From Methyloversatilis universalis EHg5 (GTDB lineage: Bacteria; Pseudomonadota; Gammaproteobacteria; Burkholderiales; Rhodocyclaceae): DNA of 64,000 nucleotides. Both the position numbers and the translations under genes were made by a program. Below, piece after piece: positions 1 through 64,000 of this stretch (its first letter is position 1; the number at the start of each line of letters is the position of its first letter). The stretch spans positions 3,976,688-4,040,687 of the forward strand of contig NZ_KB900539.1 of NCBI RefSeq assembly GCF_000378945.1, read 5' to 3'. Below the pieces are notes generated by a model. The model was not told the DNA's origin. It saw nothing but the letters and a program-made list of their open reading frames with translations, and made no database searches.

Positions 1-665
1 CGCTGCTGCGCAGCCGCGGCCTGCCGTTCGCCGGCCTGCATTATTACTGCGCGTCGCGCATGCTGGACGCGGCCGAAATCGTCGCGCTGCACGACCGCTG
101 TACCGACGAGGCACTGGCGATCTGCGCGCGCGCTGGCGTCGCCCTGGCCTGGCTCAATCTGGGCGGCGGTTTCGGCGTCCCGGTCGCCGCCGACGAGCGC
201 GCGCTGGATTTCGCGCCGGTCGCCGAGAACCTGCACATGCTCGACGCGCGCCTGCGCGCCGCCCATCCGGACGCCCGGCTCGCGCTCGAACCCGGCCGCT
301 ACCTGGTGGCCGAAGCCGGTCATTACATATGCCGCGTGATCGACCGCAAGACCATGCGCGGCCGCACCTGGCTCATCGTCGATGGCGGCGCCCACCAGCA
401 TCTGCAGGCGACGCTGCAACCGGACCGGTTACAGCCGGCCAACTTTCCGATGACGCTGCACCCGCATGCGGCCACCGGCGAACGCGAACGGGTGAGCATC
501 GCCGGCCCGCTGTGCGCGCCCTTCGACGTGCTGGCACGCGACATCGAACTGCCGCGCGCGCGGCCGGGCGACCTGCTGGTGGTGCATTGTTCCGGCGCCT
601 ACGGCGCCAGCGCCAGCCCGGTGAATTTCCTCGGCCATCCGCCGCCAGCCGAATTTCTTTTCTGA
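1..665 (+). CDS. PLP-dependent decarboxylase, C-terminal part (5' truncated)
   Basis: Only the C-terminal ~220 residues are inside the window; the frame opens at base 3 and stops at TGA 663-665. The visible part has the fold-type III (alanine racemase/ornithine-diaminopimelate decarboxylase) signatures: a Gly-rich phosphate-binding loop GGGFG, EPGRYLV, and near the end CSGAYG, the active-site Cys/Tyr region contributed across the dimer. The family removes the alpha-carboxyl of a basic amino acid. The ending SPVNFLGHP...AEFL resembles decarboxylases found beside AMP-forming acyl ligases. The next gene, 15 bp downstream, is an acyltransferase/acyl-ACP synthetase, so the amine product may feed a lipid. 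The substrate cannot be read from the sequence, and the catalytic lysine lies upstream of the window. Confidence 0.85.
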   Translation, partial: LLRSRGLPFAGLHYYCASRMLDAAEIVALHDRCTDEALAICARAGVALAWLNLGGGFGVPVAADERALDFAPVAENLHMLDARLRAAHPDARLALEPGRYLVAEAGHYICRVIDRKTMRGRTWLIVDGGAHQHLQATLQPDRLQPANFPMTLHPHAATGERERVSIAGPLCAPFDVLARDIELPRARPGDLLVVHCSGAYGASASPVNFLGHPPPAEFLF

Positions 666-680
666 ACCCACGGAGCATTC

Positions 681-2819
681 ATGCGCCGCATCCTGCGTCC
701 CCTGCTGGTACTTGTCTGCCGTCTGCTGTTCCGCATCGAGCCGCCGGCTGCACTGCCAGCGCAGCGCGACCGCCTGCTGGTCGTCGCCAACCACGAGTCC
801 TTTCTCGACGGTCTGCTGCTCGGCCTGTTCCTGCCCATCGATCCGGTGTTCGTGGTGCATACCGGCATCGCGCGCAATCCGTTCTTCCGCGTGCTGCTGT
901 GCATGGTCGATTACCTCGCGGTAGACCCGACCAGCCCGATGGCGATGAAGAAGGTGATCCGTCTGCTCGAATCCGGACGCCCGGTGGTCATCTTTCCGGA
1001 AGGGCGCATCACCACCACCGGCAGCCTGATGAAGGTGTATGACGGCCCGGCTTTCGTCGCCGCGAAGACCGGCGCCACCGTGCTGCCGGTGCGCCTGGAC
1101 GGCGCCTCGCGCAGCTATTTCTCGCGCGTGTCCGGCCGCTATCCGAAATCGCTGTTTCCGCGCATCGCGCTCACCGTGCTGCCGGAAACGAAGATCGTCA
1201 TGCCGGAAGCGCCCTCCGCGAAGGAACGCCGCCGCCGCGCCGGCGAAGCGATGCGCCGGCTGATGCAGGAAATGATTTTCGCGTCGCGCCCGCAGCAGAC
1301 GCTGTTCGACGCGCTGTGCGACGCCGCCGAAATCCACGGCCGCAGCCGGCGCCTGATCGAGGACATGAAGCAGATCGAGTATTCCTACGGCGATCTGCTG
1401 AAGATGGCGCTGGCACTCGGCCGCGTGGTCGCGCGCATCACGCGTCCCGACGAGCGGGTCGGCGTGCTGCTGCCCAATCTCGCGCCGACCCTGGGTCTGG
1501 TGTTCGGCCTGAACGCCCACCGTCGGGTGCCGGCCATGCTCAATTACACCGCCGGTGTCGACGGCATGCAGGCCGCCTGCACCGCGGCTGAACTGCGGGT
1601 GATCGTCACCTCGCGCGCCTTCGCCGAACAGGCCAAGCTGGCCGACAAGCTGGCGGCGCTGCAGGGCGTCGAACTGCACTATCTGGAAGACCTGCGCGAA
1701 ACGATCACGCTGGCAGACAAGCTGTGGCTGGTGCTGTGGGCGATGCGCGCGCCGCGTCTGGCAGCCGCAGCCGTATCGCCGGAAGCGCCGGCGGTGGTGC
1801 TGTTCACCTCCGGTTCCGAAGGCAAGCCCAAGGGCGTGGTGCTGTCGCACCGCGCGCTGCTGGCGAACATCGCGCAGATCCGCGCGGTGATCGACTTTTC
1901 GGTCGACGACAAGATCCTGAACGCGCTGCCGCTGTTCCACTCCTTCGGCCTCACCGCAGGCGGCCTGCTGCCGGTGCTCACCGGCGCCAACGTATTCCTC
2001 TACCCGTCGCCGCTGCACTACCGGGTCATTCCCGAATTGGCCTACGACCGCAACTGCACCGTGCTGCTCGGCACCAGCACCTTCCTCGGCAACTACGCGA
2101 AGTTCGCCCATCCCTACGACTTCTACCGGCTGCGCTATGTCATCGCCGGCGCCGAGAAGCTGTCGGAATCGGTGCGCAGCGCCTGGTTCGAGAAGTTCGG
2201 CCTGCGCATCTTCGAAGGCTATGGCGCGACCGAAACCGCGCCGGTGCTGGCCGTCAACACGCCGATGGCCTACCGCAGCGGCACCGTCGGTCAGCTGCTG
2301 CCGGGCCTGCACGCGAAACTGATGCCTGTCGCCGGCATCGACCGTGGCGGCGTGCTGCACGTGAGCGGTCCCAACCTGATGAGCGGCTATCTGAAATGGG
2401 ACAGGCCCGGCGTGCTGCAGACGCCGTCATCGGACGCCGGCGACGGCTGGTATGACACCGGTGACGTGATCGAATTCGACGACGACGGCTTCGTGCGCAT
2501 CGTCGGCCGCGTCAAGCGCTTCGCCAAGGTGGCCGGCGAAATGATTTCGCTGGAAACCGTTGAAAAGCTCGCCACCGCAGCCAGCCCGGCCGCCCAGCAC
2601 GCCGCCTCGACCCAGCCCGATCCGGCGCGTGGCGAAACCATCGTGCTGTTCACCACCGACGCCGTGCTCGGCCGCGACGCGCTGCAGGCCGCGGCCCGCG
2701 ATCGCGGCGCGCCGGAAATCGCGGTGCCACGCAAGATCGTCGTGGTCGACGCCCTGCCGCTGCTGGGCACCGGCAAGACCGATTACGTGACGCTGAAGAA
2801 GATGGCGGAGAGCGCCTGA
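681..2819 (+). CDS. aas: Aas-like bifunctional acyltransferase / acyl-ACP synthetase
   Basis: The 712-residue protein has the domain order and near length of E. coli Aas (2-acylglycerophosphoethanolamine acyltransferase/acyl-ACP synthetase). An N-terminal PlsC domain carries the H(X4)D motif NHESFLD (residues 37-43) and FPEGRITTTG (105-114). An AMP-forming ligase domain follows, with its P-loop LFTSGSEGKPKG at about 374-385 and YDTGD...GRVKR near the C-terminus. The family re-acylates lysophospholipids at the inner membrane using fatty acid activated as acyl-ACP. The start ATG at 681 has CGGAG six bases upstream. It sits between a decarboxylase and a metal hydrolase, with an LplT-type flippase 2.9 kb downstream. 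Its membrane role is secure by similarity; the headgroup specificity is not. Confidence 0.85.
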   Translation: MRRILRPLLVLVCRLLFRIEPPAALPAQRDRLLVVANHESFLDGLLLGLFLPIDPVFVVHTGIARNPFFRVLLCMVDYLAVDPTSPMAMKKVIRLLESGRPVVIFPEGRITTTGSLMKVYDGPAFVAAKTGATVLPVRLDGASRSYFSRVSGRYPKSLFPRIALTVLPETKIVMPEAPSAKERRRRAGEAMRRLMQEMIFASRPQQTLFDALCDAAEIHGRSRRLIEDMKQIEYSYGDLLKMALALGRVVARITRPDERVGVLLPNLAPTLGLVFGLNAHRRVPAMLNYTAGVDGMQAACTAAELRVIVTSRAFAEQAKLADKLAALQGVELHYLEDLRETITLADKLWLVLWAMRAPRLAAAAVSPEAPAVVLFTSGSEGKPKGVVLSHRALLANIAQIRAVIDFSVDDKILNALPLFHSFGLTAGGLLPVLTGANVFLYPSPLHYRVIPELAYDRNCTVLLGTSTFLGNYAKFAHPYDFYRLRYVIAGAEKLSESVRSAWFEKFGLRIFEGYGATETAPVLAVNTPMAYRSGTVGQLLPGLHAKLMPVAGIDRGGVLHVSGPNLMSGYLKWDRPGVLQTPSSDAGDGWYDTGDVIEFDDDGFVRIVGRVKRFAKVAGEMISLETVEKLATAASPAAQHAASTQPDPARGETIVLFTTDAVLGRDALQAAARDRGAPEIAVPRKIVVVDALPLLGTGKTDYVTLKKMAESA

Positions 2820-2820
2820 C

Positions 2821-4059
2821 ATGGACGCCTCGCGTCGTCGCCTGCTCAAGCGCGGACTGCTGATCGGTGCCGGCCTCGCCAGCGCCGGCGCACTCAGCGT
2901 CTATGCGCGCAGCCGGCTGATGAATCCCTGCCGCGCCGCGCTGCCGCCAGCACTGGCCGGTCATGAGCTGATCGCACAGGCCTTCGACGGACTCGACCCG
3001 ACACTGCTGCGCGACGTCCATGTGCACCTCGCCGGCACCGGCGACTCCGGCCGCGGCATCGAAATGACGCCGCGCATGCTGAGCCCGCTGCACCCGGCCG
3101 AGTATGTACAACGCCTGTTCTACCTGAACGCCGGCTGCGCGCATCAGGATCCGGGCCGGGTGGACGCGAGCTATGTGGACCGTCTGCACAATCTGGTCGA
3201 GACGCTGCCGGCCGGCTTCAAGCTGATGCTGTTCGCGTTCGAGCGCGCCTACGACGAAGCCGGACGTCCTCTGCCCGAACACACCGCCTTCCACGTGCCG
3301 GACGCCTATGCCCGCGATGTCGCCCGTGGTAACCCGGACCACTTCGAATGGGTGTGCTCGGTTCACCCCTACCGCGAGGACGCGGTCGAGGCGCTGGAAG
3401 CGGCCGCACGCGACGGCGCGCGCGCCATCAAGTGGCTGCCGCCGGCCATGGGCATCGATCCGGCATCCCGGCGCTGCGACCGCTTCTATGCCGCCGCCAC
3501 CCGCCTCGGCCTGCCGCTGATCAGCCACGCGGGCGAGGAAAAGGCGGTGCATGGCGCCGGTGGTCAGGCACTGGGCAATCCGCTCAGGCTGCGTCGCGCG
3601 CTCGACCACGGCGTCAGCGTCGTTGTCGCCCATTGCGCAACCCTGGGTCGCGACGTCGACCTCGACGCCGGCCGCAGCGCGCCGGTACGCAGCAGCTTCG
3701 AACTGTTCACCCGGCTGATGGGCGAGCGCCATGGCGGCCGGCTGTACGGTGACATTTCCGCGATCACGCTGCGCAACCGCGATCTCGCCGTGGTGCGCAC
3801 GCTGCTGCACCGCGACGACTGGCACGACCGCCTGCTGTACGGCTCCGACTATCCGCTGCCGGGCATCCTGCCGCTGATGTCGCCGGCAGCACTGGCAGAT
3901 GCCGGACTGCTCGACGCAGTCGCCACGCCGGTGCTGGAACAGGTGCGCGAACACAACCCGCTGCTGTTCGACTTCATGCTCAAGCGCCTGCTGCGCGACG
4001 GGCGCCATCGTTTTGCCGATGCGGTGTTCGAAGCCGCACGCATCTTTCCTTCCGCCTGA
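2821..4059 (+). CDS. Tat-type exported amidohydrolase (TIM-barrel metal hydrolase)
   Basis: This 412-residue protein starts one base after the aas stop, so the genes are probably co-transcribed and translationally coupled. The N-terminus (SRRRLLKRG, then a hydrophobic stretch to about residue 27) looks like a twin-arginine signal. The body has amidohydrolase-2 metal-ligand motifs: DVHVH (H67, H69), SHAGEE (H236), VVAHC (H271) and YGSDYP (D343). Such enzymes hydrolyse or decarboxylate small substrates with one or two metal ions. Tat export suggests that the folded metalloenzyme acts in the periplasm. The substrate is unknown; the lipid-gene neighbours suggest a lipid headgroup or amide, but this is inference. 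Confidence 0.7.
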   Translation: MDASRRRLLKRGLLIGAGLASAGALSVYARSRLMNPCRAALPPALAGHELIAQAFDGLDPTLLRDVHVHLAGTGDSGRGIEMTPRMLSPLHPAEYVQRLFYLNAGCAHQDPGRVDASYVDRLHNLVETLPAGFKLMLFAFERAYDEAGRPLPEHTAFHVPDAYARDVARGNPDHFEWVCSVHPYREDAVEALEAAARDGARAIKWLPPAMGIDPASRRCDRFYAAATRLGLPLISHAGEEKAVHGAGGQALGNPLRLRRALDHGVSVVVAHCATLGRDVDLDAGRSAPVRSSFELFTRLMGERHGGRLYGDISAITLRNRDLAVVRTLLHRDDWHDRLLYGSDYPLPGILPLMSPAALADAGLLDAVATPVLEQVREHNPLLFDFMLKRLLRDGRHRFADAVFEAARIFPSA

Positions 4060-4073
4060 CCGGATTTCACCGC

Positions 4074-5681
4074 ATGCGCATTGCCGCCCCCCTGCTTACA
4101 CTGGCGCTCATGACGAGCGCCGCCCACACTGCAGCCGCTGCACAGGACGCCCTGGCCGAAGGCCGGCTGGGCCTGTACGACGCGCGCGAATTCCGTGCGA
4201 CCACCGGCCGCTGCAGCGACTGCCCGACGCCGCCGCAGGCGCTGTGGTACTTCCAGGACGCCGCCATCACGGTTCCGCGCAGTGACGCCGCCGGTTTCGA
4301 TCCTGCGCTGAGCGCACAGGACGACGTGAAACAGTGGGTGATCGCGCGCGACGGCCAGCCGGACGCGCAGAAGCCCGCGCTGATTTGGCTCGGTTCGCCG
4401 CAGCAGGCAGACGGCGCACGGCTGGACGCCGAGGGCCGCACGCTCAGCTTCGCCGACGGCAGCCGCAGCGACTTCGCGCTGGTGCCGCAGCTGCCCACCA
4501 ATGTGTCGTGGTTCAACGCGGACAGCGTGCGCTGGCTGCAGGGGCAGTCGCTGTCACTGCGCGGCAGCGCGGACGCCGACCGCTACACCGCGCGCACGAT
4601 CTGGCCTTCGTCCTTCGACATCGATCTCGCTGCGCTGAAGCCGCACCCGCTGCAGGCCGGCGAAACGCTGGCCGCGCTGGTGCGCGCCGACCAGGGCGGC
4701 GCTCAGCTACCGGCTTCGTCCCGCCTGCTGTGGGAACGGCAACCGGGCGCCGCGGCCGCCGCGGTCGGCAAGCCGGTGCTCGCGCTGATGCTCAATGGCG
4801 CGCAGGGCGACGACGACGAGGCGCACGGCGGCCACTTCGCGCTGGCCACCGGCCTGATGGGCGAACAGGGTCGCTGGCGCGACTGGCTGGTCGCCAATTT
4901 CTACAACCTCGACATCCACAGCGAAAAGGGCATCGTCGCGTCGATGCTGCCGATGGATGCCTACCTGACCGATCTGAACAGCGGCCAGAGCTGGTACCGG
5001 CCCTCGTGGATGCTGGTGGCGGTGCTGCGCGACGACCGCGCACCGCGGCTGGTCGACCAGGGCCTGGCACGGGTGTTCAACCACTTCTACCGCCACGATT
5101 TCAGCTACCGGCACGCCACCGCCAACTGCGCCAGCATCAGTCTGGACACGCTGCGCGCGCTCGGCTGGGGGCTGCCGCTGCTCGGCCCCACGTCGAAGGC
5201 GAAAGCCTGGCTCGGCCTGCCCTGGATGACGGTGAAGGACATGAGCGTGGCGAGCGGCCTGCAGGCCTACGAGTACATGATGGCGGAGCGCAGCGGCCTG
5301 TTCCCGTTCGCCGCCTTCAATGTCGCCGGCAGCGATCTGGTCGGCCGGCTGGCGACCGGCCACAGCGGCGACAGCGGGCTGGAGAAGGTGCTGGCCGACG
5401 ACCTGGAGGCGCTCATCTTCGTGCGCGTGCCGCAGATCCCGTCCTCACGCGCCTTCGGCCGCGAGCCGGTGGCCTCGTACGAGGAGTACATGGCACGGGT
5501 GCCGGCCGACCGCAGCCAGTGGATCGTGCGCCCGGCACCGCCGCGCGACTTCCCGGAGGCGCTGCGCGACCCGCAGGCGCCGAAGGAGCCGCTGCCGGCC
5601 TCGCGCCGCGCCCTCATCGTCTGGCTGGCCGGTCTCGCCGCCGTTGCCGCCTTCGTCCTGTCCCGCATCCTTCGCCGCTGA
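4074..5681 (+). CDS. Exported, membrane-anchored protein with conserved-looking His/Cys pair
   Basis: The 535-residue protein begins with a Sec signal (cleavage after about residue 23, AAAAQ) and ends with one transmembrane helix (about 513-531) followed by RILRR, so the bulk should be periplasmic. Two segments look catalytic: GGHFALATG (H254) and ATANCASISLDTLRALGW (C352). A His before a Cys in this kind of context recalls circularly permuted papain-fold proteins (LRAT/YiiX, or the Lnb/DUF4105 family), which act on lipids or peptides. The assignment is tentative because I recognise the pattern, not the whole family. The position between an amidohydrolase and an LplT-PlsC fusion fits a lipid or lipoprotein role. 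Confidence 0.5.
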   Translation: MRIAAPLLTLALMTSAAHTAAAAQDALAEGRLGLYDAREFRATTGRCSDCPTPPQALWYFQDAAITVPRSDAAGFDPALSAQDDVKQWVIARDGQPDAQKPALIWLGSPQQADGARLDAEGRTLSFADGSRSDFALVPQLPTNVSWFNADSVRWLQGQSLSLRGSADADRYTARTIWPSSFDIDLAALKPHPLQAGETLAALVRADQGGAQLPASSRLLWERQPGAAAAAVGKPVLALMLNGAQGDDDEAHGGHFALATGLMGEQGRWRDWLVANFYNLDIHSEKGIVASMLPMDAYLTDLNSGQSWYRPSWMLVAVLRDDRAPRLVDQGLARVFNHFYRHDFSYRHATANCASISLDTLRALGWGLPLLGPTSKAKAWLGLPWMTVKDMSVASGLQAYEYMMAERSGLFPFAAFNVAGSDLVGRLATGHSGDSGLEKVLADDLEALIFVRVPQIPSSRAFGREPVASYEEYMARVPADRSQWIVRPAPPRDFPEALRDPQAPKEPLPASRRALIVWLAGLAAVAAFVLSRILRR

Positions 5682-5688
5682 GGTCCGC

Positions 5689-7557
5689 ATGAGCAGCCAG
5701 TTCCAGCTGATGAAGGAGCGCCGCTTCCGCCCCTTCTTCTTCAGCCAGTTCCTGGGTGCCTTCAATGACAATGTGTTCAAGACCGCACTGATCACGCTGG
5801 TCACCTTCCGCGCCGGCCAGCTCACCCAGCTCGATGGCGCGATGCTGGCCACGCTGCTGCCCGGCCTGTTCATCCTGCCCTTCTTCCTGTTCTCGGCCAC
5901 CTGCGGCCAGCTCGCCGACAAGTACGACAAGGCGGCCGTCGCGCGCTTCGTGAAGCTGTTCGAAATCGCGGTGATGGCGCTGGCGGCCTGGGGCTTCGTC
6001 GCCCACCTGCTGTGGCCGCTGGTGACCGCGCTGTTCCTGATGGGTCTGCATTCCACGCTGTTCGGACCGGTGAAGTACGCCTACCTGCCGCAGCACCTGC
6101 GGCCGCAGGAACTGGTGGGCGGCAACGGCATGGTGGAAATGGGCACGTTCGTCGCCATCCTGATCGGCCAGGTGCTGGGTGCCTGGCTGGTGTCGGTCAC
6201 CGACAGCGGCACGCTGGTGGCCGGCGTGGTGCTGTCGCTGGCGGTACTGGGCTGGTGGGTGAGCCGCGGCATTCCGCAGTCGCCGGCCGCCGACCCGGGG
6301 CTGAGGGTGAACTGGAACCCGCTGACCGAAACGGTACGCAACCTGCGCTTCGCTCACGGCAACCGCACGGTATGGCTGTCGCTGCTGGGCATTTCGTGGT
6401 TCTGGTTCTACGGCGCCACGCTGCTGGCCCAGTTCCCGAATTTCGCGCGCAACGTGCTGGGTGGCGACGAGTCGGTATTCATCCTGCTGCTCACCGTGTT
6501 CTCGCTGGGCGTGGGCGTCGGCTCGCTGGCCTGCGAAAAGCTGTCGGGCGGCAAGGTGGAAATCGGTCTGGTGCCCTTCGGCGCGATCGGCCTCACGCTG
6601 TTCGGCATCGACCTCTGGCTCGCTTCACCCGACGCGCCGTCAGGCGCACTCACACTGGCCGGCGCCCTGGCCACCCACGCACGGCTGCTGGCCGACATCG
6701 CCGCACTCGGCTTCTTCGGCGGCCTGTACATCGTGCCGCTGTACGCGCTGATCCAGACGCGCAGCGAAAAGAGCCACCAGTCGCGGGTGATCGCGGCCAA
6801 CAACATTCTGAATGCCGCCTTCATGGTGGCATCGGCCGGCGTCACCCTCGGCCTGTTCGCGCTCGGCCTGAGCATTCCGGAGCTCTTCCTCGCCGCCGCG
6901 CTGTTCAACGCGGTGGTGGCGATCTACATCTACACCCTGGTGCCGGAATTCCTGCTGCGCTTCGTGGTGTGGCTGCTCATCCACACCGTGTACCGGCTGG
7001 ACGCGAAGAAGCTGGACGCCATCCCCGAGGACGGGCCGGCGGTGCTGGTGTGCAATCACGTGAGCTTCGTCGACGCGCTGGTGATCACCGCCGCCTGCCG
7101 CCGGCCGATCCGCTTCGTGATGGACCACCGCATCTTCCGCACGCCGCTGCTGGGCTGGCTGTTCCGCACCAGCCGCTGCATCCCGATCGCACCGGCAAAG
7201 GAAGATCCGGCGCTGCTCGAACGCGCCTACGACGACATCGCCGCCGCGCTCACGGCCGGCGAACTGGTGGGCCTGTTCCCGGAGGGCCAGATCACCGACA
7301 CCGGCGAACTGCTGCCCTTCCGCGCCGGCATTCGCCGCATCGTCGAACGCTCTCCGGTGCCGGTGGTGCCGCTGGCGCTGCGCGGGCTGTGGGGCAGTTT
7401 CTTCTCGCGCAAGGACGGCCCGGCAATGAGCCGGCCGCTGCGCCGCGGCCTGTTCAGCCGGATCGAACTGGTGGGTGGCGAGGCGGTGGCACCGGAGGTC
7501 GCAACACCGGACGCCCTGCACGGCATCGTCGCCGGGCTGCGCGGAGACCGCCGGTGA
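5689..7557 (+). CDS. LplT-type lysophospholipid transporter fused to PlsC acyltransferase
   Basis: The 622-residue protein starts at ATG 5689, seven bases after the previous stop. Residues 1 to about 420 form a 12-helix MFS domain whose start (RRFRPFFFSQFLGAFNDNVFK, in pieces) matches LplT, which flips lysophospholipids inward. Residues from about 435 form a PlsC domain with NHVSFVDA (456-463) and FPEGQ (530-534). Some bacteria carry one three-part protein (LplT, PlsC, acyl-ACP synthetase). Here the synthetase sits in the separate Aas-like gene, which has its own PlsC domain, so the locus has two acyltransferase domains. Likely role: import and re-acylation of lysolipids at the inner membrane. 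Confidence 0.8.
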   Translation: MSSQFQLMKERRFRPFFFSQFLGAFNDNVFKTALITLVTFRAGQLTQLDGAMLATLLPGLFILPFFLFSATCGQLADKYDKAAVARFVKLFEIAVMALAAWGFVAHLLWPLVTALFLMGLHSTLFGPVKYAYLPQHLRPQELVGGNGMVEMGTFVAILIGQVLGAWLVSVTDSGTLVAGVVLSLAVLGWWVSRGIPQSPAADPGLRVNWNPLTETVRNLRFAHGNRTVWLSLLGISWFWFYGATLLAQFPNFARNVLGGDESVFILLLTVFSLGVGVGSLACEKLSGGKVEIGLVPFGAIGLTLFGIDLWLASPDAPSGALTLAGALATHARLLADIAALGFFGGLYIVPLYALIQTRSEKSHQSRVIAANNILNAAFMVASAGVTLGLFALGLSIPELFLAAALFNAVVAIYIYTLVPEFLLRFVVWLLIHTVYRLDAKKLDAIPEDGPAVLVCNHVSFVDALVITAACRRPIRFVMDHRIFRTPLLGWLFRTSRCIPIAPAKEDPALLERAYDDIAAALTAGELVGLFPEGQITDTGELLPFRAGIRRIVERSPVPVVPLALRGLWGSFFSRKDGPAMSRPLRRGLFSRIELVGGEAVAPEVATPDALHGIVAGLRGDRR

Positions 7558-7633
7558 CCCACCGCAGGCACCACCCGGCTGCATCGCCGGCCACCCCTCC
7601 GTCAGACGCACGCCCCGAAAGAAGAGGTTTCCC

Positions 7634-10354
7634 ATGCTGACCGCCATTCTTGCCCTGCTTGGCCTGATCGCCGGCAGCGCTCACGGTGCCGGCGAAGCGC
7701 TGGCCGGCGCCGTGGCCGGTCTGGTGGCCGGTCTGTGGATCGCCGCCCGCGAGCGCGCGCGGCAGCAGGCGGTCCAGCAGGCGCTGGACGACCTCGAGCG
7801 CAAGACCCGCTGGCTGTACGACGAACTGAAAACGCGGTCGGCGTCGCCGGCCGCGACCGGAATCGACACACCGGCTGAGGCGGAGGTCGCTGCGCCCGCG
7901 GCACCTCCACCGATCCGGTCAGAGCCCACGCAGGCGCCCGCCGCCGCGATCAGCGCCCAGGCCGCGCCGCTCGACGCGCTGTACGCCGAAGGCGTACGCC
8001 TGAACCGCAGCGCGGAAGCCGCCGCCCCGGCCGCCGACCCCGACCTGGCCGCGGAACAGGCCGAGCCCGCCGGTCCGTCGCTGTGGTCACGCCTGCTCGG
8101 CAGCAATCCGCTGGCGCGCATCGGCGTCATCGTGCTGTTCTTCGGCGTCGCGTCGGCACTGCGGCTGGCCGCCCAGGCGGGCTGGCTGCCGCCGGAACTC
8201 CGGCTGGCGGCAGCCGTGGCGACCGGTCTGGCGCTGATCGCCTTCGGCCTGCGCATGCCGGGCGAAGGGCCGCGTCGCATGTTCGCGCTGGCGATACAGG
8301 GCGGCGGCTTTGCGCTGCTCTATCTGGCGGTGTATTTCGCGCTGGCGCGCTACGGCTTCATCGGGCCGGCACCGGCCTTCCTGCTGTTTGCGGCACTGGG
8401 CGTGGCCTGCGCGGTGTGCGCGGCGCGGCAGGCGTCGCAGGTGCTGGCGTTGCTCGGCCTGTCCGGCGCCTTCGTCGCGCCGATGCTGGCGTCCTCCGGC
8501 AGCGGCCAGTACGTGGTGCTGTTCAGCTACTACCTGCTGCTCGACGCCTTCATCATCGCGCTGAGCTGGCAGCGCGCCTGGCGGGCGCTCATTTTCGCCG
8601 GCTTCCTGTTCACTTTCGCCATCGGCGCCGGCTGGGGTCTGCGCAGCTATGTGCCGGCTGACTACCTGACGGTGCAGGCCTTCCTGATCGTCTTCTTCGT
8701 GCTGTTCACCGCCACCCATGTCGCGCAGACCGTGCTGCGCGCGCCGGGCGCGGCCGGCTGGCAGTCGGGCAGCCTGCTGTTCGGGCCGCCGCTGGCCGCC
8801 GGCATGCTGCAGTCGGCGCTGGTCCAGCCCTTTGAATATGGCGCGGCAATCAGCGCTGCGCTGGCGGGCCTGTACTACCTCGGTCTGGCCGGCCTGCTGC
8901 GTGCCCGGGCGCCGGACCAGACGCTCACCTTCCGCGCCCACGCCGGCATCGGTGCGGCGCTGCTCACGCTGGCGGTGCCGCTGGCCTGCGACCTGCAGAT
9001 GACCGCCGCCCTTTACGCGGTCGAAGGTGCGGCGGCGCTCTGGTACGGCTGCGTGCGCGGCTCACGGCTCACGCTGTGGTCGGGTGCGCTGCTGCAGCTG
9101 CTGGCCGGCCTGTGCCTGATCGCCGCGCTCGACGGCCTCACGGTGCTCTGGCCGCTGGCCAACGGTCGCACGCTGGGCTGCCTGCTGCTTGCGGGCGCAG
9201 CACTCGCGTCGGTGCGGGTGCTGCGCATCCACGGCGCCGGCGGCGAACGCCTGCCCGACCTGTTCACGCTGTGGCTGGCCGGCTGGTGGCTGTTCGGCGG
9301 GCTGTCCGACATCGACGATTTCGTGCCGCAGACGCTGCAGCCGGCGGTCGCGCTGCTGTTCGGCATCGCCAGTGCCGCCTTCGCCGAAAACCAGGGCCGC
9401 AGCCGCGACTTCACCACCGCCCGGGCACTGGCCGCACTCACCCTGCCCATCCTGTGGGCCGGCAGCCTGCTCGCCTGGGACGATCAGGGCCATCTGCTGG
9501 CCGGCGCGATGGCGCTCGCGCTGCCGCTGGCCTGGGCCACCCACCTGTGGGTGCTGCGCCGGCAGGACGAGGACGGCTGCGCACTGCTGAACACGCCGCG
9601 CCACATTGCCGGCGCGTGGACGCTGCTGCTGTCGGCCGGCATCGAAGCCGGCAGCTGGCTCGAACTGTGGCTGCCCGGTCAGGACCTGTGGCGCTGGCTG
9701 GCCTGGATCGCGGTCTGGGGGCTGGCGGCCCGCACGGTGCAGGCCGCGCTCTCCGCCAGCGACGCAGACGAGCGCTGGCCCTGGGCGGTCGCGCCCGACG
9801 CCTGGCGGCAGGCGCTGCTGCGGCCGGTTGGCCTGCTGCTGCTGCTGACCGTGGTGGCGCTGCAGTTCGCGCACGACGGCAGCTCCGCCCTGCCCTATCT
9901 GCCGCTGGCCTCTGCGCTGGACATCGCCAGCATCGCCGCGCTGGGATGGCTGGCGCGCAGCCGCCTGCTGCCGGGGCCGGCCGTGGGCGCCGCCGGCCTG
10001 CTGTGGGTGTCCGCGCTGGCCGCACGCGGCGTGCACCACCTCGCCGGGGTGGCGTGGTCGGCCGCCGCCATGTTCCAATCCACCCTGCTACAGGCCACGC
10101 TGTCGCTGACCTGGACGGTGAGCGCGCTGGCGCTGATGGTGTGGGCCACCCGGCGCGGCGCGCGCACGCTGTGGTTCGCCGGCTTCGCGCTGCTGGCGGC
10201 GGTCGGCGCCAAGATGCTGATGGTCGATCTGGCCGGTGCCGGCACGGCCGAATGGACCAGCTCGCTGCTGGGCATCGGCGTGCTCATCCTGGCCGCCAGC
10301 TACCTGGCCCCGGTGCCGCCCGGCACTTCATCCGAGAACGAGGACACCCGATGA
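7634..10354 (+). CDS. DUF2339 polytopic membrane protein
   Basis: The 906-residue protein starts at ATG 7634, preceded by a good AGAAGAGG ribosome site. It opens with a hydrophobic helix and a basic amphipathic helix (about 35-70), then an Ala/Pro/Glu-rich linker to about residue 140. The remainder is more than twenty hydrophobic helices rich in Leu, Ala, Trp and Gly. This architecture is that of DUF2339 inner-membrane proteins, which have no established function. Its last codon overlaps the ATG of the following DUF3617 gene (ATGA), so the two are probably translated together. Confidence 0.7.
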   Translation: MLTAILALLGLIAGSAHGAGEALAGAVAGLVAGLWIAARERARQQAVQQALDDLERKTRWLYDELKTRSASPAATGIDTPAEAEVAAPAAPPPIRSEPTQAPAAAISAQAAPLDALYAEGVRLNRSAEAAAPAADPDLAAEQAEPAGPSLWSRLLGSNPLARIGVIVLFFGVASALRLAAQAGWLPPELRLAAAVATGLALIAFGLRMPGEGPRRMFALAIQGGGFALLYLAVYFALARYGFIGPAPAFLLFAALGVACAVCAARQASQVLALLGLSGAFVAPMLASSGSGQYVVLFSYYLLLDAFIIALSWQRAWRALIFAGFLFTFAIGAGWGLRSYVPADYLTVQAFLIVFFVLFTATHVAQTVLRAPGAAGWQSGSLLFGPPLAAGMLQSALVQPFEYGAAISAALAGLYYLGLAGLLRARAPDQTLTFRAHAGIGAALLTLAVPLACDLQMTAALYAVEGAAALWYGCVRGSRLTLWSGALLQLLAGLCLIAALDGLTVLWPLANGRTLGCLLLAGAALASVRVLRIHGAGGERLPDLFTLWLAGWWLFGGLSDIDDFVPQTLQPAVALLFGIASAAFAENQGRSRDFTTARALAALTLPILWAGSLLAWDDQGHLLAGAMALALPLAWATHLWVLRRQDEDGCALLNTPRHIAGAWTLLLSAGIEAGSWLELWLPGQDLWRWLAWIAVWGLAARTVQAALSASDADERWPWAVAPDAWRQALLRPVGLLLLLTVVALQFAHDGSSALPYLPLASALDIASIAALGWLARSRLLPGPAVGAAGLLWVSALAARGVHHLAGVAWSAAAMFQSTLLQATLSLTWTVSALALMVWATRRGARTLWFAGFALLAAVGAKMLMVDLAGAGTAEWTSSLLGIGVLILAASYLAPVPPGTSSENEDTR

Positions 10355-10878
10355 AAACTCCGATTTTTGCCGTGCTGCTGGCGCTGGCCGGCGTCAGCAC
10401 CGTGCACGCGGCCGACATCAAGCCCGGCCTGTGGGAATTCCGTTCGCAGATGAACATGCCGGGCCAGCCGGACATGGCCGCACAGATGGCGCGCATGCAG
10501 GAAGAGATGAAAAAGCTGCCGCCGGAAACGCGACGCATGATGGAACAGCAGATGGCAGCCCGCGGAGTCGCCCCCGGCGACGGCGGCGCGATCAAGGTGT
10601 GCATCTCGCCGGAGGACGCCAAGCGCACCGACCTCTACACCGGCCGCCGCGACGGCAACTGCCGCTACACCGACGTGAGCCAGACCGCGAACTCGGTGAA
10701 GGGCAAGGTGGTCTGTACCGATCCGAAGGCCAGCGGCGAGTTCGAGGCGCTGCTCGAAAGCCCGACCCGCTTCCGCACCAAAATGAACATGCAGTCCGCC
10801 CAGGGGTCGATGAAATCGGACACCGACGCCCGCTGGCTGGCTGCCGACTGCGGTAATCTGCGCCCGGCCGGTCAGTAA
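10351..10878 (+). CDS. DUF3617 exported protein
   Basis: A 175-residue protein with a clear Sec signal (MKTPIFAVLLALAGVSTVHA) and then ADIKPGLWEF, the typical opening of DUF3617 proteins, which are small periplasmic proteins of unknown role. A Met/Gln-rich helix (about 30-70) and four cysteines in the mature part (CIS, NCRY, VCTD, DCGN) suggest two disulfides. The start overlaps the stop of the DUF2339 gene by four bases. Confidence 0.7.
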   Translation: MKTPIFAVLLALAGVSTVHAADIKPGLWEFRSQMNMPGQPDMAAQMARMQEEMKKLPPETRRMMEQQMAARGVAPGDGGAIKVCISPEDAKRTDLYTGRRDGNCRYTDVSQTANSVKGKVVCTDPKASGEFEALLESPTRFRTKMNMQSAQGSMKSDTDARWLAADCGNLRPAGQ

Positions 10879-10925
10879 GCGCGCCGGGTCATCCCGCACC
10901 ACGACAGAACTTACGCTGAACAGGA

Positions 10926-11951
10926 ATGAAGGATTCACTGCGGCGGGCGCCTCCGGCGCCGGCACACGGACAGGACGCCCGTCCGCAGACGCCTGAACAG
11001 CCCATGCACAGCCAGCACCCCGAACATCCGCGCAACCGCCGTCGTACCGACAGCCTGGCGCCCTTTTCGCTGAGCGTCGAACGGTCAGTGCTGGGCGACA
11101 CCAGCCTGCACTTCCGGGTGCGCCCGAGCGGCCTGGTCGCGCTGGTGCTGGCGCTGCTGCTGCACATCGGCGCGGTATGGTGGGTGATGCGGCCGAAGGC
11201 GGAGCCGGAACAGCCGCTGGGCGCCAACCAGCCGATCAGCGTGCGCATGATCACGCCGGATGCCCCCCGCAAATCGGCCGCCGAACCGCCGCCCGCCGCC
11301 GCCCCCACGCCGCCCGCACCGCGCCCGAAGAAACAGCCGCCGCAGAAGAAGCGCGACGCCAAGCGCACGCCGCCGCGCCCGACCGAACCCGAAACGCCCC
11401 GGGTAACCCGGGTGCCGGTGCCCGAACCGGCCCCGCCGCCGCCCCCGCCCAAGGCCGCGCCTTCGCCGGATGCGCCGGTCGACATGGCGTCCTTCGTCGC
11501 CGCACAGCGCGAGAAGCGCCGGCTCGCCGAAGAGGCCGCAGCCGCCGAGAACGCCGCCGCCCGCGGCCGAGAACGCGGCCCGTCGGCCGACGACGTCGCC
11601 GCTGCCAATATCAAGCGCAACCTGCAGCAGCCGGGTACCAACGGCGTGTTCCAGATCACCCGCAAGAGCGTGCGCACCGCTGCCTTCGTGTTCCGCGGCT
11701 GGACCACCGACGCCGGCAACGCGCGACGCGAATTCATCGAAGTCGATGCCGGTCTGGGCGGCGACATCGAGCGCGCCATCGTGCAGAAGATGATCGAATT
11801 GATACGCCGCTACTACAACGGCAACTTCAACTGGGAATCGATGCGCCTGGGCCGCACCGTGGTGCTGTCAGCGCGGCCCGAACACCAGCAGGAACTGGAG
11901 GAATTCCTGATCAAGGAATTCTTCCGGGTCGGGGCCTACTACCCGTCCTAG
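10926..11951 (+). CDS. Pro-rich membrane-anchored protein, TonB-like architecture
   Basis: The 341-residue protein has a cytoplasmic N-tail, one membrane helix (about 69-87, LVALVLALLLHIGAVWWV) and a long Pro/Ala/Lys spacer (about 110-185, with KKQPPQKK and PPPPPPK). A charged helix follows, then a folded C-terminal domain of about 115 residues rich in Phe, Arg and Glu. The layout is that of TonB/TolA energy transducers. I cannot see a TonB C-terminal motif, so homology is not claimed. The start is uncertain: ATG 10926 has AGGA directly against it, and ATG 11004 is an in-frame alternative. There is no exbB/exbD next to it; the only ExbB-like gene in the window is in the cobalamin block. Confidence 0.5.
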   Translation: MKDSLRRAPPAPAHGQDARPQTPEQPMHSQHPEHPRNRRRTDSLAPFSLSVERSVLGDTSLHFRVRPSGLVALVLALLLHIGAVWWVMRPKAEPEQPLGANQPISVRMITPDAPRKSAAEPPPAAAPTPPAPRPKKQPPQKKRDAKRTPPRPTEPETPRVTRVPVPEPAPPPPPPKAAPSPDAPVDMASFVAAQREKRRLAEEAAAAENAAARGRERGPSADDVAAANIKRNLQQPGTNGVFQITRKSVRTAAFVFRGWTTDAGNARREFIEVDAGLGGDIERAIVQKMIELIRRYYNGNFNWESMRLGRTVVLSARPEHQQELEEFLIKEFFRVGAYYPS

Positions 11952-11972
11952 GAGCGGCCCACCGGGCTTTCG

Positions 11973-12398
11973 TCATGCCGGCAACGGGGCAGACGGACCC
12001 GCGCGCACCACCACAGTATCGGCCAGCCGGTCGCCCAGTCGGCGCCGGCTGCTGCCCAGCGCGAACACGATGTCGATGACGCCCAGCACCAGCAGCGTGG
12101 CGTTGCGCAGGAAGGAGCGGCCCCACGAGCAGGCCGTGTGGCTCCCGGCATGCAGCACCGCAATGCCCATCACCCGCTTACCGACGCTCTGTCCACCGGG
12201 CAGACCATCCGACAGCAGCATGTAGAGCAGCCAGGCCAGCACGCTGAAAGATTCACTCAGACCGAACGCACGTGCGATCAGAAGGACGACGACGGCGCCC
12301 AGCAGCGCGATCACGCTGTCGATGATCTGCGCCAGCAGGCGCCGGCTGATGGACGCAGGCGGCAGATCGCCGGGGACGGATGCAAGCGGTGCATTCAT
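11973..12398 (-). CDS. RDD family membrane protein
   Basis: A 141-residue protein with the RDD pattern: SISRRLLAQIIDSVI at the first helix, a second helix (about 52-64), GQSVGKRVMGI in the middle, and RRRLGDRLADTVVV at the end. RDD proteins are small multi-helix inner-membrane proteins, some implicated in ion transport or antiport; this one cannot be assigned further. It is convergent with the TonB-like gene and divergent from the ClpP-like gene. The 135 bp between the divergent starts are comparatively AT-rich around 12430-12455 and probably hold both promoters. Confidence 0.7.
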   Translation of the reverse strand: MNAPLASVPGDLPPASISRRLLAQIIDSVIALLGAVVVLLIARAFGLSESFSVLAWLLYMLLSDGLPGGQSVGKRVMGIAVLHAGSHTACSWGRSFLRNATLLVLGVIDIVFALGSSRRRLGDRLADTVVVRAGPSAPLPA

Positions 12399-12533
12399 GA
12401 CAGGACGCTCCGGTGAAGTGGAGCACGCATTATGTCAAATGAATTGGCATTATCCACCTGCCTTGCCGCACCGCAGCGTGGCCATCGGCGCACCTGAGCC
12501 GATAATCCTGGGCGCACACCGGAGGAAGCCACG

Positions 12534-13160
12534 ATGCCGCGCCACCCTGCCCAGCCGGACGACGACGAAGACGACGATCTGACAGCCAGCGCCCCCTTCA
12601 GCGGTCTGGCGCGCTACGAGCGGCAGATGCCCATCCACCAGATTTCCTACTATCTGTGCGGCGAAATCCGCGAGCCGCACCACTACACCGATCTGTTCTA
12701 CACGCTGCGCACGGCCAGCGAGACCGACCTCATCTATCTGCACCTGAATTCACCGGGCGGCGAATTCGATACCGGGCTGCAGATCATCAACAACATCCGC
12801 GCCTCGGAAGCACACGTGGTCACCGTACTCGAAGCGCGCGCCTTCTCGATGGCCGCCTTCATCTTCCTCAGCGGCGATGAACTGGTGGTGCACGACAACT
12901 GCCAGCTCATGTTCCACACCTATTCCGGCAGCCTGGACGGCCGCGGCAGCGAACAGCAGGCGCAGGTGGCTGCGGTGAGCAGCTGGTTCGAGAAAATGAT
13001 GACCCGGCTGTGCTCGCCCTTCCTCAGCGACAGCGAGATCGGCCGCATCCTGAAGGGCAGCGACGTGTGGATGGATTCCGACGGCGTACGCCAGCGGCTG
13101 ATGCGCATGCAGCGCGCGCAGGCACAGGCCGGGCGGCGCAGGGTGGCGAAGAAGGGCTGA
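12534..13160 (+). CDS. Stand-alone ClpP-like serine protease homologue
   Basis: The 208-residue protein has the ClpP/crotonase-like fold signatures. An acidic N-tail (PDDDEDDD) precedes LHLNSPGGEFDTGL, the oxyanion-hole region. A serine at the nucleophile elbow is in ARAFSMAAF (S105), a histidine in NCQLMFHTY (H128), and an aspartate in SDVWMDSDGV (about D177). The spacing matches the ClpP Ser-His-Asp triad, so it is probably active. No clpX or clpA is nearby, and the N-terminal region that docks ATPases in true ClpP is replaced by the acidic tail. It resembles the ClpP-like paralogues found as single genes in proteobacteria; its substrate is unknown. Confidence 0.7.
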   Translation: MPRHPAQPDDDEDDDLTASAPFSGLARYERQMPIHQISYYLCGEIREPHHYTDLFYTLRTASETDLIYLHLNSPGGEFDTGLQIINNIRASEAHVVTVLEARAFSMAAFIFLSGDELVVHDNCQLMFHTYSGSLDGRGSEQQAQVAAVSSWFEKMMTRLCSPFLSDSEIGRILKGSDVWMDSDGVRQRLMRMQRAQAQAGRRRVAKKG

Positions 13161-13171
13161 GTACGGAAGGC

Positions 13172-13642
13172 TCAACGCTGCGCTGGTAAGCCAAGCGCCT
13201 TCACGGCAGCGCGCAGGCGCCTGCTGTTGATCAAGGCGGACAGCAGTAAGCTGGCCGTCATCACGGCAAGGATGACCCAGACGGCGCTGCCGATGTGCCA
13301 CATCGGGCCGTGTCCGGGCTCAGTACCTTCAACGAGGAAGAAGATCGCCGCTGACAGTGCCACGGCGCAGTGGAGCATCGACAGCGCAATCGAAGGCAGG
13401 TGCCAGACCCCCGCCTCGTGCTCGAACCAGCCGAAGAGTCCGTTCCATCCCGTCTCTTCATCCACCAACGCAGTCACCGTCATGCCTTCGCGGATATCGG
13501 GCCAGCCGAAGGTCCGGATGCCGAAGTGGCGGCGCCCGCCAGTTTCGAAGCTGAACAAGGTGAAGCGATGGCCGTCATCCTGCAGGCGATGCAGGTCGAA
13601 CACCCGATCCATGTGTACCGTACGCGCAATCATCCTGCCCAT
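13172..13642 (-). CDS. Small membrane protein of unknown function
   Basis: A 156-residue protein not recognised as a named family. The first ~75 residues are soluble and Gly/Phe/Trp-rich (GRRHFGIRTFGWPDIREG, then GWNGLFGWFEHE). Two membrane helices follow at about 83-103 and 115-135, then a basic tail. The start at 13642 lies 12 bp after the stop of the 54-residue gene upstream on the same strand; a second ATG is available at 13633. It converges on the ClpP-like gene with an 11 bp gap. Confidence 0.5.
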   Translation of the reverse strand: MGRMIARTVHMDRVFDLHRLQDDGHRFTLFSFETGGRRHFGIRTFGWPDIREGMTVTALVDEETGWNGLFGWFEHEAGVWHLPSIALSMLHCAVALSAAIFFLVEGTEPGHGPMWHIGSAVWVILAVMTASLLLSALINSRRLRAAVKALGLPAQR

Positions 13643-13654
13643 GCTTGCCCGGCC

Positions 13655-13819
13655 TCAGCTGTAGCGGATTGTCAGGAACACGAGCAGCAGGATGGCGATC
13701 CAGAGCAGCACGCCGCTCAGAACCTTGAAGTATCTGGCGATGCCGGAGTTTCGACGCATCAGCCCTGCATCGATCAGCCAGCCCACCAGCAGAGTGAGGA
13801 AACCGTCTTCGTCCGCCAT
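13655..13819 (-). CDS. 54-residue single- or two-helix membrane protein
   Basis: This short gene reads MADEDGFLTLLVGWLIDAGL, then a basic turn (MRRNSGIARY), then a strongly hydrophobic helix (VLSGVLLWIAILLLVFLTI) ending IRYS. It has a good ribosome site (GGCGGAG eight bases before the ATG). It stops 12 bp before the next gene on the same strand, so the pair is a likely operon. Function unknown. Confidence 0.5.
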   Translation of the reverse strand: MADEDGFLTLLVGWLIDAGLMRRNSGIARYFKVLSGVLLWIAILLLVFLTIRYS

Positions 13820-13896
13820 GCGCGCAACTCCGCCTTGTGAAACGAAGACGGATCATCGCACAGCAATGACTCTGACATTTTCCTCATGCCCCCGCT

Positions 13897-14439
13897 TCAA
13901 CGCCGGCCGAACACCGTCTCCAGCACCGGCTGCAGCATGCCGCCGTCGTCACCCAGCCAGAGCTGTCCTTCCTGCACGATGCACTGCAGGTCGGCGCCCC
14001 GCTGCGCGAGGCCGGCCAGGGCCTGGCTGTCGGCGGTGGACAGGCGGTACACGGTGAGATTGGCCAGTTTCGACAGCGTGGCCTTCGACTGTTCCCACCA
14101 CTGGCCGGCGGTGCGGCCGTAGTTCAGCACCACCACCTGGTCGGCGCGGCCGGCGGCCTTGCGCACCAGGCGTTCGTCCGGCAGACCGACGTCGATCCAC
14201 AGCCGGATCGCACCGGTCAGGTCCTGAGCGTACAGGTCGGCTTCGTCCTCGGTGCTCAGGCCGCGGCCGAAGCGCAGGTCCTCGTCGGCGTGCAGCGCGA
14301 AGGCCAGCACGCGCACCATCATGCGTTCGTCGCTCTCCGACGGGTGGCGGGCAACGGTCAGCGCGTACTCACCGTAATGCGGCCGGTCCATGTCGGACAC
14401 GTTCAATTTGATCTTGTAGATGGTGGATTTCAGGGCCAT
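13897..14439 (-). CDS. yaeQ: YaeQ family protein
   Basis: The 180-residue protein matches YaeQ in length and sequence: MALKSTIYKIKLNVSDMDR at the start, ERMMVRVLAFALHAD, EDEADLYAQDLTGAIRLWIDVG, and a C-terminal LQCIVQEGQLWLGDD. The family has a PD-(D/E)XK nuclease-like fold, but its cellular role is not settled. An in-frame start further upstream (14583) would overlap the divergent gene; ATG 14439 gives the family length and was chosen. Confidence 0.85.
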   Translation of the reverse strand: MALKSTIYKIKLNVSDMDRPHYGEYALTVARHPSESDERMMVRVLAFALHADEDLRFGRGLSTEDEADLYAQDLTGAIRLWIDVGLPDERLVRKAAGRADQVVVLNYGRTAGQWWEQSKATLSKLANLTVYRLSTADSQALAGLAQRGADLQCIVQEGQLWLGDDGGMLQPVLETVFGRR

Positions 14440-14483
14440 GGCCGACAATGTGCGCGATTCGAAAGACCGCACAGGATACCGAC

Positions 14484-14747
14484 GTGAAGAAAACCGATCT
14501 GTACAAGAATGAAAGACTGAAGGTGGTGGCCCAGATGAAGCATGCCGCCGGTGCGAAAACCGCGCTGGGCGGGGCCCCTGCACTGGACCGCAAGGAACAG
14601 CGCCGGATCGACGCCGAGCGCGGTCTGGTGCCGTTCGCGGTCAAGATCCCGTCCGATCTGGCCGCCCGCCTGCGCGATGTGGCGACCGAGCGCGAGCTGT
14701 CGCTGAACGAACTGGTGACCGAACTGCTGGGCAAGGCGCTGGACTGA
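14484..14747 (+). CDS. Ribbon-helix-helix (Arc-like) domain protein
   Basis: An 87-residue basic protein. The C-terminal 45 residues (VPFAVKIPSDLAARLRDVA, then ELSLNELVTELLGKALD) have the strand-helix-helix pattern of Arc/MetJ-type DNA-binding domains. The N-terminus is Lys-rich (KKTDLYKNERLK). I prefer GTG 14484, which has AGGA seven bases upstream. ATG 14448 is possible, but it lies nine bases from the divergent yaeQ start with no ribosome site. It may be a small transcription regulator; no toxin partner is visible beside it. Confidence 0.55.
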   Translation: MKKTDLYKNERLKVVAQMKHAAGAKTALGGAPALDRKEQRRIDAERGLVPFAVKIPSDLAARLRDVATERELSLNELVTELLGKALD

Positions 14748-14755
14748 AGCCGGCC

Positions 14756-14947
14756 GTGCTGCGCGCCATCTTCCTGCTCAATCTGCTGACCGTCGGGCTG
14801 TTCTACCTGCCCGGCTGGCTGCTGCTGCGCGTGCTCACGCTGGGCCGCTATCCGCCGCCGCGCGGCGAGCCGCACAGCGAAGAGGCGGTGGCCTTCACCG
14901 GCATGGCGGGGGTGCTGGCGGCACTGTTCGTGTGGTGGCTGACGTGA
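14756..14947 (+). CDS. Small two-helix membrane protein
   Basis: A 63-residue protein starting at GTG 14756, eight bases after the previous stop. It has a hydrophobic helix (about 3-29), a short polar loop with PPPRGEPHSEE, and a second helix at the C-terminus (FTGMAGVLAALFVWWLT). Its stop overlaps the GTG start of the YaiI gene (GTGA). The coupling supports it being translated. Function unknown. Confidence 0.45.
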   Translation: MLRAIFLLNLLTVGLFYLPGWLLLRVLTLGRYPPPRGEPHSEEAVAFTGMAGVLAALFVWWLT

Positions 14948-15408
14948 GCGCCCGCATCGCGCTCTGGGTCGATGGCGACGCCTGCCCGGCACCGGTCAAG
15001 GACACGCTGTTCCGCGCCGCCGACCGCACCGGGCTCCCGCTCACGCTGGTGGCCAACCGGCTGCTGCGTGTGCCGCCGTCGCCGCACATCCGTGCGGTGC
15101 AGGTGGCACACGGCTTCGATGCCGCCGACCGCTACATCGAAGAGGCGGTGAGCGCCGGCGATCTGGTCATCACCGCCGACATTCCGCTGGCCGCCGCCGT
15201 ACTCGCGCGCGGCGCGCACGCGCTGGAGCCGCGCGGCGAGTGGTTTTCGCCAGACACCATCCACGAGCGGCTGCAGATGCGCGCGCTGATGAACGACCTG
15301 CGTGACAGCGGCGTCATGAGCGGCGGCCCCTCTGCTTTCTCGGCCGCCGACACCCGCGCCTTCGCCAGTGCGCTCGACCGCTTTCTGGCGCGACTGCGGG
15401 CCGATTGA
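14944..15408 (+). CDS. YaiI/YqxD family (DUF188, UPF0178) protein
   Basis: A 154-residue protein with the family's conserved start IALWVDGDACPAPVKDTLFRAADR, here read in parts, followed by LVANR, VQVAHGFDAADRYI, DLVITADIPLAAAVL and a C-terminal DRFLARL. The family resembles PIN-like nucleases in its acidic residues (VDGDACP, TADIPLA), but no activity is established. GTG 14944 was chosen because it gives the family N-terminus (M/V-S-A-R-I) and a GTGA overlap; GTG codons at 14932 and 14935 are also in frame. Confidence 0.8.
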   Translation: MSARIALWVDGDACPAPVKDTLFRAADRTGLPLTLVANRLLRVPPSPHIRAVQVAHGFDAADRYIEEAVSAGDLVITADIPLAAAVLARGAHALEPRGEWFSPDTIHERLQMRALMNDLRDSGVMSGGPSAFSAADTRAFASALDRFLARLRAD

Positions 15409-15497
15409 GCGGCAAGGCCTGAACGACAGCGAGCTGAAGGGACACCCCTGCGTGATGCCGCGCCGGCCCGGACACGCACCGGCTGCACCGCAGCCCG

Positions 15498-15678
15498 ATC
15501 GCGGCGGGGGCGCCGCTCCCACAAGGGACTGGGCGAGATTTGGTGGGAGCGGCGACTCGCCGCGATCGCGGCCTTGAACCAGACACAGCGCATGATCAAA
15601 AGCCGCATCGCGGCGAGGGCGCCGCTCCCACCGGGGGCATCGGCGATGGCTTTGTGGGAGCGGCGCCCCCGCCGCGAT
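15498..15678. repeat. REP-type palindromic repeat cluster A (four units)
   Basis: Four copies of a ~25 bp element lie here in alternating orientation: reverse 15498-15522, forward 15543-15566, reverse 15607-15631, forward 15654-15678. Each forward copy begins GTGGGAGCGGCGMC and ends CGCCGCGAT, with GGCG and CGCC arms that can form a hairpin. Head-to-head pairing makes two BIME-like units. The same element occurs at 20702-20804 and 34568-34655. The 411 bp gap (15409-15820) holds nothing else recognisable except AT-rich sequence near 15736-15750 ahead of the OmpW gene. Confidence 0.8.
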
Positions 15679-15820
15679 ACGGCCGTGACACACGAAGCGC
15701 TGCCGAGCCATAAGCCGAACCCAATGCGCGCCGCAAAAAATCCTATTTTTCGTCGCCGGTCGGCCTTCCTAGAGTGATTCAGCGCCCGCAGCCGCGGACG
15801 CGTCACCCGGGGAGACAGAC

Positions 15821-16471
15821 ATGACAAAAAGGGACTGGGCCGGCCGCGCCGCGACGGCAGCGCTGATCGCAGGCACGTGGGCCGGATGCGCGCAGGCGGC
15901 CGAGGGCGACTGGCTGGTGCGGGTGCGCGCGCTGCACATGAGTCCGTCGAATGACAATTCGACCACCACGGTGGTGCCGGCGCTGGGCGAGGTGAAGGCC
16001 GAAGACAAGCTGTTCCCGGAAGTCGACATCAGCTATTTCTTCACGCCCAACATCGCGGCCGAACTGATCCTGACCGTGCCGCAGAAGCACGATGTCGAAC
16101 TGGGCGGCGTGAACATCGGTTCGGTGAAGCACCTGCCACCGACGCTCACGCTGCAGTACCACTTCAATCCGGAAGGCAGCGTGCGGCCCTATGCCGGCAT
16201 CGGCCTGAACTACACCCGCTTCTCCAGCGTGAAGCTGGATGCCGGCACCGTACTCGGCGGCAGCGTGCCGCTGACCATGGACCGCAGCAGCTTCGGCTGG
16301 GCGGCCCAGCTCGGCGTAGACATCCGGCTGGCGCCGCAGTGGTTCCTCAACCTCGATGCGAAGTACGTGAAAATAGACAGCGACATCGAGGTGAAGGGTG
16401 CCGGCGTTCCGGTCACGAAGCTGGACATCGACCCGCTGCTGCTGTCGGTCGGCCTCGGTTACCGCTTCTGA
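15821..16471 (+). CDS. OmpW family outer-membrane protein
   Basis: A 216-residue beta-barrel protein with an N-terminal signal (cleavage after CAQAA, about residue 26). Family markers follow: GDWLVRVRALHMSPSNDN, FPEVDISYFFTPNIAAELI, LPPTLTLQYHFNP, VRPYAGIGLNYTRF, and a C-terminal LSVGLGYRF with terminal Phe, the barrel-assembly signal. OmpW is an eight-stranded barrel with a hydrophobic channel. The gene follows the REP cluster and is convergent with the TonB-dependent receptor, 21 bp apart. Confidence 0.85.
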   Translation: MTKRDWAGRAATAALIAGTWAGCAQAAEGDWLVRVRALHMSPSNDNSTTTVVPALGEVKAEDKLFPEVDISYFFTPNIAAELILTVPQKHDVELGGVNIGSVKHLPPTLTLQYHFNPEGSVRPYAGIGLNYTRFSSVKLDAGTVLGGSVPLTMDRSSFGWAAQLGVDIRLAPQWFLNLDAKYVKIDSDIEVKGAGVPVTKLDIDPLLLSVGLGYRF

Positions 16472-16492
16472 CCCTGCCCGCCGGCGTGGCGC

Positions 16493-18586
16493 TCAGAAGC
16501 CCATCCTGAGCGCCACGCGCACGGTGCGCGGCTCCAGCGGATGCACCAGCCGGCCGTCGATGCCGTCGCCGCCATTGCAGCCTGCACCGTCAGCGCGCGA
16601 GCAGGCTCCGCCCCAGTAGGTGATGTCGTGGGCGCGACTGCCGAACAGGTTCAGCACATCGACGGTCAGGCGCAGCGAACGGTCTATGCGGTAGCCGGCG
16701 CGCGCATTCACCATCCAGAACGCCTCCGAGCGCTCGCGCCCGGTCTCTTCCAGCGCGTAGGCGCCGATGTAGCGCAGGCGCAGTCCGCCCGACCACGGCC
16801 CGCCGCGGTCCAGCGTCAGCGCCAGCGAGGCGGTCAGCGGAATGGCATTCGGCACATGGCGACCGCCGTTGCCCGGATCGGGCGCGGTGAAGCGCGCATG
16901 GGAAGCCGCCACGTCGGCGTCGATCGACAGGCCGGGCAGCGGCATCAGGTGATTGGACCACTCCACGCCATGCCGGCGCGACGCGCCCTTGGGTTCGGTC
17001 ACTCCTTCGTCGCCGACAAACACCAGTTCCGACGCCAGGTCCATCTGCCAGACCGCCAGGCTCGTGTTCCAGCCGGGCAGCGGCGTGGTGCGCAGGCCGA
17101 TCTCGCTGCCCTCGGCGCGCACCAGCAGCGGCACCGCATCGGCCGGCGTGCCGTCCTGCGGATTGGTACGCGCGGTGGCGCCCCGTGCATCATTGCTGTG
17201 GAAGCCGCGGCCCCAGCTCGCGTAGTACTCGGTGCGGCCGGACGGTCCGAAGGGCCCGAAAGCCAGCGACAGCTTCGGGCTGGTCTGACGGTCGCGCACC
17301 CGGCCGCCGTTGCCGGCGTTGAAGGTGCCGGCCAGCGGGTCGACCTCGGCGCGCATGTCGTCGTGGCGCAGCGCCAGCACGCTGCGCAGCCAGGGTTGCC
17401 ACTGCGTGCGCAGTTCGCCGAACAAGCCGACACCGGTCTGACGGATGCGGTCCTCGCGCACGGTGTGGGTGCGCGCACGGGCCACCGTGTCGTACAGGCC
17501 GACGCTGCCGATGCGGTCGTGGCGCAGCTGCAGGCCGGCGCTCCATTCGCTGGCACTGTCCGCCGGCCGCCAGGTGCGGACCAGTTCGCCGCCGAACACG
17601 CGGCGACGGTCCGCCTGTTCGTGCTGGTCGCCCTGCGGCCCCTTGATGAAGCCGGAGGGCGCGCTGAACAGGTTCAGGTCGTAGTCGATCGCGTAGGCGC
17701 TGGCGCGCAGCTCGCCGCCGGCCTGTTCGCGCGCCCATTCGCCGGACAGGCTGTGACGGTGGGTATGGCCGCCGTCACTCGGCAGCAGCGCGCCGTAGCG
17801 GTCGATCTCGCCACTGTCGATGGCACGCTCCGGCACGTGTTCGGTGGCGTACCAGCGCGCCTGATAGACCATGGCCGTGAGCGAGAAGCCGTTCGATGCG
17901 GTGCCGGACGACAGCCGCAGCACCGCGTTTTCCTTCTGCAGCTGTTCCGGCTGCACCCAGGGCCCGTCGTTGCGGGTGAATTCGACCGCCGCCAGCCAGG
18001 TCAGGCCTTCGCGCTCGTGGCTGCCGGCTGCCAGCGCGCGACGGTAACCGTTGCCGCCGACGCTCACGTCGGCGAAGGGCGCCGGCAGGCTGCGCGCGTA
18101 GTCGATGCGCGCCGATCCGGTGGTGGCGAAATCGCCGTCCTCGGCGGCGTACACGCCCTTGCGGTAACGCAGCGTGCCGATCAGTTCCGGGATCAGGAAA
18201 TTCAGGTCCATATAGCCCTGACCGTGGCCGTGGCTCACCATGTTCACCGGCATGCCCATGACATGGGTCGAAAAATCGCTGCCGTGGTCGAGGTTGAAGC
18301 CGCGCAGGAAATACTGGTTGGCCTTTCCGTCGCCCGAGTGCTGGGTAACGATCAGGCCGGGCACCGCCTCCAGCGCCTCGGCCGGACGCAGCAGCGGACG
18401 GTGCACCAGCTGGTCGGCGCCCACCACGCCTTCGCTGGCGGTATCGGCGGCGCCGACCAGATCGTGGCGGTCGGATTCGATGAGCACCGGTTCGAGCGTG
18501 GGCACATCGTCGGCAAAGGCCGGCGTCTGCAGGTTCAGCGCTGCCAGCGCTGCCAGCGTGGCGGCGGGCCGGTACGGGTTCGGCAT
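16493..18586 (-). CDS. TonB-dependent outer-membrane receptor under cobalamin riboswitch
   Basis: The 697-residue protein starts at ATG 18586 (GGGAGAG ribosome site) with a signal ending AFA|DD at about residue 25. The plug domain shows LRPAEALEAVPGLIVTQHSGDGKANQYFLRGFNLDHG, here cited in parts. The barrel ends in VRVALRMGF with terminal Phe. It transports a ligand across the outer membrane using TonB energy. It is less BtuB-like than the receptor at 32286, and a canonical TonB box is not obvious (PVLIES at about 31-36 may serve). The riboswitch at 18715-18916 lies in its leader, so the ligand is probably a corrinoid or something tied to cobalamin status, such as cobalt or a precursor. Confidence 0.85.
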   Translation of the reverse strand: MPNPYRPAATLAALAALNLQTPAFADDVPTLEPVLIESDRHDLVGAADTASEGVVGADQLVHRPLLRPAEALEAVPGLIVTQHSGDGKANQYFLRGFNLDHGSDFSTHVMGMPVNMVSHGHGQGYMDLNFLIPELIGTLRYRKGVYAAEDGDFATTGSARIDYARSLPAPFADVSVGGNGYRRALAAGSHEREGLTWLAAVEFTRNDGPWVQPEQLQKENAVLRLSSGTASNGFSLTAMVYQARWYATEHVPERAIDSGEIDRYGALLPSDGGHTHRHSLSGEWAREQAGGELRASAYAIDYDLNLFSAPSGFIKGPQGDQHEQADRRRVFGGELVRTWRPADSASEWSAGLQLRHDRIGSVGLYDTVARARTHTVREDRIRQTGVGLFGELRTQWQPWLRSVLALRHDDMRAEVDPLAGTFNAGNGGRVRDRQTSPKLSLAFGPFGPSGRTEYYASWGRGFHSNDARGATARTNPQDGTPADAVPLLVRAEGSEIGLRTTPLPGWNTSLAVWQMDLASELVFVGDEGVTEPKGASRRHGVEWSNHLMPLPGLSIDADVAASHARFTAPDPGNGGRHVPNAIPLTASLALTLDRGGPWSGGLRLRYIGAYALEETGRERSEAFWMVNARAGYRIDRSLRLTVDVLNLFGSRAHDITYWGGACSRADGAGCNGGDGIDGRLVHPLEPRTVRVALRMGF

Positions 18587-18714
18587 GAATCTCTCCCTGT
18601 CAGCCATCCGCACGCTTCGGCCCGCGTGGCGCACCTCCAGGGGCGCGCTTCATCGCCGGCCTCCGCCACCCCGCGGACAGCTCGTTGCAGTCGCGACCGC
18701 AGGGCGGTCGCCCC

Positions 18715-18916
18715 GGTCACAGGCCGGTCTCCGGACTTGCAGGTCTTGATGCGCCGCCTTCCCGGGTTGTCCCAGTGGCTGGCCGCTCCGTCGGAGCCGC
18801 CGTGACGCACCCGCACCTGCCTACCGTTGCGGGGGCAGTCGGGGCCTTGCGCGTCGCCGCGCTCACCCCGTTCCCGTTTCACCCGCCGCCCTGAAGGACG
18901 ACGGACACCTGTAACC
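18715..18916 (-). promoter_or_regulatory. Cobalamin riboswitch (leader of receptor gene)
   Basis: Read on the minus strand from 18916, the closing helix GGTTACAGG pairs perfectly with CCTGTGACC at the 3' end (18715-18723). Between them are the conserved blocks of the class: AACGGGAACGGGGTG, ACTGCCCCCGCAACGGTA, GCCACTGGGACA, CCGGGAAGGCGG and AAGTCCGGAGACCGGCC. The family binds adenosylcobalamin and shuts off the downstream gene. It ends about 130 bases before the receptor start at 18586. The rest of the 395 bp gap holds only the leader to the ATG and the end of the upstream gene. Confidence 0.93.
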
Positions 18917-18981
18917 TCATTGCCCGGCGCGACAACCGGTCCACACACCCACGCCGGACCACGGCGTGCGGACGTTTTCCT

Positions 18982-19785
18982 TCAACCGTCGAGACAGGCT
19001 TCCAGCGCCGCCAGTCCGTCGGTCAGCGCGGCAATGCCCGGCGCCAGTATCAGCGCCGACTTGATCTCGTACAGCCGATCGCTGGCGACCGCCGGCACCG
19101 CGGCCCAGCCTGGCCGGGCACGCAGGTGATCCGGCTGGAATTTCTTGCCGCACCAGGAGCCGATGATGATGTCGGGCGCGCGCGCGACCACCTCGAGCGG
19201 ATCCTCGATACGCCGCTCCTTCGCGCTGTGGCGGGTGGCGAAATCGGCGAACACGTCTTCGCCGCCGGCCAGCGTGATCAGTTCGGACACCCAGCGGATG
19301 CCGGAAATGAGCGGTTCGTCCCACTCCTCGAAATAGACCCGCAGCCGGCGGCCGTGGCGGGCGATGCGCGCTTCGCCGCGCGCGCGGGCGGCCTCCAGGC
19401 CGCGCGAAAGATCCGTCACCAGCGCCCGTGCCTCGGCCGCGCGGCCGACCAGCGCGCCGGTGGTCACGATCATGCGCAGGATGCCGGCGATCGAACGCTG
19501 GTTGAACACGTGCACCTCGACGCCGGCGCGCACCAGATCGCGGCACATGTCGGCCTGCAGATCGGAGAAGGCCAGCACCAGATCCGGCTCGACCGCGAGG
19601 ATGCGTTCCAGCTTGCCGGACGAGAAGCCGCTGATTTTCGGCTTGTCGCGACGCGCCTCGGGCGGCCGCACGGTGAAGCCGGAAATGCCGGCGATGCGGT
19701 CGGCTTCGCCCAGCGCGTACAGCACTTCGACCGCTTCGGTGCACAGGCAGGCGATGCGTTCGGGATACAGGTCACCGGTGCTCAC
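18982..19785 (-). CDS. BtuF-like cobalamin-binding protein without signal peptide
   Basis: A 267-residue class III periplasmic-binding fold: RIACLCTEAVEVLYALGEADRI at the start, DLVLAFSDLQADMCRDLVRAGVEVHVFN, LRVYFEEWDEPLISGIRWVSELITLAGGEDVF, and APDIIIGSWCGKKFQPD (all shortened here). The start is GTG 19785, overlapping the btuF stop (GTGA), which gives no export signal. An in-frame extension to 19950 exists but lies inside btuF and adds no signal either. Leaderless relatives of this kind occur beside corrinoid genes. Whether it is exported another way or works in the cytoplasm is unclear. Confidence 0.75.
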   Translation of the reverse strand: MSTGDLYPERIACLCTEAVEVLYALGEADRIAGISGFTVRPPEARRDKPKISGFSSGKLERILAVEPDLVLAFSDLQADMCRDLVRAGVEVHVFNQRSIAGILRMIVTTGALVGRAAEARALVTDLSRGLEAARARGEARIARHGRRLRVYFEEWDEPLISGIRWVSELITLAGGEDVFADFATRHSAKERRIEDPLEVVARAPDIIIGSWCGKKFQPDHLRARPGWAAVPAVASDRLYEIKSALILAPGIAALTDGLAALEACLDG

Positions 19786-20663
19786 TTGCGGCCCGCCTTC
19801 TGGCGCGCCTGTTCCAGCTGATCGCACAGCTTCTGCGCGCCGTCGAGGATGCGCGGCGTGTGTCGCTGCAGGATTTCCGGCGGAATGAAATACAGGTTGT
19901 CGCCCTTCACCGCCGGCAGCGCGGACCAGCGGCGCCAGGCGTCCAGCCACTCCGGCCGCGACTCACCCATGCCGCTGGCGACGATGACTTCGGGCGCTGC
20001 CGCCAGCACCGCCTCCTCGGTCACCGTCGGCGCCAGTATCGGCAGGCCGGCGAACACGTTGCGGCCGCCGCACAGCGCCATCACGTCGGAAATCAGATGC
20101 TGGCCGTTGATGGTCATCAGCGGCTTGTTCCAGATCTGGTAGAACACCGCGACCGGCGGCCGCGTCGCGTACTGTTTCGCCAGCGCGTCTCGTCGCGCGC
20201 GGAAGGCACGCGCCGCCTCGTCCGCCTCGCGCGGCGTGGCGGCGATGCGGCCGAAGGTTTCGAGCGCGCGCGCCACGTCGTCCAGGCTGCGCGGCTCGTT
20301 CACGAACACCGGTATGCCGAGCTTTTCCAGCCTGTCGTACTGCTGGTTGCGGTTGCCGCTCTTCCACGCGATCACCAGATCCGGCTTCAGCGCGACCACC
20401 GCTTCCATATCCACCGAGGTGTAGCCGCCGACGCGCGGAATCTTCTTCGCCGCGTCCGGGTAGTCGCTGTACTGGGTCGCACCGACCACCTTGCTGCCGG
20501 CACCGGCGGCGAACAGCAGTTCGGTCACGTGCGGCGCCAGGCTGACGATGCGCTGCGCCGGTGCGGCCAGCACCACGCTGCGGCCAGCGTCATCGGTCAG
20601 CCGCAGTTCCGCCGCGGCCGGCAGCGCCAGCGCAGCGAGCAGCAGGAAAAATGCTTTCTTCAT
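19782..20663 (-). CDS. btuF: Periplasmic cobalamin-binding protein BtuF
   Basis: The 293-residue protein has a Sec signal (MKKAFFLLLAALALPAAA) and the BtuF-type binding fold: RIVSLAPHVTELLFAAGAGSKVVGAT, YPDAAKKIPRVGGYTSVDMEAVVALKPDLVIAW, and LYFIPPEILQRHTPRILDGA (cited in part). It captures cobalamin in the periplasm for BtuCD. The ABC permease and ATPase are about 10 kb upstream on the same strand (30450-32254). It overlaps the leaderless paralogue downstream. A REP pair lies in its leader. Confidence 0.85.
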   Translation of the reverse strand: MKKAFFLLLAALALPAAAELRLTDDAGRSVVLAAPAQRIVSLAPHVTELLFAAGAGSKVVGATQYSDYPDAAKKIPRVGGYTSVDMEAVVALKPDLVIAWKSGNRNQQYDRLEKLGIPVFVNEPRSLDDVARALETFGRIAATPREADEAARAFRARRDALAKQYATRPPVAVFYQIWNKPLMTINGQHLISDVMALCGGRNVFAGLPILAPTVTEEAVLAAAPEVIVASGMGESRPEWLDAWRRWSALPAVKGDNLYFIPPEILQRHTPRILDGAQKLCDQLEQARQKAGRK

Positions 20664-20701
20664 TCCGTCATTCCTCGATTCGATGGTGTGGCGACGGAGC
20701 C

Positions 20702-20804
20702 GTGGGAGCGGCGCCCCCGCCGCGATTGCAGCCGTGAAGCCGGGACAGTGCGCGATCGCGAGCCCTTATCGCAGGCCCCTTCGCGGCGAGGGCGCCGCTC
20801 CCAC
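20702..20804. repeat. REP-type repeat pair B, overlapping the cobD 3' end
   Basis: Forward unit 20702-20726 and reverse unit 20781-20804 of the same element as at 15498-15678, spaced by about 54 bp. The reverse unit lies inside the last codons of the cobD gene (stop at 20766-20768) and supplies its C-terminal residues ([14 protein letters not shown]). The forward unit lies between cobD and btuF. Confidence 0.8.
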
Positions 20805-21821
20805 CGGACTGTGCGCAGCTCCGCGCCCATCGGCAGCCACTTCGTCCATCGCCTGTTCCAGCCGCCGCCACTCGCCCTCGTCCGCCGGCAGGCCGAAGCG
20901 CAGCGCGGCCGGCGCGTCGAACAGGCGCAGCAGGATGCCGCGCCGGCAGAAGGCTTCGTGCAGCGCGGCGGCATCCTTCGTCAGCACGCGCTGGAACAGA
21001 CCGCAGCCACTCACTTCGCCCCAGCCCGCGGCGCGCAGCAGCGCTTCGAGCCGTGCGCCCTCGGTTGCCAGCCGGGCGCGCTGCGCCGCCTGCCAGTCGC
21101 GATCAACCAGCGCACGCTGCGCCACCCAACGCGACGGGCCGGCCACCGGCCACGGCCCGAGCTTCAGCGCCAGTGCGTCGCGCAGCGACTGTTCGGCGAA
21201 CATGAAGCCCACGCGCGCGCCGGCCAGGCCGAAGAACTTGCCGAGCGAGCGCAGCACGACCAGACCGGGCCGGCCGGCGTGCTGCACCACGCTGGCGTCC
21301 GGCGTGGCGTCGATGAAGGCCTCGTCCACGATGAGGGTGCCGCCGCGCGCCGCCAGCCGCGCCTGCCACGCCATCACCTGCGCCGGCGGAAACAGCGTGC
21401 CGCAGGGATTGTTCGGCTGCACCAGCAGCAGCACGTCGACCGTGTCGACGGCCGACTCGACCTCGGCCGGTGCGACCGCGCGCACCGCGTGCCCGGCCTG
21501 TATCCAGCCGTGCGGGTGTTCGTTGTAGGTGGGCGACAGAATGGCCACCCGGCTGCGCGGAAACAGCACCGGCAGCAGCTGTATCGCCGCCTGCGAACCG
21601 GCCAGCGGCAGCAGTGCGTCGCTGCCGTAGAAGGCGGCCGCGGCCGCCTCCAGCCCGTCGTCGTCTTCCGGCAGGCGCTGCCACACCGACTGCGGCACCG
21701 GCGGCACCGGCCAGGGCTGCGGATTGATGCCGGTGGACAGATCCATCCAGGCCGCCGGATCGATGCCGTAGCGGCGGGCCGCTTCCTGCAGCCGGCCGCC
21801 ATGCAGCGGGCGGGCGCTCAC
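20766..21821 (-). CDS. cobD: Threonine-phosphate decarboxylase-like aminotransferase (CobD/CobC)
   Basis: A 351-residue fold-type I PLP enzyme: [53 protein letters not shown], and the PLP-lysine segment [17 protein letters not shown]. In the cobalamin pathway CobD (Salmonella name; CobC in P. denitrificans) decarboxylates L-threonine phosphate to the aminopropanol phosphate that CbiB attaches. The start GTG 21821 overlaps the cbiB stop. The last ~15 residues are encoded by a REP element and look like an accidental extension. Confidence 0.85.
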
Positions 21822-22762
21822 AGCAGGCTCCACAGGCCGAGCGCCGTGGCGACCGCCAGCCACAGCCACAGCGCGTGCTGCACCAGCGCCACCGCGCGGT
21901 CGATGTCGGCGGCGGCCGGTGGCGCACCCTCGCCCAGCGGCGGCCGCTGTTCGAGTTCGCCGTGATAGATGGCGGCGCCGCCCAGCGCGACGCCCAGCGC
22001 GCCGGCACCGGCCGCCATCACCGGGCCGGCGTTCGGGCTGTCCCAGGCCTTCGCCTGCGCGCGCCAGCAGGCCAGCGCGCGTGCGGTGGCCGCGCGGCTG
22101 AAACCGCACAGCGCATAGCTCAGCGCGGTCAGCCGCGCCGGCACGAAATTGAGCAGGTCGTCGATGCGCGCCGCCGCCCAGCCGAAATAGCGCAGGCGCG
22201 GCGTGCGGTAGCCCCACATCGCGTCCAGCGTGTTGGCCAGCCGGAACAGCAGCGCGCCCGGCCCGCCCAGCAGGAAGAACCAGAACAGCGCGCCGAACAC
22301 CGCGTCGTTGCCGTTTTCCAGCACCGATTCGGTGGCCGCCTTGGCCACGCCGCTGTCATCGAGCTGCGTGGTGTCGCGGCTCACCATCCAGCCCACCCGC
22401 GCACGCGCCTGGTCGAGATCGCCGGCGGCCAGCGGACGCGACACCGCCTGCGCGTGCTCGCTCAGGCTGCGCGCGCCGATCGCCAGATAGAGCAGCCCGA
22501 CATCGACCAGCGCCTGCAGCATGCCGCCGGCGCTGCGCAGCCACAGCGCGACCAGCACGAAAGGCAGCACCGCGAGCGCCCAGGCGATGAGGCCGGGCAG
22601 CCGGGTGGCCGGGTCGCCCTGCGTCAGCGGCGGATTGAGCAGCGCCTGCAGTCGCGCGGCCAGCGCACCGAAGCCGACCAGCGGATGGAAGCGGCGCGGC
22701 TCGCCGAGCAGGCGGTCCAGCACCACCGCGGCGACCGCCGCCAGCACCAGTCCGAAGTTCAT
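21818..22762 (-). CDS. cbiB: Adenosylcobinamide-phosphate synthase CbiB
   Basis: A 314-residue membrane protein with family motifs [44 protein letters not shown] (in part), [31 protein letters not shown] and [21 protein letters not shown] (in part). It joins aminopropanol phosphate to adenosylcobyric acid (called CobD in P. denitrificans). ATG 22762 overlaps the bluB stop by four bases, and its own stop overlaps cobD, so the three genes are tightly coupled. Confidence 0.9.
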
Positions 22763-23424
22763 GCGCCGCCCTCCGGCCAGCGGTTCTCGCCGATCAGCAC
22801 GTCTTCCGGCAGCCGCGAGGCCCAGCCTTCCAGTTCCAGCATCGGCGCCGGGTAGAAGGCCTCGACATGACCGATGCACAGCACCGCGACCGGCCGCGCG
22901 CCCTCGGGCATGCCGACCAGCGCCGCCAGCCTGTCCGGATCGAAGATGGACACCCAGCCCATGCCCAGCCCTTCGGCGCGCGCCGCCAGCCACATGTTCT
23001 GGATTGCGCAGGCGCAGGAGGCGAGGTCCATTTCCGGCAGCGTGCGGCGGCCGAACACGTGGCGCTCGCGCCCTTCGCACAGCGCGACCACCAGCAGTTC
23101 GCCGCATTCGCGTATGCCTTCGACCTTGAGCCGCATGAAGGCTTCCTCTCGCTCGCCGAGCGCGCGCGCGGTGGCGATGCGCTCCTCGTCGACCAGCGTG
23201 TGGATGCCGTCGCGCAGCGCGGCGTCGGTCACGCGCACGAAGCGCCAGGGCTGCATGTAGCCGACGCTGGGCGCGTGGTGGGCGGCCCACAGCAGGCGGC
23301 GCAGCACCGCCGGATCGACCGGGTCAGGGCGGAAGTGGCGCATGTCGCGCCGCTCGGCGATGACGCGATAGACCGCCGCGCGCGCGTCGTCGTCGTAGGG
23401 CAGCGCTGCGGTGGCGTCACTCAT
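22759..23424 (-). CDS. bluB: 5,6-dimethylbenzimidazole synthase BluB
   Basis: The 221-residue flavin-destructase/nitroreductase-fold protein has [39 protein letters not shown] at the start (cited in part; residues ~26-64). [23 protein letters not shown] and [26 protein letters not shown] follow. BluB fragments FMNH2 with oxygen to make DMB, the lower ligand of cobalamin, so the cell can make its own base aerobically. It overlaps both neighbours (DUF2149 gene and cbiB) by four bases. Confidence 0.9.
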
Positions 23425-23729
23425 CGCTGGGCTCCGGCGGGGCTTTCGATCAGGATCATCTTGCCGGTCTGCGGGTCGAGATAGACCTGACCGAGCGCCT
23501 TCATGCCGGCGCCCTGCACCTGGGCGCCCTGATCCGGCGGCGCGATTTCGCGGCCGCGCTCGACCTCGACCGGGCGCAGCACCGCCTGCCCGCCGGCGGT
23601 GAGCGCCGCCAGCAGGCCGCACACGAATACCAGCATCACGTCGACCAGATTGACCAGGCTGGCGCGCGGATCCTCGTCGGCACCGTCGAAGCGCGAACCG
23701 AGGCGACGGCGGCTGCGACCGAGACTCAC
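23421..23729 (-). CDS. DUF2149 (ExbD-like) membrane protein
   Basis: A 102-residue protein with a basic N-tail, DPRASLVNLVDVMLVFVCGLL as a single helix (~23-43), and a periplasmic C-terminal region (VYLDPQTGKMILIES). The Asp inside the helix start (LVDVML) is placed like the essential Asp of ExbD/TolR/MotB. DUF2149 proteins are typically encoded beside ExbB-like and CobN-family genes, as here. GTG 23729 overlaps the ExbB-like stop and was chosen over upstream in-frame codons inside that gene. Likely partner of the ExbB-like channel. Confidence 0.75.
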   Translation of the reverse strand: MSLGRSRRRLGSRFDGADEDPRASLVNLVDVMLVFVCGLLAALTAGGQAVLRPVEVERGREIAPPDQGAQVQGAGMKALGQVYLDPQTGKMILIESPAGAQR

Positions 23730-24169
23730 CGTGCCGCTCCGGCGGTTTCGATCTCGTCCAGCAGTTCTTCGTACCAGCGGCGGCGCAGCCGGCCCACCCA
23801 CAGGCCGACGATGCCGGCAATCAGACCGAGCACGGTGGCGTCGAAGGCCACGGTGACCGCCTGCGCCAGCGCCTGCGATTCGCCGCGGCCGAGCGCGGCC
23901 AGACCCGGGCCGAGCGGAATGATGGTGGCCATCAGGCCCAGCATCGGCGGCACCCGCGCCAGCAGGTCCGCGCGTTCGAGCCGGCGGCGCGCCAGCTTCT
24001 CGATCGCCTGCGCGTCGCCACTCCGGCGCAGTGCGGCCAGCCCGCGCAGACGTTCGCCCAGCGCCAGCCCGGCTTCCAGCAGCGCCGCGGCGCAGGCGGC
24101 GAGCAGCACCGCGATCACCGGCAGCAGCAGCATTTTGACGCCTTCGTGTACCCAGCCCAGATCGGTCAT
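23726..24169 (-). CDS. MotA/TolQ/ExbB-type proton channel subunit
   Basis: A 147-residue short ExbB relative: a first helix (~13-34), a cytoplasmic helix rich in Arg, Ala and Leu, then VPPMLGLMATIIPLGPGLAALGRG and VTVAFDATVLGLIAGIVGLWVGRL, the two conserved MotA/ExbB helices (shown in part). The family forms pentameric proton channels driving TonB, TolA or flagellar stators. Encoded between the CobN-like gene (35 bp upstream) and DUF2149 (overlap), it should power one or both of these; no tonB gene is in the operon. Confidence 0.85.
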   Translation of the reverse strand: MTDLGWVHEGVKMLLLPVIAVLLAACAAALLEAGLALGERLRGLAALRRSGDAQAIEKLARRRLERADLLARVPPMLGLMATIIPLGPGLAALGRGESQALAQAVTVAFDATVLGLIAGIVGLWVGRLRRRWYEELLDEIETAGAAR

Positions 24170-24204
24170 GTCCTCATCCTCACCTGTTCATTGTTGCGTG
24201 TTCT

Positions 24205-27200
24205 TCATGCGGCGCGCGCGCCACGCCGCAGACCGGCAGCGAACAGCAGCGCAGCACCGGCCAGCAATGCGGCCCAGGGCGGCGTGGCCGCGGGGGCGGC
24301 GGCCACCGCCTTCAGTTCGCTCCAGCGCGCCGGTGCGGCGTCCGCCGCCGTCGCGTCAGCGGTGATGTCCGCGGGTGGCGCCGCCGGCACGGTCGCCTGC
24401 GCCGGTGCGGCGGGAGCGGCCAGCGGCTGCACGGCGTCGATCTGCGCACCCGCCAGCACCGCGCGCAGCGCCTGCGCGTCGTCCGCCGACAGCTGCGGCG
24501 CCAGCCAGTCCCACATCGCGTGGTCGGGCGCAGTGTGGCCGCTGCCCGGCAGGCCGGTGCGGCGGATCTGGCGCACCAGCTGCGTGCCCAGATCGCGCAC
24601 CGTGGCGGCGTCGGTCTTCCAGAAACCCTTGTGTGCGGCGACCAGCATGATGGCCAGCATCTGCGCCTTCACGTGGCCGTTGTGACCGCGTTCGAGAAAG
24701 GCGGGCAGACCGAGGCCGTGACCGTCGTCGATATACACGCGCTTCACCTCGTTCCACGCCCAGTCGCGGATCAGGTCGGGCCGCGTCACCTGCCAGCCCC
24801 ACAGGTTTTCCATGAACTCCTGGCCGAAGGTACGGGCGCCGGCGTAGCCGTGGCCCATCAGCGGGCGTATCCATTCCGGGTTCAGGTAGCGGCCGCGCAG
24901 TTCCGACAGCAGCGCGCTTTCCAGCGGCTCGACGCTGGCGTGCGCGGCGTCGGCGTTGTACAGCACGCGCGCGTCCGGCACGCGGCCGGTCAGCGTTTCG
25001 GCGGCCAGGCTGAGACCGCCGAGATAGTCGAAGGCGTCGTTGTTGTCGAGCAGGCCGTACAGATTGCTGGCGCGGCCGTGATAGGTGCGCGCCAGCTGCA
25101 CGACGCCGGCGTCGAAAGCGGCGTGCGCCGGCTCGCCGCCGGCATCCATGCCGTAGGCGTGGCCCATGCGGCGCAGATAGACGCGGCCCAGCTGTTCGCG
25201 CGCGGTCCAGCTGCCGGAACGTTCGGCCATGCGGTTCACGCCGGCGCCATAGGCGCCGGGCGCGTCGCCGAACACCCGCCAGGCGGCTTCACGGCCGGCG
25301 CGCTCCGGCGTGTGGCCAGCCTGCAGCAGCGTCGCCACGCGCGCCCGCCACTGCAGCGCCACCGCATTGCCAGCCAGCGGCTCAGTGCCGCGTGCGAGCT
25401 CGGGCAGCGGCGCCAGCGCGGCGTCGAGCGCCGGTGCGAGCGCGGCGTCGTCCGCCAGCAGCGTGCCGGCGCTGGCGGCCAGCGCCATGCGGCCGGCGCG
25501 GTCCAGCATGTTCACCAGATTGGGATAGAGGTCGCGGAACAGCCCCGAAGTAGTGACGATGACGTCGCGGCGGCCGCCTTCAGGCGCTGGCGCAAGCGCC
25601 AGCCCCTGCACCACGCCGCGCGCGTTCCACTGCGGCTCGACACCCATCAGCGCGAGGCTGAAGGCGAGCATGACGCCTTCGTCGCGCACCGCGTCCGACG
25701 CCCACATGACCACGCCTTCCGAACCGCCGGCCGAGGGCTTCGCCAGCACGCGGCCGGCCTGTTCGCGGCCCAGCGCGTAGCCGAGCCGGGTCGGCAGCAC
25801 ATCGCCATCGACCGCGTGGAAGTTGCGGCCGGTGGGCAGCGCGTCCGGTGCGCGCAGCGGGTCGTTGCCCTTGCCCGGCTCGATGTAGCGGCCGTCCAGC
25901 CCGGCCAGCAGGCCGGCCATTTCGGCCGCCGGCGACGCGATCAGCCGCGCACGCACCGGCTCCGCGTCGTCGCCGCGCGCCATCGAACCCATCATGGTGT
26001 CGATCGCCTGTGCCGACCACGGCCGGCCGAACACGTGCAGGCCCAGCGGCATGAACTTCTCCTGCAGCTTGGTCAGGTAGTGGCCGATCTCGTGCGCCAG
26101 CAGTTCGTCGTCCACCTGTTCGAAGCGCAGGCCGCGCACGGTGAGCACGTCGGCCATGCTGGCTTCGAGCTCGGCACGCAGTTCGAGCGCCTCGACCTGG
26201 CTGCGCATTTCCTTCGCGGCGCGCGCGCGCAGTTCGTCTGAACTGGAGCTTTCGAAGCTTTCGACCAGCTGGCGCAGCGTGAGCAGGCGGTCATACAGCG
26301 GCGTGGCGGCCAGCGGCGGCGTCAGGTGGTCCACCATGACCGCGCCGCCGCGCCGCTTGGCCTGCGTGCCCTCGCCGACACCATCGACGATGTAGGGATA
26401 GATGCCGGGCAGGTCGCCGGCAATCAGCGAGGGGTAGTCGGTGGCGGACAGCCCGACCGCCTTGCCCGGCAGGAATTCGTAGGTCGAGTGGCGGCCGACG
26501 TGCACCAGCGCGTCGGCGCGGAACACCGCGTGCAGCCAGCGGTACACCGCGAGGTACTGGTGCGGCGGCGGAATGCTGGTGTTGGCGTGCAGCAGCTCCT
26601 CGTCCACCTCCCAGCCGCGCGGCGGCTGCGGGCCCACCCACACCTTGCCGAACTGCAGGCCGGGCACCAGCAGGCGCCCGCCATGTTCTCCTGAGTCCTT
26701 TCCCCCCAACGCCTGCACCATCACCCTGCCCGGCGCGCGACCCCAGCCACGCAGGCCGGGGATGCCGAGGGCGACGATGGCGCGGCGCAGATTCGCCGCC
26801 TGCGCGCAGTGTTCGCCCGGCTCGCGGGCGACGCAGCGGTTCCACGCGGTTTCTATCTTCGCCAGCAGGGTGAGCGCGCGGTCGCGGCGCGGGTGGTCCA
26901 GCCCTTCGAGCAGGTGGCGCAGTTCGGCCACGCCGTGCGCGATGCGCGCGCGGCCGGTGGCCGGCAGACCGGCTTCGCGCGCCGCCATCACGTCGCCGTG
27001 GATGCGGCCGGGCGCGCCTTCGGCGACTTCCAGCCGGATGGCCAGCGGCAGCGTGTCGTACCAGCGCGCGTAGTCGGCGGCCGGCAGCGACGGCACCTCG
27101 CGCGCCAGCCGCGCCAGTTCGGCGCCGTTTTCCGGCAGGTTCACGCCGCGGTCCATCAGCAGGTCGAGCAGCGCCTCGGCGCTGTCCGGCAGTTCGCCGG

Positions 27201-28512
27201 TGTCATAGCCGGCATCGCGCAGGGCGCGCAGCATCTGCAGCAGCGAAGCCGGTACGTCGAGGTTGTCGGCGCCGATGTTCTGCCGGCCCGGCGGGTGGTT
27301 GTAATAGACCAGCGCGATGCGCTTGTCGGCGTTGGCTTTCGCGCGCAGCGCCTGCCAGCGGGCGACGCGCGCGGCCAGGCGCTGCATTTCGTCGGCCAGC
27401 GGCTCGGGCGGCCGCAGCGCCACGCCGGTCAGCGCATCGGTGCGCTGGGCGCCCGCGACCGCCACCACCTGCGGCTGGCCGATGCCCTGCAGTTCGGGCA
27501 GCGCGATGCGGTACTGCACGCTGGGCGCCGGCAGGCCGTCGGCCGACAGCGCCCACTCGGCGCGGCTGCGGTCGTGCATGCGAACCGCCTTGAACACCGG
27601 CACGTCCAGCGCCTGCAGCGCGCGGGTGACCGATTCGCGGCCCTCGGCGGCGCCGAGCACGAAATCCTGCAGCACCACTGCCGACACCAGGCGCGCCGGC
27701 GAAATGCGCGCGGCCAGCGCGTCGACCGCACGGCGCGACGGCTCGCCCCAGCGCGCCAGCACCGCGACGCAGCCGGTACCGCGGGCAGCGATGGCGGCGC
27801 ACTGCGCGTCGGCGATGCGCGCGTCCTGATTCACCAGATCGATCACCGCAACCACCGGTGCACCGGACGCGAACGGCAGACGCTCGGCGTCCGGCAGGTT
27901 GCGGCCGGCCACCCGCCACAGCAGGTCGGGCGCCGGCTGCGGCGCCGGCAGCGCGCCCGGCTGCAGGAAGTGGCGCAGCAGCGCCGACAGGTTGTCCGGC
28001 CCGCCGGCCTGCCACAGCGCACGCAGCGCCTGCCATTCGCGCAACAGCGGGTCGGCACCGGCGCGCGCGGCCAGCGCCGGATCGGGCGTGCCGCGCAGCA
28101 GGGCCGCCAGTTCGTCGGCGCTGTAGCGGTCCAGCCGTGCATCGCCGCGCCGGCTCAGCGTGGCCAGCGCGCCCGGCCCTTCGGCATTGAAGGCGAACAC
28201 CGCCTGCGGCCGCTTCACGTCCTCCAGCGCGGCGCGCAGACGCGGGCCGGATTCGCCGAAGGCGGCGACCGCGAACACGGTGTCGGCGCGCTCCAGTTCG
28301 CGCCTCAGTTCGGCCGGCGACAGCGCCTCGACCTGCGACGGCGTGCGCAGCCTGAAGGTGTGGCCGCGCAGCGCCGGGCCGAGTGCACGCACCGCCTCGG
28401 CCACGTCCGGCGCCGCGCGTTCGGACAGCACGCCGAACACGGTGGCGGCCAGCGCCTGCCCCGCGCAGAGCAGCAGCAGGCAGGACATCAGCAGGCGCAG
28501 CACGCGCGTCAC
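24205..28512 (-). CDS. cobN: CobN-family chelatase with export signal and C-terminal anchor
   Basis: A 1435-residue CobN/BchH/HmuS-family protein. Core motifs include LVHVGRHSTYEFLPGKAVGLS, AGDLPGIYPYIVDGVGEGTQAKRRG, HGYAGARTFGQEFMENLWGWQ and AHKGFWKTDAATV. Unlike cytoplasmic CobN, it begins with a Sec-type signal (LLMSCLLLLCAGQALA, cleavage ~22) and ends with an Ala/Pro linker and a membrane helix (PPWAALLAGAALLFAAGLRRG, in part). The body should therefore be periplasmic. The start is GTG 28512, with GGAG seven bases upstream and three bases after cobB. It is the first of the CobN/ExbB/DUF2149 trio. CobN normally inserts Co2+ into hydrogenobyrinate diamide with CobST in the cytoplasm; relatives called HmuS act on haem in Bacteroidota. 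A corrinoid or haem (de)chelatase is more likely here than classic cobalt insertion. Confidence 0.85.
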   Translation of the reverse strand: MTRVLRLLMSCLLLLCAGQALAATVFGVLSERAAPDVAEAVRALGPALRGHTFRLRTPSQVEALSPAELRRELERADTVFAVAAFGESGPRLRAALEDVKRPQAVFAFNAEGPGALATLSRRGDARLDRYSADELAALLRGTPDPALAARAGADPLLREWQALRALWQAGGPDNLSALLRHFLQPGALPAPQPAPDLLWRVAGRNLPDAERLPFASGAPVVAVIDLVNQDARIADAQCAAIAARGTGCVAVLARWGEPSRRAVDALAARISPARLVSAVVLQDFVLGAAEGRESVTRALQALDVPVFKAVRMHDRSRAEWALSADGLPAPSVQYRIALPELQGIGQPQVVAVAGAQRTDALTGVALRPPEPLADEMQRLAARVARWQALRAKANADKRIALVYYNHPPGRQNIGADNLDVPASLLQMLRALRDAGYDTGELPDSAEALLDLLMDRGVNLPENGAELARLAREVPSLPAADYARWYDTLPLAIRLEVAEGAPGRIHGDVMAAREAGLPATGRARIAHGVAELRHLLEGLDHPRRDRALTLLAKIETAWNRCVAREPGEHCAQAANLRRAIVALGIPGLRGWGRAPGRVMVQALGGKDSGEHGGRLLVPGLQFGKVWVGPQPPRGWEVDEELLHANTSIPPPHQYLAVYRWLHAVFRADALVHVGRHSTYEFLPGKAVGLSATDYPSLIAGDLPGIYPYIVDGVGEGTQAKRRGGAVMVDHLTPPLAATPLYDRLLTLRQLVESFESSSSDELRARAAKEMRSQVEALELRAELEASMADVLTVRGLRFEQVDDELLAHEIGHYLTKLQEKFMPLGLHVFGRPWSAQAIDTMMGSMARGDDAEPVRARLIASPAAEMAGLLAGLDGRYIEPGKGNDPLRAPDALPTGRNFHAVDGDVLPTRLGYALGREQAGRVLAKPSAGGSEGVVMWASDAVRDEGVMLAFSLALMGVEPQWNARGVVQGLALAPAPEGGRRDVIVTTSGLFRDLYPNLVNMLDRAGRMALAASAGTLLADDAALAPALDAALAPLPELARGTEPLAGNAVALQWRARVATLLQAGHTPERAGREAAWRVFGDAPGAYGAGVNRMAERSGSWTAREQLGRVYLRRMGHAYGMDAGGEPAHAAFDAGVVQLARTYHGRASNLYGLLDNNDAFDYLGGLSLAAETLTGRVPDARVLYNADAAHASVEPLESALLSELRGRYLNPEWIRPLMGHGYAGARTFGQEFMENLWGWQVTRPDLIRDWAWNEVKRVYIDDGHGLGLPAFLERGHNGHVKAQMLAIMLVAAHKGFWKTDAATVRDLGTQLVRQIRRTGLPGSGHTAPDHAMWDWLAPQLSADDAQALRAVLAGAQIDAVQPLAAPAAPAQATVPAAPPADITADATAADAAPARWSELKAVAAAPAATPPWAALLAGAALLFAAGLRRGARAA

Positions 28513-28515
28513 CCG

Positions 28516-29817
28516 TCAGCTCCGGAACAGCGCCGCCACGGCCTGCGGGTCCGACGGGAAGTACAGATGGACATAGCTGGCGGTGAGCCGCTCGCGGCGA
28601 TACACCGCCTCGCCGTCGCGTCCGTCGGCGGTGCGCGCGTGGGTGAGCGCGGCCAGCGGCGTGTCGGCCGTGGAGTAGTGGAAAGTGTGGCCGCGCAGAC
28701 GGCCTTCCGGCAGCTCGACCTGCTGCAGGCCGAGCGCGGCCAGCCGGGTCTGCATGCGCACCGCGCCCGGCAGCAGACCGGCGCCGGCGTGGGTGACGCC
28801 GGCCTTGTCGGTCAGCGTGTCGAACAGGCTCATCATGCCGCCGCACTCGGCCAGCAGCGGCCGGCCAGCATCGACATGGGCGCGCAGCGCGGCGTGCAGC
28901 GCGGTGTTGGCGGCCCAGCGCGCGGCGTGCAGTTCCGGGTAGCCGCCGGGCAGCCACACGGCGTCGCAGACCGGCAGCGCGGCGTCATTCAACGGCGAGA
29001 ACTCGACCAGCTCGGCGCCAAGCGCGCGCAGACAGTCGAGATTGGCCGGGTAGATGAAGCAGAAGGCGTCGTCGCGCGCCAGCGCGATGCGCACGCCGTC
29101 GAGCAGGCGCGGCAGCGCCGTCTGTTCGACCGGGGCGAAATCCACCGCCGGCGGCAGGTCGGCGGTGGTCGAGGCGCCGAGCAGTTCGGCGGCGATGTCG
29201 AGCTGGGCGTCCAGCCCCTCGATCTCGGCCGCCGGCAGCAGGCCGAGGTGGCGCTCCGGCAGCGCGATGCGTTCGTCGCGCGGCAGGCCGCCGTACCAGG
29301 CGATGTCGGCCGGCAGGCTGTCGCGCAGCATGTCGATGTGGCGGGCGGAGCCGACCCGGTTGGCGATCACCGCGGTCAGGTTCACGCCGTCGCGGTAGTG
29401 CTTCAGGCCGTGCGCCAGCGCGCCGAAGGTCTGCGCCATCGCGCGCGCATCGATCACCGCCAGCACCGGCAGACCGAAGCGGCGCGCGATGTCGGCGCTG
29501 GACGGGCTGCCGTCGTGCAGGCCCATGACCGACTCGACCAGGATGAGATCGGCGTCGCCCGCCGCCTCGTACAGCCGGGCGGCGATGTCGGCGTCGCCGG
29601 TCATCCACAGATCGACATTGCACACCGGTGCACCGCTGGCCAGCGCGTGGATCTGCGGATCGAGGAAGTCCGGTCCGCACTTGAACACGCGCACCCGGCG
29701 GCCGCGGGAGCGGTGCAGCCGCGCGAGCGCGGCGACCACCGTGGTCTTGCCCTGACCGGAGGCGGGCGCCGCCACCATCAGCGCCGGACAGCGACGCGTG
29801 TCCGCGGCCGCGCTCAC
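28516..29817 (-). CDS. cobB: Cobyrinate a,c-diamide synthase (CobB/CbiA)
   Basis: A 433-residue protein: P-loop ALMVAAPASGQGKTTVVAALA at the start (in part), FKCGPDFLDPQIH, then a glutamine-amidotransferase-like domain with WLPGGYPELHAARWA and the catalytic Cys segment LLAECGGMMSL. It amidates the a and c side chains of cobyrinate (CbiA) or hydrogenobyrinate (CobB) using ATP and glutamine. Adjacent GTG codons at 29820 and 29817 are both possible starts; the second overlaps the cobO stop. It lies three bases ahead of the CobN-like gene. Confidence 0.9.
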   Translation of the reverse strand: MSAAADTRRCPALMVAAPASGQGKTTVVAALARLHRSRGRRVRVFKCGPDFLDPQIHALASGAPVCNVDLWMTGDADIAARLYEAAGDADLILVESVMGLHDGSPSSADIARRFGLPVLAVIDARAMAQTFGALAHGLKHYRDGVNLTAVIANRVGSARHIDMLRDSLPADIAWYGGLPRDERIALPERHLGLLPAAEIEGLDAQLDIAAELLGASTTADLPPAVDFAPVEQTALPRLLDGVRIALARDDAFCFIYPANLDCLRALGAELVEFSPLNDAALPVCDAVWLPGGYPELHAARWAANTALHAALRAHVDAGRPLLAECGGMMSLFDTLTDKAGVTHAGAGLLPGAVRMQTRLAALGLQQVELPEGRLRGHTFHYSTADTPLAALTHARTADGRDGEAVYRRERLTASYVHLYFPSDPQAVAALFRS

Positions 29818-30413
29818 CACTCCAGCCCCGGCATCGCCTTCACGCCGGCCTTGAAGGCGTGTTTCACCATGGTCATGTCGGTCACCGTGTCGGCGGCCTC
29901 GACCAGTTCCGGCGGCGCGGCGCGACCGGTCACGATGACGTGCTGCATGGCCGGCCTCGCCTGCAGGTCGGCGATGACGGCGGCAACGTCGAGGTAGTGG
30001 TACTTCAGCGCGATATTCAGTTCGTCCAGCACCACCAGCCCGATGGCCGGATCGCGCAGGAAGGCACGCGCCTGGTCCCAGGCCGCTTCGGCGGTGGCGA
30101 CGTCGCGCGCGCGGTTCTGGGTTTCCCAGGTGAAGCCTTCGCCGGACACATGCCACTGCACGTCCGGCTGGCGGCGGTAGAAGGCTTCTTCGCCGGTGTC
30201 GGAGCGGCCCTTGATGAACTGCACCACGCCCACCTTCATGCCGTGGCCCAGCGCCCGCGCGACCACACCGAAAGCGGCGCTGGACTTGCCCTTGCCGGTG
30301 CCGGTGTTCACCACCAGCACGCCGCGCTCGACCTTGGCGGCGGCGATGGCCTGATCGACCACCTCCTTCTTGCGCTTCATGCGCGTTTCATGGCGCTCGT
30401 CGAGATCACTCAT
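29814..30413 (-). CDS. cobO: Cob(I)yrinic acid a,c-diamide adenosyltransferase
   Basis: A 199-residue CobA/CobO/BtuR-type enzyme: HETRMKRKKEVVDQAIA, Walker-type GTGKGKSSAAFGVVARALGHG, VVQFIKGRSDTGEEAFYRR, and LVVLDELNIALKYHYLD. It transfers 5'-deoxyadenosine from ATP to the Co(I) corrinoid in the cytoplasm. ATG 30413 (GAGG eight bases upstream) gives the family length; an in-frame extension to 30440 is unlikely. It lies between btuD and cobB. Confidence 0.93.
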   Translation of the reverse strand: MSDLDERHETRMKRKKEVVDQAIAAAKVERGVLVVNTGTGKGKSSAAFGVVARALGHGMKVGVVQFIKGRSDTGEEAFYRRQPDVQWHVSGEGFTWETQNRARDVATAEAAWDQARAFLRDPAIGLVVLDELNIALKYHYLDVAAVIADLQARPAMQHVIVTGRAAPPELVEAADTVTDMTMVKHAFKAGVKAMPGLEW

Positions 30414-30449
30414 GACGGTTTCCTCATTCCTTTCACTCACTTCTCTCGC

Positions 30450-31235
30450 TCACGCCGGCACGAAATAGCGCCGGCCGTCGTCGCGCAATTCCTTCAGCGG
30501 ATGGCAGAAAGCGCGCGACAGCACCTCTGCCTGCAGCACCTCATCCACCGGCCCGCACACCCATTCACCGCCGCCGGTCAGCAGCAGCGCGCGGTCGGCG
30601 AAGCGCAGCACCTGATTCAGGTCGTGCAGCACCGCCACCACGGCCCGCCCTTCTTCCCGCGCCAGCCTTGCGAACAGCGCCAGCGTTTCGATCTGGTAAT
30701 CCAGATCGAGATGGGTGACCGGCTCGTCCAGCAGGCAGACCGGCGCCTGCTGCGCCAGCAGTGCTGCGATCGCCACGCGCTGCCGCTCGCCGCCGGACAG
30801 CGTGCGCACCTCGCGCAGTTCGAAGCCGCGCAGCGCGACCGCCGCCAGCGCCGCCAGCGCGATGTCGACATCGGCATCGCTCTCGTCCGACCAGCGGCCG
30901 ATGTGCGGATGGCGACCGACCAGCACGGTGTCGAGCACGGTGGAGGCGAAGTGGTCCTCGTGCGACTGCGCCAGCAGCGCGCGCCGTTTCGCCAGTTCGC
31001 GCGCCGGCCAGTCGGTGAGCGTGCGGCCCTCCAGCGCCACGCTGCCGGCCGACGGTGCGCGCAGCCCGGCCAGCGTGCCGAGCAGCGTCGATTTGCCGAT
31101 GCCGTTGCGGCCGACGATGGCCAGCAGTTCGCCCGGCCGCACGTCCAGATCGAGGCCGGTGCACAGCGCGCGGTCGGCCACCGACACGTCGAGGCCCCGG
31201 GCGGACAGCAGCGGCGTGCGGGCGACAGCGCTCAT
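30450..31235 (-). CDS. btuD: Cobalamin ABC transporter ATP-binding protein
   Basis: A 261-residue ABC ATPase of the BtuD/FhuC/FepC group: Walker A GRNGIGKST, Q-loop LLAQSHED, signature LSGGERQRV, Walker B VCLLDEPVTHLD, switch His LHDLNQ. ATG 31235 overlaps the stop of the permease gene by four bases. It powers cobalamin import with the permease and the BtuF protein encoded about 10 kb downstream. Confidence 0.9.
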   Translation of the reverse strand: MSAVARTPLLSARGLDVSVADRALCTGLDLDVRPGELLAIVGRNGIGKSTLLGTLAGLRAPSAGSVALEGRTLTDWPARELAKRRALLAQSHEDHFASTVLDTVLVGRHPHIGRWSDESDADVDIALAALAAVALRGFELREVRTLSGGERQRVAIAALLAQQAPVCLLDEPVTHLDLDYQIETLALFARLAREEGRAVVAVLHDLNQVLRFADRALLLTGGGEWVCGPVDEVLQAEVLSRAFCHPLKELRDDGRRYFVPA

Positions 31236-32254
31236 CGGTTGCGGTTCAGCAGGAACAGGAACACCGGCACGCCCAGCAGCGCGGTCAGCACGCCGACCGG
31301 CAGCTGGGCCGGCGCGATGACGGTGCGCGCCGCGGTGTCGGCCAGCAGCAGCAGCGTGGCACCGGCCAGCGCGCTGGCCGGCAGCAGCAAGCGCTGGTCG
31401 TTGCCGAAGGCGAGCCGGATCAGGTGCGGCACGACCAGACCGACGAAGCCGACCGACCCCACCGTGGTGACCGCAATCGCGGTCAGCGCCGACGCCAGCA
31501 GATAGACCATGAGGCGCAGGCGGGCGACCGGCACGCCCAGCGTCTGCGCAGTGGCGTCGCCGCGCGCCAGCAGATTGAGGTCACGCGCCAGCGGCGCACA
31601 GGCGATCAGCCCGGCGACCAGCGCACCCACCGCCACGCCCGGGCGGCTGGCGGTGCTGGCGTCGCCCATCAGCCAGAACAGCATGCCGCGCAGCGACTGT
31701 TCGCTCGCTACCGCGAGGATGAAGGACACCGCCGCGCCACAGCCGGCAGACACGATGACGCCGGTCAGCAGCAGGCGGGTGGGCGTGCGGCTGCCCTGCC
31801 CGTGCGACAGCCCGAACACCAGCGCCATCGCGCCCAGCGCACCGACGAAGGCGGATAGCTCCAGCAGCATGCCGGCCACACCGGCCAGCATGGCCAGCAG
31901 CGCGCCCACCGCTGCACCGCCGGAAATGCCCAGTACATAGGGATCGGCCAGCGGGTTGCGCAGCAGCACCTGCATCAGCGCACCGGCCAGCGCCAGCAGG
32001 CCGCCGCAGGCGGCCGCGGCCAGCGCACGCGGCAGACGCAGCGAGGTGACGATGGCCCCTGCGGTGCCGGCGTCACCCCCGGTCACGATCTGCCACAGCT
32101 CGGCCGCACTGACGGTCACGCTGCCCACCGCCAGCGTGAGCGCGAAGGCGGCGACCAGTGCCAGCAGCAGCGCCGGCAGCACCCACGCACGCCGCCGACC
32201 CGCGCTCAGGGCGGCAGGCGATGGCAGGGCAGCGGCGGGGGGATGGCGGCTCAT
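31232..32254 (-). CDS. btuC: Cobalamin ABC transporter permease
   Basis: A 340-residue FecCD/BtuC-family permease with about ten membrane helices and the landmarks LRLPRALAAAACGGLLALAGALMQ (in part), RNPLADPYVLGISGGAAVGA, TLGVPVARLRL, and GSVGFVGLVVPHLIRLAFG. It lies 31 bp after the btuB stop and overlaps btuD, giving a btuB-btuC-btuD transport unit under the riboswitch at 34263-34465. Confidence 0.9.
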   Translation of the reverse strand: MSRHPPAAALPSPAALSAGRRRAWVLPALLLALVAAFALTLAVGSVTVSAAELWQIVTGGDAGTAGAIVTSLRLPRALAAAACGGLLALAGALMQVLLRNPLADPYVLGISGGAAVGALLAMLAGVAGMLLELSAFVGALGAMALVFGLSHGQGSRTPTRLLLTGVIVSAGCGAAVSFILAVASEQSLRGMLFWLMGDASTASRPGVAVGALVAGLIACAPLARDLNLLARGDATAQTLGVPVARLRLMVYLLASALTAIAVTTVGSVGFVGLVVPHLIRLAFGNDQRLLLPASALAGATLLLLADTAARTVIAPAQLPVGVLTALLGVPVFLFLLNRNR

Positions 32255-32285
32255 GCAGGCAGTGTACCCAGCGGCGGCGACAGGC

Positions 32286-34130
32286 TCAGAAACGCGGCGT
32301 GTAACGCACGCCGACGAAAGCGTTCGCGCCCGATGTTTCGTAACCGAATACCGAGGTGTAGCGGCGGTCGTTCACGTTATTCACCCGCGCTTCGACCGAC
32401 ACCTCGGGCGAGGCCTTCCACACGCCGAACAGATTGAGCAGCGCATAGCCGCCCATGCGGCGCAGCTCGCCCGGCTCGGACCAGCGGTCACCCACCGCCT
32501 GCACCTCGACCCCCACCCGCCCGGCCAGCATGTGCTGCTGCACCGTCACCGTGGCGGTCTGTGCGGCGCGACGCTGCAGGCGCAGGCCGGTGTCCTCGTC
32601 ACGCGCACTCAGGATGTCCACACTGCCCTGCACTTCGGTGTGGCCGAACACATAGGTAGCCGCCTCGAAAGTGGCGCCCTTCAGCCGCGCTTCGGCCACG
32701 TTCACCAGCGGGGCGCGCGAATTGATCAGGTTCTGCACCCGGTTGTCGTAGGCGGTAACCGCAAAACGCGTCGATTTGCGCTGCCAGGCCAGACCGATCT
32801 CGCGGTTGGTCGACGACTCCGGCTTCAGATCCGGATTGCCGAAGTTCGGGAAGTAGAGCTGGTTGAAGGTGGGCAGCCGGTAGCCGGTGCCGTAGGCGAC
32901 GCGTGCGGTCAGGTCGTCGGTCAGGCGATAGCCGTAGCCGGCATTGCCGGTGGCCTTGCCCGAGCCACCGGTGTAGCGGTCGTGCCGGGTGTTCAGCTGC
33001 AGCAGGTGGCGGTCGATCTGTGCGGTCCAGCCCAGCTGGCCGGAATCGACCCGGCGCGTCTGGTCGAGGTTCACCGCGGTGGGCGTTACCGACAGCACGT
33101 CCTGCTCCAGCCGCTCGATGCTGCCGAACAGCGTGCCCAGCGGCAGCTTCACCCGCGCCTCCAGCGCCTGCGTGGTCTGTTCGGTGCGGAAGCCGTTGCC
33201 CAGTGGCGAGGTACGCGCGTAACTGGTGAAGTCCTCGATGCTGCGGCCGAAGCGCAGCGTGGTGGTGAGCCAGTCGGTCCACGCGTGTTCGGCGGCGGCG
33301 GTGAGCACGCTGTTGTTGAACACATTGCGGGTATTCACGAAGGCCAGACCGGAGTCGTATTCGTTGTAGCCCTCGCTGTCGAGCAGGCTGACCGTCAGGC
33401 GGGTGCCGGCCTGGGGCGTGACGCCGACCGAGCCGCTCACGCTGCGGTTCAGGTGGGCGTCGCGGTCCGGGTTGTAGTTGCGGCGGGAGGCGGCCACGCC
33501 CAGATTGATGTCCGGATTGGTCGTGCTGAAACCGCGCGTGTGATACAGGCTGCCGGCCAGCGAAAAGTCGATCACGCCGTTGCCGCCACGCAGGCCGACC
33601 CGGCTGTCGCTGGTGCCGTAGCTGCCGGCGCCGGTGAAGAGGTCGAAGTCCAGACCGGGCTCGCCGCGGCGGGTGAAGATCTGGATCACGCCGCCGATCG
33701 CGTCAGCGCCATAGACCGCGGACGCGGGACCGCGCAGCACCTCGATGCGCTCGATCTGCGACAGCGGCAGGTACTGCAGCGCAGCCGTACCACTGGAGCC
33801 GGACCCGACCCGCACGCCATCGATCAGCACGACGCTCTGGCGCGTATCGGCACCGCGGATGAAGAAGTCGGTGCTGGCGCCGGGGCCGCCCTGACTGGTC
33901 ATCTGGATGCCCGGCTGGCGGGCCAGCAGTTCGGTCAGCGTGGACTGGGCGGCGGTTTCGATCTGTTCGCGATCCAGTACGGTCACGTCGGCCAGCGTGT
34001 CCTGTACCCGCTGCTCGACGCGGTTGGCGGTGATGACCACCGGATGCATCGTCTGCTGGGCGGCTGCGGAATGGGAAAGAAGCGTGGCGGCGCCCGCGAC
34101 GAGCGCGGCGACCGGGGTGAGGCGAGGCAT
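32286..34130 (-). CDS. btuB: Vitamin B12 TonB-dependent receptor BtuB
   Basis: The 614-residue protein, the same length as E. coli BtuB, has a signal ending SAAAQ (~26) and a TonB box VVITANR at about 32-38. A plug domain follows (TELLARQPGIQMTSQGGPG, then GADTRQSVVLIDGVRVGSG and RIEVLRGPASAVYGADAIGGVIQI, each in part), and the barrel ends VGVRYTPRF. It imports cobalamin across the outer membrane. ATG 34130 follows AGGGAG. Preceded by a cobalamin riboswitch and followed by btuC and btuD. Confidence 0.92.
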   Translation of the reverse strand: MPRLTPVAALVAGAATLLSHSAAAQQTMHPVVITANRVEQRVQDTLADVTVLDREQIETAAQSTLTELLARQPGIQMTSQGGPGASTDFFIRGADTRQSVVLIDGVRVGSGSSGTAALQYLPLSQIERIEVLRGPASAVYGADAIGGVIQIFTRRGEPGLDFDLFTGAGSYGTSDSRVGLRGGNGVIDFSLAGSLYHTRGFSTTNPDINLGVAASRRNYNPDRDAHLNRSVSGSVGVTPQAGTRLTVSLLDSEGYNEYDSGLAFVNTRNVFNNSVLTAAAEHAWTDWLTTTLRFGRSIEDFTSYARTSPLGNGFRTEQTTQALEARVKLPLGTLFGSIERLEQDVLSVTPTAVNLDQTRRVDSGQLGWTAQIDRHLLQLNTRHDRYTGGSGKATGNAGYGYRLTDDLTARVAYGTGYRLPTFNQLYFPNFGNPDLKPESSTNREIGLAWQRKSTRFAVTAYDNRVQNLINSRAPLVNVAEARLKGATFEAATYVFGHTEVQGSVDILSARDEDTGLRLQRRAAQTATVTVQQHMLAGRVGVEVQAVGDRWSEPGELRRMGGYALLNLFGVWKASPEVSVEARVNNVNDRRYTSVFGYETSGANAFVGVRYTPRF

Positions 34131-34262
34131 TGCTGTTGTGCTCCCTGCAGCGGCCGTCCGTCCCCGAACGACCGCGATGTCATGAAGCCATGACGGGGAT
34201 CGCACACCACGCAGGCGAGCACGCCTCCGTCGCGATGCCGCACCCCGGGCATGACCGCTCGT

Positions 34263-34465
34263 GCATCCGGGGCCGGTATCCGGGCTCGCAGGGGCGACGG
34301 CGGAACCGTCGCGGCGCACCGCCTTCCCAGGCATGAAGCCCAGTGGCGTGTCGATGCGCGTCATCTGCTTACCGTTGCGGGGGCAGCGCAGGCCTTGCGA
34401 GCGGAGCTCGCGCACCTGCTTCCCGTTCAACCCTCGGCCGGAACGGCGTCGGGCACCTCGAATGC
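34263..34465 (-). promoter_or_regulatory. Cobalamin riboswitch (btuB leader)
   Basis: Read on the minus strand from 34465: the P1 arm GCATTCGAGG pairs with CCCCGGATGC near 34263. Conserved blocks are AACGGGAAGCAGGTGC, GCTGCCCCCGCAACGGTAAG, GCCACTGGGC, CCTGGGAAGGCGG and GCGAGCCCGGATACCGGCC. It lies about 130 bases upstream of the btuB ATG, the same spacing as in the other receptor. The 553 bp gap 34131-34683 holds this element, the leader and a REP pair, and nothing else I recognise. Confidence 0.93.
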
Positions 34466-34567
34466 GGGTTCCGCCAAGGCGGAACAGCCGCGCACGATAC
34501 CACCGGGCGGCAGAAGGCCCAAACCGGCGGAGGGCTGCGCTCGATGCGGAGACCGGACAAAGATCCG

Positions 34568-34655
34568 TGGGAGCGGCGCCTCGCCGCGATGGCGACGTTG
34601 AACCGGAGACCGCGCGTAACCGAAGGCCGCATCGCGGCGGGGTCGCCGCTCCCAC
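34568..34655. repeat. REP-type repeat pair C
   Basis: Forward unit 34568-34591 and reverse unit 34631-34655 of the element seen at 15498-15678 and 20702-20804. They lie between the cobQ stop (34684) and the btuB riboswitch, 28 bp from cobQ. As a potential stem-loop this pair may separate cobQ transcription from btuB. Confidence 0.8.
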
Positions 34656-34683
34656 CGAAGCCCCAGGCGCTCCACCCGCGCCC

Positions 34684-36144
34684 TCAGGCGCGGCCGCACA
34701 TCCGGTCGATGTCGATTTCCGCTTCCAGGCAGTCGGCCAGCCGGTCCAGGCTGGCTTCGCGCAGCGCCGCGAGGTCGAGCGGCTGCGCCTGTTGCAGCCC
34801 GGCCCAGTCGAGCAGCGCGGCGCAGGCGTCCGGTGCGTCGAACAGGCCGTGCACATAGGTGGCCATCAGCTGGCCGTCGGCCGAGCGGGCGCCGTCCGGG
34901 CCGTGCGCCAGATCGACCGCCGGCTGCGCCAGCGCCGGGCCGGTGCTCACGCCCATGTGGATTTCGTAACCGCGCACCGGCTGGCCGCCCGGCCGCAGCC
35001 GGCCCTCGACCACGCGCAACTGCTTTTCCGGCGCCAGCGTGGTGTCGTAGTCGAACAGGCCCAGTCCGGCCACGCTGGCCGGCGCGCCTTCGAGGCCGAG
35101 CGGGTCGTGCAGCATGCGGCCCATCATCTGCATGCCGCCGCAGATGCCGAGCACGCGGCCACCGTAGCGCAGGTGGCGGGCGATCTGCGTGTCCCAGCCG
35201 TGGGCGCGCAGCGCCGCCAGATCGCCCTGCACGCTCTTGCTGCCGGGCAGGATGACCAGGTCGCAGGCGGGCAGCGGACGGTCCAGCGGTGCGAACAGCA
35301 GATCGACCTGCGGATGCGCGCGCAACGCGTCAACATCGGTGTGGTTGCTGATGCGCGGGAACACCGGCACCACCACGCGCAGCCGCGCGCCCGGCCCGGC
35401 CGACGACTGACCGGTCTGTATCGCGTCCTCGGCGTCGAGGTGCAGGCCCTTCAGCATGGGCAGCACGCCGAACACCGGCAGGCCGGTGCGCCGCTCCAGC
35501 CAGTCCTCACCGGAGCGCAGCAGCGCACGGTCGCCGCGGAAGCGGTTGATGACGAAGCCGCGCACCAGCGCGCGCTCCTCGTCCGACAGGCAGTCCAGCG
35601 TGCCGACCAGATGGGCGAACACGCCGCCGCGGTCGATGTCGGCGACGATGACCACCGGGCAGCGGTTGGGCAGCGCGAAACCCATATTGGCGATGTCGCG
35701 GTCGCGCAGATTGATTTCCGCCGGACTGCCAGCGCCCTCGACCACGACGAAGTCGTACTGCGCGGTGAGCCGCTGCCAGGACTGCATCACCGCCTCCATC
35801 GCGACCCGCTTGTAGTCGTGGTAGGCGCGCGCTTCCATATTGGCCAGCGCGCGGCCATGCACGATGACCTGGGCGCCGGTGTCGGAATTGGGTTTGAGCA
35901 GCACCGGATTCATGTCGGTGTGCGGCGCCAGCCCGCAGGCCTGGGCCTGCAGCGCCTGGGCGCGGCCGATTTCGCCGCCGTCGGCGGTGACCGCGCTGTT
36001 CAGCGCCATGTTCTGCGGCTTGAACGGCGCCACCCGCAGACCGCGCCGGTGCAGGCTGCGGCACAGGCCGGCGGCGACCGTGCTCTTGCCGGCGTCCGAG
36101 GTGGTGCCCTGGATCATCAGCGCCTTGGGTATCGCTCCGCTCAT
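34684..36144 (-). CDS. cobQ: Cobyric acid synthase
   Basis: The 486-residue protein matches the family length. An ATP-binding domain ([20 protein letters not shown], then [22 protein letters not shown] in part, and [14 protein letters not shown]) is followed by a class I glutaminase-like domain ([16 protein letters not shown]; Cys in [12 protein letters not shown]-terminal GYEIHMG and TYVHGLFD). It amidates the b, d, e and g side chains of adenosylcobyrinate a,c-diamide. ATG 36144 overlaps the stop of the upstream helicase gene (ATGA), an unexpected partner. Confidence 0.93.
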
Positions 36145-37808
36145 GCCTGCGGCCCCAGCCGTTCCGCCAGCGTGTCGGCGGCGCGTTCGCTGGCCACCAG
36201 CACCAGCTTCATCATGGCGCGGGTGGCGCCGACGAACAGCTTGCGCAGCGTGCGTTCGTCCAGCGTGTCGAAATCGATTTCGGCCAGGATGACCGCCGGC
36301 GCCGACTGGCCCTTGAAGCGATACACCGATTCGATCAGCACCTCGCCGCCCGAGTACTCGGGCTGGCCCAGCAGGTCGTACTGGCCGGTGAAGCTGCGCA
36401 GCGCATTGGCGCCCAGCCGGTCGTGGCGCAGCAGTTCCGACTGGTCGCGGCCGCGCCAGCTGATGATGGCCACGTCCTGCGCGTGGAAGCCGGCGGCGAA
36501 GCACAGCCGTATCGCCTCCTTCACCCGCTGGGTGAGCGGGTGCGCCTGCGAGTAGGCCAGCACCGCCACCTCGTCGGCGTCAAACGGCGACGCCGCCTCG
36601 ATGCGCTCGGCGCCCGGCATCACGCCTTCCATCAGCGTCTGCAGCATGCGCACCACCGGCCGCGGGCTGCGGAAATTGCTGTGCGCGTGCAACGTCACCC
36701 AGCCGGGCAGTTCGACCGGCGGACGCGCGTAGAGATTCTGCATCGGGTCTTCCAGCCACAGCCGGCGCGCACCGTCGCGCGCGTGCCGCCAAAGCTGGTC
36801 GGCCCAGTCGGCATTGAAGTCCTGGCCCTCATCGACGACGAGGGCGTCGAACATGAGGTCGTCCGGCACCGGCAGTTCTCCGGCGCGCGCAATCATCGCG
36901 TCGAAGGCGTCCGGCTTGGCGTAGTCCGGGCGCTCACCGTGGGCGGCCAGCACCCGTTCGCACAGATGGTGGAAGGTGCAGGCCAGGCCGCCTTCCGGCG
37001 CGATCTGCGCCAGGTGGTCGGCCAGAGGCCGGTTGAAGCACACGTAGAGCGGACGCCGGCCGGCCTCGATCGCCGCGGTGTATTCGGCCAGCGCGAGCTG
37101 GGTCTTGCCGGAGCCGGCGGTGCCGACCACGCGCAGCCGGTAGGGCTGGAAGTCGAGCGCGCGCGCCCACTGGGTGAGGCCGCCGGACACGCGGGTGATG
37201 CGTTCGCGCGCCATGCCCAGCCGTGCGGCGACGTCCGGCTCCAGCTTGATTTCGTCGCGCAGGAAGCGGTGCACCTCCGGCCCGTGGCCGCTGTGCTCGC
37301 CCGGCGGCAGGATGGCGCGTATGCGCGGAATGAACTGGTCACGCACCGCGGCATCGACGATGCGTTCCGCGTCGATGCCGGCGGTGTGCGCCTGGCGGAC
37401 GAAATGGTCCGGGCAGTACAGCAGGTATTCGATGCGCGGCGCACTGCCGCCCAGCCGGGCGGCCAGCCGGGTAGACAGCGCGTGCCGCGCGCGCGCGATG
37501 CCGACCGCGACATTGCGGTCACGGCCACGCCGGCGCGAACTGAGGCCGTGCGGCCCTTCTTCGAGGAAACCGCTGCGCTGTTCGATGGCCAGCAGGTCGC
37601 CGGCGGCATTGACCACGACGAAGTCGATGTCGCCGTAGATCGAGAAGCCACCTTCGTCGAGCCGGGTCCAGTGCACGCCGTGATAGACGGTGTAGTCGGC
37701 GGGCAGCCCGCGCTCCAGCAGCGCCAGCGTGGCCAGTTCGCGCTCGGCGGCACCGCCGGCATCGGCAGACGCCAGTTCGCGCCAGCCGTCGGGAATGACT
37801 TTCGCCAC
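36141..37808 (-). CDS. UvrD/Rep-type helicase with degenerate NERD-like N-terminus
   Basis: The 555-residue protein starts at GTG 37808 (AGGA nine bases upstream); longer in-frame options reach 37976 but lack a ribosome site. The N-terminal ~200 residues have NERD-like [22 protein letters not shown], where the usual E-x-K of the nuclease centre reads EQR. From about 229 comes a superfamily I helicase core: [58 protein letters not shown]. It is probably a DNA helicase or translocase in repair or defence. It overlaps cobQ by four bases. Confidence 0.75.
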
Positions 37809-37930
37809 GTCCGGAAGTCCTGATTCGGAAAGCCGCGAGCTTACACGCGGCGCCCGGGCCGCGGCGCAGCCCGACCGTATCGCCTCGGGGAGACCGGAGG
37901 GCACCCCCCCCGCTGCCCCGCCTCCTTTTC

Positions 37931-38212
37931 TTATCCACAACTTCTGTGGACAAGATGCACCCGCACACGACGTCACCCGCGCCGGAGGCGGGAGTCAATA
38001 GGGTTGCCTCATTTTTAGGCAGCGGGTGCTCCGGCACCACCGTGTCCGCATTCATCCACAGGCAGCGATGCGGACGGCATGACGATGCGGGTCGGCGGAG
38101 GCGCCATCCACAGCATCTGTGGACAACTGTGTGAGCGAAAAATGTATAGCCGCAGCAATCGACCGCCGGGGGCCGATGTCAACGGTGTTGCCTATTTATT
38201 GGGCAGCGGTGA
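37931..38212. repeat. Duplicated ~180 bp unit with paired DnaA-box-like sites and AT-rich hairpin
   Basis: The 457 bp gap 37809-38265 has no convincing gene. It contains two diverged copies of a unit. Copy 1 has TTATCCACA (37931-37939, the perfect DnaA-box consensus) inverted against TGTGGACAA (37945-37953), then GTCAATAGGGTTGCCT...AGGCAGCGGGTG at 37994-38028. Copy 2 has TCCACA (38107-38112) against TGTGGACAA (38118-38126), then GTCAACGGTGTTGCCT...GGGCAGCGGTGA at 38178-38212. A further ATCCACAGG is at 38053. The GTTGCC/GGCAGC arms enclose an AT-rich loop. Role unknown. Confidence 0.6.
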
Positions 38213-38265
38213 CGAAATAATTGCGTGGCGGTGTCCGGCCGGGGCAGGCGCGACCGCCTGGTGCC

Positions 38266-38694
38266 TCAGTCCGGGCCGCGTGCGCCCAGCAGTTCGTCAT
38301 GGTTCTCGGCCACCATTTCCTCATAGCCGGTGACCGGGTCGATCTCGCGCCGGATCTGCCAGCCGCTGGCGATGCCGAGCACCAGTTCCATCGTGGTGCG
38401 CACGATGCTGCCGGCCAGCAGATGACCGCCGGTCACGTTGCCATCGGCATCGGCCACCGACATGTGCAGATGCACGCCCTGCGCACTGATCGTGCCGGAC
38501 AGCGTGAGCAGTTCGCTGTCGCCGTCGATCACGGTCGGGCGATCGCGGCCAGCCAGCCTGAGCAGGGCCGGCGACAGGCTGCCGACCGCCGACAGCACGA
38601 AGGCGGCGCCCAGATCCTGGCGCTTGGCCCACGCTTCCAGACTGCGGCGCAGGTCGTCGCCCGGGCGCAGTCTTTCGATATGCACGGTCATCAT
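38266..38694 (-). CDS. PPC (DUF296) domain protein
   Basis: A 142-residue single-domain protein: RLRPGDDLRRSLEAWAKRQDLGAAFVLSAVGSLSPALLRLA at the start (read in part), LTLSGTISAQGVHLHMSVADADGNVTGGHLLAGSIVRTTMELVLG (in part). These are the PPC-domain landmarks, including the GGHL turn. The domain is linked to DNA binding in plant AHL proteins, but bacterial members form small trimers of uncertain function. A second Met (38691) is an equally good start. Confidence 0.75.
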   Translation of the reverse strand: MMTVHIERLRPGDDLRRSLEAWAKRQDLGAAFVLSAVGSLSPALLRLAGRDRPTVIDGDSELLTLSGTISAQGVHLHMSVADADGNVTGGHLLAGSIVRTTMELVLGIASGWQIRREIDPVTGYEEMVAENHDELLGARGPD

Positions 38695-38709
38695 GAAGCG
38701 GACACTCCT

Positions 38710-39279
38710 TCAGAAAGGCCGCACGCCGATCAGCGGGCCATGCAGCCAGAATGCGAACGCGGCCCAGCCGGCCACGCCAACGAGCAGTACCTGCAGATCG
38801 CGCACCACGCCAGGCGCCGCGCGCGCGTCATCGCTTTCCCGCCGGCGCAGCAGCACGAAATCGACCAGCGCCCAGACCAGAAAGCTGCCGAACAGCAGCA
38901 GGTCGGCCAGCGTGCCGTTGGCCAGCAGGTGGGCGCCGCCCCACAGCGCGACCGCGGCCGCCAGCGGCTGGCGCAGCCGGGCTGCGATGCGCGAGCCGGG
39001 CAGCAGAGACGCCGCGAGCAGCACGAAGGCCGGCAGCATCAGTGCGGCGGTGGCATGCCGCGACCACGGCGGTGGCAGCCACAGCCAGAGCGGATCGGCC
39101 CGGGTCTGGCCGTAACCCCACACCAGCAACGCGAAACCGGCCAGCGAAGCGAGCGAATGCGCGGCCCGCCACAGCCACGCACCGTGGCGCGCGATCACCT
39201 GCCCGCGCAGATCGGGCGCGACCAGGCGCAGCGCGTGCACGCCAATCACCAGCAACAGTCCTGCAATCAGTGCCGCCAT
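38710..39279 (-). CDS. NnrU family membrane protein
   Basis: A 189-residue polytopic protein with NnrU landmarks: LLLVIGVHALRLVAPDLR, WRAAHSLASLAGFALLVWGYG, RHATAALMLPAFVLLAAS, PLAAAVALWGGAHLLANGTLADLLLFGSF (parts cited). NnrU was named from nitric-oxide-related gene clusters in denitrifiers; relatives resemble isoprenoid-processing membrane enzymes (15-cis-zeta-carotene isomerase). No denitrification genes are nearby. It ends 15 bp from the start of the PPC gene and is likely co-transcribed. Confidence 0.75.
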   Translation of the reverse strand: MAALIAGLLLVIGVHALRLVAPDLRGQVIARHGAWLWRAAHSLASLAGFALLVWGYGQTRADPLWLWLPPPWSRHATAALMLPAFVLLAASLLPGSRIAARLRQPLAAAVALWGGAHLLANGTLADLLLFGSFLVWALVDFVLLRRRESDDARAAPGVVRDLQVLLVGVAGWAAFAFWLHGPLIGVRPF

Positions 39280-39447
39280 CCGTCCAGCCTCCGGCCGGGC
39301 GGCGGCCCGGCATTCGTCGAATAAGGGCCATGCTAGCGCGGCCCGGCCGTGCAGGATTTGTCCTACATCGTCCCGCCGCGCCGGACGACAGGCGGGGAAG
39401 GATGGAGTTCGCATACTGACATCGTGTCGTGAAGACGGAGGCCGACG

Positions 39448-39837
39448 ATGAAAGTTCGCATGTTCCTGGCCGCACTGGCCGGTGCCCTGGCGGTGATCGC
39501 ACTGCTGGCCGCCTACCAGCTGGGCCGCGGCAACCGGAGCGCCGAGCCCGTCCCCACGGCCGCCGTCCTTGCGCAGTCCGCGATGGACGGACGCGAGGTG
39601 TTCGACGCCGATGGCGCCACCGTGGGCGTGGTGGAACAGACCATCGCCGCCCGCCACGGCGACCGCGCTGCCCGTTACGCGATGGTGCGCATCTCCCGCG
39701 GCAGCGATGCCGGGCTCAGGCTGGCGGTACCGGACTACCGGCTGCAGCCGGTCGAGGACGGCCTGATGCTGACGCTGGACATCGATGACGAGGGCGATTT
39801 CCGCCCGACCGCTGCGCAGCTGCGCAGCCGGACCTGA
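39448..39837 (+). CDS. Membrane-anchored PRC-barrel-like protein
   Basis: A 129-residue protein with an N-terminal helix (~5-24), either uncleaved anchor or signal, then a domain resembling a PRC barrel: AMDGREVFDADGATVGVVEQTI, LRLAVPDYRLQPVEDGLMLTLD (parts). It has a strong ribosome site (GGAGG). The entericidin gene follows 33 bp later, and such pairs are common among envelope-stress genes. Function unknown. Confidence 0.5.
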   Translation: MKVRMFLAALAGALAVIALLAAYQLGRGNRSAEPVPTAAVLAQSAMDGREVFDADGATVGVVEQTIAARHGDRAARYAMVRISRGSDAGLRLAVPDYRLQPVEDGLMLTLDIDDEGDFRPTAAQLRSRT

Positions 39838-39870
39838 AGCTGAATGCCGAATGACTGACAGGAGACCCTC

Positions 39871-40014
39871 ATGAAACGACTGATCACGCTGCTGATGATG
39901 TGCGCCGGCTTCGCGCTGGCAGGTTGCAACACGATCGCCGGCGCCGGCAAGGACATCGAGGCCGGCGGCGAGAAGGTTCAGGACGCGGCCCGCAACGTCC
40001 AGGAAAAGATGTAA
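39871..40014 (+). CDS. Entericidin-family lipoprotein
   Basis: A 47-residue protein: signal MKRLITLLMMCAGFALAGC with lipobox LAGC (lipidated Cys19), then NTIAGAGKDIEAGGEKVQDAARN, the EcnA/EcnB signature of a short amphipathic helix. Entericidins are small membrane-attached peptides linked to stationary-phase or envelope stress. Ribosome site AGGAG lies eight bases before the ATG. A terminator follows at 40087. Confidence 0.85.
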   Translation: MKRLITLLMMCAGFALAGCNTIAGAGKDIEAGGEKVQDAARNVQEKM

Positions 40015-40086
40015 CGCATCGGGCTGCCCCGCCCGGATTCATCTGGCGCCTTCTCTCCTGGGGGCGCCATCCTCCTCCCTGCGCTT

Positions 40087-40118
40087 GCCCGGTTCGAAGC
40101 CGAACCGGGCTTCTTTTT
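40087..40118 (+). terminator. Rho-independent terminator after entericidin gene
   Basis: A perfect 10 bp stem GCCCGGTTCG / CGAACCGGGC with an AAGC loop (40087-40110) is followed by TTCTTTTT. It ends the 39448-40014 operon. On the other strand it has little A-tract support, so it is mainly one-directional. Confidence 0.85.
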
Positions 40119-40171
40119 GTCCTGATCGGGCGGGGTTCAGGGCGCCGCGTCGCCGGACGCGATGAGCCGAT

Positions 40172-40591
40172 TCAGTGCGGAAAATGGGTGGCGGTCGGGC
40201 TGACGCCGGATTCCTGGTATTCCACGTCGCCGTCCTTCGCCCACACCCAGTGGCGGACACCGGCCGGCGCTTCGTACACCGCGCCGGCCGGCACCGCGAC
40301 CGCCCGCGTCTCGTCCATCGCGTCGCCGAAGCCGACGTAAAGCGTGCCGGACAGCACCGTGGTGTAGCGGCTGTCCGGATGGGTGTGCGGCGGAATGCGC
40401 CCGCCGGCTGCCAGACGCACCCGCAGCAGGTAGGGGGCGGCGCCGGCTTCGCTGCCGGCCAGCCAGGCCGCCTTCACCGCCGGCAGCGGCGGCGGGGTGA
40501 ACCAGCTCGCGTGCGCCGGATCGATCACCTGCTGCGCGTGTGCGAAGCCTGAGCACAGCGCGGCCAGCATCAGGGCATGCATCGCCTTCAT
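40172..40591 (-). CDS. Exported cupin-domain protein
   Basis: The 139-residue protein has a signal (MKAMHALMLAALCSGFAHA) and a single cupin with motif 1 GRIPPHTHPDSRYTTVLSG, whose histidines are likely metal ligands, and motif 2 VPAGAVYEAPAGVRHWVW. ATG 40591 has GGAGA seven bases upstream; an in-frame start at 40609 would place extra residues before the signal. Likely a small periplasmic metal-dependent enzyme or binding protein. Confidence 0.75.
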   Translation of the reverse strand: MKAMHALMLAALCSGFAHAQQVIDPAHASWFTPPPLPAVKAAWLAGSEAGAAPYLLRVRLAAGGRIPPHTHPDSRYTTVLSGTLYVGFGDAMDETRAVAVPAGAVYEAPAGVRHWVWAKDGDVEYQESGVSPTATHFPH

Positions 40592-40605
40592 CGCCAGTCT
40601 CCGGA

Positions 40606-41535
40606 TCATTGCGCGCGGTCGGTGCGCAGTGGCGCGTGACCGTTGCGGGCGCGGCCGCGCTCGAACGCATCGAGCGCGTCGACGGCCAGCTTTCGGCCGA
40701 GCGCAATCAGCGGCGCGGCCAGATGGAATTCGTGGAAGGCGCAGGCGTTCTTCGGTATCGAAACCACCACGTCCGGCCAGAAGGAGGCCAGATGCTGGCG
40801 GGTAATGGCCGACTGCATGGTTTCGAGGGAACGCATCAGCACGTCGGACACCGCGAGCCGGCTTGCCGCGACCTGCGTGTCGCCGCCGTTGCCCGGCAGA
40901 TAGGCGCGCAGACGCGCCAGCAGGCCGGGCGCATCGTCACCGGCGGTCTTGCGCAGCGGCGGCGGCTCGACCGACTCGCCATTCAGGTCTACCACCACCG
41001 TAAGGTCGGTCAGCGTGCGCTGGGTGGGTGCCACCGGCACCGGATTCAGCAGGCCGCCGTCGACCAGCATGCGGCCGCGGTAGGGGTGGGGCGTGAAGAT
41101 GGACGGCACGGCGAACGACGCGCGCATCGCCTCGAACAGCGGGCCGTCGGTGAACCACACTTCGCGCCCGCGCTCGATATCGACCGCCACCGCGGTATAG
41201 GCCAGCGGCAGGGTTTCGATGTCGCAGTCGCCGACCAGATCGCGCAGCCGGCTCATCAGCAGCGAGCCGCGTATCAGTCCGCCGCCGGACAGGGTCCAGT
41301 CCAGCAGCCGGAACACGTCGGACTGCGCCAGCCCGGTCACCCACTGTTCGTAGGCATCCAGCCCGCCGGCGGCGTGGATGCCGCCGACCACCGCGCCCAT
41401 GGACGAGCCGGAAATGGCGCGGATGTCGTAGCCGCGCGCCTGCAGTTCGCGGATGACGCCGATGTGGGCCAGCCCGCGGGCGCCGCCGGAGCCGAGCACG
41501 AGGGAAACGGTGGTCGCGCGCTGGGTCATGTCCAT
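40606..41535 (-). CDS. Patatin-like phospholipase (RssA type)
   Basis: A 309-residue patatin-domain protein: oxyanion loop LVLGSGGARGLAHIGVI, nucleophile elbow ISGSSMGAVVGGIHA (S45), and the DGG motif MLVDGGLLNPVPV that carries the catalytic Asp. The Ser-Asp dyad is intact, so lipid acyl hydrolase activity is likely; E. coli RssA is the closest well-known layout. Starts at 41535 or 41529 are both possible. The last codons meet the cupin gene's upstream region. Confidence 0.8.
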   Translation of the reverse strand: MDMTQRATTVSLVLGSGGARGLAHIGVIRELQARGYDIRAISGSSMGAVVGGIHAAGGLDAYEQWVTGLAQSDVFRLLDWTLSGGGLIRGSLLMSRLRDLVGDCDIETLPLAYTAVAVDIERGREVWFTDGPLFEAMRASFAVPSIFTPHPYRGRMLVDGGLLNPVPVAPTQRTLTDLTVVVDLNGESVEPPPLRKTAGDDAPGLLARLRAYLPGNGGDTQVAASRLAVSDVLMRSLETMQSAITRQHLASFWPDVVVSIPKNACAFHEFHLAAPLIALGRKLAVDALDAFERGRARNGHAPLRTDRAQ

Positions 41536-41560
41536 CGGCGCAGTGTAGCGCCGGCGCCGC

Positions 41561-42064
41561 TCACGCAGCGCGGCCGGCGAGGTCGAGACAGGTCAGGTGC
41601 AGCCTGAGGTCGAATTCGTACTGGTGGTAGCGCGGCTCCATGTGCTCGCACAGCGCGTAGAAGCTCTTGTCGTGGTCACGCACCTTCAGGTGGGCCAGTT
41701 CGTGCACCACGATCATCTTCAGGAATTCCGGCGCACAGTCGCGGAACAGCGTGGCGACGCGGATTTCCCGCTTGGTCTTGAGCTTCGCGCCCTGCACCCG
41801 CGAAATGGTGGTCTGCGTGCCGAGCGCCTTCGCCACCAGACCGAGGCCGCTGTCGTAGGCGACCTTGCTCACCGGCGGCGCGGTGCGCAGATGGCGGTTC
41901 TTCAGTTCGAGCACGTAGTCGTACAGCGCCGAATCGCTGCGCACCTCGTGCCGCTCCGGGTAACGCACGCGCAGCGTCTCGGCCAGCCTGTCCTGCTCGA
42001 TCAGCGCGCGCACCTGGTCCTGGATGTGGGCCGGGTAGGCCGACAGGTACTTCAGCGCCGTCAT
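41561..42064 (-). CDS. YgjP-like zinc metallopeptidase (DUF45)
   Basis: A 167-residue protein with the metalloprotease motif VVHELAHLKVRDHDKSFYALCEHMEP (shortened; H121, E122, H125 and a third ligand H131) and the family segment TTISRVQGAKLKTKREIRV before it. The family (M48-related, YgjP/SprT-like) is thought to be Zn-dependent. ATG 42064 shares one base with the stop of the ribbon-helix-helix gene (TGATG). Confidence 0.8.
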   Translation of the reverse strand: MTALKYLSAYPAHIQDQVRALIEQDRLAETLRVRYPERHEVRSDSALYDYVLELKNRHLRTAPPVSKVAYDSGLGLVAKALGTQTTISRVQGAKLKTKREIRVATLFRDCAPEFLKMIVVHELAHLKVRDHDKSFYALCEHMEPRYHQYEFDLRLHLTCLDLAGRAA

Positions 42065-42447
42065 CAGGCCACCTTGTTGGCCGCGGTGCGCGGGCGTTCG
42101 GCGGCCAGCACCCGTTCGGCGTCGAGCGAGGAAATGGCGATCCGGGTGTCCGCCGGTATCGCGCCCGCCAGCTGCAGCGCCATGTAGCGGCCGCAGCACA
42201 CGCGCAGGAAGGAGGTGAAATTGGCCGGCAGCAGGTGTGCGCCGTCTCCGCCACCGGCTTCAGCCAGTTCGTCGTACAGCTTCGATATGAGCCGCGGCAG
42301 GGTCAGGCCGTCACGCGCGCCGATCTCTTCCAGCACGTCCCAGAACTGGTTCTCCAGCCGGATGCTGGTGGCGACGCCACGCAGCCGCAGCGAACGGCTG
42401 CGCATGAGGTAAAGCTCGGGATCGGCGCGAATGAAGATCTGGCACAT
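42064..42447 (-). CDS. Ribbon-helix-helix domain protein
   Basis: A 127-residue protein: MCQIFIRADPELY, then RSRSLRLRGVATSIRLENQFWDVLEEIGARDGLTLPRLISKLYDEL (parts), an RHH/Arc-like DNA-binding segment of a type often annotated as ribbon-helix-helix in proteobacteria. A second region (FTSFLRVCCGRYMALQ) with adjacent cysteines follows. ATG 42447 has a near-perfect AGGAGGTG ribosome site. It overlaps the metallopeptidase by one base, so the two probably work together or share expression. Confidence 0.65.
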   Translation of the reverse strand: MCQIFIRADPELYLMRSRSLRLRGVATSIRLENQFWDVLEEIGARDGLTLPRLISKLYDELAEAGGGDGAHLLPANFTSFLRVCCGRYMALQLAGAIPADTRIAISSLDAERVLAAERPRTAANKVA

Positions 42448-42512
42448 GGGTGACACCTCCTGCGCCTATTGTAGACAGCGCGGGCGGGACGCAGGCGCCC
42501 CGCCCTCTCCGC

Positions 42513-43091
42513 TTACTCGATGCGCGTGCCGAGCACCGCGAGGAACTGCGCAATCCACGCCGGGTGAGCCGGCCAGGCCGGCGCGGTCACCAGATTGCGG
42601 TCGGTCACCGCGCCATCGATGGCGATGTCGGCATAGCGGCCACCAGCCAGTTCCACCTCAGCGCGGCAGGCCGGGTAGGCCGAACACAGGCGGCCTTCCA
42701 GCACCTTCGCACCGGCCAGCAGCTGGGCGCCGTGGCAGATGGCGGCGATCGGCTTGTCGCTCAGCGCGAAGTGACGGACCAGGGCCAGCACCTTGTCGTC
42801 CATGCGCAGGTACTCGGGCGCCCGGCCGCCGGGAATCAGCAGCGCGTCGTAGTCCTCGGCCTGCACGCTGTCAAAGGTGGCGTTCAGCGTGAAGTTGTGG
42901 CCACGCTTTTCGGAATAGGTCTGCTGGCCTTCGAAATCGTGGATGGCGGTGGCGATCTGGTCGCCCGCCTTCTTGTCCGGACACACCGCGTGCACGGTGT
43001 GGCCCACCGCCTGCAACGCCTGGAAGGGCACCATGATTTCGTAGTCCTCGACGAAATCGCCGGCCAGCAGCAGGATTTTCTTCGCCTTCAT
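42513..43091 (-). CDS. DJ-1/PfpI family protein
   Basis: A 192-residue DJ-1/PfpI protein: [23 protein letters not shown], a nucleophilic Cys in [13 protein letters not shown] (C119) and the acidic residue E15 expected beside it. The region [10 protein letters not shown] is also typical. Members include deglycases, glyoxalases and amidase-like proteins; the exact activity cannot be read. It stands alone between two short intergenic regions. Confidence 0.8.
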
Positions 43092-43243
43092 GTCCGTCTC
43101 CTCACGTGTGGATGCGCGCGACGCGCGCAGGCCACTAACGTGCTACGGACAGGGACAGGCGGGGTGGTAGCGGGTTAACACAGCGCGATGCCCGCACCGG
43201 GCAACGCCGGCGCGGCCACTCGCCGCGCCCGCCGCGAGCAGGA

Positions 43244-43819
43244 TCAGTCCTTGAACGCCTCGACCGGAATCTTGATCACGACGTCGTCGGAAATGCTCGG
43301 CACGTACTTGGTCATGCCGAATTCCGAACGCTTGATGACGGTGGAAATGTCGGCGCCGCACAGCGCCTTCTTGTTGATCGGGTGGGTGCCGCAGGTGAAA
43401 CCCTTCACCTCCAGCTTGACCGGCTTGGTCACGCCCAGCAGCGTAAAATCGCCTTCCGCGCCGACCAGCTTGTCGCCGTCGTAGACGAGCTTGGTGGACT
43501 TGAAGCTCATGTTCGGGAATTTCTCGACATTGAAGAAATCCTCGCCGCGCATCTGCTTGTCCCAGGCGTCCATGCCCATGTCGATCGAGGCGCTGTCTAT
43601 GTTCACCTCGATGCTGCCGCTCTTCTGCGACGGTACCAGCATGATCTTGCCGGTCACGTTGTTGAAGCGGCCGCGCTGGGTCGAGAAGCCGAGGTGGTTC
43701 ACCTCGAACACCGGAAAGGTGTGGCGGCTGTCTATCGTGAAACTGTCGGCCGCCATCGCGCCGGCGGTCATGGACAGGCCGGCGAAGGTGCCGAACAGGG
43801 CGATCAGGGTCTTCTTCAT
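43244..43819 (-). CDS. YceI family periplasmic lipid-binding protein
   Basis: The 191-residue protein has a signal ending GAMAA (~24), then YceI landmarks: FTIDSRHTFPVFEVNHLGFSTQRGRFNNVTGKI (part), EVNIDSASIDMG, DFFNVEKFPNMSFKST, LLGVTKPVKLEV. The eight-stranded lipocalin-like barrel binds polyisoprenoids in known homologues. Two Cys (GFTCGTHP, KALCGAD) may form a disulfide. Ribosome site GGGAG. A second YceI gene lies 88 bp upstream. Confidence 0.85.
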   Translation of the reverse strand: MKKTLIALFGTFAGLSMTAGAMAADSFTIDSRHTFPVFEVNHLGFSTQRGRFNNVTGKIMLVPSQKSGSIEVNIDSASIDMGMDAWDKQMRGEDFFNVEKFPNMSFKSTKLVYDGDKLVGAEGDFTLLGVTKPVKLEVKGFTCGTHPINKKALCGADISTVIKRSEFGMTKYVPSISDDVVIKIPVEAFKD

Positions 43820-43907
43820 GCGGAAACTCCCGGTGAGGATGGCGGGGGCGGACGGCGCCGCGCCCGGCGGCCGGTCTGGCCGGCCGCTGTTCGAGTGGAT
43901 GACCTGC

Positions 43908-44495
43908 TTACTTGCCGGCCACGGTGAGCCGGAACTTGATCTGCACCTCGTCGGCGACCACCGAGGTGTCGCCCCAGGCACCGGTGCCGATGCCGTAGTC
44001 CAGACGCTTGAGCTGGAAGCCGCCTTCCAGCACCGCACCCGCCCCTTCCGGCTTCAGCGTGAAGGGCGCAACCACTTCGCGCGACTTGCCGCGTATGGTC
44101 ATCTGGCCGCGCGCTTCGTACCTGTTGCCGCCGAGCGGCTTGACCGAGCTGGACACGAAGCGGGCGGCCGCAAACTGCTTCACGTCAAACCAGTTCTTGC
44201 CCTTCACCTCGTCGTTCGCTTCCGGTCCGCCGGCGTCGATCGACGCCATGTCGATGTCCAGCGTGGCCTTGCCGGCTTCCGGCTTGGCCGGATCGAAATC
44301 CAGCGTGGCGGTGAAGCGCTTGAAGCTGCCATCAACCGACACGCCCATCTGGTTCGACACGAAGGCGAGCGTGCTCTTTTCAGGCAGCACACGGGCGTAC
44401 GGTGCAGCCGCGGCCGGCTGGGCGAACGCGAAACCGGCCAGCACGACCGAGGCGGTCAGCGCACGGGCGGCAGTCGCGAAATGCGGAAAGCTCAT
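43908..44495 (-). CDS. YceI family periplasmic protein (second copy)
   Basis: A 195-residue YceI-domain protein with a signal to about residue 33 (PAAAA|PYARV) and STLAFVSNQMGVSVDGSFKRFTATLDFDP, LDIDMASIDAG, NWFDVKQFAAARFVS, MTIRGKSREVVAPF (parts). It differs clearly from the YceI just downstream, so the tandem is old rather than a recent duplication. It could form a redox or respiratory-type accessory pair, but no cytochrome b561 is adjacent. Confidence 0.8.
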   Translation of the reverse strand: MSFPHFATAARALTASVVLAGFAFAQPAAAAPYARVLPEKSTLAFVSNQMGVSVDGSFKRFTATLDFDPAKPEAGKATLDIDMASIDAGGPEANDEVKGKNWFDVKQFAAARFVSSSVKPLGGNRYEARGQMTIRGKSREVVAPFTLKPEGAGAVLEGGFQLKRLDYGIGTGAWGDTSVVADEVQIKFRLTVAGK

Positions 44496-44565
44496 GAATT
44501 CTCCAAAGGGGTGCAGGCAGCCTGTTGATGCGCCCGCGACGAAAAGATTCCGCATTCGGGCCGGA

Positions 44566-44811
44566 TCAGCCTTCGCCGGCCAGTTTTCGTTCCAGCTCGG
44601 CCACTCGTACTTCCAGCGCCTCAAGCTGTGCGCGGGTGCGGGCAAGCACCTCTTTCTGCACGTCGAATTCCTCGCGCGTGACCAGATCCAGCCGGGAAAA
44701 CATGGCGCTGGCCATGGCTTTGGCGTTCTTTTCGAGATCGCGCGCCGGGCTGGCGGCAATCAGTTCGGAAAAGCGGCTGGACAATTCTTCGAGCATCTTG
44801 GGATTGAGCAT
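44566..44811 (-). CDS. ubiK: Ubiquinone biosynthesis accessory factor UbiK (BMFP)
   Basis: An 81-residue protein matching UbiK/YqiC: MLNPKMLEELSSRFSELIAASPARDLEKNAKAMASAMFSRLDLVTREEFDVQ (shortened) and a C-terminal coiled coil. UbiK assists UbiJ and the ubiquinone hydroxylation complex. ATG 44811 is preceded by GGAG at six bases; longer in-frame options have no ribosome site. Confidence 0.85.
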   Translation of the reverse strand: MLNPKMLEELSSRFSELIAASPARDLEKNAKAMASAMFSRLDLVTREEFDVQKEVLARTRAQLEALEVRVAELERKLAGEG

Positions 44812-45018
44812 CGCACTCTCCTGACAGTCAGCATATGTATACAACGCGGCACGCTTCGACAGGCCGACAGCGGCCGCCGCGCCGCGCATTGTGCCGCCAA
44901 AGGCCGCAATGACGCGAACCCGCCGCACGGCCAGCGCATGACGATGGTGTGATCCGGTGCGTGCGGGCACCGATTTCGCGCACAGCGACGAGCGCCCTCC
45001 GGATTCCCGCCCATTCAC

Positions 45019-45033
45019 GCACCGCTTTGGTGC
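45019..45033 (+). promoter_or_regulatory. NtrC binding site upstream of the porin-glnK-amtB operon
   Basis: GCACC-GCTTT-GGTGC, a perfect match to the NtrC half-sites with the usual five-base spacer, lies about 106 bp upstream of the sigma-54 promoter, a normal enhancer distance. It implies activation under nitrogen limitation. The 386 bp gap 44812-45197 holds this site, the promoter and the ubiK upstream region. Confidence 0.8.
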
Positions 45034-45138
45034 CCACCGGTTTTCCTGCGCGTGAACTTGGGGCAAGGGTCCGGGAGGCGCAGGCAGCCATTCGCATCGG
45101 AACATTGCAAAGCATTGAATTAGATATGATTTTTTTGC

Positions 45139-45154
45139 TGGCACGCTCCATGCA
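45139..45154 (+). promoter_or_regulatory. Sigma-54 (RpoN) -24/-12 promoter
   Basis: TGGCACGCTCCATGCA: the invariant GG (45140-45141) and GC (45152-45153) are ten bases apart, as required for RpoN. It sits 44 bp upstream of the porin ATG. With the NtrC site at 45019 it explains co-expression of porin, glnK and amtB. Confidence 0.85.
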
Positions 45155-45197
45155 AGGAAGGTCGAGCAGTCTTCCCAACAATCCAGGAGTGAACCTC

Positions 45198-45989
45198 ATG
45201 CAAAAGACTCTGATCGCCGCAGCCCTGGCCAGCGCGCTCGCCGTGCCCGCCTTTTCCGCACACGCCGAAGAGCCGGCCAGCCCGCACACCTTCACCGGCA
45301 ACGTCGGTCTGTTCAGCCAGTACGTGTTCCGCGGCATCAGCCAGACCAACGAAGACATCGCGCTGCAGGGCGGTTTCGACTACTCGCACGCCAGCGGCTT
45401 CTACATCGGCACCTGGGGCTCGAACATTTCCTGGCTGACCGACTCGTCGGCCGTCACCGGCTACAACTCGTCCAGCCTCGAACTGGATGTGTACGGCGGC
45501 TACCGCGGTGCCTTCGGCGACAGCGGCGTGACCTACGACGTGGGCCTGCTGCAGTACATGTACCCGGGTGACCGCGTCGCCGGCGCCGTCAAGGCCGACA
45601 CGCTGGAAGCCTACGTGGCGGTGGCCTGGCAGTTCCTGTCGGCCAAGTACTCGTACAGCATGGGTGACACCTTCGGCGTGAACAACTCGTCCGGCACCTG
45701 GTACCTCGACCTGCAGGCAAACTACCCGATCACCGAATCGCTGACGCTGAACCTGCACTACGGCATCCAGGAGTTCAAGGGTTCGAACGCCGGCGTGAGC
45801 AATGACTCGCAGGCTTCGTATGAAGACTGGAAGATCGGCGCCTCGTACGCGCTGCCGCAAGGCTTCACCGTTGGTGCCTACTACACTGACACCAGCATGA
45901 ACCGCACCCAGGAAGCGTTCTACACCAACGCGCTGGGCAAGTATCTGGGCGACGGCCAGACGGTCGTATTCCTGACCAAGACCTTCTGA
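45198..45989 (+). CDS. TorF family putative porin
   Basis: The 263-residue protein has a Sec signal ending SAHAE (~24) and TorF/Gcw_chp landmarks: GNVGLFSQYVFRGISQTN, DIALQGGFDYSHASGFYIGTWGSNISWL (part), DVYGGYRGAFG and a terminal FLTKTF with Phe last. It is a beta-barrel likely to pass small solutes. ATG 45198 follows AGGAG. First gene of the nitrogen-controlled operon, so it may ease ammonium or a nitrogen source through the outer membrane (inference). Confidence 0.85.
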   Translation: MQKTLIAAALASALAVPAFSAHAEEPASPHTFTGNVGLFSQYVFRGISQTNEDIALQGGFDYSHASGFYIGTWGSNISWLTDSSAVTGYNSSSLELDVYGGYRGAFGDSGVTYDVGLLQYMYPGDRVAGAVKADTLEAYVAVAWQFLSAKYSYSMGDTFGVNNSSGTWYLDLQANYPITESLTLNLHYGIQEFKGSNAGVSNDSQASYEDWKIGASYALPQGFTVGAYYTDTSMNRTQEAFYTNALGKYLGDGQTVVFLTKTF

Positions 45990-46364
<375 letters not shown>

Positions 46365-46377
46365 GGGAGAACGGGAG

Positions 46378-47886
46378 ATGAAGCGCTTTTTGAGCATCCT
46401 GTGCGCCACGCTGGCCATTGGCCTGGCAGCGCCTGTCATGGCAGAAGACCCCCCGGCAGCGCCTGCCGCCGCGACCGCGGAAGCGGTTGCGCCGGCTGCT
46501 GCCCCCGCTGCACCGGAAGCGGCTCCGGCCGCCGCCGAGGCGGCACCCGCTGCGGCTGAAGCCGCACCGGCCCCCAGCTTCAACAAGGGCGATACCGTCT
46601 GGATGATGCTGGCCTCCATCCTGGTCATCATGATGGCGGTGCCGGGCCTGGCGCTGTTCTACGGCGGCCTGGTGCGTTCGAAGAACATGCTGTCCATCCT
46701 GATGCAGGTGATGACCGTGTTCTCGCTGATCGTGGTGCTCTGGTTCGTGTATGGCTACTCGCTGGCCTTCACCGCAGGCAACCCCTTCATCGGCACGCTG
46801 GACAAGCTCTTCCTGAAGGGCGTCACCGTCGATTCGCTGGGCGCGACCTTCAGCAAGGGTGTGTACATCCCTGAAATGATCTTCGCCGCCTTCCAGTCGA
46901 CCTTCGCCGGCATCACCGCTGCGCTGATCATCGGCGCCTTCGCCGAGCGCGTGAAGTTCTCCGCCGTGCTGCTGTTCTCGGTGCTGTGGTTCACGTTCAG
47001 CTACATCCCGGTCGCGCACATGGTGTGGTACTGGGACGGCCCGGACGCGATCACCTCGGCTGAAACCCTGGCCACCGTCACCGGCAACGCAGGTTTCCTG
47101 TGGGCCAAGGGCGCGCTGGACTTCGCAGGCGGCACCGTGGTGCACATCAACGCCGGCGTGGCCGGTCTGGTGGGTGCCTACATGGTCGGCAAGCGTGTCG
47201 GCTACGGCAAGGAATCGATGGCGCCGCACTCGCTGGTGATGACCATGGTCGGAGCCTCGCTGCTGTGGGTGGGCTGGTTCGGCTTCAACGCCGGTTCCAA
47301 CCTGGAAGCCAACGGTACCGCCGTACTGGCCTTCGCCACCACGCTGATCGCCACCGCCGGTGCCACCGTGTCCTGGCTGATGGGCGAATGGATCCTGAAG
47401 GGCAAGCCGTCGATGCTGGGTGCAGCGTCGGGTGCGGTGGCCGGTCTGGTCGCCATCACCCCGGCCTGCGGCTTCGTCGGCCCGATGGGTGCCCTGATCA
47501 TGGGTCTGTTGTCCGGCATCGTCTGCCTGTGGGGCGTGAATGGCCTGAAGCACATGCTCGGCGCCGATGACGCGCTCGACGTGTTCGGCGTGCATGGCGT
47601 GGGCGGCATCCTGGGTGCCATCCTGACCGGCGTGTTCGCGGCCCCGTCGCTCGGCGGCTCCGGCGTGTATGACTACGTGACCAACAGCGTGGCCGAAGGC
47701 TACGACATCATGGGTCAGGTCATCACCCAGGCCACCGCGGTCGGCGTGACCATCATCTGGACCACGGTCGTGTCCTTCATCGCCTTCAAGCTGGTCGACA
47801 TCTTCATCGGCCTGCGCGTGCCGGAAGACGAAGAACGCGAAGGTCTGGACGTGACCGCCCACGGCGAAACCGCCTACCGTCTCTGA
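46378..47886 (+). CDS. amtB: Ammonium transporter AmtB
   Basis: The 502-residue Amt/MEP/Rh transporter has a signal (MKRFLSILCATLAIGLAAPVMA), an unusually long Ala/Pro/Glu linker (residues ~25-62), then eleven helices with family landmarks: GLALFYGGLVR, FAERVKFSAVLLF, DFAGGTVVHINAGVAGL (first pore His), GWFGFNAGSN, DDALDVFGVHGVGGI (second pore His). ATG 46378 follows GGGAGA. Third gene of the nitrogen operon, ended by a terminator. Confidence 0.95.
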   Translation: MKRFLSILCATLAIGLAAPVMAEDPPAAPAAATAEAVAPAAAPAAPEAAPAAAEAAPAAAEAAPAPSFNKGDTVWMMLASILVIMMAVPGLALFYGGLVRSKNMLSILMQVMTVFSLIVVLWFVYGYSLAFTAGNPFIGTLDKLFLKGVTVDSLGATFSKGVYIPEMIFAAFQSTFAGITAALIIGAFAERVKFSAVLLFSVLWFTFSYIPVAHMVWYWDGPDAITSAETLATVTGNAGFLWAKGALDFAGGTVVHINAGVAGLVGAYMVGKRVGYGKESMAPHSLVMTMVGASLLWVGWFGFNAGSNLEANGTAVLAFATTLIATAGATVSWLMGEWILKGKPSMLGAASGAVAGLVAITPACGFVGPMGALIMGLLSGIVCLWGVNGLKHMLGADDALDVFGVHGVGGILGAILTGVFAAPSLGGSGVYDYVTNSVAEGYDIMGQVITQATAVGVTIIWTTVVSFIAFKLVDIFIGLRVPEDEEREGLDVTAHGETAYRL

Positions 47887-47918
47887 TCGACGGACAGAAC
47901 ACTCCTCCAGCAATGGTT

Positions 47919-47944
47919 AGGGCGCCTTCGGGCGCCCTTTTTTT
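47919..47944 (+). terminator. Rho-independent terminator after amtB
   Basis: GGGCGCC-TTCG-GGCGCCC (47920-47937) followed by seven T's. A tight tetraloop hairpin ending the porin-glnK-amtB transcript. Confidence 0.92.
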
Positions 47945-48113
47945 CGCCCTTGCTTTCTTCGCCGTTTCACTCTTGCAAAAAGACACACAAGACCCGAAGT
48001 TTCACCGCCAAGTGTCTGAAATCGCACGAAACGAGTTTGGAACTCCGCGCTAATCTCGCGACAAGCTGGCGCCAGACCAGTCAACACTGACTGCCCCTCT
48101 GCAGGAGACGGAA

Positions 48114-48296
48114 ATGAAACGGATCAATCGCTTCATGCGCGCCGGCTACCGTTCGGCGACGCGACATGCACTGCCGTTCTGCGCGGTCGCCTCGATCTCG
48201 GCCATGGTGGTCGGCCTGTCGGGCGCCGCACTGTGCTTCGGCGGACTGGCAGTGGTGGGCTACGTACTGCGCCCTTCGAGCACGGTACAGATCTGA
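48114..48296 (+). CDS. Small single-helix membrane protein
   Basis: A 60-residue protein with a basic N-terminus (MKRINRFMRAGYRSATRHA) and one long hydrophobic segment (~21-52, CAVASISAMVVGLSGAAL and onward). Ribosome site CAGGAGACGG. The sequence matches no family I recognise. Expression is plausible from its own promoter in the gap after the amtB terminator. Confidence 0.55.
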   Translation: MKRINRFMRAGYRSATRHALPFCAVASISAMVVGLSGAALCFGGLAVVGYVLRPSSTVQI

Positions 48297-48647
48297 TCTG
48301 ACGACCGGCCCCGTCCTGCGCGGGGCCCGCTGCGTCAGCGCAGCGACGCTTTTGCGCCACGCCCCTTCCTCCCCGGCAACGCCCTCCCTTCATCACCGGA
48401 CAGCCCGGATCGCCGATATGCTGCGCGACCGCAGGCGGCGCTGCAGTCAGACTGCTGTCCCTCGTACGGCAGGCAGCCGCGTTGCTGTACAGGACGCGAC
48501 CGGTGCGCGACAAGGCGGGGTTGCGGAGTACGATCTCGGGCGACCCGGCTGCCGGCGCATGCCGATGCGACTACGGATCGCCGTTGATCGATGAATCGGG
48601 GATGGCACGACCGCGCGCCACCACCCCAAGCAAGAGGACAACAGTAC
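48297..48647. other. Intergenic stretch with two hairpins
   Basis: No gene is convincing in these 351 bases. Right after the small membrane gene are two potential hairpins: GGCCCC...GGGGCC (48307-48327) and CGCTGCG-TCAG-CGCAGCG (48328-48345), the latter followed by ACGCTTTT; either could end transcription. The rest probably holds the promoter of the coiled-coil protein gene, but no clear box is seen. Confidence 0.4.
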
Positions 48648-49355
48648 GTGAACAAGTTTGCCCTGCGCACCCTGACCGGTCTGGCGGCGCTCGCCGCGGC
48701 CGGCATCATCCATGCGCAAGCGCCGGTCGACGCGCCGGTCAACGATTTCCCGGCCGAAGAACGCACCCGCCTGCGCGATCGTGCCACCGCGCTGAAGGAA
48801 CAGGCGAAGACGAAGAAGGAAGAAGCGGCACGGGTGCGCGACGCTGCGCACACGGCGTGCTGGCAGCACACGCTGGTGTCATCCTGCCTGGAAGGTGCCG
48901 ACGACACCTACCGCAGCAGCATGACCTCGGCGCGCCGGCTTGAACTGGAAGCCAGCGACATCGAGCGCGACATCCGCCACCGTTCGGCCGAAGCGCGCCG
49001 GGCCGACAAGCAGCGGGCAGCCGACGCACGCCGCGAGAAATCGATCGACGTCAGCGCCAAGACACGCGAACAGGATGCCCTGCGCGAGGAGGCGGCCGCC
49101 GCACGGGCGACGAAGGACGCGGAACTGGCCGGCCATGCGGAAGCGCAGGCGCGCGAACAGGCACGCAAGGACGCCGAACAGGCCGCCCGGCGCAAGCAGG
49201 AAGACGCCCGCGCGGCGCAACGCGCAGCCGATCAGCGCAGAAAGGCCGCAGCCATCGACGAACGGATTCAGAAGCGCGAGGAAGAGCGCGCCCGTCGCGA
49301 GGCGGAAGCCGCCGCCAAGGCAGCCGCGCAGGAAGCGGCCGGCAAGGCGCCCTGA
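48648..49355 (+). CDS. Exported coiled-coil protein, Ala/Arg/Glu-rich
   Basis: The 235-residue protein starts at GTG 48648 (AGAGGA upstream) with a signal ending IIHAQ (~19-20). The mature part is almost wholly helical heptads of Ala, Arg, Glu, Lys and Gln from about 32 to 225, apart from two Cys (HTACWQHTLVSSCLEG). It resembles periplasmic long-helix proteins or TolA-like spacers. No enzyme motif. Function unknown. Confidence 0.55.
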   Translation: MNKFALRTLTGLAALAAAGIIHAQAPVDAPVNDFPAEERTRLRDRATALKEQAKTKKEEAARVRDAAHTACWQHTLVSSCLEGADDTYRSSMTSARRLELEASDIERDIRHRSAEARRADKQRAADARREKSIDVSAKTREQDALREEAAAARATKDAELAGHAEAQAREQARKDAEQAARRKQEDARAAQRAADQRRKAAAIDERIQKREEERARREAEAAAKAAAQEAAGKAP

Positions 49356-49386
49356 ACGCGCTCGCCCGGCGTCCGGGCGGATGCGC

Positions 49387-50889
49387 TCAGCGATGCGGCG
49401 TGTGGCGCCCCGGTGCCGCGTGGTGGGTGCCGGCCGCCGCATGGTGATGCAGGGCCGCGTGGTCCGGCTCGTGCGGCAGGCGATGCCCCACCCACTGCGG
49501 CAGCAGCGAACCGACCACCATGCCGGTGGCGCTCACCACCAGACCGATCAGCTGCGGCGGCACCAGGCTGGCTTCGCCGACCAGCACCTCGACCAGCAGC
49601 CATGAGGACAGGCCGCCGATGATGGCCGCCAGCGCGCCCTGGGTGGTCGCGCGTTTCCAGAACGCGCCGAAGAACAGCGGCACGAAGGCACCGGCCAGCG
49701 TCACCTTGTAGGCGTTCTCCACCATGCCGAAGATGCTGCTTTCGGAATTGAGCGCCACCGCCAGCACCGCGCTGGCGAAGCCGACGATGGCAGCCCGCAT
49801 CACACGCAGCAGCTGACGGTCGCTCATGTGCGGGTAGAAGCCCTTCACGATGTTCTCGGCAAAGGTGACCGACGGCGCCAGCAGCGTGGCCGACGAGCAG
49901 CTCATGATGGCCGACAGCACCGCGCCGAAGAAGAATATCTGCGCGATCAGCGGCGTGTGCTGCATCACCAGCGTGGGCAGCACGCGCTGCGAATCTTCCT
50001 CGATCAGCGCACCGAAGGTAGCCGGGTCGATCAGCGTCGCCGAATAGGCGATGAACATCGGCACGAAGCAGAACACGAAGTAGATGCTGGCCCCCAGCAC
50101 CGAGCCGGCCACCGCGGTTTTCGCGGTCTTCGCCGAAGTGACGCGCTGGAACACGTCCTGCTGCGGAATCGAACCCAGCATCATGGTGAGCCAGGCACCG
50201 ATGAAGGTGATCCACAGCCAGGGGTCAGCCGGCGGGAAGAAGTCGAGCTTGCCGGCGGCCGACGCGTGCTCGATCACCGGGGCGACGCCGCCGGTCAGGC
50301 CGCTGATGATGTAGGCGATGTACAGCAGGCCGCCCATGGACACCGCCATCTGCACGAAATCGAGAATGGCCACCGAGAACATGCCGCCGAAGGTGGTGTA
50401 GGTGAGCACGATGAGCGCGCCCAGCACCATGCCTGCATGCTGGCTCACGCCGCCGTCGGTCACCATGAAGAAAATGAGGCCCATGGCCTTGATCTGCGCC
50501 GCCACCCAGCCCAGGTAGGACACCACGATGCACATCGACGTGATCGCCTCGACCGAGCGGCTGTAGCGCATCCGGTAGTAGTCGCCGACGGTCAGGATGT
50601 TGAGCTTGTACAGCTTCGAGGCGAAGAAGAAGCCGGCGATGATCAGGCACATCGACGAGCCGAAGGGGTCGGCCACCACGCCGCCCAGGCCGGAGGTGAC
50701 GAACTGGGCCGACACGCCGAACACCGCCTCGGCGCCGAACCAGGTGGCGAACACGGTGGCGGTGACAACGGGCAACGGCAGGCTGCGCCCGGCCACCGCG
50801 AAGTCCTTGGCGTTATGGACACGGGTGGCGGCGAACAGGCCGATGCCGACCGACACCATCAGATAGAGCACGACGAACCAGATCAGCAT
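49387..50889 (-). CDS. Sodium:solute symporter (SSS family) with His-rich tail
   Basis: A 500-residue SSS (LeuT-fold) transporter with about 13 helices: LYLMVSVGIGLFAATRV, DFAVAGRSLPLPVVTATVFATWFGAEAV (part), LGWVAAQIKAMGLIF, LTYTTFGGMFSVAILDFVQM. The substrate is not identifiable. The last ~25 residues are unusual: HRLPHEPDHAALHHHAAAG and then more His, a possible metal-binding tail. Downstream genes do not indicate a substrate. Confidence 0.8.
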   Translation of the reverse strand: MLIWFVVLYLMVSVGIGLFAATRVHNAKDFAVAGRSLPLPVVTATVFATWFGAEAVFGVSAQFVTSGLGGVVADPFGSSMCLIIAGFFFASKLYKLNILTVGDYYRMRYSRSVEAITSMCIVVSYLGWVAAQIKAMGLIFFMVTDGGVSQHAGMVLGALIVLTYTTFGGMFSVAILDFVQMAVSMGGLLYIAYIISGLTGGVAPVIEHASAAGKLDFFPPADPWLWITFIGAWLTMMLGSIPQQDVFQRVTSAKTAKTAVAGSVLGASIYFVFCFVPMFIAYSATLIDPATFGALIEEDSQRVLPTLVMQHTPLIAQIFFFGAVLSAIMSCSSATLLAPSVTFAENIVKGFYPHMSDRQLLRVMRAAIVGFASAVLAVALNSESSIFGMVENAYKVTLAGAFVPLFFGAFWKRATTQGALAAIIGGLSSWLLVEVLVGEASLVPPQLIGLVVSATGMVVGSLLPQWVGHRLPHEPDHAALHHHAAAGTHHAAPGRHTPHR

Positions 50890-50994
50890 GGAAGCCCCGG
50901 CAAGACAGGATGCGCAGCGCGGCACAACGCCGCGCGACCGCAATGATAGCGGCGCACATCGGCCCGTGTACGGGGGTTCGCGGCTGTTTTTCGG

Positions 50995-51600
50995 TCAGGC
51001 CGAAAAGCGATAGTGCGGCACGGCAGGCAGCGCGGTATCGGCCACCATTTCGAGCACCACCCGGCCCTCGACCCGCAGGCCCGACAGATGGATGTGGAGA
51101 TGGGTGACCAGCGCATTCTGCAGCGACTCGTCCAGCGAAAAGCCGCTTTCAGCGTCAGTCAGGTCCACCGTCGGCTGTGCCGCTTCGGCCTGCAGGCCGA
51201 AGGCACCGGCCAGACCTCCGCCGCAGGCGTCGATCACGATGCCACCCAGTTCGGAGAGCGCGTCCTGTTCCAGTTCGGACAGTTCGCCCAGCAGCACCGG
51301 CAGGCCGAGCATGCGGCGCACGATCAGCCGCGCGCCCTCCTCGGGCAGCACCAGCATGGCCTGCGTGTGGTTGCCGTCGGCGGTGCGCATGCGCTGCGCG
51401 ATCATGCACAGCCGGCCGCCGCTGTAGCGGTCGAGCCCGTGCAGGCTGCGCTGCAGGCCGTCCCGGTCGACCAGCTCGACATGCAGCACCGACATGCCGA
51501 CCCGGTCGGCCACGACCTGTGAGAACGTGAGGGCCGCGCCATGCATGGAACGGCTCATGGAGCCGGCGAGCGCGCCCAGGCGTACGAGAGGAAGATTCAT
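50995..51600 (-). CDS. CheC-like chemotaxis phosphatase-type protein
   Basis: A 201-residue protein with a CheC-family core: LSELEQDALSELGGIVIDACGGGLAGAFG (cited in part; ~107-134) and HIHLSGLRVEGRVVLEM near the end. CheC uses an E-x2-N motif to dephosphorylate CheY-P; here the corresponding segment reads ELGGIVID, so the Asn seems replaced. It may be non-catalytic or act on a divergent partner. No cheY or cheA is adjacent (pilGHIJ is 10 kb away). Confidence 0.6.
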   Translation of the reverse strand: MNLPLVRLGALAGSMSRSMHGAALTFSQVVADRVGMSVLHVELVDRDGLQRSLHGLDRYSGGRLCMIAQRMRTADGNHTQAMLVLPEEGARLIVRRMLGLPVLLGELSELEQDALSELGGIVIDACGGGLAGAFGLQAEAAQPTVDLTDAESGFSLDESLQNALVTHLHIHLSGLRVEGRVVLEMVADTALPAVPHYRFSA

Positions 51601-51743
51601 TGCGCACGCCCCCTGCAGGGCGACACGCAGGCATGCGAAATCTGAAACACCGGGATCGTTTTCATCGTTGTGTGCTCGCGGCTTGAAGCAGCACTAACGA
51701 CGGCCCCTCGCCCGACTTTAGGGCGGCGGCATGACGCTCGGGA

Positions 51744-53270
51744 TCAGATCCCGAACAGCCGCCACAGCTCGATGCCGATCAGCGTCGCCAGCAGCAGGCA
51801 GAGCACGCGCAACCAGCGCATCAGGCCGCGATGGCGACGCTCGACGGCGGCCGGCTCCAGCGCCACATCGAATTCGGCGGCGCGGCCGAGCACCCGGTGC
51901 GCCAGCCGCGGCAGTTCGGGCAGCGTGAGCGCCCAGCCCGGCGCCTCATCCGCCAGCTTGCGGCGCAGCGCGCGCCAGCCCATCTGCTCGTTCATCCAGC
52001 GTTCGAGGAAGGGCTTGGCGGTCTTCCACAGATCGAGGTCCGGGTCGAGCTGGCGACCCAGGCCTTCGATATTGAGCAGGGTCTTCTGCAGCATGACCAG
52101 CTGCGGCTGGATTTCGACATTGAAGCGGCGCGACACCTGGAACAGCCGCAACAGCGTGCGGCCGAACTCGATTTCCTTCAGCGGCTTGTCGAAGATGGGT
52201 TCGCACACCGCGCGGATCGCCGCCTCGAATTCATCGACCCGGGTGCCACGCGGCACCCAGCCGGCATCGACGTGGGCCTGCGCCACCCGCTTGTAGTCGC
52301 GCTGGAAGAAGGCGAGGAAGTTCTGCGCCAGGTAGTTCTTGTCGACGTCGGTGAGCGTGCCCATGATGCCGAAGTCAAGCGCGATGTATTGGCCATCCGG
52401 CGACACGAAAATATTGCCCGGATGCATGTCGGCGTGGAAAAAGCCGTCGCGGAACACCTGGGTGAAGAAGATTTCGACGCCGGAGCGCGACAGCGCCGCC
52501 ATGTCCACGCCCTGGGCGCGCAGCGCATCGACCTGCGACACCGGCAGACCGTGCATGCGCTGCATCACCATGACGCTGGGACCACAGTAGTCCCAGTACA
52601 CCTCAGGCACCGACAGCAGCGGCGAGTCGCGGAAATTGCGGCGCAGCTGCGAACAGTTCGACGCCTCGCGCATCAGGTCCAGTTCGTCGCCGAGGTGCTT
52701 GGAGAACTCTGCCACCACCTCGCGCGCCTTCAGCCGGCGGCCTTCCGACCACACCCGTTCGAGCAGCGCGGCGGCGGTTTCCATCAGCGCGATGTCGTTG
52801 GCGATGATGTGCTCGATGCCCGGCCGCAGCACCTTGACCGCGACCTCCTCGCCGGTGGGCAGCACCGCGAAATGCACCTGCGCCACCGAGGCGGAGGCCA
52901 CCGGCTGCGTTTCGAAGCTGGCGAACACCTGCGACAGCGGCCGGCCATAGAACGTTTCCAGCCGCGCGATCGCCTGTTCCGACGGGAAGGGCGGCACGCG
53001 GTCCTGCAGCTTGGCCAGCTCGTCCGCCAGATCCGGCGGCAGCAGATCGCGCCGGGTGGACAGCATCTGGCCGAACTTGACGAAGATGGGCCCGAGCGCC
53101 TCCAGCGCCTGGCGCAGACGCACCGCGCGCGGCGCGTCGAAACGGCGGCCGAGCCGGGTCACCCGCAGCAGGCCGGCGAAGCGCAGCTTGCTGCCGGCGT
53201 CGATCAGCATCTGGTCCAGCCCGTAGCGCAGGCTGACCGTCACGATCTTGAGCAGTCGCAACCAGCGCAT
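51744..53270 (-). CDS. ubiB: Ubiquinone biosynthesis kinase-like protein UbiB
   Basis: The 508-residue protein is a UbiB/ABC1/ADCK atypical kinase: the KxGQ motif [20 protein letters not shown], the Ala-rich loop and lysine [24 protein letters not shown] and [11 protein letters not shown], with two C-terminal helices. It supports ubiquinone synthesis, probably by moving or exposing lipid precursors in the membrane. Divergent from argS; the region between holds a TATACT -10 box for argS. Confidence 0.92.
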
Positions 53271-53474
53271 CGGCTCAGGTCCTCGCCGGAGGGGTAATCA
53301 GGGTCGGACGGGCGGCGTGAAACGTCATGTTGCTAAACAGTGCGGGCGCGCAGGGAGCGCGCACTGTACAAGAAGGGCTGCCGGCCCGGAAGCCGCGCCG
53401 GGAAGGCGGCCACGGGCTCGCGTTATACTTCGCCGCTTCCGAATGCATACGCGCCCTGCGCCCCTGTTTCATCC

Positions 53475-55217
53475 ATGACCCCCGAACTGCGCCTGGAACT
53501 GACCCGTCTGCTGCATGCCTCGCTCGCCAGCGTGGCACCGGATCTCGCCGCGCCCGACATCATCCTCGACCGCCCGAAGCAGGCCGCCCACGGCGACCTC
53601 GCCTGCAATGTCGCCCTGCAACTCGCGAAGGCGCTGAAGCAGAACCCGCGCGTGATCGCCGAGCGCATCGTGCGTGAACTGCCGCCGTCGACGCTGATCG
53701 AGCGCGCCGAAGTGGCGGGCGCCGGCTTCATCAACTTCTTCTTCAGCGCCACGGTGAAGCAGGCCATCGTCGGCCGCATCCTCGCCGAAGGCGAACGCTA
53801 CGGCCGCTCCGACAGCGGCGCCGGCAAGAAGGTGCAGATCGAGTTCGTGTCGGCCAACCCGACCGGCCCGCTGCACGTCGGCCACGGCCGCGGTGCGGCT
53901 TACGGTTCGGCACTGTCCAACCTGCTCGAAGCCGCCGGCTATGCGGTCACCCGCGAGTTCTACGTAAACGACGCCGGACGCCAGATGGACATCCTGGCGG
54001 TGTCGGTGTGGCTGCGCTACATGGAAACCCAGGGCACGGCGATCAAGTTCCCGGCCGACGGCTACCGCGGCGACTACGTGCGCGACATCGGCTCGGAACT
54101 GTTCGTGCAGCAGGGCCCGCGCCTGAACCGCCATACCGCCGACCTGCCTGACGCCTCGGTGCCCGGCGACACCGCTGACGCCCAGCTCGACGCGCTGATC
54201 GCCACCGCCAAGAAGTCGCTCGGCGACGACTGGTGGACGGTGCACCGCTTCGCGCTCGACGCCATGCTGGCCGACCAGCGCAACGATCTCGGCGAGTTCC
54301 GCGTGCATTACGACGTGTGGTACTCGGAACAGTCACTGCACACCAATGGTGCGGTCGACCGCGCGGTGAAACGCCTGCAGGACGCCGGCCACATCTACGA
54401 ACAGGATGGCGCGCTGTGGTTCCGCTCCACCCACTTCGGTGACGAGAAGGACCGCGTGGTCCGCCGCGACAACGGCATCTACACCTATTTCGCGTCCGAC
54501 ATCGCCTACCACGCCGAAAAGTTCGCGCGCGGCTTCGATCTGGTGATCGACGTGTGGGGCGCCGACCACCACGGCTACATTCCGCGGGTGAAGGGCGCGC
54601 TGACCGCGCTGGGCGAGAATCCGGACCGGCTGGAAATCGCGCTGGTGCAGTTCGCGGTGCTCTACCGTGGCGGCGAGAAGGCAGCCATGGGCAAGCGCTC
54701 GGGCGACTTCGTCACGCTGCGCGACCTGCGCGCCGAAGTGGGCAACGACGCCGCCCGCTTCTTCTACGTGCTGCGCAAGAGCGACCAGCATCTGGATTTC
54801 GACCTCGATCTGGCCAAGTCCGAATCGAACGACAACCCGGTCTATTACATCCAGTACGCGCACGCGCGCATCTGTTCGGTCATCCGTGAAGCGGTGGCCA
54901 ATCACGCGCTCGACCTGTCGCTGCTGCCGGAGGTGCCGATGGACAGCCTGTCCGGCGAGAAGGAACTGCTGCTGGCACAGCGCCTGGCCGAATTCCCGGA
55001 CGTGATCACCGCCGCAGTGGCCGACCGCGCGCCGCATTCGGTGGCCTTCTACCTGCGCGACGTGGCGTCCGACTTCCACGCCTTCTACAACGCCTCGCGC
55101 ATGCTGGTGGACGATCTGGCCGTGCGCGAAGCCCGCCTTGCACTGGCGGCGGCCACCCGGCAGGTCATCGCCAACGGCCTCGCACTGCTCGGCGTGTCTG
55201 CCCCGGAAACCATGTAA
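53475..55217 (+). CDS. argS: Arginyl-tRNA synthetase
   Basis: A 580-residue class I synthetase: FVSANPTGPLHVGHGRGA (HIGH motif HVGH, 134-137), VWGADHHGYIPRVKGAL, and the KMSK-like loop AAMGKRSG, with a C-terminal ALLGVSAPETM that closes the anticodon-binding helices. ATG 53475 is about 45 bp after a TATACT -10 box (53424). It charges tRNA-Arg. The SPOR gene starts at the next base after its stop. Confidence 0.95.
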   Translation: MTPELRLELTRLLHASLASVAPDLAAPDIILDRPKQAAHGDLACNVALQLAKALKQNPRVIAERIVRELPPSTLIERAEVAGAGFINFFFSATVKQAIVGRILAEGERYGRSDSGAGKKVQIEFVSANPTGPLHVGHGRGAAYGSALSNLLEAAGYAVTREFYVNDAGRQMDILAVSVWLRYMETQGTAIKFPADGYRGDYVRDIGSELFVQQGPRLNRHTADLPDASVPGDTADAQLDALIATAKKSLGDDWWTVHRFALDAMLADQRNDLGEFRVHYDVWYSEQSLHTNGAVDRAVKRLQDAGHIYEQDGALWFRSTHFGDEKDRVVRRDNGIYTYFASDIAYHAEKFARGFDLVIDVWGADHHGYIPRVKGALTALGENPDRLEIALVQFAVLYRGGEKAAMGKRSGDFVTLRDLRAEVGNDAARFFYVLRKSDQHLDFDLDLAKSESNDNPVYYIQYAHARICSVIREAVANHALDLSLLPEVPMDSLSGEKELLLAQRLAEFPDVITAAVADRAPHSVAFYLRDVASDFHAFYNASRMLVDDLAVREARLALAAATRQVIANGLALLGVSAPETM

Positions 55218-55817
55218 ATGGCCAAAGCCCCGCAGAAGAAGGCCTCACCCCGCAACAACCGCGGCGGCACCGTGGTCGGCATCTTCATCGGTCTGGTGCT
55301 GGGCGTGGTGCTGAGCGCCGGCGTCATGTGGTACATCCACGGCTCCTCGCTGCCGCTGCAGGTGCGCGAGAACGCGCCGGCACCCGGCCATGCCCCGGCA
55401 CAGCCGGCGGCACTGCCGGGCAAGCCGGGCGACAAGGCCGCCGTGCCGGCACCGGCCGAAGCCAAGCGCTTCGATTTCTACGACCTGCTGCCCGGCAACG
55501 CGCAAACGCCGGGCAGCGACAAGCCTGCGGCCGAAGCGGCGCCAGCGCCGGCACCCGCCGCGGCCGCACCGGCGGCGGACACCCCGGCCGCCAAGCTCAT
55601 CCTGCAGGCCGGCGCCTTCTCTTCGGAAGAAGAAGCGGACAACCTGCGGGCGCGTCTTGCGTTGATCGGTCTGGAATCCGGCGTACAGAAGGTGACGGTG
55701 GCCGGCAAGGGCACGCTCTACCGCGTGCGTCTCGGCCCCTTCGCCAGCGCGGAAGACATGCAGCGCACGCGCGCTGAACTGGCACAGAACGGAATCGAGG
55801 CATCGGTTGTCCGATGA
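55218..55817 (+). CDS. SPOR-domain membrane protein (FtsN-like)
   Basis: A 199-residue protein: basic N-tail (PQKKASPRNNRGG), one membrane helix (~17-40), a Pro/Ala-rich periplasmic linker, and a C-terminal SPOR domain (ILQAGAFSSEEEADNLRARLALIG, then YRVRLGPFASAEDMQRTRAEL; parts). SPOR domains bind denuded peptidoglycan at the septum, so a division role like FtsN is likely. It begins directly after argS and ends 31 bp before dsbA. Confidence 0.85.
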   Translation: MAKAPQKKASPRNNRGGTVVGIFIGLVLGVVLSAGVMWYIHGSSLPLQVRENAPAPGHAPAQPAALPGKPGDKAAVPAPAEAKRFDFYDLLPGNAQTPGSDKPAAEAAPAPAPAAAAPAADTPAAKLILQAGAFSSEEEADNLRARLALIGLESGVQKVTVAGKGTLYRVRLGPFASAEDMQRTRAELAQNGIEASVVR

Positions 55818-55848
55818 CACCGGATCGATACGGAATACAGGAGAACAC

Positions 55849-56487
55849 ATGAAATTCGGATTCAAGACGCTCGCAGCGCTGGCTATCGCCGGCTTCATGT
55901 CCATGGGTGTGAGCGCAGCACCGCTGACCGACAAGGACTTCCGCGAAATCAAGCCGGCGCAGTCCACCGAACCGGGCAACAAGGTCGAAGTGATCGAGTT
56001 CTTCTGGTACGGCTGCCCGCACTGCTTCGATCTGGAACCCACGCTGAAGAAGTGGCTGGCCAAGATGCCGGCAGACGTCACCTTCAAGCGGGTACCGGCC
56101 ATCTTCCGCCAGTCCTGGGTGCCGGGCGCGCAGACCTACTACACGCTGGAAACCCTGGGTGAGCTGGATCGTCTGCACGGCAAGGTGTTCGACGCCATTC
56201 ATGTCGACCGCCAGCCGTTCAACGACGTCGGCGCCATTTCGGCCTGGATGGGCAAGAACGGCATCGACGCGAAGAAGTTCGAAGAGACCGCCAAGTCCTT
56301 CGCGGTGTCCGGCAAGGTGCAGCGCGCGCAGCAGATGAGCGCCGCCTATCAGCTCACCGGCGTGCCGGCGCTGGTGGTTGATGGCAAGTACATCGCGCTG
56401 GGCAACAGCTACGAAACCATGCTGGTGAATCTGGATGCGCTGATCGAGCGCGCACGCGCCGAACGCGCCGCCGCCGGCAAGAAGTGA
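55849..56487 (+). CDS. dsbA: Thiol:disulfide interchange protein DsbA
   Basis: The 212-residue protein has a signal ending SMGVSA (~23), a thioredoxin fold with active site FFWYGCPHC (C56, C59), a helical insertion, and the cis-Pro loop TGVPALVVDG. It oxidises cysteine pairs in exported proteins. ATG 55849 has AGGAG upstream. Its stop overlaps the SDR start (GTGA). Confidence 0.92.
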   Translation: MKFGFKTLAALAIAGFMSMGVSAAPLTDKDFREIKPAQSTEPGNKVEVIEFFWYGCPHCFDLEPTLKKWLAKMPADVTFKRVPAIFRQSWVPGAQTYYTLETLGELDRLHGKVFDAIHVDRQPFNDVGAISAWMGKNGIDAKKFEETAKSFAVSGKVQRAQQMSAAYQLTGVPALVVDGKYIALGNSYETMLVNLDALIERARAERAAAGKK

Positions 56488-57287
56488 ATCCGGCCGCTCC
56501 GGTGACGACAACGGGTGCCCGCGTGGTACCCGTTGTTTTTCTGACCGGTGCATCGACCGGCATCGGCGAGGCGCTGGCCCGCCACTACGCGGCACAGGGC
56601 GCCACCCTCGGTCTGGTCGCCCGCCGTGGCGCACTGCTCGACACCCTGCGCGCCCGCCTGCCCGGCCGCCACTTCAGCTATGTGGCCGACGTGCGCGACG
56701 CCGACGCGCTGCGTGCCGCGGCCGAAGCCTTCATCGCCGACGCCGGCCTGCCTGATCTGGTGATCGGCAACGCCGGCGTATCGGTCGGCACGCTGACCGG
56801 CGAACAGGACGACCTGCCCGCCTTCGAAGCGGTGTTCGACATCAATGTGCTGGGCCTGGTGCGCACCTTCGCGCCCTTCGTGAAACCGATGCAGGCGCGC
56901 GGCTCGGGCACGCTGGTCGGCATCGCCTCGGTCGCCGGCATCCGCGGCCTGCCCGGCGCCGGCGCCTATAGCGCCTCCAAGTCAGCCGCCATCAGCTATC
57001 TCGAAAGCCTGCGGGTCGAACTGCGCGGCAGCGGCGTGCAGGTGAAAACGCTGTGCCCGGGCTACATCGACACGCCGATGACCGAGAAGAACCCCTACCC
57101 CATGCCCTTCATGCTGGATGCCGACGACGCGGCGGCGCGCTTCGCCCGCTTCTTCGACAGCCGGCGCAGCTACGCGGTCATTCCGTGGCAGATGGGGATG
57201 GTGGCAAAACTGATGCGGCTGCTGCCCAACCCGGTGTATGACGCACTGGCGGTGAAATCGGGGCGCAAGCCGCGCGGCACGCTGTAG
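56484..57287 (+). CDS. Short-chain dehydrogenase/reductase
   Basis: The 267-residue SDR has the cofactor motif FLTGASTGIGEALARH, NAGVSVGT, and the catalytic Ser-Tyr-Lys (IASVAGIRG...YSASKSA). GTG 56484 overlaps the dsbA stop. The substrate is unknown; this order (argS, SPOR, dsbA, SDR) recurs in betaproteobacteria, without proof that the SDR works with DsbA. Confidence 0.85.
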   Translation: MNPAAPVTTTGARVVPVVFLTGASTGIGEALARHYAAQGATLGLVARRGALLDTLRARLPGRHFSYVADVRDADALRAAAEAFIADAGLPDLVIGNAGVSVGTLTGEQDDLPAFEAVFDINVLGLVRTFAPFVKPMQARGSGTLVGIASVAGIRGLPGAGAYSASKSAAISYLESLRVELRGSGVQVKTLCPGYIDTPMTEKNPYPMPFMLDADDAAARFARFFDSRRSYAVIPWQMGMVAKLMRLLPNPVYDALAVKSGRKPRGTL

Positions 57288-57330
57288 GGGCCGCGTGAAG
57301 GTTCGGCGCTGAATCCCGATCCCGCTGCGG

Positions 57331-58143
57331 TCAATCGGCGCCCGGCCGAGCCCACATCGCATGAAAGTGATGCACCGGCCCGCGGCCACCGCCGACTTCC
57401 AGCTGATCCGCCGCCGCCAGCGCCGCATTGAGATAGTCCTTCGCGCGACGCACCGCGCTCACCGTATCGGTGGTCGGCAGCAGCGCCGCGACGGCCGCGG
57501 CCAGCGTGCAGCCGGTGCCGTGATCGCGGGTGGTGGAGAGGCGCTGCGCCGGCAGTTCGAGCACGCCCTCCGGGCCGCCCAGCAGATCGGTGCTGTGCGG
57601 CGCACGCAGATGGCCGCCCTTGAGCAGCACCCACTGCGGCCCGAGCGCCGTCAGGGCGGCCAGCATGGCGCGCATGTCGTCCAGCGTCTGCGGCGGCGGG
57701 CAATCGAGCAGCACCGCCGCTTCCGGCAGATTGGGCGTAATAAGCGTCGCCAGCGGCAGCAGTTCGTCGCGCAGCGCGGCCACCGCGTCCGGCAGCAGCA
57801 GATGGTCGCCGCTCTTGGCCACCATGACCGGATCGACCACCACCGGGCAGCGCGCATGCCGGCGCAGCCGGTCCGCCACCACGCGGGCGATCGCGGCGTT
57901 GGCGATCATGCCCACCTTCACCGCATCGACCCGCACGTCGTCGAACACCGCGTCGATCTGCGCGCCGACGAAATCCGGCTCCAGCACCACGAAGCTGCGC
58001 ACACCGCGGGTGTTCTGCGCCACCACCGCGGTGATCGCGCCCATGCCGTAGGCGCCGAGCGCGGAAAAGGTCTTGAGGTCGGCCTGCAGGCCGGCACCGC
58101 CGGTCGGGTCGGTGCCGGCGATGGTGAGGACGTTGGCAATCAT
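57331..58143 (-). CDS. thiD: Hydroxymethylpyrimidine/phosphomethylpyrimidine kinase
   Basis: A 270-residue ribokinase-fold enzyme: VLTIAGTDPTGGAGLQADLKTFSALG, VVVDPVMVAKSGD, TLITPNLPEAAVLL, and the catalytic GTGCTLAAAVAA (the Asp before it is replaced in the usual DTHGTGC, here RDHGTGC with D preserved). It phosphorylates HMP and HMP-P for thiamine. ATG 58143 gives the family start. One of two ThiD-type genes in the window. Confidence 0.88.
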   Translation of the reverse strand: MIANVLTIAGTDPTGGAGLQADLKTFSALGAYGMGAITAVVAQNTRGVRSFVVLEPDFVGAQIDAVFDDVRVDAVKVGMIANAAIARVVADRLRRHARCPVVVDPVMVAKSGDHLLLPDAVAALRDELLPLATLITPNLPEAAVLLDCPPPQTLDDMRAMLAALTALGPQWVLLKGGHLRAPHSTDLLGGPEGVLELPAQRLSTTRDHGTGCTLAAAVAALLPTTDTVSAVRRAKDYLNAALAAADQLEVGGGRGPVHHFHAMWARPGAD

Positions 58144-58171
58144 CGCCGTGCCGCCGAACACGTGGCTGCGG

Positions 58172-59455
58172 TCACGCCGCCTTCGCGAACGCCGCCTTCG
58201 CCCGCGCGATGGTCTGCGCGATGTCGTCCTCGCTGTGCGCGCCCGACACGAATCCCGCTTCGAAGGCGGAGGGCGCGAGGTAGACGCCGGCGTCCAGCAT
58301 GGCGTGGAAGAAGCGGTTGAAGCGTTCGCGGTCGGACTGCATCACTTCGGCGTAGCTCGCCGGGCAGCCGTCGCGGAAGTAGAGGCCGAACATGCCGCCG
58401 ACCGACTGGGCGGAGAAGGTGACGCCGGCCTCTTTCGCGGCGGCGACCAGGCCGTCGCAGAACTGCTTCGTGCGGGCGGCGAGGCGGTCGTGGAAGCCGG
58501 GGGCGTTGATCAGTTCCAGCGTTTTCAGGCCGGCGGCCACCGCGACCGGGTTGCCGGACAGCGTGCCTGCCTGATAGACCGCGCCCAGCGGGGCGATGGC
58601 GGACATGATGTCGCGCCGGCCGCCGAAGGCGCCGACCGGCATGCCGCCGCCGATCACCTTGCCCAGCGTGGTGAGGTCGGGCGTGATGCCGAACAGACCC
58701 TGGGCGCCGACCGGGCCGACGCGGAAGCCGGTCATCACTTCGTCGAAAATGAGCACCGCGCCGTGCTTCGTGCACAGCGCGCGCATGGCGTCGATGAATT
58801 CGCGGCTCGGCATGATGAGGTTCATGTTGCCGACCACCGGCTCGACGATGACGCAGGCGATGCGGCTGCCGTGGTTGCGGAAGCAGTCTTCGAGCTGCTG
58901 CACGTCGTTGTAGTCGAGCACCAGCGTGTGCTTGGCGAAGTCGTCCGGCACGCCGCCCGAACTGGGGTTGCCGAAGGTGAGCGCGCCGGAGCCGGCCTTC
59001 ACCAGCAGGCTGTCGGCGTGGCCGTGGTAGCAGCCCTCGAATTTCACGATGGCGTCACGGCCGGTGAAGCCGCGCGCCAGCCGGATGGCGCTCATGGTCG
59101 CTTCGGTGCCGGAGCTGACCAGGCGCACCTGCTCGATCGACGGCACGCGGGCGCACAGCGTTTCCGCCATCAGGATTTCCGCCTCGGTCGGCGCGCCGAA
59201 CGACAGACCGCCGACCGCCGCCTCCTGCACCGCGCGGATCACCTCCGGGTGCGCGTGGCCGACGATGGCCGGGCCCCAGGAGCCGACATAGTCGATGTAT
59301 TCGGCGCCGTCGGCGTCCCACAGCCGGCTGCCCGCGCCGCGGGTGAAGAAGCGCGGCGTGCCGCCGACCGAGCGGAAGGCGCGCACCGGCGAATTGACGC
59401 CGCCGGGAATGCTGCGCTGGGCGCGTTCGAAAAGCTGTTCGTTGCGGGTGCTCAT
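58172..59455 (-). CDS. hemL: Glutamate-1-semialdehyde 2,1-aminomutase
   Basis: A 427-residue fold-type I PLP enzyme matching Hem[21 protein letters not shown], the PLP-lysine segment [45 protein letters not shown]. It makes 5-aminolevulinate, the common precursor of haem and, in principle, of corrinoids. The gene lies between two thiamine genes. Confidence 0.93.
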
Positions 59456-59489
59456 GGGGAATCCTTCGGGGAATCGTGCGGAAAGGCGG

Positions 59490-60107
59490 TCAGAAGAGCC
59501 GGGCGTAGGCGCGGGCCCGGGCCGCGATGTCGTCGGCGTCGAACAGGTCGGACACCACCGCCAGCAGATCGGCGCCGGCGGCGATCAGTTCCGGCGCGCG
59601 CGCCAGCGTGATGCCGCCGATGGCGCAGCGCGGCAGGCCGAGGTCGGCCACCTCGGCGAAACGGGCGATCGAAGCCGGCGGCGCCTGCGGCTTGGTGCCG
59701 GAGGCGTACATCGAACCGAAGGCGATGTAGTCGGCACCGGCCGCCGCGGCCGCGCGGGCCAGTGCCGGATCGTCGTAGCAGGACACGCCGAGCAATGCGT
59801 CCTTGCCCAGCCGGGCACGCGCCCGCGCCGGGTCGCCGTCGTCGCGACCGATGTGCACGCCGTCGGCGCTGCAGGCGCGTGCCAGTTCGATGTCGTCGTT
59901 GATCACGAACAGCGTGCCGCACACCGTGGTGATGGCGCGCAGCGCGTCGGCGTCGGCACGCCGCTGGGCAGCATCGGTGGATTTGTTGCGGTACTGCAGC
60001 ACGACGGCGCCGCCGCCGCAGGCCGCTTCGGCCGCACGGTAGAGCGCGCCGCCGCTCAGCGCTTCCGGCGTGACCGCGTACAGGCCGCGCAGCGGCTTAT
60101 GCGTCAT
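59490..60107 (-). CDS. thiE: Thiamine-phosphate synthase
   Basis: A 205-residue TIM-barrel enzyme: [43 protein letters not shown] (part), [23 protein letters not shown]. It couples HMP-PP with the thiazole phosphate. ATG 60107 overlaps the end of the upstream kinase gene by 11 bases; ATG 60116 is an alternative. Transcribed with the ThiD-like kinase. Confidence 0.9.
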
Positions 60108-61050
60108 CGCCGTCATCCTCGTCGGCTGCGCCGCCGGCAGCGGCCGCGTGCCGTTCGCGCAGGAAGAAGAAGCGGTCCGGCAGATGCTGGCCCATGCCGG
60201 GCCGGAAGCCGGATTCCAGCGTGCGCCAGGTGTACTCCTGCGCGGCGTGCACCGCCTCGCCGATGTCCAGGCCGTGCGCCAGCCAGGCCGCCACCGCGGA
60301 CGCCAGCGTGCAGCCGGAGCCGTGGTAGCTGCCGGGCAGGCGGTCCCATTCGTCGCGGCGGATGACGCCGTTCGGGCCGTACAGCACATTGGCGACGCGG
60401 GCAGTGGATTCGTGGGTGCCGGTCAGCAGCACATGGCCGCAGCCGGCGGCGATGAGCTGGCGGGCGCACTGGTCGAGCGAAGGGGTAGCCACGCCGCGGT
60501 GGTCGTCCTCCACCGCGTCGTCGTCATCGTCCAGGTCGTCCTCGTCGGCGAAATCGCCGCCGTCGTCATCGTCATCGTCGTCCGGCTGGGCGAGGCGACG
60601 TGCTTCCAGACTGTTGGGCGTGAGCACGGTGGTGAGCGGCAGCAGCAGTTCCTGCAGCGCAATCACCATGTCCTCGTCCGCCAGTTCGTCGCCGCGGCCG
60701 GAGGACAGCACCGGGTCGAGCACCACCGGCACGTCCGGATAGTCGGAAATGATTTCGGCGATGGCAGCGATGTTCTCGATGCTGCCCATCACGCCGATCT
60801 TGAATGCCGCCACCGGCATGTCGGCCAGCAGCACCCTCGCCTGATCGACCAGCAGGTCGTCGTCCATGGGCACCACTTCCTCGACCCCGGCGCTGTCCTG
60901 CACCGTGACCGCGGTAACCACGGTCAGCGCGTGGCAGCCCAGCGCCGACAGCGTCATCAGATCCGCCTGCATGCCGGCCCCGCCAGTGGGGTCGGTCGCG
61001 GAAAAGCACATGACAAGCGGAGGAAGCGCCCGTACATCAGCATTGACCAT
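60097..61050 (-). CDS. ThiD-like kinase with Asp-rich insertion
   Basis: A 317-residue ribokinase-fold HMP(-P) kinase: CFSATDPTGGAGMQADLMTLSALG, VVLDPVLSSGRGD, TVLTPNSLEARRL, then GSGCTLASAVAAWL. It differs from the gene at 57331 and carries an extreme acidic insert (residues 157-183, mostly Asp) between two kinase strands, plus an acidic tail ([10 protein letters not shown]). The catalytic motif is YHGSGC, so the usual Asp position (D-x-G-T-G-C) is not obvious. Probably active on a pyrimidine substrate, but a specialised role is possible. Confidence 0.75.
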   Translation of the reverse strand: MVNADVRALPPLVMCFSATDPTGGAGMQADLMTLSALGCHALTVVTAVTVQDSAGVEEVVPMDDDLLVDQARVLLADMPVAAFKIGVMGSIENIAAIAEIISDYPDVPVVLDPVLSSGRGDELADEDMVIALQELLLPLTTVLTPNSLEARRLAQPDDDDDDDGGDFADEDDLDDDDDAVEDDHRGVATPSLDQCARQLIAAGCGHVLLTGTHESTARVANVLYGPNGVIRRDEWDRLPGSYHGSGCTLASAVAAWLAHGLDIGEAVHAAQEYTWRTLESGFRPGMGQHLPDRFFFLRERHAAAAGGAADEDDGDDA

Positions 61051-61126
61051 AAAGCGCGCGCCCGGATTGTCGTTACAGATGGTTAATTACGGTAATATCA
61101 ATTGGATTCTAACAAAGCAGCCCGCC

Positions 61127-61315
61127 ATGAGTTCCTCTGTCACGGCCGAATTCCAGACTTACATGTGTCTCATCTGCGGCTTCATCTACGACGAAGCCGC
61201 AGGCCTGCCGGAAGAGGGCATCGCCCCCGGCACCCGCTGGGAGGACGTTCCGCCCAACTGGACCTGTCCCGAGTGCGCCGCACGCAAGGACGATTTCGAA
61301 ATGGTCCAGATCTGA
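61127..61315 (+). CDS. Rubredoxin
   Basis: A 62-residue rubredoxin with the iron ligands C14 and C17 (YMCLICGFIYDEAAG) and C47 and C50 (WTCPECAARKDDFE). It carries electrons at low potential; partners are unknown here. Divergent from the ThiD-like gene, with an AT-rich 76 bp gap (GTTAATTACGGTAATATCAA) that should hold both promoters. Confidence 0.9.
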   Translation: MSSSVTAEFQTYMCLICGFIYDEAAGLPEEGIAPGTRWEDVPPNWTCPECAARKDDFEMVQI

Positions 61316-61456
61316 CGGACGCGCCGGCAGGCCGTCCGTTCGCCGGCATTCCGGCTGACCGGGCGGGCTCGACGAGCGGCTGTATGAAGACAATCCGCAT
61401 GCCTGCACATCGCTTGATCGCGCAGGCCTGTGTCGTGCGCACGAGGGGAGAGCATC

Positions 61457-61855
61457 TTGGCTGATTCGGGTGGCAGCGCCGGCGTCAAGGTGATGGTGAT
61501 CGACGACAGCAACACCATACGCCGCAGTGCCGAAATCTTTCTGGTCCAGGCCGGCTACCAGGTGGTGCTGGCCGAAGACGGCTTCGATGCGCTGGCCAAG
61601 ATCAGCGACCATCATCCGCAGGTCATCTTCTGCGACATCATGATGCCGCGCCTCGACGGCTATCAGACCTGCGCACTCATCAAGAAGAACCCCCGGTTTG
61701 CCGCTACTCCGGTCGTGATGCTGTCGTCTCGAGACGGCCTGTTCGACCGCGCACGCGGTCGCATGGTCGGGTCGGACGAGTATCTGACGAAGCCCTTCAC
61801 GAAGGACAGCCTGCTGCAGGCGGTGTCGCGCCACGCCCGCAGCGGCGCTGACTGA
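61457..61855 (+). CDS. pilG: Response regulator PilG
   Basis: A 132-residue single receiver domain: VKVMVIDDSNTIRRSAEIFL, phospho-acceptor D60 in IFCDIMMPRLDGYQ, TPVVMLSSRDGLFDRARG, YLTKPF. The start is probably TTG 61457 after GGGGAG; no ATG is better placed. PilG drives type IV pilus extension within the Pil-Chp pathway. First gene of pilGHIJ. Confidence 0.9.
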   Translation: MADSGGSAGVKVMVIDDSNTIRRSAEIFLVQAGYQVVLAEDGFDALAKISDHHPQVIFCDIMMPRLDGYQTCALIKKNPRFAATPVVMLSSRDGLFDRARGRMVGSDEYLTKPFTKDSLLQAVSRHARSGAD

Positions 61856-61894
61856 CGCCCCCCACCCCGTATCCATTCGAACGCGGAGCCGACG

Positions 61895-62278
61895 ATGGCG
61901 ATCAAGCGCATCATGGTGGTGGACGATTCGCCCACCGAACGCCATGTTCTGAACGATTTCCTGACCCGCAAGGGCTTCGAGGTCATCATCGCCGAGAACG
62001 GCGAACAGGCGATCGCGAAGGCCAAGGCCGAAAAGCCGGACCTCATCCTGATGGATGTGGTGATGCCCGGCATCAACGGCTACCAGGCCACCCGCACCAT
62101 CACCCGCGACGACAGCACGCGCGACATTCCGGTGATCATGTGCACCAGCAAGGACCTGCCGACCGACCGCATCTGGGGCATGCGCCAGGGCGCGCTCGAC
62201 TACATGGTCAAGCCGGTCAATCTGGAAGAACTGCTCGGCCGCATCACCCAGCTCGGCGCGGCAGACAGCGATGGCTAA
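61895..62278 (+). CDS. pilH: Response regulator PilH
   Basis: A 127-residue receiver domain: AIKRIMVVDDSPTERHVL, phospho-acceptor D54 in LILMDVVMPGINGYQATR, VIMCTSKDLPTDRIWGMRQGALDYMVKPV. PilH is the second CheY-like protein of the twitching system and modulates retraction. Its last codons overlap pilI by eight bases. Confidence 0.9.
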   Translation: MAIKRIMVVDDSPTERHVLNDFLTRKGFEVIIAENGEQAIAKAKAEKPDLILMDVVMPGINGYQATRTITRDDSTRDIPVIMCTSKDLPTDRIWGMRQGALDYMVKPVNLEELLGRITQLGAADSDG

Positions 62279-62783
62279 GCTCTCGCTGCGCGAATTCCAG
62301 GAAGAACTGGCCCGCAAGCTGTCGGACACCGCGGGCGGCACCAGCACCCGTGCGCTGCTTGGCCTGCAGTCCGGCGGCGAGCTGTGGCTGATCGATCTGG
62401 CCGAATCCGGCGAAATCCTGCCGGTGCCCACGCTGACACCGGTACCGCTGGCCACCGGCTGGCTGCGCGGCGTCGCCAACGTGCGCGGCGTGCTGTACGC
62501 GGTCAGTGATCTGGCCGCCTTCCAGGGCGGCAACCCCACGGTGCTGACCGGCGATGCCAGGCTGCTGCTGCCGCACGCCAAGTTCGGCTGCAACAGCGCA
62601 CTGCTGGTGTCGCGCGTGCTCGGTCTGCGCGCCCGCGAGGATTTCGAGCCGGCGGAGAACGCCGCGCCGGATCCGCGCCCCTGGGTCGCCGGACAGTTCA
62701 CCGATACCCAGGGCCGGCTGTGGCGCCGCTTCGATCCGCGCCGGCTGTACACCGACGAACGCTTTCTCGACGTCGCGGCCTGA
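62271..62783 (+). CDS. pilI: CheW-like adaptor PilI
   Basis: A 170-residue CheW-domain protein: LWLIDLAESGEILPVPTLTPVPLATGWLRGVANVRGVLYAVSDLAAF (part), NSALLVSRVLGLRAREDF. It links the receptor PilJ to the kinase ChpA. ATG 62271 overlaps pilH, indicating translational coupling. Confidence 0.88.
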   Translation: MAKLSLREFQEELARKLSDTAGGTSTRALLGLQSGGELWLIDLAESGEILPVPTLTPVPLATGWLRGVANVRGVLYAVSDLAAFQGGNPTVLTGDARLLLPHAKFGCNSALLVSRVLGLRAREDFEPAENAAPDPRPWVAGQFTDTQGRLWRRFDPRRLYTDERFLDVAA

Positions 62784-62845
62784 GGCACGCCCGGGCCGGG
62801 ATCGAACACCCCACACGAACCGAACAGCCCCCAGGAAAGGCCACG

Positions 62846-64000
62846 ATGGCACTGAACATCCCAGGACTGAAATCCGCCCGCAGCACTGATGCGGCCAGCG
62901 CACCCGCCGCGTCACGCGGCAGCCTCGGCTTCCTGCGCGGCCGTCTGCCGCTGATCGGCCACCTGCCGCTCGAACAGCAGGTACGCGCGCTGGGCACGCT
63001 GTTCCTGTTCTTCATCGTGATCGCCGCCTTCCTGGTCTGGCAGGATCTGCGCATCACCCGCTACAACGCCAGCTACATTTCGGCCGCCGGCCAGATGCGC
63101 ACGCTGAGCCAGAGCATGGCGAAGTCGGCACAGCAGGCGATGGCCGGCGAACAGGCGGCCTTCGGCGAACTGGCCGCCAGCCGTGACGGCTTCTTCCGGC
63201 TGCTCGACCGGGTCAGCCAGGGCGGCGAGATCGACGGCGTCGACGTGCCGGCCAGTTCAGGCTCGGTACAGCCCACGCTGCAGCAGCTGGACACCGCCTG
63301 GGGCGCCTTCGACAAGAACGTGTCCGCGCTGCTGGCACAGGACAAGGCGCTGCGCGCCGCCGGCGAACTGGCGCGCGCGCTGAACCAGCAGGCCGGACCG
63401 CTGGCCGCTGCGGCCGCGCAGGGCAGCGGCAAGGACGCTACCGCCTTCCGCAGCTTTGCCGCGCTGCTGACCGAAGTGCAGGCCGGTGTGCATGCACTGA
63501 CCGGCAGCGGCAGTGCCGATCCGGCCGTGACCACTGCCCTCGCCCGCGCACTGCCGGCGCTGCGCGACGTCGCCGCTCAGGTGGAGACGGGCATCGACGG
63601 CGAGGCGCGCAGCCGCTACGCCGCTGCCCGCGCCGCACTGGACGCACCGCTCGCCGCGCTGGCCGACCAGCTGGCCAAGCCGGATGACATCTCCGCCGCA
63701 CGCAAGGCCGGTCTCGCAGTGGTGAGCGACGCCGCCGCGCTGTCCACGCTGACCGACCAGCTCGGCGCCGGCTATGTCGGCGAGCGCGACGGTCGTCTGG
63801 CGCTGGCCGGCGCCGGCGCGCTGTGCGTGCTGCTGGCGCTGGCCAGCGTGTTCCTGATGGTGCGCGCCTACAACGAGGACCAGAACGACCAGCGTCTGCA
63901 GGCCGAAGGTTCGCGCGAAGAAGCCAAGCGCGAGAAGGACCTCACCCAGCAGGCCATCCTGCGGCTGATGAACGAAATGGGCGATCTGGCCGACGGTGAC
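62846..64000 (+). CDS. pilJ: Methyl-accepting chemotaxis protein PilJ (3' truncated)
   Basis: The frame is open from ATG 62846 to the end of the window (385 residues visible). Features: an N-terminal basic region, a membrane helix at about 48-68 (LGTLFLFFIVIAAFLVW), a helical periplasmic domain with PilJ repeats (SYISAAGQMRTLSQSMAKSAQQAMAGE, in part), and a second helix at about 315-337 leading to a cytoplasmic linker. The signalling domain lies beyond the window. PilJ senses surface or pilus retraction. Confidence 0.9.
   Translation, partial: MALNIPGLKSARSTDAASAPAASRGSLGFLRGRLPLIGHLPLEQQVRALGTLFLFFIVIAAFLVWQDLRITRYNASYISAAGQMRTLSQSMAKSAQQAMAGEQAAFGELAASRDGFFRLLDRVSQGGEIDGVDVPASSGSVQPTLQQLDTAWGAFDKNVSALLAQDKALRAAGELARALNQQAGPLAAAAAQGSGKDATAFRSFAALLTEVQAGVHALTGSGSADPAVTTALARALPALRDVAAQVETGIDGEARSRYAAARAALDAPLAALADQLAKPDDISAARKAGLAVVSDAAALSTLTDQLGAGYVGERDGRLALAGAGALCVLLALASVFLMVRAYNEDQNDQRLQAEGSREEAKREKDLTQQAILRLMNEMGDLADGD

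Follow-up and report, generated by a model that had tools for sequence, protein, structure and literature searches.

Within an operon headed by a cobalamin riboswitch, the 64,000-nucleotide stretch of Methyloversatilis universalis EHg5 DNA analysed here (the window) carries a gene for a CobN-superfamily protein of unusual anatomy, related to enzymes that act on the metals of B12, haem and chlorophyll, followed by genes for an ExbB-like subunit and a DUF2149 protein (Table 1). We put at roughly even odds (probability about 0.5) the reading that this trio is a proton motive force (pmf)-coupled, inner-membrane-anchored periplasmic class I chelatase homologue acting on corrinoids imported by BtuB, with metal insertion or repair as its likeliest task. 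Corrinoids would enter through the BtuB-type receptor and meet the CobN homologue in the periplasm, where its C-terminal helix would tether it. ExbB and DUF2149 would serve as an ExbB/ExbD-like proton motor, standing in for the CobST/ChlID motor, which depends on ATP and so cannot run in the ATP-free periplasm. Most probably, cobalt would be inserted or restored in corrins that lack it or carry the wrong metal, or the corrin metal centre would be otherwise re-processed; the product would then be imported by BtuF/BtuCD and passed on to the cytoplasmic CobO, CobB, CobQ and CbiB. A preliminary description of this DNA had pictured a pmf-powered periplasmic machine feeding cobO, cobB and cobQ, an outline that our data support only as an interpretation.

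Table 1. Operon features and key residues of the CobN-superfamily protein (window coordinates)
Feature	Position	Strand	Evidence or remark
cobQ, cobyric acid synthase, upstream of riboswitch	34684..36144	-	TIGR00313, over cut-off
Cobalamin riboswitch, ahead of operon	34254..34475	-	RF00174, 84.2 bits, E 2.7e-19
btuB-like TonB-dependent receptor	32286..34130	-	top NCBIfam match TIGR01779 TonB-B12, 367 bits, below equivalog cut-off 599.7
btuC-like permease	31232..32254	-	PF01032
btuD-like ATPase	30450..31235	-	PF00005
cobO, corrinoid adenosyltransferase	29814..30440	-	PF02572; TIGR00708, over cut-off
cobB, cobyrinate a,c-diamide synthase	28516..29820 (start approximate)	-	PRK01077, 448 bits, over cut-off
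Predicted exported, C-terminally anchored CobN-superfamily protein (W type)	24205..28512	-	PF02514, 798.8 bits; topology by hydropathy; clade W 100/100
Catalytic loop H671-x-G-R-H675	26488..26502	-	H675 at HmuS His538 position; H675 in 81/81 W sequences
W-specific motif H807-E-x-G-H811	26080..26094	-	81/81 W sequences; His pair absent from alignment rows A, N and H
Asp1159, aligned with HmuS His1209	25036..25038	-	invariant in 81/81 W sequences; stretch LLDNNDAFDYLGG
ExbB-like proton-channel subunit (predicted)	23726..24169	-	PF01618, 35.3 bits, cut-off 22.9
DUF2149 (ExbD-like) protein, Asp within hydrophobic segment NLVDVMLVF	23421..23729	-	PF09919, 31.2 bits, cut-off 27.1
bluB	22759..23424	-	TIGR02476, 272 bits, over cut-off
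cbiB	21818..22762	-	TIGR00380, over cut-off
cobD/cobC-like threonine-phosphate decarboxylase	20766..21821	-	TIGR01140, over cut-off
btuF-like periplasmic binding protein	19782..20663	-	PF01497; PRK03379, 203.6 bits, below cut-off

The operon is ordered btuB-btuC-btuD-cobO-cobB-cobN-exbB-DUF2149-bluB-cbiB-cobD-btuF; no cobalt carrier was found among its genes. The CobN homologue (1435 residues) has hydrophobic segments beginning at residues 7 and 1412, and its first 22 residues, ending A-L-A, resemble a signal peptide by hydropathy and motif. The exbB-like gene begins 35 bp past the cobN stop. The DUF2149 gene most probably starts at GTG 23729 (102 aa) rather than at 23801, which makes a GTGA overlap with the exbB stop; at its other end it shares ATGA between its stop and the start of bluB (23424). 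On all these points, namely the export signal, the C-terminal helix, the gene spacing and overlap and the cobalamin setting, the preliminary description holds.

The trio is not a set of chance open reading frames, since its arrangement is conserved in relatives: among the best 80 of 271 relatives, every one of the 80 loci has an ExbB-like match no further than 700 bp past the end of the cobN frame, and 78 have DUF2149 no further than 750 bp past it; in the other two (L152, L171) the contig breaks off inside exbB. Apart from the genes of the window's operon, no conserved fourth gene was found downstream of DUF2149, where no cluster spans more than nine loci; the largest such cluster appears to be cobB read in the wrong frame. 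In the superfamily tree the window protein falls in a separate clade (W; support 100/100) outside the CobN and BchH clades and, along with HmuS, on the anchored side. Five duplicate loci (L079-L083) had been removed before alignment; L050 was excluded from the tree because of its length, and of ten further W proteins that it was to include, nine were found. The N-terminal hydrophobic segment is present in 78/78 W proteins and the C-terminal helix in 72 (four score low and two are too short to score). The N-terminal segment scored at most 0.51 in all 13 CobN and 17 BchH rows, none of which extends far enough to contain a C-terminal helix. Exceptions among the class A rows at the N-terminus are L075 and L076, which are cut there, and L100, which scored 1.18.

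These features bear on the most familiar reading of the gene, in which its product would be a classic cytoplasmic cobaltochelatase subunit wrongly taken for an exported protein. PF02514 and CobN-type models do match it, though below cut-off for all nine NCBIfam models. Against this stand the conserved signal and C-terminal helix, the separate clade and the lack of any sign of ring synthesis. Neither CbiC nor any corrin methyltransferase was found in the EHg5 genome, the TP_methylase matches reading as two SUMT, RsmI and one weak RsmI-like protein, and the host seems unable to make vitamin B12 from scratch. CobT gave no match in the genome either, with a single model that matches only 4 of 13 genomes of the order having a classic-type CobN. 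We regard the classic function as extremely improbable and have rejected it, in line with the earlier judgement that the protein is a poor candidate for it. CbiC is likewise missing in 45 of 50 W-carrier genomes (isolates or good assemblies picked from the 80) and in 7 of 8 W carriers of the host's order. As it is missing equally commonly across that order (366 of 399 genomes), these figures speak for independence of the trio from ring synthesis and not for enrichment of its carriers in B12 auxotrophs, an idea that was discarded.

A profile built from 13 Rfam matches of the same locus families found a riboswitch in 74 of the 80 W loci (best 80 of 271 relatives; matches on overlapping contigs are not independent) versus 0 of 115 base-shuffled control sequences. 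In 45 loci it precedes the cobN match by no more than 600 nt; in six the profile search detected none, and the weak matches are those of L147 (8e-5), L181 (5e-6) and L150, L154, L156 and L163 (about 3e-6 to 5e-6). Within the host's order, a cobalamin riboswitch accompanies 8/8 W loci versus 2/21 loci of the other anchored class, this set sharing at least five loci (L107, L111, L115, L131, L138) with the set of 80. Such context argues for corrinoids as the probable substrate class. Because a B12 riboswitch expresses its genes when B12 is short, we favour insertion or repair of the metal over its removal, even if the direction of the reaction is the least certain element of our proposal; insertion would also depend on a hypothetical natural supply of cobalt-free corrins, a point that counts against it.

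The motor would be provided by the ExbB/DUF2149 pair. No ExbD Pfam match to the DUF2149 protein was seen; all 16 aligned DUF2149 sequences share an Asp in the hydrophobic segment, a residue that we take to be the equivalent of Asp25 in E. coli ExbD. One could envision that the pair energises the neighbouring BtuB, with the CobN homologue playing a secondary part. HmuU and HmuV of Bacteroides are so interpreted in the available text of PMC10100974 and PMC12583661, many of the 80 W loci contain a TonB-dependent receptor, and at least two ExbB-DUF2149 pairs exist without CobN, one of them in the EHg5 genome itself. However, two complete TonB-ExbB-ExbD sets are encoded elsewhere in this genome, which means that BtuB could work without the trio. 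Moreover, the pair is tied to CobN, also at loci without a matched receptor: of the 29 DUF2149 places that scored over cut-off in a genome search, 27 have a CobN gene no more than 5 kb away. These counts are lower bounds, since the search missed the window's own DUF2149 and gave for genome G269 a place other than the one beside its CobN. Methanosarcina acetivorans, an archaeon that lacks an outer membrane, has genome-level matches to CobN, DUF2149 and MotA/ExbB and none to ExbD or TonB_C. We consider a primary role in energising BtuB unlikely.

A periplasmic demetallase, either recovering cobalt from corrinoids or releasing iron from haem as HmuS would, is suggested by the position of HmuS on the same side of the tree, HmuS being reported as a haem de-chelatase (PMC12583661, in the part available). 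The riboswitch would then switch on a corrinoid-destroying enzyme precisely when B12 is short, and 45 of the 50 carriers lack CbiC; on these grounds cobalt recovery, which the preliminary description had entertained, was rejected. Its haem alternative, to which the preliminary description also alluded, fares no better. The His538 of HmuS does have a counterpart in H675. The Met-rich domain IV insertion, however, is missing (HmuS 616-1009, 393 residues, versus 753-933, 180 residues, in the window protein), and no invariant Met or His that could stand for the haem ligands Met79/His254 occurs in residues 23-405 of eight W sequences, the Met79 region itself not aligning between W and HmuS. His1209 and its LSLDHxxEFMGG context are unmatched, Asp1159 lying instead in LLDNNDAFDYLGG, and cob and btu genes replace the six-gene hmu operon with hmuY. 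Judged by its sequence, the window protein is not HmuS, and haem iron release was rejected for want of the insertion, the ligand pair and His1209. In addition, release of PPIX from haem persisted in a Bacteroides fragilis double mutant of BtuS1 and BtuS2, according to the portion of PMC6460266 consulted. Demetallation in either form thus appears very unlikely.

The same genomic evidence (riboswitch, conservation of the trio, lack of CbiC) would also suit a protein that hands over corrinoids without any metal chemistry. Here the fold would bind the corrinoid, perhaps with His675 as axial ligand, and the motor would open it, releasing the cargo, stripped of its upper ligand or base-off, to BtuF/BtuCD. 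The presence of btuCD and btuF within the operon fits this scheme, as does the catalytic loop, which reads GRHS in W, GKHG in CobN rows and GTHG in BchH and most class A rows. Yet invariance of both H675 and Asp1159 in all 81 W sequences (the 78 plus three Billgrantia proteins examined separately) seems to exceed what mere binding needs, and btuCDF-like genes are absent from the examined flanks of many W loci. The Billgrantia proteins keep H675, HExGH and D1159 and have Tyr for H671. The CobN-like nature of the Asp favours the chelatase reading, but, being found in most class A rows shown, the residue is alone no marker of corrin chemistry. Simple hand-over is a possibility to be taken seriously, albeit a doubtful one.

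Returning to the pmf-coupled chelatase homologue, the findings suggest extracytoplasmic processing of imported B12-like molecules and point to a vitamin B12 salvage step missing from current pathways. W-type genes occur in many Beta- and Gammaproteobacteria, and scoring their 'CobN' annotation as B12 synthesis can mislead. They also offer a testable case in which a proton motor may power an enzyme of the chelatase type in a compartment devoid of ATP. It is tempting to speculate, if quite tentatively, that class I chelatases fall into two energy regimes, one cytosolic with an AAA+ ATPase and one anchored with an ExbB-DUF2149 proton motor, W being a pmf-driven corrin metallase with which B12 auxotrophs would load cobalt, in the periplasm, into corrins that lack it or are damaged, an unrecognised salvage route.

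Several known systems invite comparison, drawn here from the available parts of the papers cited. The hmu operon of Bacteroidota likewise encodes an exported, anchored CobN-superfamily protein (HmuS), HmuU (ExbB-like), HmuV (DUF2149) and a TonB-dependent receptor (PMC10434189, PMC12583661, PMC13227078). In contrast, hmuY/hmuR are replaced in the W operon by a cobalamin riboswitch together with cob genes, and no gene separates cobN from exbB, where hmu has hmuT; the W protein differs from HmuS in the insertion, the ligands and the His1209 position, as detailed above, and in the W-only HExGH. The name BtuS (Rodionov et al. 2003, as cited in PMC6460266) denotes a third kind of CobN-related protein, for which a role in metalloporphyrin salvage is predicted; BtuS1 and BtuS2 of B. 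fragilis are predicted to be exported and anchored, whereas, as a difference from W, the BtuS proteins tested affect haem-iron use (PMC6460266). The hmu-like operons of B. fragilis NCTC 9343 resemble the W operon, by description only, in their riboswitch-linked anchored chelatase with a proposed cobalamin role, and differ in their two HmuR copies and their Bacteroidota host (PMC10100974). Likened by gene content, the cobN-exbB-exbD-tonB cluster of Geobacter lovleyi pSZ77 also has a CobN without cobS/cobT beside ExbB/ExbD-type and cobalamin genes, but includes tonB and receptors (PMC3403914). The aerobic cobaltochelatase CobN, which acts with CobS and CobT, shares with the window protein the superfamily match, the catalytic His and the Asp at the His1209 position; it belongs to another clade, would carry no signal or anchor, and is a cytosolic, ATP-driven part of ring synthesis (PMC7689651). 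The BtuS name, HmuS-ExbB-DUF2149 operons, riboswitch-linked hmu-like operons in Bacteroidota and speculation on cobalt insertion into imported cobalamin are thus already known; as far as we have searched the literature, what is new is a conserved subfamily in proteobacteria with a signature of its own, and the link of anchored chelatases to ExbB/DUF2149.

A cobalamin riboswitch heads the operon, and downstream of it lie, in order, a btuB-like receptor gene, btuC, btuD, cobO, cobB, the CobN homologue, exbB, the DUF2149 gene, bluB, cbiB, cobD and btuF; cobQ is directly upstream of the riboswitch. The central trio is tightly packed: exbB starts 35 bp after cobN, exbB overlaps the DUF2149 gene by GTGA and the latter overlaps bluB by ATGA. 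The CobN homologue is predicted to carry a signal-like segment (residues 1-22) and a hydrophobic C-terminal helix. Separately, a second riboswitch precedes a second TonB-dependent receptor, which matches no B12 model and gives only weak siderophore-type and TonB-Xanth-Caul matches. A second Peripla_BP_2 protein is encoded after btuF, and several further loci have relatives of it next to bluB.

Features of the cobalamin region in the window
Feature	Position	Strand	Remark
Cobalamin riboswitch	34254-34475	-	first element of operon
CobN homologue	24205-28512	-	
ExbB-like gene	23726-24169	-	
DUF2149 gene	23421-23729	-	
HExGH motif	26080-26094	-	invariant in window-type clade; 15 residues ahead of His826
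Second Peripla_BP_2 protein	18982-19785	-	no signal peptide by eye
Second cobalamin riboswitch	18717-18914	-	
Second TonB-dependent receptor	16493-18634	-	

Among 399 Burkholderiales genomes, 90 have CobN-superfamily matches, 33 CbiC, 18 CobT-like matches (none over the cut-off) and 30 DUF2149 matches; one DUF2149 listing lacks the window's own gene, and its counts are lower bounds. The coordinates put 27 of the 29 above-cut-off DUF2149 places no more than 5 kb from a CobN match. From 35 fetched regions and further loci, 59 CobN proteins were sorted by catalytic-loop motif and context into a window-type clade (W, 8), another anchored class (A, 21), classic CobN (N, 13) and BchH-like proteins (H, 17). 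Both terminal hydrophobic segments are found in all eight W proteins; class A has the C-terminal one in 21/21 and the N-terminal one in 18/21 (two are cut and one scores 1.18), and N and H rows have neither. All eight W loci read cobN, exbB, DUF2149 and have a cobalamin riboswitch (one match is truncated at the region's end), against 2 of 21 A loci. CobT-like matches are absent from all eight W genomes, and CbiC is present in one of them. Some class A genes likewise have cob genes around them (L070, L073) or a cobalamin riboswitch close by (L073, L091), and therefore corrinoid use may have more than one origin among anchored chelatases.

A tree of the C-terminal 393 columns (68 rows) places each class on one side of a branch: W (17 rows) with support 100/100, A (21) 98/97, N (12) 100/99 and H (17) 100/100. 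W, A and HmuS of Bacteroidota together are separated from N and H at 99/97, a deep join to be taken with care given the long branch of HmuS and the tool's warning that the long H and N branches meet. His675, the motif H807-E-x-G-H811 and Asp1159 are invariant over 81 W sequences (78 + 3), and the two members of the Cys pair 238/248 are conserved in 77 and 78, respectively, of the first 78. With HmuS residues as given in PMC12583661, His675 falls at the position of HmuS His538 (equal-length stretches; the motif agrees) and Asp1159, by alignment, at that of His1209. The class A protein L075 differs from the remaining class A rows shown in having His/Glu where HmuS has His1209/Glu1212. Over the stretch that in HmuS holds the Met-rich insertion, the window protein is shorter by about 213 residues, and no Met or His is invariant in residues 23-405 of eight W sequences. 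The HExGH His pair is absent from the A, N and H alignment rows. The motif is metalloprotease-like in sequence, and our guess is that it may be a metal site.

A species-collection scan with the W alignment found 271 relatives, the best 80 of which were kept. Methyloversatilis is nearest (79% identity); Dechloromonas, Zoogloea, Massilia, Methylobacillus, Pseudomonas, Stutzerimonas, Azotobacter, Steroidobacter, Zhongshania and others are represented, as are single Myxococcota and Nitrospirae MAGs. In these best 80 of 271, an ExbB-like match lies within 700 bp past the cobN ORF in all 80 and DUF2149 within 750 bp in 78, the exceptions (L152, L171) stopping inside exbB. A riboswitch profile, which finds the same 2/21 class A loci as Rfam, matches 74 of the 80 and 0 of 115 shuffled loci: 45 matches are on the same strand as the cobN match and no more than 600 nt upstream of it, 27 are further upstream and 2 on the opposite strand; of the six loci with none, two have less than 2 kb of upstream sequence. 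Among 50 of these genomes searched, five have CbiC and one, Azotobacter, has a classic-type CobN as sorted by score alone. Three Zoogloea loci (L119, L121, L136), where the trio lies beside a second riboswitch and beside genes that by eye are CbiM-, CbiX- and CbiD-like, are a producer context among mostly non-producers.

The genome of strain EHg5 itself has one CobN homologue. It gives no match to one CobT model (a weak test, since the model matches 4 of 13 Burkholderiales genomes with classic-type CobN), a profile search did not find CbiC, and its four TP_methylase matches are interpreted as two SUMT proteins, one RsmI and one weak RsmI-like match. It therefore shows no visible known route to the corrin ring, with late and salvage genes kept. 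Two further TonB-ExbB-ExbD sets are present (C1:2382291-2383801 and C1:1903071-1904506), as is an ExbB-DUF2149 pair without CobN (L077, G000:C1:1922383-1923017), whose DUF2149 outscores that of the window.

Riboswitch control marks the W trio as a gene set for B12 shortage. Corrinoid destruction or haem-iron mining would make little sense under such shortage, and we therefore prefer cobalt insertion, repair or hand-over. The genome keeps cobB, although ring synthesis is not in evidence, and this may point to uptake of early corrins. In Methanosarcina acetivorans, searches for presence anywhere in the genome gave matches for CobN, DUF2149 and MotA/ExbB and none for ExbD or TonB_C; this organism has no outer membrane, and therefore ExbB/DUF2149 would not be expected to serve receptors there. 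Most simply, ExbB/DUF2149 would supply pmf-driven motion to the anchored chelatase. The anchored branch of the superfamily occurs together with ExbB/DUF2149; for the cytosolic branch, AAA+ partners are described in PMC7689651.

Among the matches listed from searches of the open literature, no paper deals with this riboswitch-linked trio of proteobacteria itself. The name BtuS dates from 2003, when it was given to a third type of CobN-like protein (cited in PMC6460266), Methanosarcina barkeri BtuS proteins respond to iron source (PMC10846266), and G. lovleyi has cobN-exbB-exbD-tonB and lacks cobST (PMC3403914). Chelatases beside a cobalamin receptor in Chlorobaculum tepidum were speculated to load cobalt into imported cobalamin (PMC8620254). 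HmuS is reported to be an NADH-dependent haem de-chelatase (PMC12583661), whereas a B. fragilis btuS1 btuS2 double mutant still forms PPIX and grows poorly on haem iron (PMC6460266); the haem role of anchored CobN-like proteins thus varies in print. Hmu-like operons under a cobalamin riboswitch have been noted in B. fragilis (PMC10100974), and hmuYRSTUV (PMC10434189) includes CobN, ExbB and DUF2149 genes, which it has in common with the W trio.
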